Shown: one piece after another, positions 1 to 35,135 of the stretch | Layout: every line of letters begins with the position of its first letter | Numbering within the stretch: the stretch's first letter is position 1 | From: Pseudomonadota bacterium | Lineage (GTDB): Bacteria; Pseudomonadota; Alphaproteobacteria; CADEGL01 | NCBI GenBank assembly: GCA_027619995.1 | Contig: JAQCGR010000005.1 | Span: 1 to 35,135, forward strand | Length of the DNA: 35,135 bases | Reading direction: 5' to 3' | Program-made: the position numbers and the translations under genes | Notes under the pieces: model-generated | Told to the model about the DNA's origin: nothing | Databases searched by the model: none | What the model saw: only the letters and a program-made list of their open reading frames with translations

Positions 1-527
1 TCCCGATCTTCGTGGCGGCGGCGGGCCATGTGACTCGCCAGATGAAGGATATCGAGGGTTTCGACAAGATCGTCCCGATCGGCGGCGGCGCCCTGTTCGC
101 CAAGGACTTCATCACGGCGGCGGGCGATTCGGTCGTCGGCTTCAAGATCACTTTCCCCGACGTGTCCGTGGAAGCGATGGGCGAGGATTACCCCAAGCTC
201 GTGGCGACCTATAAGGAAATGTTCGGCGAGGCGCCGATCCAGGGCTTCCATGCCCATGCCTACGACGCCGCGCGGATCCTGTCCGAGGCGATCGAGAAGG
301 TTGCCGTCACCGACAAAGCCGGCAACACCTATATCGGGCGCAAGGCGTTGCGTGACGCGGTCTTTTCGACCCCGGCATTCAATGGCATCAGCGGCCCGAT
401 CAAATGCGATGAATTCGGCCAGTGCGGTCAGTTCACCTTCGCCGTTTACGAGTTCACCAGTGCCGATGCCGACTCCTTCGAGCCGGGCGTGAACCCGAAG
501 AAGCTCTACACGACGTCGGGCAAGTAG
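1..527 (+). CDS. Liv-type ABC transporter substrate-binding protein, C-terminal part (5' end outside window)
   Basis: The reading frame is open from base 3, so the start lies upstream of the window; about 175 C-terminal residues are visible. They match the C-terminal half of the complete substrate-binding protein at 1164-2426: both carry a KEMFGE-x-PIQGFH segment, an AIEKVAV segment, a conserved Cys pair near the end (KCDEFGQC here, TCDQYGDC there), an FAVYEF strand and an NPK motif before the stop. This is the type I periplasmic binding-protein fold of the LivJ/LivK family, which captures amino acids or related solutes in the periplasm for the LivHMGF complex. It has its own strong terminator just downstream, so it may be transcribed apart from the second binding protein. 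Family certain; ligand unknown. Confidence 0.9.
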   Translation, partial: PIFVAAAGHVTRQMKDIEGFDKIVPIGGGALFAKDFITAAGDSVVGFKITFPDVSVEAMGEDYPKLVATYKEMFGEAPIQGFHAHAYDAARILSEAIEKVAVTDKAGNTYIGRKALRDAVFSTPAFNGISGPIKCDEFGQCGQFTFAVYEFTSADADSFEPGVNPKKLYTTSGK

Positions 528-550
528 TACCGGTCGAAGAGTGGCATTCC

Positions 551-587
551 AGCGCCGGTCCGATCCGTCGGGCCGGCGCTTTTTCTT
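551..587 (+). terminator. Rho-independent terminator after the first binding-protein gene
   Basis: A 13-bp stem (551-563 with 568-580, one G-U pair at 559/572) closes a 4-base TCCG loop and runs straight into TTTTTCTTT. It lies 24 bases after the stop codon. This is the clearest intrinsic terminator in the window. Confidence 0.9.
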
Positions 588-1163
588 TGGCCCTCGGATG
601 GCTGAGTTGACTCGTCAAGGCGCCAGTGCATAATCCGCCGCTTGCGCTGGAGCCTTAAAACAAAAAACAGGGCCCATAAAAATTGCGCGTCAGGGTGGGT
701 GGGAAACGTGACGGGACCAACGGTCGAGCGGTTCAGTTTTGAAAGATGTTTCGCACCGCAGCCATTTCGGCGGTTGCAGTGCGGATTCTTTCGACATGGT
801 GCCCAGTGGGCGGTGCTCGATCGGTTCGAGACATCGCCGACGTTTTTTCCTTGCATCGCAAAACGACCGGTTATGCAGGCGGCACAACCATACCGGCAGT
901 TGCCTGCTCGGCCGGTCTATGCTGAACTTAAGGCGGGGACTTTGGGCGAAGATGGGACGGAGAGACGATCATCGTCTTGACCCATCTGATTGTTTCAAGT
1001 CGTCGAATGAATGCGGGCGAATCGCGAAAAACGCGATCGTTCGTTCTAGCTTCGGACGCGGCCCCTATGGTCGGTTGCTGCGTCCGTCGTGAGGGGAAAG
1101 GCAACCGTACGCAATGAGGGGCCTAACCCAGGGAACAATGTGCAACATGGAGGAGTTTAACTG
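588..1163. other. Long gene-free region upstream of the second binding-protein gene
   Basis: About 575 bases lie between the terminator and the next start codon. Short open frames on both strands show no family resemblance and no good ribosome binding site, so I call no gene here. It holds one possible promoter at 607-634 and, at its end, the ribosome binding site GGAGGAG about 10 bases before the ATG at 1164. No clear riboswitch fold was recognised by eye, but a leader or small RNA of this length cannot be excluded. Confidence 0.5.
607..634 (+). promoter_or_regulatory. Possible sigma-70 promoter, TTGACT-16-CATAAT
   Basis: A TTGACT box at 607-612 and a CATAAT box at 629-634 are separated by 16 bases. 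If used, transcription would begin near 641 and leave an untranslated leader of roughly 520 bases before the binding-protein gene at 1164. Matched by eye only. Confidence 0.3.
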
Positions 1164-2426
1164 ATGAAGAGATCTACTCTCTTGAAATCAATCGCCGCCG
1201 CGGCGGTTGTCGGAGCGGGCGCACTTGCCGCCGCACCGGCGATGTCCGCAGAAGTGGACGGCGTGATGGATGATTTGCGGGTCGTCAAGATTCGCGCAGG
1301 TGAGCCGATCACGATCGGTGTCTACGAAGTCCTGTCCGGCCCGGACACTGCGCTTGGTCTCGATCAGTGGCGCGGTATTCAGGTCGCGGCCAGCGATGCC
1401 GGTGACAAGGTCGCCGGCCATGCGATCCGCTTCCTCACCGAGGATACCGGCTGCAATGCCGAAGGCGGGCAGACTGCGGCGACCAAGATCGCAGCCAATA
1501 CGCAGACCGTCATTGCGCTCGGCGGCTCATGCTCCAGCGCCACGACGCCCGCCGCGCCGATTCTCTGGAAGGCGGGTATTCCGAATATCTCCACCTCGGC
1601 TTCGTCGCCGGCGCTGACCGCTCCGGACCGTGGTCCCGGCTACGACGGCTTCGTTCGTGTGATTTACAACGATAATTGGGCCGGCAAGGAAGTCGGCGAT
1701 TGGGCGGTCAACGTGATGGGCTTCAAGCGCTTCGCGACGATCCATGACGGCAGCCCCTATGCCGAGAAACTGGTTCGTGTCTTCCAGAAGCGCCTTGTCG
1801 AACTGGGCGCCGAATTGGTTTCCGACGAAGCCGTGTCGCCGACCGATGTCGATATGCGCCCGGTCCTGACCAAGATCGCGACCTCCAAGCCCGACTTAAT
1901 CTATTCGCCGACCTTCGTCGCGGCGACGGCTTACATGCTGCGGCAGAAAACGGAGATCGCTGGTCTCGAGAAGACCATGTTCGTCGGTTCGGACGCTTCG
2001 TTCGGCGCGCAGCTGCTCGAGGCCGCCGGCAAGGACGTGGTCGGCTACAAGATCACGACCACGGCGCAGGAAGTCGAAGCCCAGGGCGAGGGTTATCCCG
2101 CCATGCGCGAGAAGTACAAGGAGATGTTCGGCGAGTATCCGATCCAGGGCTTCCACGGCAATGGTTATGACGCTTTCATGATGGCCAAGAACGCGATCGA
2201 GAAGGTCGCCGTGGTGAAGGACGGGGCCACGTATATCCCGATTGCGGCCCTGACTGCCGCTGTCAAGGCGACCAAGGACCACAATGGCATGACCGGCATG
2301 CTGACCTGCGATCAGTATGGCGACTGTGCGGTGTACAAGTTCGCGGTCTACGAGTTCAACTCGGACGACAAGTCCACTCTCGAGATGGGCAAGAACCCGA
2401 AGCGTATCTACCCGGAGAAGTTTTAG
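1164..2426 (+). CDS. Liv-type ABC transporter periplasmic substrate-binding protein
   Basis: A 420-residue binding protein of the LivJ/LivK family. It begins with a clear Sec signal peptide: a basic start (MKRS), an Ala/Val-rich core, and a probable cleavage after AMSA near residue 29. The mature protein shows the family pattern ITIGVYEVLSGPD, a QWRGIQVAA helix, and a C-terminal Cys pair in TCDQYGDC. The start ATG is supported by GGAGGAG about 10 bases upstream. The gene is the second of two tandem binding-protein genes, followed by a terminator-like hairpin and then the permease and ATPase genes of the same system. That arrangement usually gives more binding protein than membrane parts. Given the neighbouring catabolic genes, hydroxyproline, proline or a betaine-like compound is a possible ligand, but this is inference only. 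Confidence 0.92.
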   Translation: MKRSTLLKSIAAAAVVGAGALAAAPAMSAEVDGVMDDLRVVKIRAGEPITIGVYEVLSGPDTALGLDQWRGIQVAASDAGDKVAGHAIRFLTEDTGCNAEGGQTAATKIAANTQTVIALGGSCSSATTPAAPILWKAGIPNISTSASSPALTAPDRGPGYDGFVRVIYNDNWAGKEVGDWAVNVMGFKRFATIHDGSPYAEKLVRVFQKRLVELGAELVSDEAVSPTDVDMRPVLTKIATSKPDLIYSPTFVAATAYMLRQKTEIAGLEKTMFVGSDASFGAQLLEAAGKDVVGYKITTTAQEVEAQGEGYPAMREKYKEMFGEYPIQGFHGNGYDAFMMAKNAIEKVAVVKDGATYIPIAALTAAVKATKDHNGMTGMLTCDQYGDCAVYKFAVYEFNSDDKSTLEMGKNPKRIYPEKF

Positions 2427-2453
2427 TAGGGTAGCAATCCACAAATACCTTTA

Positions 2454-2504
2454 GCCGGGCGGTGTCGGGGCCGTTGTCCACGATCCCGTACCGCTCGGCC
2501 TTTT
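2454..2504 (+). terminator. Terminator or attenuator between binding protein and permease genes
   Basis: An imperfect stem pairs 2454-2469 (GCCGGGCGGTGTCGGG) with 2485-2499 (CCCGTACCGCTCGGC) and is followed by TTTT at 2501-2504. It sits 28 bases after the binding-protein stop and 56 bases before livH. It probably lets only part of transcription through to the membrane components. Confidence 0.65.
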
Positions 2505-2559
2505 AAGAGTTTATCTCTCGGAATTTAGGAAACTGGGGCTTTCCAGGGGACTTGGAGGA

Positions 2560-3630
2560 ATGCAGAAATATTTCGATATCGAGTTCTGGAGGCGCGTCAC
2601 TTACGTTGACGTGACACTCTGGCTGATGCGCGCGGCCGTAATTATCGTCGTGGTCTGGGGAACCATCGGTACGCTTATCGACGGCCGTTATTCAAACGAA
2701 CAGTGGTTCGATTTCGTGATGTTCGGCCTGACGATGGGCGGTATCTACGCCTTGGTCGCCTTGGGCTACACGATGGTCTATGGCATCTTGCGGCTGATCA
2801 ACTTCGCCCATGGCGATATCTTCATGACGGGGGCTTTCACGGCCTATTTCGTGGCCAGTCCGTTGGGAAAATCCGGCTTCCTGGAAGAGAATCTGCTGAT
2901 CAGCATGATCATCATCTGCCTCACGGCGATGGTGACATGCGTCATCATCGCACTGACGGTCGAGCGGATCTGTTACCGGCCGTTCCGTTCGGTGCGCAGT
3001 TTCGCGCCGCTGATCTGCGCGATCGGCGCTTCCTTCTTCATCCAGCATTCCTTCCGCGGCATGTACGGATCCTCCGTGCGCGCCTATCCCGATGTCGAGT
3101 TCTTCGACAAGCTTCTGAGCATCGGATCCTTCGATTTCCCGATGATCCAGCCGGTCGTCATCCTGGCGGCGCTCGGCTCCATGACGGGTCTCTACCTTAT
3201 CGTCATGAAGACCCGGATGGGCACGGCGATGCGGGCGACATCGGAAGATCGCGATACGGCCTCCCTTATGGGCATCGACGTCAACAGGGTGATTATCTTT
3301 ACCTTCGTCCTGGGCGGGTCGATGGCCGGTATCGGCGGCGTGCTCTATGCGTTCGTCTTCAAGCAGGTGTACTTCTTCATGGGCTTCTTCCCGGGCATCA
3401 AGGCATTTAGCGCCGCGGTGCTTGGCGGCATCGGCAATATTCCGGGCGCCATGTTGGGCGGCTTCTTCCTGGGAACCGTTGAGTCCGTTGGGCCGGCTCT
3501 GTTCCTCGACGGTCTCGGTATCGTCGCGCCCTATCAGCTCCGCGACCTGATCGCCTTCACCATGCTGGTGATGGTTCTGATCTTCCGGCCGCAGGGCCTC
3601 CTGGGCGAACGTGTCAGTCAGCGTGCGTGA
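2560..3630 (+). CDS. livH: Liv-type ABC transporter permease LivH
   Basis: A 356-residue inner-membrane permease. After an N-terminal segment with one hydrophobic stretch (LMRAAVIIVVVWG, near residue 25) comes the conserved LivH start: FGLTMGGIYALVALGYTMVYGILRLINFAHGD, here read as segments around residues 52-85. Further hydrophobic segments follow, then the cytoplasmic loop (MRATSEDRDTASLMGID, near residue 225) that contacts the ATPases, and the GFFPGIKAFSAAVLGGIGN block near residues 274-292. Start ATG has TTGGAGGA just upstream. It pairs with the LivM permease that follows and forms the pore used by LivG and LivF. Confidence 0.93.
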   Translation: MQKYFDIEFWRRVTYVDVTLWLMRAAVIIVVVWGTIGTLIDGRYSNEQWFDFVMFGLTMGGIYALVALGYTMVYGILRLINFAHGDIFMTGAFTAYFVASPLGKSGFLEENLLISMIIICLTAMVTCVIIALTVERICYRPFRSVRSFAPLICAIGASFFIQHSFRGMYGSSVRAYPDVEFFDKLLSIGSFDFPMIQPVVILAALGSMTGLYLIVMKTRMGTAMRATSEDRDTASLMGIDVNRVIIFTFVLGGSMAGIGGVLYAFVFKQVYFFMGFFPGIKAFSAAVLGGIGNIPGAMLGGFFLGTVESVGPALFLDGLGIVAPYQLRDLIAFTMLVMVLIFRPQGLLGERVSQRA

Positions 3631-3671
3631 CCTGACGGCGCCAGCGACAGAATTTTAGGGGAGACACAACC

Positions 3672-5420
3672 GTGGCATTCAATATCGTAGCGTCGTCGTT
3701 CGAACAGAAGTACATTGAGCGATCTCAATGGCACATGACCGGCATGACCGGCTTCATCTTCGGCTTCGTCGCGCTGTACTTCAATTTCGTGGGCCTGATG
3801 ACCCAGTTCATGGAACGCTGGATCATTGAGGGCGTCCTCACCCTCGCGCATTTAACGATCATGGGCGTCGCCCTGTTCGGCGGCGTCACGATCGCCATCC
3901 GATCCAAGAACCTCTCTGCGGCAGGTAAGGTCGCGAACGGCGCGGCGGTCGGTGCGATGATCGGCATCGCGCTGAGCCTGCTCATGCTGTTCATGACCCA
4001 GCTCGACATACGCTTCATGTTCGTTGCGCTGTCCAACAAGCTCTTCCTGTTCCTCAGCTGGAAGCAGGGTCTAGAAGGCGGAATTACGCTCCAGATCGTC
4101 CTCAGCGCCGCTCTCGGCGCTCTCGGCGCCCTTATCGTGGTCATGCCGAAGGTGTTGCGTCGCCCCCTTATCTGGGGTCTGTCGGCGGTCTTCATTGTCG
4201 GGCTGTTCAGCGAACTGATTCAGCTCGTCATGCAATACGAGTTCATTCTCGGCTTCCGCGACTGGTTCTTCACCTGGGAAGGGCAACGCGTCCAAGGGGC
4301 GATGGTGGTGTTTGTGGTCTCGTTCTCCGCGATGTTGTTCTGGACGATCCGGGGCGGGGCGGTCAAAGAGCGCTTCGGGCAATTGTCTCCAAGTGGCCAG
4401 AAGTCGATCCGTTATTTCGGCTGGGCCTGCGCGCTGATCCTGTTTCTGCTTTTCCCCGCCGCTGCAGGGTCGTTCTTTGGCCAGGTCATGATGTATGTCG
4501 GCCTATTCATCCTCATGGGCATGGGTCTGAACCTCGAACTGGGTCTGGCGGGTCTGCTTGATCTCGGTTTCGTCGCGTTCTTCGCGGCCGGCGCCTATAC
4601 GATCGCCCTGTTCACGGGCGAGCATGAGTTGCAGATCCTGCTTCTCGATCGGCCGCTGACCTGGTGGGAGGCGCTGCCCCTCGCGGTGCTCGTCTCGGTC
4701 GCGATCGGCTTCATGTTCGGGATACCGGTGCTCAAGGTGCGCGGCGATTACCTGGCCGTGGCGACCATGGGCCTGGGTGAAATCATCCGGGTGGTGGTGC
4801 TGTCCGACATGGCGGCGCCTCTGCTGGGCGGTTCCCAGGGCATGCTGCATATTCCGCGGCCGAGCTTGTTCGGGTGGGAGTTGAACGATCCGATCTATCT
4901 GTTCTACCTCACACTGGTCTGCGCATCTGTCGCCGGTTATTTCGCCTGGGCACTGGAGAATTCACGCCTGGGCCGGGCCTGGATGGCGATTCGTGAGGAT
5001 GAGGATGTCGGCCAGGCGCTCGGCATCAACCTCGTCAACGTGAAGCTTCTGGCCTATGGATTGGGTGCGGCATTTGCCGGACTCGCCGGTGCGATCTTCG
5101 CGGTCATGCTGACCTCGATCTTCCCGCACAGCTTCCAACTGCTGATCTCGATCAACATTCTTGCGCTGCTCATCGTCGGCGGTCTCGGCTCCTTGCCGGG
5201 CGTCGTCGTCGGCGCAGCCATGCTGATCGGCACGCCGGAACTGCTGCGCGAGTTCGGCGAATACCGTTTCCTCGCCTACGGCGCGGTGCTCATCGCCATG
5301 ATGCGCATCAAGCCAATCGGCCTCTGGCCCTCTGCGGCTCGCAAGCGCGAGATTCAGTCGGCGGAAGAGATCGAGGCGTCGATCCGCGAACAGATGGAAG
5401 AGGAAGGGCAGCGGACCTAG
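3672..5420 (+). CDS. livM: Liv-type ABC transporter permease LivM with long N-terminal extension
   Basis: A 582-residue membrane protein. The LivM core starts only near residue 275 with the pattern MGMGLNLELGLAGLLDLGF, followed by GIPVLKVRGDYLAVATMGLGEI and the ATPase-contact loop MAIREDEDVGQALGIN. The last block, LLIVGGLGSLPGVVVGAAM, is also typical. LivM proteins are usually about 300-425 residues. Here about 270 extra N-terminal residues carry several further hydrophobic segments. The tail is hydrophilic and Glu-rich. The start is a GTG with AGGGGAGA upstream; an upstream ATG in frame was not found. It follows livH by 41 bases and forms the second half of the pore. Confidence 0.92.
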   Translation: MAFNIVASSFEQKYIERSQWHMTGMTGFIFGFVALYFNFVGLMTQFMERWIIEGVLTLAHLTIMGVALFGGVTIAIRSKNLSAAGKVANGAAVGAMIGIALSLLMLFMTQLDIRFMFVALSNKLFLFLSWKQGLEGGITLQIVLSAALGALGALIVVMPKVLRRPLIWGLSAVFIVGLFSELIQLVMQYEFILGFRDWFFTWEGQRVQGAMVVFVVSFSAMLFWTIRGGAVKERFGQLSPSGQKSIRYFGWACALILFLLFPAAAGSFFGQVMMYVGLFILMGMGLNLELGLAGLLDLGFVAFFAAGAYTIALFTGEHELQILLLDRPLTWWEALPLAVLVSVAIGFMFGIPVLKVRGDYLAVATMGLGEIIRVVVLSDMAAPLLGGSQGMLHIPRPSLFGWELNDPIYLFYLTLVCASVAGYFAWALENSRLGRAWMAIREDEDVGQALGINLVNVKLLAYGLGAAFAGLAGAIFAVMLTSIFPHSFQLLISINILALLIVGGLGSLPGVVVGAAMLIGTPELLREFGEYRFLAYGAVLIAMMRIKPIGLWPSAARKREIQSAEEIEASIREQMEEEGQRT

Positions 5421-5429
5421 CCGGTCCGC
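5411..5429 (+). promoter_or_regulatory. Small hairpin across the livM stop codon
   Basis: GCGGACC at 5411-5417 pairs perfectly with GGTCCGC at 5423-5429 over a 5-base loop that holds the TAG stop. A weak pyrimidine-rich run follows, without a true T tract. It may stabilise message or modulate the step to livG; a terminator role is doubtful. Confidence 0.3.
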
Positions 5430-5478
5430 GTGCCTTTCTCCTCCTCTCGGCATCCACTAGATATGGACGCGAAAAGTC

Positions 5479-6276
5479 ATGGCTGAACTCGGCGATTCAC
5501 TCTTCAAGGCCGTCGACCTCACCAAGCGGTTCGGTGGCCTGGTGGCCATCAACGGCCTGGATCTCGACATCAAGGAACGGTCGATCCACAGCATCATCGG
5601 CCCCAATGGGGCCGGGAAGACGACCGTCTTCAACTGTATCATGAACCTGTTCCCGATCGATGGCGGCGAACTCTGGTTCAACGGCCATCGGGCCGACGGC
5701 GTGACCCCCGACCGGGTGGCCCAGGCGGGCATCGGTCGGACCTACCAGAATATCCGTCTGTTCCGGAACATGACGGCGATCGAGAACATCCTGGTCGGGA
5801 TGCACATCCATCTGAAGTCGCATTGGTGGGGCGCCGTCGCGCGCAGCAAGCACACCCGCGAAAACGAAAAGCTGGCGATGGAGGAGGCGACACGCCTTCT
5901 GACCTTCGTCGGGTTGCGCGGCAAAGGCGACCTGCTGGCCCGAAACCTGTCCTATGGTCAGCAGCGCCGGCTGGAGATCGCCCGCGCCCTGGCGATGCAG
6001 CCCAAGATGCTGTGCCTGGACGAGCCGACGGCCGGCATGAACCCGGCCGAGACGGCCGACGTGACGGAGTTCATCGAGAATCTCCGGAACGAGTTCGGCG
6101 TCACCATCATCCTCATCGAACATCACATGTCGGTCGTCATGGGGATGTCGGACACGGTGACGGTGCTGGACCACGGGGAAAAGATCTCGGAAGGGCCGCC
6201 GGCCCATGTCCAGAAGGATCCGAAGGTGATCGAGGCTTATCTTGGCCAGGGCGCGACCGACGCCCAGCAGCACTGA
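5479..6276 (+). CDS. livG: Liv-type ABC transporter ATPase LivG
   Basis: A 265-residue ATP-binding subunit on the cytoplasmic face. It shows Walker A (GPNGAGKT, residues 41-48), the signature motif in its LivG form (LSYGQQRRLEIARA, 157-170), Walker B with catalytic Glu (MLCLDEPT, 177-184), and the LivG-specific GMNPAET segment and switch histidine (IEHHM). TYQNIRLF near residue 88 is the Q-loop region. It works with LivF as a heterodimer that drives transport through LivH and LivM. The gene starts 58 bases after livM with a weak ribosome binding site. Confidence 0.95.
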   Translation: MAELGDSLFKAVDLTKRFGGLVAINGLDLDIKERSIHSIIGPNGAGKTTVFNCIMNLFPIDGGELWFNGHRADGVTPDRVAQAGIGRTYQNIRLFRNMTAIENILVGMHIHLKSHWWGAVARSKHTRENEKLAMEEATRLLTFVGLRGKGDLLARNLSYGQQRRLEIARALAMQPKMLCLDEPTAGMNPAETADVTEFIENLRNEFGVTIILIEHHMSVVMGMSDTVTVLDHGEKISEGPPAHVQKDPKVIEAYLGQGATDAQQH

Positions 6277-6298
6277 TCGGGCGCGGAGGAGAATAAAA

Positions 6299-7006
6299 AT
6301 GGCTCACATCGAAGTGGATGATATCCACGTCTATTACGGCAATATCCGCGCGCTTCAAGGCATTTCCTTCAAGGTCGAAAAGGGTGCCATCGTCACCCTG
6401 ATCGGAGCCAATGGCGCCGGTAAGACGACGACCCTGAACGCGTTGAGCGGCATTCTGGGGTTGCGCGAGGGCTCGATTCATATCGGGGATACCAACATCT
6501 CGGACTTCATGCCTCATCAGTTGATTCCCAAGGGGATTGTGCATGTGCCGGAGGGGCGTCGCATTTTTGCCCGCTTGTCGGTCGACGACAATCTTGCGAT
6601 GGGCGCCTTCACCCGCAACGACAAGGCCGAGTTGTCGAAGGACCGCGAATACGTCCTGGAGATGTTCCCGCGATTGCGCGAGCGTCTGGACCAGACCGCG
6701 GGCACACTGTCGGGCGGCGAGCAGCAGATGCTGGCAATCGGCAGGGCGCTCATGTCCAAGCCGGATGTCTTGCTGCTGGACGAACCGAGCATGGGCTTGG
6801 CCCCTGTTCTTGTGGAACAGGTCTTCAACTCCATCATCGACATCAACAAGACGGGCGTGACCTGCATGCTGGTCGAGCAGAACGCCTATATGGCGCTGCA
6901 GATCGCCAGCTACGGCTACGTGCTGGAAGGCGGCCGGATCGCGCTGGAAGGCGTGGCGCAGGAATTGGCCAAGAACGAAGAGATCAAGAAGGCCTATCTC
7001 GGCTAA
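6299..7006 (+). CDS. livF: Liv-type ABC transporter ATPase LivF
   Basis: A 235-residue ATP-binding subunit. Motifs: Walker A GANGAGKT (residues 36-43), the LivF-typical VPEGRRIFARLSVDDNLAMGA region near 83-103, signature LSGGEQQML (137-145), and Walker B DVLLLDEPSMGLAP (156-169). I chose the ATG at 6299 because GGAGGAG lies just before it. The frame is open back to 6242, but that would overlap livG and add residues unlike the family. It is the last gene of the transporter and ends before a hairpin shared with the convergent gene. Confidence 0.95.
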   Translation: MAHIEVDDIHVYYGNIRALQGISFKVEKGAIVTLIGANGAGKTTTLNALSGILGLREGSIHIGDTNISDFMPHQLIPKGIVHVPEGRRIFARLSVDDNLAMGAFTRNDKAELSKDREYVLEMFPRLRERLDQTAGTLSGGEQQMLAIGRALMSKPDVLLLDEPSMGLAPVLVEQVFNSIIDINKTGVTCMLVEQNAYMALQIASYGYVLEGGRIALEGVAQELAKNEEIKKAYLG

Positions 7007-7024
7007 CTGCTCTTCTCTCGAATA

Positions 7025-7056
7025 GGAAAGGCACGGCCGTTGTGCCGGGCCTTTCC
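7025..7056 (+). terminator. Hairpin between convergent livF and oxidoreductase genes
   Basis: GGAAAGGC at 7025-7032 pairs with GCCTTTCC at 7049-7056, with further short pairing inside. There is no long T tract on either strand. It lies between two convergent genes (stops at 7006 and 7066), so it may end transcripts from both sides. Confidence 0.5.
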
Positions 7057-7065
7057 CGTTGAGGC

Positions 7066-8226
7066 TCAGGCTGGGCGAATTGCGCGCGCGGGGTCGTAGG
7101 CTGCAATCGGAACCGAGCAGCGTCCCTCGACCATCAATTCCGCAAGGTGATAGCCCAAGGCCGGGCCGAGTAGAAAGCCGCCGCGGGCGCAGGCCGAGAT
7201 GAAGATGCCGGGGCGATTGGGCAACGCGCCGAACAAGGGCAGGGAATCCGCCGCGATCCCTTCATAGCCGGCCCAGGCCCGGGTTACGCGAGCCTCGCGC
7301 AAGGCGGGTACGGTTTTGGCCGCAAAGCCAAGATTCTGCAGCAAATTCCCGCCATCGACCGAGCGCGTGCCGTCACGCAGAGAACCCTTGCCCTGCCATC
7401 CACCGCCGATCAGACAAGTTCCGTTGTCGAACTGTTTGAGACTCAGACTGCCGCCGATATGGGTGACGACCCGGTCTAGAACCGGTGCAAATGGCTCGGT
7501 CGCGGCCAGCATGTTGACGTCGACGAAGATCCGCAGGCCGACCCCGCAGAGCGCGGAAACCTGGCCCGACCAGGCCCCGGCCGTGATCGCGATATCGCGG
7601 CACCGCACCGAACCGGCGGGCGTTTCGACGCGCCAGCCGGCACCTGCGGGGGCTATCCCGGTCACCGGCGTACCGGCCTGCATATTGACCCCCGCGGCGA
7701 GAGCCAGGCCGATCAGTGCAGGACCGGCCTCTAGTGGGCTGACATAGCCGTCCTCGGCGCAGAGGACCGCGCTCATCACCGCCGGGCCCAGCCAGGGCGC
7801 GTAGTTGCGAAGGGCAGCGCCTTCGAGCAGTTCCGCCTCGATCCCATGCCTCTCCTGCACGGTGAACCAGTTGCGCAACGCCCTATCCTCCTTCGCGGTC
7901 ATGGCGAGGCTGAGGCCGCCCTTACGGTGGAAAAGGGTATGAACGCCGCCCTCCGCCCCCAGGGCCGGCCAGAGAGCCAAGGTCCGAAAGGTCAGCGGGA
8001 GGACGGCCGGCGGAATGATGAACAGGACGACCGTGCCGGCATTCGCACCGGAGGATTCGCCCCAGGGATCGCCCCGATCGATGAGGAGAACCTCGCGGCC
8101 GGCACGGGCGAGATACAGAGCCGTCGCCACCCCGGCGATGCCGGCGCCGATAATGACGCTTTCGACCTCGTCCGGCGGCGCGGAGGCCTCCGGGGGCACA
8201 TGGTTCGGTTGTGCAGCGGATCGCAT
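7066..8226 (-). CDS. FAD-dependent oxidoreductase of the DadA/glycine oxidase family
   Basis: A 386-residue flavoprotein if begun at the ATG at 8226; the frame is open to a TTG at 8265, but that start lacks a ribosome binding site. The dinucleotide-binding motif is VIIGAGIAGVATALYLARAG (about residues 24-43), ending in an acidic residue (LLID) that binds the FAD ribose. Then come the SSGANAG segment and, near the C terminus, the typical AGYEGIAADSLPLFGALP and ARGGFLLGPALG blocks. The family oxidises amines of D-amino acids, glycine, sarcosine or cyclic imino acids. It is distinct in sequence from the two paralogous DadA-like genes at 13253-15823. It is transcribed divergently from the DapA-family gene at 8390, a likely pathway partner. 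Substrate not determinable from sequence alone. Confidence 0.85.
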   Translation of the reverse strand: MRSAAQPNHVPPEASAPPDEVESVIIGAGIAGVATALYLARAGREVLLIDRGDPWGESSGANAGTVVLFIIPPAVLPLTFRTLALWPALGAEGGVHTLFHRKGGLSLAMTAKEDRALRNWFTVQERHGIEAELLEGAALRNYAPWLGPAVMSAVLCAEDGYVSPLEAGPALIGLALAAGVNMQAGTPVTGIAPAGAGWRVETPAGSVRCRDIAITAGAWSGQVSALCGVGLRIFVDVNMLAATEPFAPVLDRVVTHIGGSLSLKQFDNGTCLIGGGWQGKGSLRDGTRSVDGGNLLQNLGFAAKTVPALREARVTRAWAGYEGIAADSLPLFGALPNRPGIFISACARGGFLLGPALGYHLAELMVEGRCSVPIAAYDPARAIRPA

Positions 8227-8389
8227 CGTAGTATCCAGAGTGACCGCGGGGAGCACCGCAGGCAATGGCTATAGCCATGCCGGCGCCTTGCGATATCGGC
8301 GACAGCGCGGGCGAGATCGACCCGAGAGGATGGCGCGATAACGCGTCCCTTGGCGACCTTGCCCCCCACACGCTTCGGGAGGAGCAGTC

Positions 8390-9334
8390 ATGACATTCGA
8401 AGGCGTCTATACACCCGTGATCACGCCCTTCCGCGAGGACGAGTCGATCGACGAGAAAGCCTGGGCGGAGACGATCGAGTATCAGATCGAGACCGGTGCC
8501 CACGGCCTGGTCATCGGCGGCTCGACCGGCGAGTTCTACGCGCTGAGCCCCAAGGAGCGGCTGGCCCAGTTCAAGAAAGGCCATGAGCTTATCGCCGGAC
8601 GGGTGCCCTGGCTCGCCGGGGTGAACGCCTTCACGACCGGCGAGTGCTGCGATTTCGCCGTCGAGGCGCGCGACGCCGGCGCCGCCGGCCTGCTGATCGC
8701 GGCCCCGCCCTATTCCATCCCGACGGAAATGGAACTGGCGGCGCATTGTCTGGCCATCGAGCACGCGGCCAAGCTGCCCATCATGCTCTACAACTATCCG
8801 GGCCGGACCGGCGTCAACATGGGCGAGGAGTTCCTGGCCCGCGTCGGCAAGAACGCCAATTTCCGGGGCATCAAGGAAACCAGCGGGGATATCAACCGCG
8901 TCCATCTGATCGCCCGCGAGTTCCCCCAGATCGAACTGATCTGCGGCGCCGACGACCAGACCCTCGAATTCTTCCTCTGGGGCGCGCGCGGCTGGGTCAG
9001 CGGCTCGGCCAACTGCATCCTCAAGGAATGCCTGGCGCTCTACGAGGCCTGCGTGATCCAGAAGGATTTCGTGAAGGGCCGGCGCATCATGATGGCCCTG
9101 CTGCCGATCACCACGGTGTTGGAGCGCGGCGGCAAGTTCCTGCAATGCGTCAAATATGCCTGCGAGCTTCAGGGCCTGCCGGGCGGCGCGGTGCGCAAGC
9201 CGATGCGCCCGATGAAGAAGGAACTGGCCCGCCAGATGCGCGACGCCCTGCATATCGCCCAGACCACCGTCGCGGCGATCCAGGCCGAAGAGGCGCCTGC
9301 GAAAGGCCCGGTGCTGCGCCAGGTTCACGGTTGA
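8390..9334 (+). CDS. DapA-family class I aldolase/lyase, possible pyrroline-hydroxycarboxylate deaminase
   Basis: A 314-residue TIM-barrel enzyme of the dihydrodipicolinate synthase/N-acetylneuraminate lyase family. Visible hallmarks: GGSTGE (residues 43-48), the catalytic Tyr134 in YNYPGRTG, and the Schiff-base Lys162 in GIKETSGD. Length suits the family (about 290-315). True lysine-biosynthetic DapA is normally not placed among oxidases. The next gene, 10 bases on, is an aldehyde dehydrogenase, and a hydroxyproline-epimerase-like gene lies nearby. In known hydroxyproline operons a DapA-family protein deaminates 1-pyrroline-4-hydroxy-2-carboxylate to 2-oxoglutarate semialdehyde, so that role is favoured by context. 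Keto-deoxy sugar acid aldolase or dehydratase is the main alternative. The start has GGGAGGAG at ideal distance. Confidence 0.85.
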   Translation: MTFEGVYTPVITPFREDESIDEKAWAETIEYQIETGAHGLVIGGSTGEFYALSPKERLAQFKKGHELIAGRVPWLAGVNAFTTGECCDFAVEARDAGAAGLLIAAPPYSIPTEMELAAHCLAIEHAAKLPIMLYNYPGRTGVNMGEEFLARVGKNANFRGIKETSGDINRVHLIAREFPQIELICGADDQTLEFFLWGARGWVSGSANCILKECLALYEACVIQKDFVKGRRIMMALLPITTVLERGGKFLQCVKYACELQGLPGGAVRKPMRPMKKELARQMRDALHIAQTTVAAIQAEEAPAKGPVLRQVHG

Positions 9335-9344
9335 GGGCTGACAG

Positions 9345-10871
9345 ATGACTGAATTGCTGACCCAGGACGAATACGAGGTCATAGCCCGCGACCTGACCCT
9401 GCCGACGACGGCCTTCATCAATGGCCGGTTCTCGTCGGCGAAGTCGGGCCGGACCTTCGCCACCGTCAATCCTGCGAACGGAAGCACGATCGCCGAGATC
9501 GCCGCTTGCGAGGCCGAGGATATTGACCACGCCGTGACGAAGGCCCGCGAGGCTTTCGAGCAGGGCGTGTGGTCCCGCATGCCTCCGGTCGAACGCAAAC
9601 ATGCCCTGATCCGCCTCGTGAAGCTGATCAAGCGGAACCGTTACGAACTGGCGGTGATGGAGAGCGTCGAGAGCGGTAAGCCGATTCGCGATTGCGCGAC
9701 CCTTGATCTGCCGGAGACGCAGAACTGCCTGGAATGGCATGCCGAGGCGACGGATAAGATTTACGACCAGGTATCGCCGTCCGGCGACAATGCTCTGGGC
9801 CTCATCGTGCGCGAGCCGATGGGTGTGGTCGGCTGCGTCGTGCCCTGGAATTTCCCGCTGATGATGGTGGCGTGGAAGATCGGCCCGGCTCTCGCGGCGG
9901 GCAACAGCGTCGTCGTCAAGCCGGCCGAGCAGACGAGCATGACCGCCCTGCGCCTCGCGGAACTGGCGTTGGAGGCCGGCATTCCGGCCGGGGTGCTGAA
10001 CGTGGTGCCCGGCATGGGCGAGACGGCGGGCCAGGCACTGGGCCGCCATCCTGGCGTCGATATGATCTCCTTTACCGGCTCGACCGAAGTGGGCCGGATG
10101 TTCCTGAAATACTCGGCCGAGAGCAATCTCAAGAAGATCGTGCTCGAATGCGGCGGCAAGAATCCCTGCGTCGTGCTCGACGATGCCGAGAATCTCGACG
10201 CCGTGGCCGAGCATGTCGCCTATTCGGTGTTCTGGAACATGGGCCAGAACTGCTCGTCCAACTCGCGCCTGATCGTCCATAAGAAGATCAAGGACGAGCT
10301 GCTGTCGAAGGTTCTGGCCAAGGCGCGGGACTGGCGCACGGGCTATCCCCTCGATCCCTCGAACAACCTGGGGGCCATCGTCAGCCAGGAGCAGTTCGAC
10401 AAAATTCTTGGCTATATCAAGTTGGGAAAGAAGGAAGGCGGGTCGGTCGCCCTTGGCGGCGAGCCGATTTCGAACGGCGGCGGTCTCTATATCGAGCCGA
10501 CCGTGTTTGACGGCGTGACCCCCAAGATGACGATTGCCCGGGAAGAGATTTTCGGCCCGGTCCTGTCGGTCATGACCGTGGGCAGCGTGGACGAGGCCAT
10601 CGACCTCGCCAACGACACGCAATACGGCCTGCAGGCCTCGGTGTTCACCTCGAACGTGAAGCGGGCGCATCGCGTCGCGCGCGCCATCCAGGCCGGTACC
10701 GTCACGGTCAACTGCTACGGCGAAGGCGATATGACGACGCCCTTCGGCGGCTACAAGCTGTCGGGCTTCGGCGGACGCGACAACTCGCTGATGGCCCATG
10801 ACCAGTATTGCGAAACCAAGACGATCTGGTTCGACCTGAGCGACAATCCCGTCGATCAGAAAGTCGATTGA
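9345..10871 (+). CDS. NAD(P)-dependent aldehyde dehydrogenase, PuuC-like
   Basis: A 508-residue ALDH-superfamily enzyme with all key elements: VPWNFPL (residues 166-172), VKPAEQTS cofactor helix region (191-198), FTGSTEVG (243-250), general base Glu268 in LECGG, and nucleophile Cys303 in GQNCSS. EEIFGPV follows in the C-terminal half. The end (EGDMTTPFGGYKLSGFGGRD and TKTIWFDL) resembles PuuC and related gamma-aminobutyraldehyde-type dehydrogenases more than typical 2-oxoglutarate semialdehyde dehydrogenases. It directly follows the DapA-family gene (10-base gap, GAGGG before the start). In the pathway suggested by its neighbours it would oxidise 2-oxoglutarate semialdehyde to 2-oxoglutarate. 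The enzyme class is certain; the substrate is inferred from context. Confidence 0.9.
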   Translation: MTELLTQDEYEVIARDLTLPTTAFINGRFSSAKSGRTFATVNPANGSTIAEIAACEAEDIDHAVTKAREAFEQGVWSRMPPVERKHALIRLVKLIKRNRYELAVMESVESGKPIRDCATLDLPETQNCLEWHAEATDKIYDQVSPSGDNALGLIVREPMGVVGCVVPWNFPLMMVAWKIGPALAAGNSVVVKPAEQTSMTALRLAELALEAGIPAGVLNVVPGMGETAGQALGRHPGVDMISFTGSTEVGRMFLKYSAESNLKKIVLECGGKNPCVVLDDAENLDAVAEHVAYSVFWNMGQNCSSNSRLIVHKKIKDELLSKVLAKARDWRTGYPLDPSNNLGAIVSQEQFDKILGYIKLGKKEGGSVALGGEPISNGGGLYIEPTVFDGVTPKMTIAREEIFGPVLSVMTVGSVDEAIDLANDTQYGLQASVFTSNVKRAHRVARAIQAGTVTVNCYGEGDMTTPFGGYKLSGFGGRDNSLMAHDQYCETKTIWFDLSDNPVDQKVD

Positions 10872-10897
10872 TCACCGGACGACAGGTCAGGGATATG

Positions 10898-11674
10898 ATG
10901 GACGGTGGAACGCACGACCGCCAACTGGCGGGCCGGGTCGCTTTGGTGACCGGGGCTGCCAGGGGGATGGGCTATCACCATGCGCGCCTGCTCGCCGAGC
11001 GAGGGGCGAAGGTCGTGCTACAGGACATCGAGGCCGAGGTCGCGAGTAAAGCGGCCGAGGATCTGCGCGCGGCCGGGGGCGCGGTCATCGCGGTCTCGGG
11101 CGATGTCGGCGATGAAGAGGATGTCGAGCGCAACGTCGCTGCGGCCGAAGCGGAATTCGGGCCGGTGAGCATCCTGGTCAACAATGCAGGGATCGGGAAG
11201 TCGGGCAAAACCGAGGAAACGACCGAGGCGATCTTCGACCGGGTGTTCAACGTCAATCTGCGCGGCACCTTCCTGATGACGCGTCGGGTCGTGGCGGGCA
11301 TGAAGGCGGCGCGCTACGGCAAGATCGTCAATATTTCATCCCGCTTCGGCCAGGTCGGCGCGGCCTATTCGATCGCCTATTGCGCATCGAAATCCGGCGT
11401 GCACGGTCTGACGAAGGCCTGGGCCAAGGAGTTCGCGCCCTGGAATATCTGTGTCAATTGCGTCGCGCCGGGCGGTGTCTGGACGGAAATGGGCCTTGAA
11501 GAGCATGGCGGCGCGGAAGGCATTCGCCGCGTCGAGCAGACAGTGCCGCTGAAGCGCTGGGCACAGCCCGAGGAGATCGGCTATGCGGTCGCCTTTCTGG
11601 CGAGTCCGGAATCGGATTTCATCACCGGCCAGGTGCTGCCGGCCAATGGCGGCGCAACGATAACCGGGATTTGA
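10898..11674 (+). CDS. Short-chain dehydrogenase/reductase (first of three in tandem)
   Basis: A 258-residue classical SDR. NAD(P) motif TGAARGMG (residues 18-25), an acidic residue after beta-2 (LQDI) that favours NAD, NNAG (95-98), catalytic Ser in NISS (147-148), and Tyr161/Lys165 in YCASK. Two adjacent ATGs occur at 10895 and 10898. AGGGA at 10889-10893 is better spaced for the second, so I chose it. The frame runs back into the aldehyde dehydrogenase gene, but that stretch has no family match. It oxidises or reduces a hydroxyl/keto group on an unknown substrate. The stop codon falls inside the first copy of a 12-bp tandem repeat. Confidence 0.88.
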   Translation: MDGGTHDRQLAGRVALVTGAARGMGYHHARLLAERGAKVVLQDIEAEVASKAAEDLRAAGGAVIAVSGDVGDEEDVERNVAAAEAEFGPVSILVNNAGIGKSGKTEETTEAIFDRVFNVNLRGTFLMTRRVVAGMKAARYGKIVNISSRFGQVGAAYSIAYCASKSGVHGLTKAWAKEFAPWNICVNCVAPGGVWTEMGLEEHGGAEGIRRVEQTVPLKRWAQPEEIGYAVAFLASPESDFITGQVLPANGGATITGI

Positions 11675-11699
11675 TCCGGGATTTGAGCCGGGATTTGAG
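11664..11699 (+). repeat. Three tandem copies of a 12-bp unit across a stop codon
   Basis: Three near-identical units CCGGGATTTGA(T/G) occupy 11664-11675, 11676-11687 and 11688-11699; only the last base of the first unit differs. The first unit contains the final codons and TGA stop of the upstream SDR, so the repeat looks like local slippage that extended the gap before the next SDR. Confidence 0.9.
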
Positions 11700-11711
11700 A
11701 GGGAGAAGAAC

Positions 11712-12458
11712 GTGGCGGGTTTGGAGGGAAAGACCGCGCTGGTCACCGGCGCAGGCCGGGGGCTAGGGCGGCAGCACGCATTGACCCTGGCCGAACGGGG
11801 TGCCGCGGTGATCGTCCACGACATCGCGGAGGTCGGGGCCGAGGAAACGGCAGGGATGGTCCGCAAGGCGGGCGGCGAGGCGCGGGTCGCGGTCTGCGAT
11901 ATCACCGATGTGGCGGCGATCAAGGAGGCATTCGGCGCGCTCGGGACCGTCGATATCGTGGTGAACAATGCCGGCACCCATGAAGCACGCCTGATCGAGG
12001 CGATATCCGCCGCCGAGTTCAAGCATATGATGGACGTGCATGTGAAAGGCGCCTTCTTCACCGTCCAGACCCTGCTGCCGGCCATGAAGGAACGGCGCGG
12101 CGGCAAGATCATCAACACCGCTTCGGCCTGGGGCCAATGCGGCTGGCACACGGACAGCCATTATTGCGGCGCGAAGGCCGCGATTCTCGGCCTGACCAAG
12201 GCCTGGGCCAAGGAATTCGCGCCCTGGGGCATCCGCGTGAATGCCGTGTCCCCCGGCGTGGTGATGACGGAGATGACGCGCCTGAACCGGACCGACGAGG
12301 AAATCCGCGATCTGGCGGAAAAGCATATTCCGGTCGGGCGGTTGGGCCTGCCGGAGGATATCTCCTACGCGGTCGCCTATCTCGCCTCCGCCGAGGCCGA
12401 TTTCATCACCGGCCAGGTGCTGCCGGTCAACGGCGGCGAGTTCATCGTCGGCATCTGA
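11712..12458 (+). CDS. Short-chain dehydrogenase/reductase (second of three in tandem)
   Basis: A 248-residue classical SDR. Motifs: TGAGRGLG (residues 12-19), VHDI acidic end of beta-2 (NAD preference), NNAG (85-88), Ser138 in TASAWG, and Tyr151/Lys155 in YCGAK. It resembles its neighbours on both sides, sharing an LTKAWAKEFAPW segment with the first and an LTKAWAKE-APW segment with the third, so the three likely arose by tandem duplication. The start is GTG with GAGGGAGAAG upstream. Function beyond an NAD(P)-linked alcohol/ketone oxidoreductase is not known. Confidence 0.9.
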   Translation: MAGLEGKTALVTGAGRGLGRQHALTLAERGAAVIVHDIAEVGAEETAGMVRKAGGEARVAVCDITDVAAIKEAFGALGTVDIVVNNAGTHEARLIEAISAAEFKHMMDVHVKGAFFTVQTLLPAMKERRGGKIINTASAWGQCGWHTDSHYCGAKAAILGLTKAWAKEFAPWGIRVNAVSPGVVMTEMTRLNRTDEEIRDLAEKHIPVGRLGLPEDISYAVAYLASAEADFITGQVLPVNGGEFIVGI

Positions 12459-12459
12459 T

Positions 12460-13218
12460 ATGGCAGGCCTCGATGGCCGCGTCGTCCTGGTCACCGGCGC
12501 GGGGGCTGGGATGGGGCGGTCCCATGCCCAAATCCTGGCGGCGCGGGGCGCCGATATCGTCGTCCAGGATATCGGCGAGCCATCCGCCCGGGAAACGGCC
12601 GAAATGGTCCTTTCGGCCGGGCGGCGCGCCCATGTCGCGGTCTGCGACGTGTCCGACGGCGAGGCGCTGACGGCTGCAATCGAAGAGGCCGTTGTCGCCC
12701 TGGGGCCGATCGACGTGCTGGTGAACAATGCGGGCATCCATGCCCTCACCCCCTTCGATGAGATCGAGGAGGCGGAGTTCGACCGTATCTTCGCGGTCAA
12801 TGTCGCGGGCAGTTTCAACGCGGCGAAGGCGGTCCTGCCCGGCATGAAGGCGCGGTGCCGGGGCGCCATCGTGAATGTCGCCTCGACCTCCGGCCAGATC
12901 GGCACCCCGAACGACACCCATTATTGCGCGTCGAAAGGGGCGATCCTCGGTCTGACCAAGGCCTGGGCCAAGGAGCTGGCCCCTTGGTCGATCCGCGTGA
13001 ACGCCGTCTCGCCCGGCCCGATCGCCACGGAAATGACGGTGCGCAACCGGGGCTGGGAAGGCATCCGCGAGCGCGCGGAGAAGGAGATTCCCCTGCGCCG
13101 CTACGGCATGCCCGAGGATGTCTCCCATGCCGTCGCCTTTTTGGCGGGCGATGGTGCGAGCTTCGTCACCGGACAGGTGATCACGCTCGCCGGCGGCCTT
13201 GCCATCGTAGGAATCTGA
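12460..13218 (+). CDS. Short-chain dehydrogenase/reductase (third of three in tandem)
   Basis: A 252-residue classical SDR. Motifs: TGAGAGMG (residues 12-19), VQDI after beta-2, NNAG (89-92), Ser near 142 in VASTSG, and Tyr155/Lys159 in YCASK. The ATG follows the previous stop by one base, so translation is probably coupled to the second SDR. It ends in LAIVGI, as the second ends in FIVGI and the first in ATITGI. It faces the convergent oxidoreductase gene at 13253 across 34 bases, in which I see no strong terminator. Confidence 0.9.
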   Translation: MAGLDGRVVLVTGAGAGMGRSHAQILAARGADIVVQDIGEPSARETAEMVLSAGRRAHVAVCDVSDGEALTAAIEEAVVALGPIDVLVNNAGIHALTPFDEIEEAEFDRIFAVNVAGSFNAAKAVLPGMKARCRGAIVNVASTSGQIGTPNDTHYCASKGAILGLTKAWAKELAPWSIRVNAVSPGPIATEMTVRNRGWEGIRERAEKEIPLRRYGMPEDVSHAVAFLAGDGASFVTGQVITLAGGLAIVGI

Positions 13219-13252
13219 AGCGGTCCGTGTCGGACAAGCCGCCGGCCCAGCC

Positions 13253-14521
13253 TTAGAAGCGGTCGATCCGGAAGGGGTGCAGGTCGAGGGCCGGATTCCG
13301 CCCGGCGATCAGATCGGAGACGGCGCGCCCCGTCACGGCGCCGGAGGCCAGGCCGATATGGCTGTGGCCGAAGGCGTAATAGACATTGCGCCGATGCGGC
13401 GAGGGGCCGATCACCGGCATCGAATCGGGCAGCAGGGGCCGGTCGCCCGCCCATTGACTGTAGCCCTCGGTGTTGAGGCCCGGGAAGATGCGCTTGGCGT
13501 TTTCTACGATGGCCCGCGCGCGGCGCCAGTTGGGCGGCGAATCCAATCCCGCGAATTCGCTCGTCCCGCCCAGGCGCAATCCCATGACCATGGGGGTGAT
13601 GGCATGCTTGCCCACGGTGTCCATCATGATATGGCGCACCTCGACCCCAGGATTGGGCAGGCCGACATGGTAGCCGCGCTGGCTTTCCTGGGGCGCGGGC
13701 GAACCCAGCATCTTCGACAGGCGATGCGACCAGGCCCCGGCGGCAACGACGAAATCGTCGGCGGCGATCGTGCCCGATTCCGTGCGCAGGGCGGTGACCT
13801 TGCCATCCGCCGAGTCGAAGCCGGTGACGGCGGCGCGGCGGATCTCGCCGCCCTGGGCGGCGAAATGGCGGGCCAGCCCGTCGACGATCAGGAAGGGGTC
13901 GCCGACATGGCGCCAGACCTCTTCATAGACCGCGAAATTGTAGGCAGGGCCGATATCCGGCTCCATGCGCAGCAGGGCTTCCCGGTCGATGGTTTCGTAG
14001 GGAATGCCGCGATCCTTGCGCAGCTTCCATTGCAGGGCATCGCCCTCGAAGGCGGCGCGGTCGGTATAGAGGTGGATGACACCGGTATGGTGGACCAGAT
14101 TGTCCAGCCCGGCGGCCGAGAAGAGGGGGCGCCAGACCTCGTAGCTGGGCGAGAGCAGCGCGTTCATGGCATCGGTGATGCGCTCGACCTCCTCCATCCG
14201 CCCGGCGCGGGCGAAGCGCAGCAGCCAGGGGGCGAGGCGCGGCAGATGGCTCCATTTCAGTGCCAGGGGCCCGTTCGGGTCGAACAGCCAGCCCGGCACC
14301 TTGCGCAGCACGCCGGGACTCGACAGTGGCGGGATCGAGGTGACGCCGAGCCCGCCCGAATTGCCCCAGGAACAGCCCATGCCGGGGGCCTGCCAGTCGA
14401 CCACGGTCACGCGGTGGCCGTCTTCCTGGAGGCAACAGGCCGTTGCCATACCGATCACACCGGCGCCGACAATGGCGATATGCCGGGAGTCGCCCCGGCC
14501 GGACTCGGCTTGTGTCGTCAT
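13253..14521 (-). CDS. DadA-family FAD-dependent dehydrogenase, possible D-hydroxyproline dehydrogenase (paralogue 1)
   Basis: A 422-residue flavoprotein. The FAD motif is IAIVGAGVIGMATACCLQ (GAGVIG at residues 19-24) followed by TVVD. Then come CSWGNSGGL, the DadA-type PGWLFDPNGPLALKW block, the HYLPRLAPW-like LPRLAPWLLRF segment, and C-terminal QWAGDRPLLPDSMPVIGPSP and FGHSHIGLASGAVTG. This organisation matches D-amino acid dehydrogenases, including the D-hydroxyproline dehydrogenases of hydroxyproline operons. It is downstream of a closely similar paralogue on the same strand (39-base gap), so the two are probably co-transcribed. Membrane quinone or another carrier is the usual electron acceptor in the family. 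Substrate inferred from the nearby epimerase gene. Confidence 0.85.
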   Translation of the reverse strand: MTTQAESGRGDSRHIAIVGAGVIGMATACCLQEDGHRVTVVDWQAPGMGCSWGNSGGLGVTSIPPLSSPGVLRKVPGWLFDPNGPLALKWSHLPRLAPWLLRFARAGRMEEVERITDAMNALLSPSYEVWRPLFSAAGLDNLVHHTGVIHLYTDRAAFEGDALQWKLRKDRGIPYETIDREALLRMEPDIGPAYNFAVYEEVWRHVGDPFLIVDGLARHFAAQGGEIRRAAVTGFDSADGKVTALRTESGTIAADDFVVAAGAWSHRLSKMLGSPAPQESQRGYHVGLPNPGVEVRHIMMDTVGKHAITPMVMGLRLGGTSEFAGLDSPPNWRRARAIVENAKRIFPGLNTEGYSQWAGDRPLLPDSMPVIGPSPHRRNVYYAFGHSHIGLASGAVTGRAVSDLIAGRNPALDLHPFRIDRF

Positions 14522-14560
14522 CGTGAAATGGCCCTGAACTGCCCGGAAACGCGGGATTGT

Positions 14561-15823
14561 CTAGAAGCGGGACACCCGGTAGGGCGCGAGGTCGACCGAG
14601 GGCGGCCGCCCGTCGACGATCTCGGTCACCAGCCTGCCGGTGATTGCCCCCAGGGTCAGGCCGTAGAAGGCGTGTCCGAAGGCGAAAACGACATTTCTGT
14701 GCCGGGGTGAACGGTCGATCACCGGCAGCGAATCGGGAATGATCGGGCGGTCGCCAGCCCATTCGGTATAGCCCTCGGTGCTGATGCCGGGGAAGACGCT
14801 CTTGGCGACCTCGGTCAGCTTGCGCGCCCGGCCCCAGTTCGGCTCCGAATTGAGGCCCGCGAACTCGGCCGTGCCGGCGAAGCGCAACCCCATCCGCATG
14901 GGGGTGATGGCGCAGCTGAACTCGGGCGGGAAGACCATGTTGCGGGGCATCTTGCCCGGCTCGGGCAGGACGATGTGATAGCCGCGGCAGGATTCCAGCG
15001 GAATCTTGCTGCCCAGGCACGCGGCCAGCTTCTGGGACCACGCGCCGGCGCAGATGACCAGATTCTCGACCTTATGCACGCCTTTGTTGGTGCGCAGGGC
15101 ATGCACGCCGTTGGGGCCGGTTTCGATATCGGCCACCAGTTCGCGCAGCAGGGTGCCACCGCGGCGGGGGAAATGCTCGGCCAGGCCGACGACCACCGCA
15201 TGAGGGTCCACCGCGCGCTGCCAATCGGGCTCGAACATGCCGCAGGTATAATCCGGGTTCAGGGTCGGCTCGACCTGGCGCAACTCGTCGCGGTTCAGAC
15301 GCTGCACATTGAGCCCGTGCTGGCGCGACATGCGCCACATGGCGGCGTCGGCTTCCAGGGCCGCCTCGTTGCGATAGGGGATGACGCCGCCGACCGGCTG
15401 CACGAGATCGGCGATTCCGGCGGCATCGAGCAGGGGCTGCCAGTCGGTCTTGCTGCTGCGCATCAGGGCTAGGATGCCCTCGAAGGATTTCCCGGCATTC
15501 TCCGTCCCGCTGGCGCGCATGAAACGGACGAGCCAGGGCGCCAGGCGCGGCAGATAGGGCCAGCGCAGGGCCAGAGGGCCGAGCGGGTCGGTCAGCCAGC
15601 CGGGAAGCTTGGCCGCCATGCCGGGCATGCCCAGCGGGAAGGCATGAGAGGTCGGCATGCCGCCGGCATTGCCGAAGGATGCCGCTTCGCCGGGCGGCAG
15701 GCGGTCGATCACGGTGACGGCATAGCCGGCGTCCTGAAGCTGGACCGCCGTGGCCATGCCGACGACGCCGGCGCCGATGATGGTGACCTGACCGCCCTGG
15801 GCGGCCTTCGATGTCTGGTTCAT
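14561..15823 (-). CDS. DadA-family FAD-dependent dehydrogenase, possible D-hydroxyproline dehydrogenase (paralogue 2)
   Basis: A 420-residue flavoprotein from the ATG at 15823; the frame is open further upstream but without family-like residues. FAD motif VTIIGAGVVGMATAVQLQ (GAGVVG at residues 17-22). It shares with its neighbour the blocks PGWLTDPLGPLALRW, LPRLAPWLVRF, EWAGDRPIIPDSLPVI and FGHAFYGLTLGAITG, so the pair are tandem paralogues. It is transcribed away from the proline-racemase-family gene at 15958. That divergent arrangement of epimerase and FAD dehydrogenase fits a hydroxyproline pathway: epimerase makes the D-isomer and the dehydrogenase oxidises it to 1-pyrroline-4-hydroxy-2-carboxylate. 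Confidence 0.85.
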   Translation of the reverse strand: MNQTSKAAQGGQVTIIGAGVVGMATAVQLQDAGYAVTVIDRLPPGEAASFGNAGGMPTSHAFPLGMPGMAAKLPGWLTDPLGPLALRWPYLPRLAPWLVRFMRASGTENAGKSFEGILALMRSSKTDWQPLLDAAGIADLVQPVGGVIPYRNEAALEADAAMWRMSRQHGLNVQRLNRDELRQVEPTLNPDYTCGMFEPDWQRAVDPHAVVVGLAEHFPRRGGTLLRELVADIETGPNGVHALRTNKGVHKVENLVICAGAWSQKLAACLGSKIPLESCRGYHIVLPEPGKMPRNMVFPPEFSCAITPMRMGLRFAGTAEFAGLNSEPNWGRARKLTEVAKSVFPGISTEGYTEWAGDRPIIPDSLPVIDRSPRHRNVVFAFGHAFYGLTLGAITGRLVTEIVDGRPPSVDLAPYRVSRF

Positions 15824-15957
15824 GGCTCGTGCGGGAAAAGTGAATGGATATGGCGCGCAGCCTACGCCTTGCGGGGGCGCCGGCCAAGCGTCGCGCCGCT
15901 TGCGGGAGGCTCCGCCCTGTGGCACCTAGACTCGATGCCCGGAGCGAGGATGAACCG

Positions 15958-16959
15958 ATGCCCAAAGGTACTTTCTTCTGCGTCGATTCCCACACCTGCG
16001 GTTGCGCGGTGCGGGTCGTGGTCGGGGGCGCGCCGCTGCCCAGGGGAGCGACGGCAAGCGCCCGCCGGGTCGATTTCATCGAACGCCTCGACTGGATCCG
16101 CACCAGCCTGATGTACGAGCCGCGCGGCCACGACATGATGTCGGGCAGCGTGATCTATCCCCCGACCCGCGAGGATTGCGACCTGGGCGTGGTCTTCATC
16201 GAGGTCAGCGGCTGCCTGCCGATGTGCGGCCATGGCACCATGGGCACGGTCACCGTGGCGATCGAGCGCAACCTGGTCGAGCCGAAGGAGCCCGGCGTCC
16301 TGCGCCTCGACACACCGGCCGGCGTGGTGACGGCGCATTACGAGATGAAGGGCGAGCATGTGGAGAGCGTCCGTCTCTCCAACGTCGCCTCCTATGTCCA
16401 TGCCACGGGGATCGAGGTCGATTGCCCGGAACTCGGGCCGCTCTCCGTGGATATCGCCTATGGCGGGAACTTCTACGCCATCGTCGAGCCGCAGAAGACC
16501 TACGACGACCTGAGTCAGTTTGGCTCGCTCGACATCGTGCGGATCAGTCCCCGGCTGCGGACTCTCCTCAACGAGGCAATCGATTGCGTCCATCCGGACG
16601 ATCCCTCGATTCGGGGCATCGAACACATCATGTGGACGGGCCGGCCGACCGTGCCCGGCGCCCATGGCCGGAATGCCGTTTTCCTGGGCGAGCGCGGCAT
16701 CGACCGTTCGCCCTGCGGCACGGGCACCAGCGCGCGCATGGCCCTGCTCCATGCCCGGGGCGATCTGGCCGAGGGCGAGGATTTCATCCACGAAAGCATC
16801 ATCGGCAGCACGTTCACGGGGCGGGTCGAGGGGCTGGCCAAGGTCGGCAATCATCCGGCGATCCGGCCCAGCGTGGCCGGCTGGTCGCGCATCACGGGTA
16901 TCAACACCATATTCGTCGACGACCGCGATCCTTACGCCGCCGGTTTCCAGCTCGCCTAG
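15958..16959 (+). CDS. Proline racemase family enzyme, probable 4-hydroxyproline 2-epimerase
   Basis: A 333-residue protein of the proline racemase superfamily. Both catalytic cysteines are present: Cys90 in MCGHGTMG and Cys253 in SPCGTGTSA. This pair identifies racemases/epimerases and argues against trans-3-hydroxyproline dehydratase, which has Thr or Ser in place of one cysteine. The family blocks EPRGHDMMSGSVIYPP (residues 54-69) and YGGNFYAIV (168-176) are also present. The ATG at 15958 has GAGCGAGGA upstream; the frame opens earlier at 15844, but that stretch is unlike the family. It would convert trans-4-hydroxy-L-proline to cis-4-hydroxy-D-proline, the substrate of the divergent DadA-like genes. 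Proline racemase remains possible. Confidence 0.88.
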   Translation: MPKGTFFCVDSHTCGCAVRVVVGGAPLPRGATASARRVDFIERLDWIRTSLMYEPRGHDMMSGSVIYPPTREDCDLGVVFIEVSGCLPMCGHGTMGTVTVAIERNLVEPKEPGVLRLDTPAGVVTAHYEMKGEHVESVRLSNVASYVHATGIEVDCPELGPLSVDIAYGGNFYAIVEPQKTYDDLSQFGSLDIVRISPRLRTLLNEAIDCVHPDDPSIRGIEHIMWTGRPTVPGAHGRNAVFLGERGIDRSPCGTGTSARMALLHARGDLAEGEDFIHESIIGSTFTGRVEGLAKVGNHPAIRPSVAGWSRITGINTIFVDDRDPYAAGFQLA

Positions 16960-17014
16960 CTGCTGGCCGGCGACCGTATTTCTATAGCGCGTTGGATCCT
17001 TGGGGGAGGATGGA

Positions 17015-17731
17015 ATGGCAGGACCGCTCGACGGACGCCTCGCCCTGGTCACGGGCGCGACCCGGGGCCTTGGCCGGGCGATGGCGGCGCGCCTGCGCGA
17101 CGACGGTGCCCAAGTGATCGGCACGGGCACGCGCTCGGACGGTCAGGTGCCCGAGGGATGCGAGTTCATGTCCGTCGATCTGGCGGATCGGGATGCGACC
17201 ACGGCCTTCGCCGAAACGATCCGTGCCCGCGCGCCCGCGATCCTGATCAACAATGCCGGTATCGGCTTGGAACGCGGAATCGAGGATCTCGAGACCGAGG
17301 ATTTCCTGAAGGTTCAGGAGGTCAATCTGCTCGCCCCGGTCATCCTATGCCGCGCGGTGGTGCCAGGCATGCGCGAGGCCGGCTGGGGCCGGATTCTCAA
17401 TGTCGGCTCGATCTACGGCACGATCAGCCGGGAAAAGCGGGTCGCCTATTCGGCCAGCAAGTTCGGCATCGACGGCGTCACGGCGGCCCTGGCGCCGGAG
17501 GTCGCGAAGGACGGCATCCTGGTGAACACCCTGGCGCCGGGCTTCGTCCGCACCGAGGCGCTCGACGCCATCGAGGATCTCGACATTCCCGCGCTCGAAG
17601 CCCGCATTCCGATCGGGCGCATGGGACGACCGGAGGAAATCGCGGCCTTCGCCGCCTGGTTGGTCGGCCCGGAGAACACCTATATCAGCGGCGCGAACCT
17701 GATCATCGACGGCGGTCTGGTCCGCGTCTGA
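17015..17731 (+). CDS. Short-chain dehydrogenase/reductase (paralogue pair, copy A)
   Basis: A 238-residue classical SDR. Motifs: TGATRGLG (residues 13-20), NNAG (79-82), Ser132 in VGSIYG, and Tyr145/Lys149 in YSASK. After beta-2 the sequence reads IGTGTR without an acidic residue and with an Arg, which often goes with NADP(H). By eye it is about 80% identical, without gaps, to the SDR at 19788-20504, and is unlike the three tandem SDRs upstream. The ATG at 17015 follows GGGGGAGG; an earlier TTG at 17000 overlaps that site and is rejected. It begins the co-directional block that continues to 23407. Confidence 0.9.
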   Translation: MAGPLDGRLALVTGATRGLGRAMAARLRDDGAQVIGTGTRSDGQVPEGCEFMSVDLADRDATTAFAETIRARAPAILINNAGIGLERGIEDLETEDFLKVQEVNLLAPVILCRAVVPGMREAGWGRILNVGSIYGTISREKRVAYSASKFGIDGVTAALAPEVAKDGILVNTLAPGFVRTEALDAIEDLDIPALEARIPIGRMGRPEEIAAFAAWLVGPENTYISGANLIIDGGLVRV

Positions 17732-17814
17732 TTGCGGCGGTCCAGGCTTTCAGGCGTCTGGCGGGGATTTCCTGCCCGTGCTTCAATAACCGGGTGCATC
17801 GGCAGGGGAGGGCC

Positions 17815-18948
17815 ATGCGAAACGGTCCGGAGCCGGCAGCCTGGGTCGAGATCGACCTCGACGCCTTGGGTCAGAACTACCGCGAGGCGGCGCGCCGCGC
17901 CGGCCCTGAAAAGCTGCTTATCGCCTCGATCAAAGCCAATGCCTATGGCCATAGCGCGGTGGCCTGCGCCGTGAGGCTGGCGGCGGAAGGGGCTGCGATG
18001 CTGGCCACCGGCGATATTGCCGAGGCCACCGCGATCCGCGAGGCGGGCGTCGATACGCGGATTCTGATGTTCGGTGGTTTTGCCCCGGATTCCGTGGATT
18101 CGATTCTCGCCCATGATCTGGAGCCGACGGTCTGCAACGACGAGACGGTCGCCGCCGTGGCGCGGGCGTCACGCGGCTCGGCGCCGGTTCACGTCAAGGT
18201 CGATTGCGGGCTGGGCCGGCTCGGCGTGGCTCTGGACGAGGCGGAATCCTTCATTCTGCGCGTAGCGGGGACTCCGGGAGTCGAGGTCGCGGGGGTCTAT
18301 ACCCATGTGCCCTTCTTCGACGATGACGGCCGGGCCTGGGCGATGGCGCGGGTCGCTTCTTTCGAAGCCATGCTGGATCGCCTTTCGGCCGCCGGGCTGG
18401 CAGTGCCGATGACTCAGGCCCTGGCCAGTTCCGCCCTGCTGTGCGGCGACAACGACCGGACCAGTGCGGTCTGCGTCGGCCATATCCTCTATGGCCTGTC
18501 GTCCATGGCGCCGGGACTGGCGGATATGAGCGGCTTCCGTCCGGTGCTGCGCGCGGTGCGCGCCCGGCTGATCCATGTCGCGCAGCACGCCGCCGGGCGC
18601 GACGTCATGATCGGCGGCCATTACGGTCTGGCCAATGCCATGACCACCGGGGTCGCGCCGATGGGCATGCAGCAGGGCAATCGCGGGGCCGCGCCCGGCC
18701 AGGCCGCCCAGGCCATCGTGGCGGGCCGCCGCGCGCCGGTGATGGGCGTGTCCCTGGAACACGCCACCTTGGACCTGAGCAGGCTCGGGAATGCGGCGCT
18801 GGGCGAGATCGTTACTTTCCTCGGCGCGGCCGGCGATGACATGATTTCGATCGAAGATCTGGCGGCCTGGCAGGGCCGCACGCCGCTCGAGACGGCCATG
18901 ACCTTCTCGGGCCATCTGCCGATCCGCCACGGGTCGGGATCGGCGTAA
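17815..18948 (+). CDS. Alanine-racemase-like PLP enzyme with altered active site
   Basis: A 377-residue fold-type III PLP enzyme. The N-terminal barrel has WVEIDLDALGQNY, the PLP-binding Lys40 in IKANAYGHS, KVDCGLGRLG (residues 128-137) and a conserved YTHVPFFDD region. The C-terminal domain keeps the catalytic Tyr270 in HYGLANA. Where alanine racemases have the Arg that contacts the PLP ring nitrogen (pattern VRxGIxxYG), this protein reads VCVGHILYG, with Cys220 at that place. The usual VGYADG segment is replaced by APMGMQQG, and the usual SMDQ by SLEH. Start ATG has GGGGAGGG upstream. It lies between an SDR and a 2-oxoglutarate dioxygenase in a catabolic-looking block, so a specialised racemase or other PLP chemistry on a non-alanine substrate is likely. 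Cell-wall alanine racemase is less likely. Confidence 0.75.
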   Translation: MRNGPEPAAWVEIDLDALGQNYREAARRAGPEKLLIASIKANAYGHSAVACAVRLAAEGAAMLATGDIAEATAIREAGVDTRILMFGGFAPDSVDSILAHDLEPTVCNDETVAAVARASRGSAPVHVKVDCGLGRLGVALDEAESFILRVAGTPGVEVAGVYTHVPFFDDDGRAWAMARVASFEAMLDRLSAAGLAVPMTQALASSALLCGDNDRTSAVCVGHILYGLSSMAPGLADMSGFRPVLRAVRARLIHVAQHAAGRDVMIGGHYGLANAMTTGVAPMGMQQGNRGAAPGQAAQAIVAGRRAPVMGVSLEHATLDLSRLGNAALGEIVTFLGAAGDDMISIEDLAAWQGRTPLETAMTFSGHLPIRHGSGSA

Positions 18949-18974
18949 ACGAACGGAGCGCAAGGGAGGTCACA

Positions 18975-19763
18975 ATGAAGCTTACCGACGAGCAGATCGC
19001 CCTCTACAACGAGCAAGGCTACCTTTTCGTGCCGGAGGCCATTCCGGCAGCGGAAATAGCGGTCGTCCGCGATCATGTGTCAGATCTGGTCGGCGAGAAG
19101 CGCGACGCGGTGATCGCGGAGGCCGACGGCAAGACCATCCGCTCGGTCCTTAACGGGCATCTCTACGACGACGTGATCGACCGCTTCATCCGCCACGAGG
19201 CCGTCATCGAACCGGCCATGCAGATGGTCGGCACGCCGCTCTACACCTTCCAGTCGATCCTGAACGTCAAGCGGGCCTTCGACGGCGCCCAATGGCAGTG
19301 GCATCAGGATTATCCGACCTACAAGGTCGACGACGGGATGAAGGACACGCGCGCGGTCAATGCGATGATCTTCGTAGACGAGGTGACCGAGTTCAACGGA
19401 CCACTGATGATGGTGCCGGCATCCCACGCCTCGCTCTTGATGCCCGAGATTCCGGAATACGACACCAAGATCACGACCTATCCGCACGGGCGCTATCCCG
19501 ATGTGGAATGGGTCAAGCCGGTGATGCGGAGCAACGGACTGGTGGCGCCGAAGGGCCCGCCCGGCTCGATCATCTTCATGCATCTGCTGACGGTTCACGG
19601 CTCGGGCCCGAACATGTCGCCCTGGCATCGTTCGGTCATGTCCCTCACCCTGAACTCGGTCGAGAACAAGGCCGAGGGCACGGTGCGCGGACCCGCCGTG
19701 TGTCACGATTACACGCCGATCCGGCCGGTTCCGGGCAGTGCGCTGCTCGAACTGGCGGCCTGA
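18975..19763 (+). CDS. PhyH-family Fe(II)/2-oxoglutarate dioxygenase, EctD/proline-hydroxylase-like
   Basis: A 262-residue non-haem iron dioxygenase of the phytanoyl-CoA dioxygenase family. The iron triad is readable: His110 and Asp112 in WHQDYP and distal His208 in TVHGSGPN, with Arg219 (PWHRSVM) as the likely 2-oxoglutarate anchor. The stretch WQWHQDYPTYKVDDGM, followed by NGPLMMVPASH, resembles ectoine hydroxylase and bacterial trans-4-proline hydroxylases of the same family. AGGGAGGT lies close before the ATG. It sits 26 bases after the PLP enzyme and 24 before an SDR. Hydroxylation of a cyclic or N-containing amino acid is a reasonable inference. Hydroxyproline formation cannot be claimed from sequence alone. 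Confidence 0.82.
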   Translation: MKLTDEQIALYNEQGYLFVPEAIPAAEIAVVRDHVSDLVGEKRDAVIAEADGKTIRSVLNGHLYDDVIDRFIRHEAVIEPAMQMVGTPLYTFQSILNVKRAFDGAQWQWHQDYPTYKVDDGMKDTRAVNAMIFVDEVTEFNGPLMMVPASHASLLMPEIPEYDTKITTYPHGRYPDVEWVKPVMRSNGLVAPKGPPGSIIFMHLLTVHGSGPNMSPWHRSVMSLTLNSVENKAEGTVRGPAVCHDYTPIRPVPGSALLELAA

Positions 19764-19787
19764 CCGGAAACGCGGGAGGAGGCGATC

Positions 19788-20504
19788 ATGGTAAAGCCGC
19801 TGGACGGCCGGTTGGCCCTCGTTACCGGCGCCACGCGCGGCCTGGGGCGTGCGATCGCCGAGCGATTGCGGGACGACGGAGCAAAGGTGATCGGCACCGG
19901 CACCCGGCCCGACGGTGAGGTCCCGGACGGCTGCGAATTCATGGCGGTCGATTTCACCGACCGGGCGGCCACCGAGGCTTTCGGCGAGAAAGTTCGCGCC
20001 CTTGAACCGCTGATCCTGGTGAACAATGCCGGCATCGGGATCGAGCGCGGTATCGAGGATCTGAAAACGGAGGAATTTCTCAAGGTCCATGACATCAATC
20101 TGCTGGCCCCGGTCATTCTGTGCCGCGCCGTGGTGCCGGGCATGCGCAAGGCCGGTTGGGGGCGCATTCTCAATGTCGGCTCGATCTACGGCACGATCAG
20201 CCGAGAGCGACGCATCCCCTATTCCTCGACCAAGTTCGCCATCGACGGGGTCACCGCGGCCCTTGCTCCGGAAGTGGCGAAGGACGGCATTCTCGTGAAT
20301 ACCCTGGCGCCCGGCTTCATCTATACCGAGATGATCGATGCGGCGGAGGATATCGACGTGCCCGCCCTGGAGGCGACAATCCCCATCGGCCGCATGGCCC
20401 AGCCGGGAGAAATCGCGGCCTTCGCGTCCTGGCTGGTCGGGCCGGAGAATACCTATATCAGCGGCTCGTCCCTGACCATCGACGGCGGCCTGGTGCGGGT
20501 CTGA
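19788..20504 (+). CDS. Short-chain dehydrogenase/reductase (paralogue pair, copy B)
   Basis: A 238-residue classical SDR, gap-free and about 80% identical by eye to the SDR at 17015-17731 (about 48 differences). Motifs TGATRGLG (residues 13-20), NNAG, VGSIYG serine, and Tyr145/Lys149 in YSSTK are all kept, and so is the IGTGTR segment after beta-2. GGGAGGAGG precedes the ATG. Retention of two intact copies flanking the PLP enzyme and the dioxygenase suggests two related substrates, or two steps acting on stereoisomers. Confidence 0.9.
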   Translation: MVKPLDGRLALVTGATRGLGRAIAERLRDDGAKVIGTGTRPDGEVPDGCEFMAVDFTDRAATEAFGEKVRALEPLILVNNAGIGIERGIEDLKTEEFLKVHDINLLAPVILCRAVVPGMRKAGWGRILNVGSIYGTISRERRIPYSSTKFAIDGVTAALAPEVAKDGILVNTLAPGFIYTEMIDAAEDIDVPALEATIPIGRMAQPGEIAAFASWLVGPENTYISGSSLTIDGGLVRV

Positions 20505-20511
20505 GGCGGAT

Positions 20512-21702
20512 ATGGCTATGACCGCGTTTCCCCGTGCCGCCGAAGTTCAGCCCGATCATGACGGCCGGCGCGCGCCGCCGGTTGCCGAAGGCGAGGTTCC
20601 GGCCGCCCTGCGCACGGTGCCCGGCGCGGAGCGCGACAAGCAACAGGAGCGGTTCTTCGAACTGCATTACCCGGAGCCCAATTTCAAGCTCGGCTGGTCG
20701 GAACAGACCCATAAGCGGCTGGTGAACGAAGGGCCGCCCTGCCATCTGGGGCAAACCTACGAACGCCTGACCGAGAAATACGGCGACCTGATCCCGCGCG
20801 CGAATGCGGCGGCCCTGTCCTTTCACGAACGGCCGGCGGAGGGCGCGGGCGATCCGGAACGTGACCTCTCGGAGGATATCCGCCGGCAGGCCGCGGAAAG
20901 CGGCGTGGATCTGGTCGGCTTTACGAAGTTCGAACGCCGCTACGTCACCGCCGAGGGCAAGGACAGCGCGCTGTTCAAGAACGTGATCGTGCTGTGCCGC
21001 GCCTTCGACTGGGAGGCGACACAGGCCCTGCCCAGCGTGGATTGGGACGTCCATTCCTACGACACCAGCCTGGCCCTGACCCTGGCCGCGCTGGAAGTGG
21101 CCGAATTCATTCGCCGGCAGGGTTTTCCGGTGCAGTTCATCGCCGGCACGGGGATGCCGGGCGAGAAGATGCTGGCCCCCGTCCTGCCCTATGCGGTCGA
21201 GGCGGGGCTCGGGCAGATGGGGGCCAACGGCACGATGCTGACCGCGGAATACGGCAGCCGCATTCGGATTCTGGCGCTTTCGACCGATGCTCCGGTGACC
21301 CACGGAAAGCCCGTCGATCTCGGCATTAACGCGCTGTGCGACGCCTGCCAGATCTGCACCAACCGCTGCCCGGGCCGCGCCCTCTCGCGCAACCGCATCA
21401 CCTGGCGTGGCGTGACCAAATACAAGGTCGTGGCCGAGCGCTGCCTGCCTATGCTCCGTTATGCCGATTGCAACGTCTGCACCAAGGTCTGCCCGGTCCA
21501 GCATCACGGCCTCAAGCCTGTGCTCGAGCATTTCGAGAAGACGGGCGAAGTTCTGGGCAAGGACGACGCGAATTTGCAGAGCTATGATTTCTTCGAGAAG
21601 GGCCGTTTCGGTCCCGGGCAACTGCCGCGCTTCGGCGCGAAGGAAGGCGGCCGGGGCCTCAAGGAGATGGTCCGCGCCTTGGAAGGCGACGAGACAACCT
21701 GA
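20512..21702 (+). CDS. QueG/reductive-dehalogenase-like double [4Fe-4S] protein
   Basis: A 396-residue protein with two ferredoxin-type clusters near the C terminus: Cys276, 279, 282 and 286 in CDACQICTNRCP, and Cys311, 320, 323 and 327 ending in CNVCTKVCPV. The region before them (VIVLCRAFDW, a SYDTSLALTLAALEVAEFI helix, YAVEAGLGQMGANG) matches the corrinoid-binding core shared by epoxyqueuosine reductase and reductive dehalogenases. It lacks an obvious Tat signal, so it should be cytoplasmic. It is longer than typical QueG at the N terminus and sits in a catabolic block, so tRNA modification is unlikely. ATGs at 20512 and 20518 are both possible starts. Reductive dehalogenation or another cobalamin-dependent reduction is an inference. 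Confidence 0.78.
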   Translation: MAMTAFPRAAEVQPDHDGRRAPPVAEGEVPAALRTVPGAERDKQQERFFELHYPEPNFKLGWSEQTHKRLVNEGPPCHLGQTYERLTEKYGDLIPRANAAALSFHERPAEGAGDPERDLSEDIRRQAAESGVDLVGFTKFERRYVTAEGKDSALFKNVIVLCRAFDWEATQALPSVDWDVHSYDTSLALTLAALEVAEFIRRQGFPVQFIAGTGMPGEKMLAPVLPYAVEAGLGQMGANGTMLTAEYGSRIRILALSTDAPVTHGKPVDLGINALCDACQICTNRCPGRALSRNRITWRGVTKYKVVAERCLPMLRYADCNVCTKVCPVQHHGLKPVLEHFEKTGEVLGKDDANLQSYDFFEKGRFGPGQLPRFGAKEGGRGLKEMVRALEGDETT

Positions 21703-21733
21703 ATTTCCAGACCGAACCAGAGGGGAAACAAGC

Positions 21734-23407
21734 ATGGCCGAATCCCGGACCGGAGCCGAATATATTGCCGAGGCCTTCGAAGCCTATGGCGTCACCGATG
21801 TCTTCTTCATGGAGGCGATCGTGCGTCGCAGCCTCCACCAGATGGAGAAGCGCGGCATCCGGCGGATCATGGCCCATACCGAGAAGGCGGCCGCCTATAT
21901 GGCCGATGGCTATGCAAGGGCGACCGGCAAGGTCGGCATCTGCATGGCCCAGGCCGTGGGGGCGGCGAATCTGGCGGCTGGCCTGCAGGATGCCTGGCTC
22001 GCCCGAACGCCGATTGTCGCCCTGACGGGGCATAAGGCGATTCCCAGTCTGCAGCGCAATGCCTATCAGGAAATCGATCATCCGCCGATGTTCAAGCCGG
22101 TCACCCGGTTCTCGGCCAATGTCGAGGATGTCAGCCAGTTGCCTTTCCTGCTGCGCCAGGCCTTCCGCGAGGCGACGGGTCCGACCCCGCGCCCGGCCCA
22201 TCTCGACCTCGCGGGGTTGAGCGGCGAGGTCGTCGATGCCGCCACCGTCACGGGCGTGCTCGAGGTCGACCCGCGCCATGGCCGCGCGCCCGCCTATAGG
22301 GCCGCGCCCGATCCGGCGGATATCGCGGCGGCGGCAAAGCTGATCGACGCGGCGCAACGGCCGGTCGCCTTCCTCGGCGGGGGGGCGGTCCTGGCGGGTG
22401 CGCGGGAGGAGGCGCAGGCCCTCGCCGCGCTGGGCATTCCCATCGCCTATGGGCTCGACGGCAAGGGATTGGTTTCCGACACCGCCGAGACGACCATCGG
22501 CGCGGTCGGCCATTATTCCGCGCCCTATGCCAACAAGGCCGTGCACGAGGCCGATTTGGTGATCTATGTCGGCAGCGACACGAGCGATCAGGCGACCGAA
22601 AGCTGGCGGGTCCCCGCGCCGGGCACACGAATCGTCCAGATCGACGCGGATCATGCGGAACTGGGTCGCAATTATCCCGGTGCGCTGGGCATCCTGGCCG
22701 ATTGCAAGCTGGGCCTGCGCGCCCTGGTCGAAAAGCTACGCCCGCGCGAGAACGGCGCCTGGGTCGCCCGGGTCGCCGGGCTGCGCCGGGAATGGGAAGC
22801 GGAAATCGAGGCGAGCGCGACCTCGGCCGGCAAGCCGACTACGGTGGAGCGGCTATGCCGTGAAGTGACCCAGGCCCTGCCCGAGGATGCGATGCTGGTG
22901 GCCGATACCGGCTTCAGCGGGATCTGGACGGGCACCCAGATTCATCTCAATGGCGGTGGGCAGGGCTATATGCGGGCGGCGGGATCCCTTGGCTGGGGTT
23001 TCCCTGCGGCGATTGGCGCGCAATGCGGTTTGCCAGATCGCCCGGTGGTCTGTTTCTGTGGCGACGGCGCCTTCTACTACCACCTGGCGGAGTTGGAGAC
23101 GGCGCGGCGTTGGAATATTCCGGTGACCGTCGTGGTCAACAACAACTCGGCCTTCGGTCAGGACATCCTCGGCGTCCGGCAGGTCTATGGCCAGGACAAT
23201 GGTCGCTGGGGCGATCTAACCAATTTCGCGCCGACAAATTTCGCCGCCGTGGCCGAATCCTTCGGCTGCAAGGGCGTGCGGATCGAAGATCCCGCCGATC
23301 TGGGCGATGCCCTGCGCGAGGCCATCCGGGCCGAGGAGCCGCGTGTAATCGACGTCGCCACGGATAGCGGAAATCGCGCGCCGGATGCGTGGGTTCCGCC
23401 AGCCTAA
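21734..23407 (+). CDS. Thiamine diphosphate-dependent enzyme of the acetolactate synthase/decarboxylase superfamily
   Basis: A 557-residue ThDP enzyme with the usual three domains. The N-terminal PYR domain has the catalytic Glu50 in AHTEKAAAYMADGYAR. A central domain (about 190-330) holds a GGGAVLAGA loop. The C-terminal PP domain carries the Mg-ThDP motif from GDG (443-445) to NN (469-470). I chose the ATG at 21734 with AGGGGAAA upstream; the frame runs back into the preceding gene. It could be an acyloin synthase, a 2-oxo acid decarboxylase or a sulfo-acid enzyme; the residues seen do not decide. It follows the Fe-S protein by 31 bases, so the two are probably co-expressed. Its stop overlaps the stop of the convergent MATE gene by 4 bases. 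Confidence 0.88.
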   Translation: MAESRTGAEYIAEAFEAYGVTDVFFMEAIVRRSLHQMEKRGIRRIMAHTEKAAAYMADGYARATGKVGICMAQAVGAANLAAGLQDAWLARTPIVALTGHKAIPSLQRNAYQEIDHPPMFKPVTRFSANVEDVSQLPFLLRQAFREATGPTPRPAHLDLAGLSGEVVDAATVTGVLEVDPRHGRAPAYRAAPDPADIAAAAKLIDAAQRPVAFLGGGAVLAGAREEAQALAALGIPIAYGLDGKGLVSDTAETTIGAVGHYSAPYANKAVHEADLVIYVGSDTSDQATESWRVPAPGTRIVQIDADHAELGRNYPGALGILADCKLGLRALVEKLRPRENGAWVARVAGLRREWEAEIEASATSAGKPTTVERLCREVTQALPEDAMLVADTGFSGIWTGTQIHLNGGGQGYMRAAGSLGWGFPAAIGAQCGLPDRPVVCFCGDGAFYYHLAELETARRWNIPVTVVVNNNSAFGQDILGVRQVYGQDNGRWGDLTNFAPTNFAAVAESFGCKGVRIEDPADLGDALREAIRAEEPRVIDVATDSGNRAPDAWVPPA

Positions 23408-24762
23408 GGGATAGGCTCCGTCTGGGCCGGCATCGCGGCGAAACTGCGCGTGATGCGCGGATAGTAGATCATCAGGGTCGCGGCGCGGGCCACAGAGAGG
23501 ATGAGGTAGGATAGCCAAAGCCCGTGATTGCCCCAGAGCGGGACCAGGAGCCATAGAGCGGCCGCGTAGATTGCCGCGGTCAGGATCATGGCGTTGCGCA
23601 TCTCGGCGGAGCGCGTCGCGCCGATGAAGATGCCGTCGAGCAGATAGCTCCAGACGAGGACCAGAGGCGCGGCGACGATCCAGAACAAGTAGTCGCGCGC
23701 GACCGCGCGCACCGATCCGATTTCGGCCAGGGCGTCGATGATCGCGCCGCCGCCCAGGGCGAACAGCGCGGTGAATCCCGCCGCGAAAATCACCGACCAG
23801 ATGGCGCCCACGGCGACGGCGTTGCGATACTGGTCGCGGCTGCGCGCGCCCACGGCCTGGCCGACCAGGGCCTCGGTCGCGAAGGCGAAGCCGTCCAGCG
23901 CCTGGGCGAGGAACTGATTGAACAGGATCAGAATCGCGTTCGCCGCCAGGACGACATCGCCGAACTGCGCGCTCAGCACAGTCAGATAGGCATGGGCCGA
24001 GACGATGAGGAAGGAGCGGATGAAGATATTGCCGTTGACTGCCATCAGGGCCAGTAAGCGGCGCCCGCCGATGGCGGCCCAGGTGACGAGCCCGCCGGGG
24101 ATGTCTTTCAGGCAGCGCAGCACAAGAAAGCCGCCGAGGGCCAGGCCGGCATATTCGGAGATGAGGGTGCCCAAGGCGACACCTTCGACGCCCCAGCCGA
24201 AGCTGAGCACGAAAAGCAGGTCGAGCACGACGTTGAGGGCGTGATAGGCGACCTGCAGCACCAGGGCCGCAACGGTGCGTTGAATGCCGATCAGCCAGCC
24301 GGTCACGGCGAAGATGCCGAGCGCGCCGGGCAGGCCCCAGATGCGGATGTCGTAATAGATGCGCCCGAGTTCGGTGACCTTTTCGCTGGCGCCGATGATG
24401 TCGTAGGCGAGATCGCCCACGGGGTTGCGCAGCAGGATGAAGAAAATGCCCAGGGCGAGGGCGAGCAGAAGGCTGCGAATCACCAACGCGCGCAGCTCGA
24501 TTCCGTCGCGCGCGCCGAAGGCCTGGGCCGTCATGCCGGTGGTGGCCATGCGCAGAAAGCCGAAGACCCAGAGGAAATAGCTCAGGATCACGCTGCCGAC
24601 CGCGACCCCGCCGATAAAGGCCGGATCGGGCAGGCGGCCCATCACCCCGGTATCGACCGCGCCCAGCAGAGAATGGGAGACATTGGACAGCATGATCGGC
24701 CAGGCGAGATGCCACATGCGCCGATGCCAATGGGCGTCCGGGTTGCGAAACCGCCCGATCAT
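23404..24762 (-). CDS. MATE family multidrug/metabolite efflux transporter
   Basis: A 452-residue inner-membrane protein of the multi-antimicrobial extrusion family, DinF-like. Twelve or so hydrophobic segments can be followed. Family blocks include the N-terminal HLAWPIMLSNVSHSLLGAVD segment with VMGRLPD after it, then TGMTAQAFGARD near residue 80 and an ALDGFAFATEALVGQAVGAR block at the start of the second half. The ATG at 24762 is preferred over a GTG at 24786 because the extra residues (MGPARRHS) are not hydrophobic and not conserved. Such proteins export cations, drugs or metabolites in exchange for protons or sodium. Its substrate is unknown; next to a catabolic block it might release a toxic intermediate. 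Confidence 0.9.
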   Translation of the reverse strand: MIGRFRNPDAHWHRRMWHLAWPIMLSNVSHSLLGAVDTGVMGRLPDPAFIGGVAVGSVILSYFLWVFGFLRMATTGMTAQAFGARDGIELRALVIRSLLLALALGIFFILLRNPVGDLAYDIIGASEKVTELGRIYYDIRIWGLPGALGIFAVTGWLIGIQRTVAALVLQVAYHALNVVLDLLFVLSFGWGVEGVALGTLISEYAGLALGGFLVLRCLKDIPGGLVTWAAIGGRRLLALMAVNGNIFIRSFLIVSAHAYLTVLSAQFGDVVLAANAILILFNQFLAQALDGFAFATEALVGQAVGARSRDQYRNAVAVGAIWSVIFAAGFTALFALGGGAIIDALAEIGSVRAVARDYLFWIVAAPLVLVWSYLLDGIFIGATRSAEMRNAMILTAAIYAAALWLLVPLWGNHGLWLSYLILSVARAATLMIYYPRITRSFAAMPAQTEPIP

Positions 24763-24825
24763 GCTGTGCCGTCTCGCCGGCCCCACCGGGGGGCCGTGCG
24801 ACGTGCCGATGCCGTCATCCGATGC

Positions 24826-26604
24826 CTAGCGACCTGCCGCGCAGCCGGATCTGTTGCGCACGCTGGCGCCGGCCCGGATCACCGCGCCGTCCTTGGCGAC
24901 CGCGGAGAGGCGGCCCAGCGTCCACGGCCCGACATCCTCGATCTCGTGGCCGCGCCGCTTCAACTCGTCGATGGTCTTCTTGCCGAAGCGGCTTTCGACC
25001 TGGAGATGGTTCGGCTTGGCGTCGCGCGGATAGAAGGAGCTCGGCGCGTGGTCCGACTGGAAGGCCGGCGCGTCGATCGATTCCTGCAGGTCCATGCCGT
25101 GATGGACATGGCGCAGGAACAGCTGAAGCGCCCATTGATCCTGACTGTCGCCGCCGGGCGAGCCGAAAGCCATATAGGGCTTGCCGTCGCGCAGGCAGAG
25201 GCCGGGGGTCAGGGTCGTGCGCGGCCGCGCGCCGGGGGCCAGGCTGGCCGGAAGGCCCTCCTCCAGCCAGAACATCTGGGCGCGCGTGCCCAGGCAGAAG
25301 CCGAGTTCGGGAATGACCGGCGAGGATTGCAGCCAGCCGCCGCTCGGCATGGCCGACACCATGTTGCCTTCCCGGTCGACGGTGTTGACGTTCGCCGTGT
25401 CGCCGGCCATTTCGCGGGCCAGAGCGGCGTTCGGTTCGCCCCCTCCTGGCGCGATGGGCGCCGTGACGCGCGAGCCTTCGAGCACGATCCGCGGCAAGCG
25501 GGGCGGCGTGGCGCCGATCTGCCCCGGACGCAGCTCGATCATGGCCGCGGCCCCGATCTCGGCGCGCCGGGCGGCGGCATAGCCGGGGTCCAGCAGCGCG
25601 GCCAGGGGCACATCGAAGAAATCCGGATCGCCGTAATAGGCCTCGCGATCGGCCATGGTCAGTTTCATGGCTTCGGTCAGGACATGGACGAAATCGGGTC
25701 CGTTCGGGTCCATCGACGCCAAATCGATGCCTTCGAGAATCGCCAGGGTTTGCAGGGCTACCGGGCCTTGGCCCCAGGGGCCGGTCTTGATGACGGTATA
25801 GCCGTGATAGTCAATCGTCGCAGGGGCCTCCACCAGGGCTCGCCAGCGGGCCATGTCATCGGCGGTCAGGAAGGCGCGGTCGGATCGCCCGGCGCCGTCC
25901 GGCGCCGGCTTCTCAGCAAAGCGGCCAATCGCTTCGGCGATGAAGCCCCGATAGTAGACGTCCCGGGCGGCTTCGATCTGGGCCTCTCGATCGCCGCCGG
26001 CCGCCTCGGCCTCGTCGATCAGGCGGGCATAGGTCGCGGCGAGACCTTCGTTGCGCATCAAGGTGCCGGGCGCTGGCGCCTTGCCGTCGCGCAGATAGAC
26101 CTTGCCCGATTCCGGCCAGGTCTCGGCCAGCAGGTCGCGCACCGTGTCGATATAGCGGCTGAGGGTGAAGGACACGGGAAAGCCGTCGCGGGCATAGGCC
26201 ACGGCCGGTTCGAGCACTTCGCGCAGCGACATGCGGCCATGATCGCGCAGCAGGATCATCCAGGCGTCGAAAGCGCCTGGCACGACGGCGGGGAGCAGGC
26301 CGGTGCCGGGAATCAGCTCGATGCCGAGCGCGCGATAGGCTGCGATCGTCGCGCCTTGCGGCGCGGGGCCCTGGCCGCAGATTACGCGGGCGTCCCCTCC
26401 CGCATCCTGGACGATGATCGGCACGTCGCCGCCCGCGCCGTTCTGATGGGGTTCGACCACTTGGAGGGTAAAGCCTGCCGCGACAGCGGCATCGGCAGCG
26501 TTGCCGCCACGTTCCATCATCGCCATGCCGACATGGCTGGCGATCCAATGGGTCGAGCCGACGGCTCCGAAGGTTCCGCGAATTTCCGGTCGAACGGCGT
26601 CCAT
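24826..26604 (-). CDS. Gamma-glutamyltranspeptidase family hydrolase
   Basis: A 592-residue Ntn-hydrolase precursor. The start region AVGSTHWIASHVGMAMMERGGNAADAAVAA is a family hallmark, followed by EPHQNGAGGD. The self-cleavage site and nucleophile is Thr403 in GDTANVNTVDREGN; the downstream GSPGGDSQ (about residues 500-507) forms the oxyanion/product-binding segment. The second residue after the nucleophile is Ala-Asn rather than the usual Thr-His, so it is a divergent member. There is no signal peptide, unlike the periplasmic enzyme of Escherichia coli, so a cytoplasmic role is likely. The ATG at 26604 has GGAGAAG upstream; the frame is open further, without family-like sequence. Substrate may be a gamma-glutamyl amide or a cephalosporin-acylase-type amide. 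Confidence 0.88.
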   Translation of the reverse strand: MDAVRPEIRGTFGAVGSTHWIASHVGMAMMERGGNAADAAVAAGFTLQVVEPHQNGAGGDVPIIVQDAGGDARVICGQGPAPQGATIAAYRALGIELIPGTGLLPAVVPGAFDAWMILLRDHGRMSLREVLEPAVAYARDGFPVSFTLSRYIDTVRDLLAETWPESGKVYLRDGKAPAPGTLMRNEGLAATYARLIDEAEAAGGDREAQIEAARDVYYRGFIAEAIGRFAEKPAPDGAGRSDRAFLTADDMARWRALVEAPATIDYHGYTVIKTGPWGQGPVALQTLAILEGIDLASMDPNGPDFVHVLTEAMKLTMADREAYYGDPDFFDVPLAALLDPGYAAARRAEIGAAAMIELRPGQIGATPPRLPRIVLEGSRVTAPIAPGGGEPNAALAREMAGDTANVNTVDREGNMVSAMPSGGWLQSSPVIPELGFCLGTRAQMFWLEEGLPASLAPGARPRTTLTPGLCLRDGKPYMAFGSPGGDSQDQWALQLFLRHVHHGMDLQESIDAPAFQSDHAPSSFYPRDAKPNHLQVESRFGKKTIDELKRRGHEIEDVGPWTLGRLSAVAKDGAVIRAGASVRNRSGCAAGR

Positions 26605-26660
26605 GGGTTTTTCTTCTCCGTCGGTTGGGCCTAGGACACGAATTCGCAAATCATGACAGC

Positions 26661-26675
26661 GCCCGCCTGGCGGGC
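26661..26675. promoter_or_regulatory. Perfect 15-base palindrome between divergent genes
   Basis: GCCCGCC at 26661-26667 and GGCGGGC at 26669-26675 are exact inverted copies around one base. The site lies midway between the gamma-glutamyltranspeptidase-like gene and the divergent sensor kinase gene. It may be an operator or simply a hairpin. Confidence 0.3.
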
Positions 26676-26698
26676 CAACCACAAGCCTCGCGATCGGC

Positions 26699-26714
26699 TG
26701 GCACGAAAAACGCA
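26699..26714 (+). promoter_or_regulatory. Possible sigma-54 promoter for the sensor kinase gene
   Basis: TGGCACG at 26699-26705 is a perfect -24 box, and GCA at 26712-26714 has the right spacing for the -12 element (consensus TTGCA; here ACGCA). Transcription would start near 26726, about 80 bases before the kinase ATG. Two mismatches in the -12 box keep confidence low. Confidence 0.35.
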
Positions 26715-26805
26715 TAATTTCGGGAAATTGCCTTTAGGATGGCCCGTTCATGCGAATTTGCTACCTCGATACCCTGTTTCCATGCAGTTTTGACAAGGGT
26801 CGATC

Positions 26806-28866
26806 ATGAAGGCGCGCAGAATGCCACTCCGTTTGAGGCACAGGACCGGTTCGAGCGAGTCCGTCGCACGCCGACTGACCGTTCCCGTGGCGGTCATCCT
26901 GGCGGTCAGCGCGCTGATCGTCTGCGGGCTTATCTGGTACTCGGCACGGATCCTCGACGACGTCGCGCGCGACAGTTCGCTTCGAGTCATGCAGGCAAAA
27001 TTCGCCGAGCTGGAGCGTCGCAGTTCCGTCGATGTGAAGGATCGCAGCTGGTGGAATGAAGCCCAAGTAAAGTTGTTCGGCGATCGCGACACAATCTGGG
27101 CGGAGGACAATTTTGGCAGTTACGCGTACGATTCTCTGGGCTGGTCGACGGTCTTCATCCTCGGCGCGGACGGCGAGCCCCTGTTCAGCTGGATCGAAGG
27201 AGAATCCTTCGGGCGTTCGCGCATCGCTCTCGAACATTTCGACGGCGGCCTCGACCGATTGATCGAATCGGCGCAGGAGAGTCCGATGGAGGAGCCGGAA
27301 GCGGCCGCCGCCCTATTGGTTGACCAGAACGGCGTTCCTCACATCGTGGCCGTGAGTGCTTTTACCTGGGAAACTCCGACCGTGGAGCAGCTCGCTCTCG
27401 CGCGACGTCCGATTCTGGTCATCAGTCTGGCCCTCGACGGTCCGGCCCTGGCCGGAATCGCCCAGGATCTGAACGTTCGCGATCTTCGGCTCGTTGGGGT
27501 CGAAGATCCGACTGCGCCGCTTTCCATGGCGTTGATAACGCCGAATGGAAATCCCGCGGGAATCCTCACCTGGAGTTTCGATCTTCCGGGGGAGCGGCTG
27601 GTCAGCACGGTTCTGCCGGCCATTCTGGGCGCTTTTCTTGTCATGAGCTGGTTGCTCTGGCTCGTCTTCGGACGGGCCAGTCGGGCGGCCAGGCAGATCG
27701 AGAACGGCGCGCGCCTCCTGGCGGCACAGAACAGTGCGATAGAGCGCAGCGAGCAGCGCATTCGCGCCATCATGGACAATGTCGCCGACGGCATCTTCAC
27801 GATCAACCCGGATGGCGGTCTCGAATCGGCCAATCCGGCCGCCCTTCGCCTGTTCGGCTACGACGCCCCGGCCATCATGGGAAAGGACCTGGTCTCCCTG
27901 ATCGATTGCCCCGAAGGCATTCAAATTCTGGCCGCCTTCAGGGCCCGCGACGAGGTGCCGTCCCAGGTCCAGGGCGCAATCGGGCGGCGGGCCGACGGCA
28001 CGATCTTTCCGGTGGATCTGTCCGCGGGCGAAGTTACGATCGGCGACCGGAGCCTGCTGACCGTCGTCGTCCGGGATATGACCGAGCGGGAGAAGCAGAC
28101 CGTGGACTTGCGCGAGGCGCGCGACGCGGCGGAACAGGCAGATCGGGCGAAGTCCGATTTTCTGGCCCATATCAGCCATGAATTGCGCACGCCGCTCAAT
28201 GCGATCATCGGCTTTTCCGAGATGTACACATCCAAGATCTTCGGCGCCTTGGGTGACAAGCGCTACGACGAATACGCCGTGCATATCCATGACAGCGGCA
28301 AGCATCTTCTGGCCCTGATCAACGATATCCTCGACCTTTCCCGCGCCGAGGCGCAGAGGTTCGAACTTTTCGAGGACGATATCGCGGTCGGTGCCGTGGT
28401 CGAAGCGAGCGTCGAGATGGTCCGCGGCGAAGTGCGCGAGGCAGGACCCGATCTCGAGGTAGAAATCCCAGCGGACCTGCCGCGGCTTCGTGTCGACGAG
28501 CGTCGCCTGCGCCAGGTGATGATCAACCTGCTCGGCAACGCCGTGAAGTTCACGCCTCGCGACGGGCGGATCGTGGTGCGGGCGGAATTGGATGGCGACG
28601 ACCGCATCCGGATCGTGGTTCGCGATACGGGTATCGGAATGCATCAGGACGATGTGGAGAAGGCCTTTGTACCGTTCAAACAGATCGACACCACGCTGAC
28701 CCGCCGCTATCTCGGCGCTGGCATCGGACCCAGCCTGACGCGACGGCTGGTCGAAGCCCATGGCGCGGAAATTTCGATCATGAGCAGGCCGAATAAGGGG
28801 ACGACGGTGACGGTGGTCTTCCCGCCCGAACGCACGGTCCAACCGGGCAACCGCATGGCCGGCTAG
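26806..28866 (+). CDS. Membrane sensor histidine kinase (CHASE4-PAS-HisKA-HATPase)
   Basis: A 686-residue two-component sensor. Transmembrane helices at about residues 24-46 and 268-288 enclose a periplasmic region resembling CHASE4 (VDVKDRSWWNEAQVKLFG and following). A PAS domain follows (about 316-428). The phospho-acceptor is His458 in HISHELRTPLN. The ATPase domain shows Asn574/Asn578 in INLLGNAVKF, DTGIGM (607-612), and FVPFKQID. The G2 box reads GAGIGPSL (637-644) where GTGLGLxI is usual, so ATP binding or kinase activity may be altered. No response regulator gene is adjacent, so it is an orphan here. Start ATG has AAGGGT upstream. Confidence 0.9.
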   Translation: MKARRMPLRLRHRTGSSESVARRLTVPVAVILAVSALIVCGLIWYSARILDDVARDSSLRVMQAKFAELERRSSVDVKDRSWWNEAQVKLFGDRDTIWAEDNFGSYAYDSLGWSTVFILGADGEPLFSWIEGESFGRSRIALEHFDGGLDRLIESAQESPMEEPEAAAALLVDQNGVPHIVAVSAFTWETPTVEQLALARRPILVISLALDGPALAGIAQDLNVRDLRLVGVEDPTAPLSMALITPNGNPAGILTWSFDLPGERLVSTVLPAILGAFLVMSWLLWLVFGRASRAARQIENGARLLAAQNSAIERSEQRIRAIMDNVADGIFTINPDGGLESANPAALRLFGYDAPAIMGKDLVSLIDCPEGIQILAAFRARDEVPSQVQGAIGRRADGTIFPVDLSAGEVTIGDRSLLTVVVRDMTEREKQTVDLREARDAAEQADRAKSDFLAHISHELRTPLNAIIGFSEMYTSKIFGALGDKRYDEYAVHIHDSGKHLLALINDILDLSRAEAQRFELFEDDIAVGAVVEASVEMVRGEVREAGPDLEVEIPADLPRLRVDERRLRQVMINLLGNAVKFTPRDGRIVVRAELDGDDRIRIVVRDTGIGMHQDDVEKAFVPFKQIDTTLTRRYLGAGIGPSLTRRLVEAHGAEISIMSRPNKGTTVTVVFPPERTVQPGNRMAG

Positions 28867-28888
28867 GCCGGGTCGAGATCAGCCCGGC
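28867..28888. terminator. Weak hairpin between convergent sensor kinase and lipoprotein genes
   Basis: GCCGGG (28867-28872) pairs with CCCGGC (28883-28888) over a 10-base loop. It overlaps the last codons of the minus-strand lipoprotein gene and lacks a T tract, so terminator activity is uncertain. Confidence 0.25.
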
Positions 28889-29505
28889 TGGGCAGCGCCG
28901 GTTTGCAGCGTCCATTCGACGATATCCTTGAGAACCTTGCCCAACGCCACGTCGAAGGCGGTGACGGCCGATTCGAGAGTTTCGCCGGCCGGCACGACAT
29001 GGTTGGAGTTGAAACCGCCCACGATCAGCCTCTCGGGCATCTGGACGAGTTTGACATTGACCCGGACGCGTACCTGCCGCTGGCCGTACTGCTCGATCTG
29101 GAATTCCCGCAGATCGGTCTTGAGCACGAAATCCGACCGCAGCCCGATGGATTCGCGGCCCACGGCGATGATGCGACCGGAATTTTCGAAGGATTCGACC
29201 AACAATGTCTGAATCAGGCTGGGCGCGCGATCGGCCCAGGCGGCATCCTTGACGAAACTGATCTTGGTTTCCGTTTCGCGGACCATGATTCGATTCGACT
29301 GGAGGCTCGACGGCGCGGAGGGAACCTCGATGACGAGCTGCCAGTTCACATGAGGCAAATCGGCCGAAAAGGTGCTTTTCGGCGTCAGCTCGTAGAGCGT
29401 GGGAGGTTTTCCCGAGCCGGGCAGTTTCGGCACGCAGGCCGCCGCTAAAAGCAGCAGGGCGATCGGCAGGAGACGCAAACCTGTCCGGGAACCATGTCTG
29501 ATCAT
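28879..29505 (-). CDS. ABC-type transport auxiliary lipoprotein of an Mla/MCE system
   Basis: A 208-residue lipoprotein. After a basic start (MIRHGSRTG) and a hydrophobic core (LLPIALLLLAAAC), lipidation is expected at Cys24. The mature part contains PPTLYELTPKSTF, typical of the ABC-type transport auxiliary (PqiC/LptE-like) family, and RTD-to-LRSDFVLKTDLREFQIE strands. These outer-membrane lipoproteins work with MCE proteins in lipid transport across the periplasm. Its ATG overlaps the TGA at the end of the frame encoding the MCE tail (ATGA overlap), so translation coupling was part of the original operon. With the MCE frameshift, ribosomes would stop at 29714 instead, and coupling could be weakened. 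The longer upstream frame on this strand is unlike the family and rejected. Confidence 0.85.
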   Translation of the reverse strand: MIRHGSRTGLRLLPIALLLLAAACVPKLPGSGKPPTLYELTPKSTFSADLPHVNWQLVIEVPSAPSSLQSNRIMVRETETKISFVKDAAWADRAPSLIQTLLVESFENSGRIIAVGRESIGLRSDFVLKTDLREFQIEQYGQRQVRVRVNVKLVQMPERLIVGGFNSNHVVPAGETLESAVTAFDVALGKVLKDIVEWTLQTGAAQPG

Positions 29506-29732
29506 CTGAGGTCCACTCCCTGGCCGAGATCGTCGCCGAAGAAGAAGCGCGCCGGATCGTTTTCGACCTTGTCGGTCAGGCGGGTCAGGCTGCCGGTCAG
29601 GGTGCGCAATTCGTTGACCAGAAGCGATAGTTCGTAGAGCCCGACCGAGGTGAAGTCGCGCACCGGCGCGCGGTTTTCTGCCGCCATCGCCGTCAATTCG
29701 TTGGACAGGGCGGTCAGGGAGTCGGCCGTGCC
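29502..29732 (-). pseudogene. Out-of-frame C-terminal tail of the MCE-domain gene
   Basis: The frame that ends at 29502 reads GTADSLTALSNELTAMAAEN and then continues through a LVNELRTLTGSLTRLTDKVE segment to NDPARFFFGD. Those are the usual last blocks of Mla-type MCE proteins, in which ENDPARFLFG near the C terminus is common. It is in a different frame from the MCE gene at 29714-30451, so the tail appears cut off by an indel of one base (or 1 mod 3). Confidence 0.75.
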
Positions 29733-30451
29733 GCGGCCATCGTCTGGTCGACATTGCCCGCGACTTCGTTGAACCGTCCGTTGAGGCTTTCCGTCAACTG
29801 CCGCAATGCGGTCATCGCGCCGCGCATCTCGGCCACCGTGGCGTCGGCGTCGACGATGATGCTTTCGATCTGGTCCGACCGGCCGGCGACCGCCCCCGAT
29901 ACTTGATTGATATTGGCCAAGGTTTCACTGATGGCCGCCTGGTTTTGCTCGCTCAATATATTGCTCGCGCGCTCGACCAGACCGATGACGCGGTTGATCA
30001 GTTCCGGGGCGCTTTCGATGATCTGGCTCAGTCCTGAAGCCTTGGACGGGATCGTCGGCATCTTCTTCCCGCCGCTCGATTTCAGCGGCTGGGCGTTCTG
30101 GGACCCGCCGCTGAGCTGGACATAGGCGACCCCCGTAATGCCCTGCATCTCGAGAGATGCCTCGGTATCGGTTCTCACCGGCGTGTCGTTCGGGACCTCG
30201 ATGACCACCTCGATCTGTTCGACATTTTCAGGATCGATCCGGATGCTGGTGACCGAACCGACAGGGACACCGCGATAGCGCACGGGGTTGCCGACTTTGA
30301 GGCCGGTAACCGAACCGGAGAACAGGATGCGGTAATTGGCGTAACTCTTGTCGAGTTGGGCTTCGGTGAGCCAGACGATGAACACGACAAGGCCAGCCAG
30401 GATGGCGAGCACGAAGCTGCCGACGAGAAAATAATTGGCACGTGTTTCCAT
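29714..30451 (-). CDS. mlaD: MCE-domain (MlaD-type) periplasmic lipid-binding protein, truncated by frameshift
   Basis: As read, a 245-residue protein: an N-terminal anchor helix (about residues 7-29), the MCE domain (about 38-115, with FSGSVTGLKVGNPVRYRGVPVGSV and the QGITGVAYVQLSGG strand), then a long helical region rich in Gln and Asn with coiled-coil character. It ends abruptly in NVDQTMAAARPTP, while the expected family tail continues in another frame at 29502-29732. Restored, the protein would be about 316 residues, normal for MlaD-type proteins of STAS-MlaE systems. It starts 7 bases after the mlaF stop, so it belongs to the same operon. The MCE ring shuttles phospholipid between membranes. 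The helical tail, which forms the tunnel, is the part affected. Confidence 0.85.
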   Translation of the reverse strand: METRANYFLVGSFVLAILAGLVVFIVWLTEAQLDKSYANYRILFSGSVTGLKVGNPVRYRGVPVGSVTSIRIDPENVEQIEVVIEVPNDTPVRTDTEASLEMQGITGVAYVQLSGGSQNAQPLKSSGGKKMPTIPSKASGLSQIIESAPELINRVIGLVERASNILSEQNQAAISETLANINQVSGAVAGRSDQIESIIVDADATVAEMRGAMTALRQLTESLNGRFNEVAGNVDQTMAAARPTP

Positions 30452-30458
30452 GGCGGCC

Positions 30459-31250
30459 CTATTTATCGGCCCCAGCCGCGCGAGCGCGGGGGCCGTGGAA
30501 ATATTCGCGAATCCAGGGATGCTCGTGTCGCAGCAGCGAGGACAGCGTTCCTACGATAACCTTTTTATCGACGAGCACGGCGATACGGTCGCAAATCGCC
30601 GTCAGGCTGTCCAGGTCATGGGTGACCATGAAGACCGTCAGGCCAAGCGCCTGCTGGAGATTTCGGATCAGGGAGTCGAAGGCCGCAGCGCCGATCGGGT
30701 CGAGTCCGGCCGTGGGTTCGTCGAGGAAAAGAATGTCCGGGTCGAGCGCCAGGGCCCGCGCAAGACCTGCGCGCTTGCGCATGCCGCCCGACAGCTCGGA
30801 CGGATATTTGACGGCGGCGTCCGGCGGGAGGCCGACCAGCGCGATCTTGAGCGCGGTGACTTCGGCCAGAAGGTCCGGCCGCAGATCGAGGAATTGCTTG
30901 ATCGGCACCTGGATGTTCTGGGCGACGGTCATGGAACTGAACAGCGCGCCGTCCTGAAACAGGACGCCCCAGTGGCGCCGCAGCGCCTCGCGCTCGTCGT
31001 CGCTCAGACGATCGACATCGCGACCCAGCACCTCGATGCTGCCCTCCGCCTGGTGGTTGAGGCCGACGATGGTGCGCAGGAGGACGGATTTGCCCGCGCC
31101 GGACGCGCCGACCACGCCGATGACCTCGCCGCGCCGGACATCGAGGTCCAACCCGTCATGGATGACCGTCTCGCCGAACTTGTTGACCACGCCGCGCACG
31201 CGGATCGCCGGATCCTTCTCGCCGGTGTCGGGTGTCGCGGGCGCCGTCAT
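30459..31250 (-). CDS. mlaF: Mla-type ABC transporter ATPase
   Basis: A 263-residue ATPase. Walker A GASGAGKS (residues 48-55), Q-loop FQDGALFSS (98-106), signature LSGGMRKRAGLARA (153-166), Walker B ILFLDEPTAGLDP (173-185), and switch His211 in VTHDLDS. GALFSSMTVAQNI is characteristic of the MlaF branch. The ATG at 31250 overlaps the TGA of the permease gene (ATGA), indicating translational coupling. The ATPase powers phospholipid movement by MlaE. All catalytic residues look intact, unlike the damaged neighbours. Confidence 0.93.
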   Translation of the reverse strand: MTAPATPDTGEKDPAIRVRGVVNKFGETVIHDGLDLDVRRGEVIGVVGASGAGKSVLLRTIVGLNHQAEGSIEVLGRDVDRLSDDEREALRRHWGVLFQDGALFSSMTVAQNIQVPIKQFLDLRPDLLAEVTALKIALVGLPPDAAVKYPSELSGGMRKRAGLARALALDPDILFLDEPTAGLDPIGAAAFDSLIRNLQQALGLTVFMVTHDLDSLTAICDRIAVLVDKKVIVGTLSSLLRHEHPWIREYFHGPRARAAGADK

Positions 31251-31993
31251 ATTCCAATACTCGAGAACAGGATGGAAAAGCCCGCGTCGAGGATGAGGAC
31301 CAGGAAAATGGCCTCGACCACCGATTGGGTGGTGAGGCGGCCCACGCTTTCGGCACTGCCGCTCACGCGGAGGCCCTCGTAACAGCCGATCAAGGCGATC
31401 GCGAAAGCGAAAAACGGTGCTTTGATGATGCCGACCCAAAAGGTTCCCATGGGAATCGCGGAATTGAGTTGGATCAGAAACTGGGTTGGCGACATGTCGA
31501 GCAGCAGCATCAAGGCGATCGCGCCACCGAGCATACCGAGCATGTCCGAATAGAAGACGAGCAGCGGCAGGGTTATGACAAGGGCGAGAATACGAGGCAG
31601 AACCAGGACTTCGATCGGGTCCAGGCCCAGGGTCGACATGGCGTCGATCTCCTGGTTGACCTTCATCGTACCGATCTGGGCGGTAAAGGCGCTGCCGGAG
31701 CGGCCCGCAATCAGAATGGCCGTCATCAGCACGCCGATCTCACGCAGCATCGAGACGGCGAGCAGGTTGATCGAAAAAATTTCCGCGCCGAACCGGGTCA
31801 GTTGGTCGACGCCTTGATAGGCCAGAACGACGCCGATCAGGAAGGAAAGCAGCCCGACGATCGGCAAGGCGTTGAAACCCGACCGTTCCATATTCGCGAT
31901 GACGGCGGTGACGCGGATGCGCCGGGGGTGGCGGATCGCGCGGCCGATCGCAATCGTCACAAGGCCGAGGAAGGCGATCAGGTTTCTGGCCAA
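31247..31993 (-). CDS. mlaE: Mla-type ABC permease (MlaE), separated from its STAS domain by an in-frame TAG
   Basis: A 248-residue permease core. Blocks: NALPIVGLLSFLIGVVLAYQ, VSMLREIGVLMTAILIAGRS, the conserved GSAFTAQIGTMKVNQEIDA coupling region, LVLPRILALVITLPLL and a final LILDAGFSILFSSIGI. The sequence immediately before it, in the same frame across the TAG at 32006-32008, is a STAS domain, as in fused MlaE proteins of about 370 residues. If translated on its own it must begin at a TTG (31993) or further in, with only a weak ribosome binding site, so reinitiation, readthrough or loss of function are all possible. It forms the inner-membrane pore for phospholipid transport. Confidence 0.85.
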   Translation of the reverse strand: MARNLIAFLGLVTIAIGRAIRHPRRIRVTAVIANMERSGFNALPIVGLLSFLIGVVLAYQGVDQLTRFGAEIFSINLLAVSMLREIGVLMTAILIAGRSGSAFTAQIGTMKVNQEIDAMSTLGLDPIEVLVLPRILALVITLPLLVFYSDMLGMLGGAIALMLLLDMSPTQFLIQLNSAIPMGTFWVGIIKAPFFAFAIALIGCYEGLRVSGSAESVGRLTTQSVVEAIFLVLILDAGFSILFSSIGI

Positions 31994-32005
31994 ATCCAGT
32001 GTCGC

Positions 32006-32371
32006 CTAGGTGGCGCTGCCCATGCGCTCGACCATGGCGCGAATGCCGCCTCGCTTCTTGGATGCTGCTTCCTCGCCCGGATGGGAATCGGCGACCCGTT
32101 CGATCAGGGCGTCATGGGCCGCTTTCGCGCCGGTAATTTCGACGGCAAGGCCGCGCGCGCGCAGCGCCTCGCGAGTGCGATGCACTAGCCAGGCTCCGGT
32201 GCTGTCCAGAGACTCGACCTTGGCGAGGTCGAGACGCGCCTTGTGGCAGGGCCCGGGATCGAGCGCGCGCAGGGCCGCATCGAAGCGCGCGACGGCCTCG
32301 ATCTCCCAGCGCCCATGGGCGGTCAGCACGAATGTGCCGGCCGCTCGCTCGGTCTCAAAACCATCGGACAA
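32006..32371 (-). CDS. STAS-domain protein, N-terminal part of a split MlaE
   Basis: A 121-residue STAS domain. The core LDLAKVESLDSTGAWLVHRT contains the usual D-S/T-x-G turn (LDSTGAWL) that contacts the permease or serves as a regulatory site. It begins at a TTG (32371) with AAAGGGA about 6 bases upstream. The end (RAMVERMGSAT) is followed by TAG and then, without a frame change, ATLDLARNLIAFLG and the permease. In Escherichia coli the STAS partner MlaB is a separate protein. In many alphaproteobacteria it is fused to MlaE, and the linker here looks like the fused form with one codon turned to stop. Confidence 0.8.
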   Translation of the reverse strand: MSDGFETERAAGTFVLTAHGRWEIEAVARFDAALRALDPGPCHKARLDLAKVESLDSTGAWLVHRTREALRARGLAVEITGAKAAHDALIERVADSHPGEEAASKKRGGIRAMVERMGSAT

Positions 32372-32416
32372 GCCGGTCCCTTTCGGACGCTGGGAATTCC
32401 TCGGCGAAGTATAGGC

Positions 32417-32450
32417 AAAAGGCGCGCCCGGGCTAGCCGGTCCGGGCGCG
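32417..32450 (-). terminator. Rho-independent terminator of the acetyltransferase gene
   Basis: On the minus strand a 9-bp perfect stem (CGCGCCCGG pairing with CCGGGCGCG at 32442-32450 and 32423-32431) with a 10-base loop is followed by CCTTTTG. It lies just past the acetyltransferase stop and ahead of the Mla operon, separating the two transcription units. Confidence 0.65.
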
Positions 32451-32453
32451 TGC

Positions 32454-33020
32454 TCAGACCCTCGGACCTGGAGCCTCCATCGCACCGGGCCCGAGGGCCC
32501 GCTGCATGATGATGGAATCGACCCAGCTGCCGCTCTTGTACCCGATCCCCTCGAATTGCCCGGCCATGCGAAAGCCGTGGCGCGCGTGGAGACGGACCGA
32601 GCCGGCATTGCGCGCCTCTCCGCCGCCGATCACCGCAACCATCTGGCGGTAGTCCAGGGTCTCGCATCGCGCGATCAGCGCCGCGAGAAGCGCGCTGCCC
32701 AGGCCGCAGCCGGTCGCGTCTGGAGCGACATAGATCGAATCCTCGACCGTGTAGCGGTATGCCGGGCGCGGGCGGAAGGGCCCGGCATAGGCGAAGCCGG
32801 CGACCCGGCCGCGCCATTCGGCGACCACATAGGGCAGGCCGAGGCCGATCACCATATCGCGGCGGCTTGCGATTTCCTCGAAATCGGGCGCGGCCAGTTC
32901 GAAGCTGCCGAAGCCATTCAGAACATGATGGCCGTAGATCGCCTGGATCGCGGCCAGATCGCCGCCGATCGATTCGCGCAGGACGGGGCTTTCGCCCCGG
33001 GCTGCTTCCGGCCCCGTCAT
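32454..33020 (-). CDS. GNAT N-acetyltransferase, phosphinothricin/amino-acid acetyltransferase-like
   Basis: A 188-residue acetyltransferase. The pattern SIYVAPDATGCGLGSALLAALI (about residues 91-112) is the acetyl-CoA motif A with the loop around TGCGLG. Blocks such as IQAIYGHHVLNGFGSFE near the start, FAYAGPFRPRPAYRYTVEDS and the GFRMAGQFEGIGYKSGSWVDS end match the Pat/MnaT branch, which acetylates phosphinothricin-like compounds or methionine derivatives. Its ATG (33018-33020) overlaps the stop of the upstream N-formylglutamate amidohydrolase-like gene, so the two are translationally coupled. Substrate unknown. Confidence 0.88.
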   Translation of the reverse strand: MTGPEAARGESPVLRESIGGDLAAIQAIYGHHVLNGFGSFELAAPDFEEIASRRDMVIGLGLPYVVAEWRGRVAGFAYAGPFRPRPAYRYTVEDSIYVAPDATGCGLGSALLAALIARCETLDYRQMVAVIGGGEARNAGSVRLHARHGFRMAGQFEGIGYKSGSWVDSIIMQRALGPGAMEAPGPRV

Positions 33021-33904
33021 GCCGCCAGGGCGTCCGCCGCCAAGGCGCCCAGGCGCGCCGACAATTCGCTCATCGTTTCGTTCAATTCGGATATATAGGG
33101 GCGCCGCTCGAATCGCTCTTCGTCCATATAGAGGGCGCGGTTGATCTCGATCTGCAGGGCGTGGACGCCGGTCTGCGGGCGGCCGTAATGCCGGGTCGTG
33201 AAGCCGCCCGCATAAGGCAGATTGCGCGTGACGTTGTAGTCTCGCTCGCGGAGAAATTTTTCGACCGCGTCGGTCACGAAAGAGGCGCAAGCGGTGCCGA
33301 AGACGTCGCCGAGAACGAAATCGACCCGCCTGTGCCCGGCATCGCGATCCATCGGCCCGCCGATCGACGGCATGGAATGGCAATCGATCAGAAGGCAGGT
33401 ATCGAACCGTGCCCTTGTGTTGTCGATCAGATGGCTCAGCGCCTGGTGATAGGGCCAATAGCATCGCTCGATCCGGGCCTTGGCCTCCCCGAAACTCAGC
33501 TTGTCGCGGTAGATTTCCTCGCCATTGGCGACCACCCGCGCAATCGTGCCGAGCCCGGCCCCGACCCGGGGGGAGCGGGTGTTTACATAGGAGGGCAGTT
33601 CGTCCTCGAACATCTCGGGGTCGAGTTCGTAGGGCTCGCGATTGGGGTCGATATAGGCGCGCGGGAATCGGGCCCGGATCAGCGGCGCGCCGCGCTCCGG
33701 CACGCCAGCGTAGATCTCGTCGACGAAACTGTCCTCCGACCGGCGCAGGCTCAGGGAGTCGAGGCGCGAGGCAGCGACGAACGCGTCGGGATAGCTCGTG
33801 CCGCTATGGGGGGAGGCGAAGACGAGGGGTATCGTCTGCTCTTCTGGGGCGATGACGTCCCAGGCCTCGCCCCAACCGGCGAACAGGCTCAGGCTGGCAT
33901 CCAT
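33017..33904 (-). CDS. N-formylglutamate amidohydrolase family protein
   Basis: A 295-residue zinc-hydrolase-like protein. FASPHSGTSYP (near residues 29-39), DPNREPYELDP, LLIDCHSMPS and TRHYGRPQTGVHALQIEINRALYM are the family motifs with the expected metal-binding His and Glu residues. The family includes HutG-type enzymes that split N-formylglutamate at the end of histidine degradation, and others of unknown use. No hut genes are near, and the partner here is an acetyltransferase, so another N-acyl amino acid may be the substrate. The start ATG has only a weak GGAT upstream. Confidence 0.88.
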   Translation of the reverse strand: MDASLSLFAGWGEAWDVIAPEEQTIPLVFASPHSGTSYPDAFVAASRLDSLSLRRSEDSFVDEIYAGVPERGAPLIRARFPRAYIDPNREPYELDPEMFEDELPSYVNTRSPRVGAGLGTIARVVANGEEIYRDKLSFGEAKARIERCYWPYHQALSHLIDNTRARFDTCLLIDCHSMPSIGGPMDRDAGHRRVDFVLGDVFGTACASFVTDAVEKFLRERDYNVTRNLPYAGGFTTRHYGRPQTGVHALQIEINRALYMDEERFERRPYISELNETMSELSARLGALAADALAA

Positions 33905-34085
33905 GATCCAACTCGTTTAGCCCATTCCCGCGGGAGTGTCATCCGCGGCCGGGGCGCGCCGGCCGATTGCCGGCAGCTTCCGGGCCGATTTCCGGGCCCG
34001 TTACCCATTGTTTAACCGCCAGGCCGCAACATGCCCTGCGACGGGGGTCTAGATGGTCGCGGGGACGGGAGCGGAAAGGACGGCA
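33905..34085. other. Divergent promoter region of the amidohydrolase-like gene and cpdR
   Basis: About 180 bases separate the two divergent starts. It contains several GC-rich inverted repeats and two copies of TTCCGGGCC (around 33978 and 33989) but no convincing promoter boxes. Only a single TTAA half-site is visible, so a CtrA site is not claimed. Confidence 0.35.
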
Positions 34086-34448
34086 ATGGCGCGCATACTA
34101 CTGGCCGAAGACGACGATTCCCTGCGCCGCTTCCTGGTGCGCGGCCTGGAGGCGGCGGGCCATGACGTGGTCGATGTGCGTGACGGCATCACGGCCGTCG
34201 CGGCACTTGAAGCCGGACCTTATGACCTGCTGATCGCCGATATCGTCATGCCCGGCACGGACGGGATCGAACTGGCGCGCCAGGCGACCGGCGAGATGCC
34301 CGCGCTCAAGGTCATGTTCATCACCGGCTTCGCCGCCGTCGCGCTCAAGGCCCAATGCATGGCGGTCTCGAAGGGCGGCAAGGTCCTGTCCAAGCCCTTC
34401 CACCTGAAAGACCTGGTCGAAGAGGTGGAAACCGCGCTCGCCGCATAG
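34086..34448 (+). CDS. cpdR: Single-domain response regulator, CpdR
   Basis: A 120-residue receiver domain with no output domain. It starts ARILLAEDDDSLRRFL, carries the phospho-acceptor Asp in DLLIADIVMP (about residue 52), has the Thr in FITGF near 80 and the conserved Lys in SKPFHLKDL near 104. The FITGFAAVAL and KVLSKPFHLKDLVEEVE segments are typical of alphaproteobacterial CpdR. CpdR controls ClpXP-dependent proteolysis during the cell cycle in Caulobacter and its relatives. It is phosphorylated via CckA and ChpT there. AAAGGA precedes the ATG at 34086; an upstream GTG-less extension to 34053 is unneeded. Confidence 0.9.
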   Translation: MARILLAEDDDSLRRFLVRGLEAAGHDVVDVRDGITAVAALEAGPYDLLIADIVMPGTDGIELARQATGEMPALKVMFITGFAAVALKAQCMAVSKGGKVLSKPFHLKDLVEEVETALAA

Positions 34449-34476
34449 CGGCTTTTCCCAGGCGTCATGTCGGCCC

Positions 34477-34504
34477 TTGCAATGCCCGGACGGTTGGTTA
34501 TAAA
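34477..34504 (+). promoter_or_regulatory. Promoter of the tRNA-Val gene, TTGCAA-16-TATAAA
   Basis: A -35 box TTGCAA (34477-34482) and a -10 box TATAAA (34499-34504) are 16 bases apart. The predicted start near 34511 lies about 8 bases before the mature tRNA. This is the usual layout for a tRNA promoter. Confidence 0.6.
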
Positions 34505-34518
34505 TCGCCCGGCCTTGG

Positions 34519-34593
<75 letters not shown>

Positions 34594-34798
34594 TTTTCTG
34601 ATTATATATCAATCACTTAGAAGAAGCCTAGCGGTTGACTGGTTAGGGAGCCCTATGCTGGGTCACCTATAGGTCACCTCCGCGATAGAAGGTTCGGTTG
34701 CTGATCAGCCTGATCTAGCCGCCAGAATTGGCCTTCCCTCTTGACTGGATCGGCATCCGAACTGCCCCCGCGTAGAAATCTGGACATGAAGGATCATC
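34594..34798. other. AT-richer region after tRNA-Val with short direct repeats
   Basis: No gene is seen here. Just after the tRNA comes an AT-rich stretch (TGATTATATATCAATCACTT) unlike the rest of the window. GGTCACCT occurs twice (34661-34668 and 34672-34679). Such a break next to a tRNA 3' end is common at integration sites of islands or phages. A second attachment copy would lie outside this window. Confidence 0.45.
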
Positions 34799-35135
34799 AT
34801 GATGGCCTGGATTTACGCGATTGCTGACAGTGGATACGAGATAGGCGTTAAGGTCGGCCGCGATGCCCACCAGAGCGGGCTTCAACGTTATCGGCGGTCG
34901 CATTGTTACTCGCCCCGTAAGATGCAGTGCATTGCCCTTTGGGAAATCCCTCAAGACGCCAACCATGCTGATTGGGAGCGCAGAGCGCGCTCAAACCTCC
35001 AGGCCCTGATATTCCCGCACAATGGAGCAGAATGGCTCGCCCTCGACCGTGCCGACGCTGTGCGGGCCGTCTCGAATAACCTCGGTCGCCGGCCTGATCG
35101 CCTGAACCCGGAGTTACACCGCCCCTCAACCTACG
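34799..35135 (+). CDS. Possible T5orf172/GIY-YIG family protein, 3' end outside window
   Basis: From the ATG pair at 34799/34802 the frame stays open for 112 codons to the window end. GAAGGA lies 5 bases before the first ATG. The translation begins MMAWIYAIADSGYEIGVKVG and goes on through a GLQRYRRSH segment, IALWEIPQDANHADWERRAR and GAEWLAL. The order Tyr...VKVGR, an Arg-rich helix, a central strand, then a Glu-containing helix (DWERR) and EWL is that of the T5orf172/MUG113 branch of GIY-YIG nucleases, often found on phages and mobile elements. The expected histidine after the glutamate is not evident, so activity is uncertain. It could also be an unrelated small protein. Confidence 0.55.
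   Translation, partial: MMAWIYAIADSGYEIGVKVGRDAHQSGLQRYRRSHCYSPRKMQCIALWEIPQDANHADWERRARSNLQALIFPHNGAEWLALDRADAVRAVSNNLGRRPDRLNPELHRPSTY

Follow-up and report, generated by a model that had tools for sequence, protein, structure and literature searches.

A conserved gene triad of an alanine racemase-fold enzyme, a PhyH dioxygenase and an SDR, with a possible role in the cleavage of hydroxylated amino acids

Alanine racemases (Alr; residues are numbered here as in the Geobacillus enzyme) depend on Lys39 as the PLP lysine, with Arg219 at the PLP ring nitrogen and Tyr265 as the second catalytic base. The Y265A variant of the Geobacillus enzyme, reportedly engineered by Seebeck and Hilvert in 2003, is a retro-aldolase. 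The Tyr265Ala replacement alone confers D-specific retro-aldolase activity while racemase activity falls 4x10^5-fold (PMC3962088), and further support for the link from racemase to aldolase is available (PMC4401734, PMC6411801). Arg219 is said to disfavour the quinonoid (PMC3485190). D-Threonine aldolase and D-serine dehydratase, which share the fold-III barrel but have a C-terminal domain of their own and an active-site metal held by His and Asp, perform D-specific chemistry on beta-hydroxy amino acids. Among PhyH-fold dioxygenases, the closest described enzymes are EctD, L-proline trans-hydroxylase and the leucine hydroxylase GriE. The enzymes of the first three steps of carnitine biosynthesis (TMLD, HTMLA and TMABA dehydrogenase) belong to protein families other than those considered below. 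These steps follow the order dioxygenase, PLP aldolase and dehydrogenase (PMC11016064), the same logic that we propose here, although the comparison concerns the manner of working only.

The window, by which we mean the whole 35,135-nucleotide stretch of DNA analysed, comes from a marine bacterium represented by a fragmented MAG. The original prediction described six same-strand open reading frames at 17015–23407, with gaps mostly under 35 bases (83 before the PLP gene), and named their families as SDR, PLP racemase-like enzyme, dioxygenase, SDR, Fe-S protein and ThDP enzyme. Both the frames and the family names were confirmed (Table 1), the gaps measuring 83, 26, 24, 7 and 31 bases in order. 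The run in fact opens with the preceding gene, which encodes a 4-hydroxyproline epimerase and ends 55 bases before SDR1; no terminator-like site was seen in a scan of this gap, and promoter and terminator scans were otherwise uninformative. All genes are intact, and dN/dS values of 0.05–0.19 against one same-genus genome indicate purifying selection.

Table 1. Genes of the same-strand run, with positions in the window
Gene	Position	Strand	Assignment and features
4-hydroxyproline epimerase	15958..16959	+	NCBIfam NF010578, 541.9 bits (cut-off 376)
SDR1	17015..17731	+	SDR family; 80% identical to SDR2
Alr2	17815..18948	+	PLP enzyme of alanine-racemase fold, Ala_racemase_N+C (PF01168, PF00842); core
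PhyH	18975..19763	+	PhyH/EctD-like Fe(II)/2-oxoglutarate dioxygenase, HQDYPTY motif; core
SDR2	19788..20504	+	SDR family; conserved PhyH partner; core
QueG/RdhA-like	20512..21702	+	4Fe-4S protein; in run, outside core
ThDP enzyme	21734..23407	+	TPP enzyme N/M/C, acetolactate-synthase superfamily; in run, outside core

How far does this arrangement extend beyond the window? In the five family genomes sampled (G000, G383, G114, G217 and G307), Alr2, PhyH and SDR occur together in four, and the fifth, G307, lacks all three. They stand side by side, with SDR2 as the SDR, in G000, G383 and G114; in G217 the module is split into two linked pairs, PhyH–SDR and Alr2–PhyH', that genome having two PhyHs of this type. 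The whole gene order is shared only with a same-genus genome. It is well supported that the conserved unit is the Alr2–PhyH–SDR triad, and the six-gene pathway was rejected as such a unit, its order being limited to the genus. The undescribed conserved grouping that had been anticipated thus exists on the scale of three genes rather than six: the search for co-occurrence in other genomes recovered the triad, and the six-gene order was not found in distant ones. In this genus the unit adjoins a D-amino-acid/4-hydroxyproline catabolic island.

Alr2 resembles alanine racemase in its fold, in both Pfam domains and in its PLP lysine, Arg136 and His166 (the PLP lysine and His166 being Lys40 and His164 in the window protein); its predicted model matches solved Alrs, and its score of 195.3 bits exceeds the cut-off of 168 for the NCBI alanine racemase model (TIGR00492, EC 5.1.1.1). 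It differs at Arg219 (Cys in the window protein), Tyr265 (Ile), Tyr284, Met312, Asp313 and Tyr354, and its genome encodes a second, normal Alr. Arg219 is lost in all 14 members of the Alr2 clade and Tyr265 in 13 of them, with Lys39 (a lysine in every alignment row), Arg136 and His166 retained; the ordinary Alrs examined retain both Arg219 and Tyr265. The Alr matches L140–L142 from the wider phylum turned out to be ordinary Alrs in which every one of these residues is present. In the Met312–Asp313 region, the alignment places an invariant Glu315 in the clade instead, in many cases with a His directly after it. Within the predicted model, no internal segment has lower confidence than the Tyr265 loop. 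A Pfam search found a separate ordinary Alr in each of the five family genomes, so that Alr2 would not be needed as a housekeeping source of D-alanine for the cell wall. Because Arg219 is lost throughout the clade and Tyr265 in nearly all of it, and a normal Alr is present separately, Alr2 has likely lost racemase chemistry. Given this residue pattern, the name 'alanine racemase', under which some clade proteins encoded on RefSeq plasmids are annotated, is unsafe for the clade, even if the aldolase step proposed below is wrong.

PhyH carries the expected metal ligands (the HxD...H residues His110, Asp112 and His208) and the 2-oxoglutarate arginine (Arg219 in PhyH numbering). It shares its fold and metal-binding residues with EctD, L-proline trans-hydroxylase and GriE, and departs from them in its HQDYPxY motif, its linkage to Alr2 and its score of 150.1 bits, below the ectoine hydroxylase cut-off of 336.5 (TIGR02408). 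Its solved relatives, matched at 111–158 bits, include a proline hydroxylase among the nearest, which tells against the scheme proposed below: Alr2 needs a PLP aldimine, and proline, being a secondary amine, is unable to form one. On these chemical grounds proline was rejected for the Alr2 step, and with it as a substrate common to both enzymes. HQDYPxY-type PhyH proteins occur in 6 of the 57 genomes in which PhyH was read; all six carry Alr2, which is present in 11 of the 57 overall. This association would have p = 1.3e-5 for independent genomes, which these are not, one of them (G194) having been found through its fusion.

What reaction could such a module perform? The best explanation, which we advance tentatively, is that an amino acid is hydroxylated by PhyH and then cleaved by Alr2, leaving an aldehyde to be handled by the SDR. 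As we infer it, PhyH would add a hydroxyl group, probably at C-beta, to a free alpha-amino acid with the help of 2-oxoglutarate, Fe(II) and O2. The hydroxylated product, probably of D configuration, would then be bound by Alr2 at Lys40 as a PLP aldimine. With the conserved His164 as the base on the beta-hydroxyl, Alr2 would break the C-alpha to C-beta bond to release glycine and an aldehyde, to be oxidised or reduced by the SDR. In this genus, the SDR was probably duplicated, and the QueG/RdhA-like and ThDP genes lie in the run outside the core. The nitrogen-containing small acid originally predicted as the substrate would, on this scheme, probably be an amino acid; its supposed halogenation or sulfonation found no support.

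Aldolase chemistry is plausible by analogy, because the Lys and His on which the aldolase reaction of the Y265A variant relies are retained in the clade, and its loss of Arg219 removes a residue said to disfavour the quinonoid. Unlike the engineered variant, Alr2 represents a natural clade in which Arg219 and the Tyr354 gate are missing too, and its aldolase activity is a prediction. The chemistry of D-threonine aldolase and D-serine dehydratase is likewise only predicted for Alr2, which has an Ala_racemase_C domain instead and gave no match to either family, PF01168 and PF00842 being the only domains reported. It is possible, if more doubtful than the scheme itself, that the clade is an independently arisen natural counterpart of the laboratory conversion: a branch of Alr without Tyr265 and Arg219 that became D-beta-hydroxy-amino-acid aldolases and that serves, together with a dedicated amino-acid hydroxylase (in one case its fusion partner), a bacterial pathway of hydroxylation followed by cleavage. 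If so, a clade annotated 'alanine racemase' and scoring above the curated cut-off does different chemistry, and the engineered passage from racemase to aldolase has a match in nature, complete with a hydroxylase making its substrate. D-selective aldolases with matched hydroxylases are useful for making beta-hydroxy amino acids.

No single residue fixes the reaction of Alr2, and the absence of both Arg219 and Tyr265 is compatible with beta-elimination, decarboxylation or one-base racemisation as well. The same module could house a PLP lyase, similar to the fold-III D-serine dehydratase, that dehydrates, deaminates or decarboxylates its substrate to a keto acid or amine reduced by the SDR. We regard this as rather unlikely. 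Both residues are indeed gone, D-threonine aldolase and D-serine dehydratase are closely related with similar proposed mechanisms (PMC4401734), and a keto acid product would fit the ThDP enzyme encoded close by; however, the best experimental precedent for Tyr265 loss in this fold is aldolase activity, Alr2 does not match the D-serine dehydratase family, and the ThDP gene lies outside the conserved core.

Alternatively, Alr2 might still be a racemase or epimerase, its active site remodelled to accept an amino acid that is bulky or carries a hydroxyl group, with another residue, such as the invariant Tyr270 or Glu315, as its second base; PhyH would hydroxylate the amino acid and the neighbouring D-amino-acid dehydrogenases would oxidise it. 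Its score above the alr cut-off is consistent with this, and D-amino-acid dehydrogenase-type genes and the 4-hydroxyproline epimerase adjoin the module in this genus, but the dehydrogenases do not adjoin it in G114 or G217. Tyr354 is replaced in lysine and broad-spectrum racemases as well, yet the broad-spectrum enzymes keep both catalytic residues (PMC3485190), and the Alr2 clade has lost Arg219 in all 14 members and Tyr265 in 13. We consider this alternative unlikely.

A pathway in which all six or seven genes of the run serve to break down a single small nitrogen compound, the QueG-like and ThDP enzymes carrying out the last steps, is improbable. The spacing is tight and synteny is full in two species of the genus, but QueG/RdhA-like orthologues (about 65% identical) stand alone in G114, G217 and G307, the last of which has no module; the ThDP gene lies on another contig in G114, and gave no match in G217 and G307 at a strict cut-off of E 1e-140. 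Since both genes are found apart from the module, we place them outside the core. A halogenated or sulfonated substrate gains no support from the scores of these two proteins against family models: the QueG/RdhA-like protein scores 81.4 bits against reductive dehalogenase (TIGR02486, cut-off 160.35) and 29.4 against QueG (TIGR00276, cut-off 200), and the ThDP enzyme 230.6 against sulfoacetaldehyde acetyltransferase (Xsc, TIGR03457, cut-off 676.4). The latter is also below the cut-off for acetolactate synthase (TIGR00118; 307.1 against 538.35), with the catalytic Glu and GDG...N motifs present. The former aligns with invariant cysteines for two 4Fe-4S clusters, and its structure model (mean pLDDT 59.9) is too poor for use in judging the predicted binding of a corrinoid.

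The PhyH–Alr2 link reappears in G194, a member of another alphaproteobacterial family, as a 642-aa fusion free of internal stops. Its order is reversed relative to the gene neighbourhood, which argues that the link is not merely one inherited neighbourhood. Six further genomes from G194's family showed no such fusion, and PhyH relatives outside the family of the window had no Alr or SDR2 beside them. A literature search, outside which most subscription journals lay, found nothing relevant on a PhyH–Alr pair or fusion. Alr2 lies next to PhyH in only 5 of 12 sampled Alr2-holding genomes; its other neighbours include hydantoinase A/B, M20 peptidase, amidase and ABC transporter genes, and given this variety the clade may hold several functions. 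That the genes are chance neighbours, gathered in one catabolic island without a shared pathway, is very improbable despite the fragmented MAG, the commonness of SDR and PhyH genes and the varied Alr2 surroundings elsewhere, as the triad is jointly present or absent in the family and PhyH and Alr2 occur fused.

The two SDRs of the run were rightly recognised as related, although at 80% identity 'near-identical' overstates their likeness. No close SDR match was found on plasmids. Orthologues of SDR2 in G114 and G217 are 81–83% identical to it and adjoin PhyH in both genomes. They are closer to SDR2 than to SDR1, and SDR1 is, by sequence comparison, probably a genus-level duplicate of SDR2.

The window is one of 418 contigs in a fragmented alphaproteobacterial genome of 3.48 Mb, which has a same-genus relative in the Rhodospirillaceae MAG SI072_bin169. 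The six same-strand genes lie exactly where the original prediction placed them, with intergenic gaps of 83, 26, 24, 7 and 31 bases; all are intact and evolve under purifying selection (dN/dS 0.05-0.19 against the same-genus genome). The first gene of the run lies further upstream and encodes a 4-hydroxyproline epimerase, which scores 541.9 bits against a cut-off of 376; 55 bases separate it from SDR1, and no terminator-like site was found in that interval. The region upstream of the epimerase encodes an ABC transporter of the branched-chain type, a DapA-like lyase, three SDRs and an aldehyde dehydrogenase, and has three genes of the FAD amino-acid dehydrogenase type. Such a gene set is the customary kit for 4-hydroxyproline breakdown, so the block borders on an island for D-amino-acid catabolism. 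On the other side, the convergent transporter and transferase genes are retained in the same-genus genome.

Coordinates of the block and of other features in the window and compared loci
Feature	Location	Strand	Remark
Six-gene block	window 17015-23407	+	
4-hydroxyproline/D-amino-acid catabolic island	window 1164-16959		epimerase at its block-side end
MATE family efflux transporter, gamma-glutamyltransferase	window 23404-26715	-	convergent with block
Genes resembling an MCE/Mla-type lipid transport set	window 28879-31993	-	by-eye reading of translations only
tRNA-Val (gac)	window 34519-34593		close to window end
PhyH-Alr2 fusion, 642 aa	L133:8958-10886	-	G194, another family
Alr2-clade rhizobial plasmid proteins	L137:7944-9107, L138:7944-9116		annotated alanine racemase
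GTP-cyclohydrolase-II-like gene, then DUF1688 gene	L022:9948-12621		G217, after Alr2-PhyH'

Do the six genes constitute one pathway, as was originally proposed? Comparison of five family genomes lends this no support, as the complete order recurs only within the genus (locus L010; 84-96% identity for most genes). The QueG/RdhA-like gene is present in all five, and in the family relatives G114, G217 and G307 (about 65% identity) its neighbours differ from those in the window; the ThDP gene occupies a separate contig in G114 and has no match at E 1e-140 in G217 and G307. SDR2 orthologues (81-83% identity) travel with Alr2, a divergent alanine-racemase homologue, and PhyH, an Fe(II)/2-oxoglutarate dioxygenase: G114 has an uninterrupted Alr2-PhyH-SDR operon, G217 has two pairs, PhyH-SDR and Alr2-PhyH' (a PhyH beside Alr2), and G307 lacks all three, although congeneric with G114. 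Because these three genes travel together while the QueG-like and ThDP genes do not, we regard the triad as the unit and the remaining genes as local context. SDR1, 80% identical to SDR2, looks by sequence like a genus-level copy of it. The Alr2-PhyH-SDR module is very probably real, and is smaller than the pathway first envisaged, yet more interesting. At loci L105, L106 and L107, in three family genomes, SDRs with 41-58% identity to SDR2 occur in the vicinity of a conserved ~690-aa gene, and G307 has three such SDRs clustered close together. The two genes following Alr2-PhyH' in G217 are presumably members of the uracil breakdown (URC) pathway.

Two sets of Fe-S cysteines are present in the QueG/RdhA-like protein, whose structure model is of poor quality and whose scores lie far under the cut-offs for both reductive dehalogenases and QueG. 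In the ThDP protein the catalytic glutamate and a GDG...N motif can be recognised, yet it falls under the cut-off of every curated ThDP family shown. With both below curated cut-offs, neither protein speaks for the halogenated or sulfonated substrate suggested earlier.

Alr2 scores 195.3 bits against the curated alanine-racemase model, above the cut-off of 168, and its predicted structure (pLDDT 86.2) keeps the fold, with TM-scores of ~0.75-0.85 to solved enzymes. All five family genomes encode a second, normal Alr. In Geobacillus numbering, based on a reference row from a PDB alignment with approximate ends and verified on eight motifs, Alr2 retains Lys39, Tyr43, Lys129, Arg136, His166 and Ser204, and shows the replacements Arg219Cys, Tyr265Ile, Tyr284Met, Met312Leu, Asp313Glu and Tyr354Leu; the predicted structure is of low confidence in only a few places, one of them the loop that takes the place of Tyr265. 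The tree places Alr2 inside a 14-member alphaproteobacterial clade (support 100/99), in which Arg219 is lost throughout (11 Cys, two Ala, one Ser) and Tyr265 in 13 members, the rhizobial plasmid protein of L137 being the exception. Ordinary Alrs, including three extra matches from the clade profile, retain both residues. We consider it probable that Alr2 is not an ordinary racemase. Some clade members have no PhyH neighbour and adjoin hydantoinase A/B, M20 peptidase, amidase or transporters instead; the L137 and L138 genes have yet another setting, beside a phosphoesterase gene and genes for a sugar-type ABC transporter. A second divergent set, sister to this clade, consists of Alr-like proteins (L119, L121, L122, L125, L126) in which Asp or Asn stands in place of Arg219.

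Every PhyH compared retains its iron ligands and its 2-oxoglutarate arginine. The metal-binding motif HQDYPxY is common to the Alr2-linked PhyHs, the G194 fusion and the best outside match, in G067, which encodes Alr2 on another contig; the remaining PhyHs read HQDY(G/A)xW or other forms. This type occurs in six of 57 genomes, all six with Alr2, and the simple probability of 1.3e-5 overstates the association, because four of the six belong to one family and G194 was found via its fusion. That fusion is a single stop-free reading frame that encodes the PhyH, Ala_racemase_N and Ala_racemase_C domains in full; its contig is 51 kb long. PhyH precedes Alr2 in it, whereas the operon has the opposite order, an argument that function accounts for the origin or the retention of the link. 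Six further genomes of the family to which G194 belongs lack the fusion, so it is known from a single assembly. Nearby are genes for hydantoinase A/B and for a transporter of the branched-chain type.

The solved structures nearest to PhyH are ectoine hydroxylase, the leucine hydroxylase 5nch, and 7dzz, 7e01 and 7dt0, which are deposited as phytanoyl-CoA dioxygenase and probably represent an L-proline trans-hydroxylase; these neighbours make free amino acids its likely substrate class. With a hydroxylase adjoining or fused to Alr2, the simplest reading is that PhyH would hydroxylate an amino acid at C-beta, Alr2 would cleave the product by retro-aldol reaction to glycine and an aldehyde, and the SDR would handle the aldehyde. 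Alanine racemase employs Lys39 and Tyr265 as its pair of bases, and its Arg219, at the PLP nitrogen, disfavours a quinonoid (PMC3485190). Y265A alone yields an aldolase taking D-amino acids only, with racemase activity down 4x10^5-fold (PMC3962088), and His166 is the proposed base acting on the hydroxyl group (PMC4401734); the Alr2 clade naturally has a like arrangement, Lys39 and His166 being retained. The residue pattern is compatible almost as well with beta-elimination or another lyase reaction, and we hold the full hydroxylase-aldolase mechanism only tentatively. The proposed hydroxylase-aldolase-SDR order is identical to that of carnitine biosynthesis, with its dioxygenase, PLP aldolase and dehydrogenase (PMC11016064). 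If PhyH and Alr2 do act in series, the substrate must carry a primary amine, which excludes proline.
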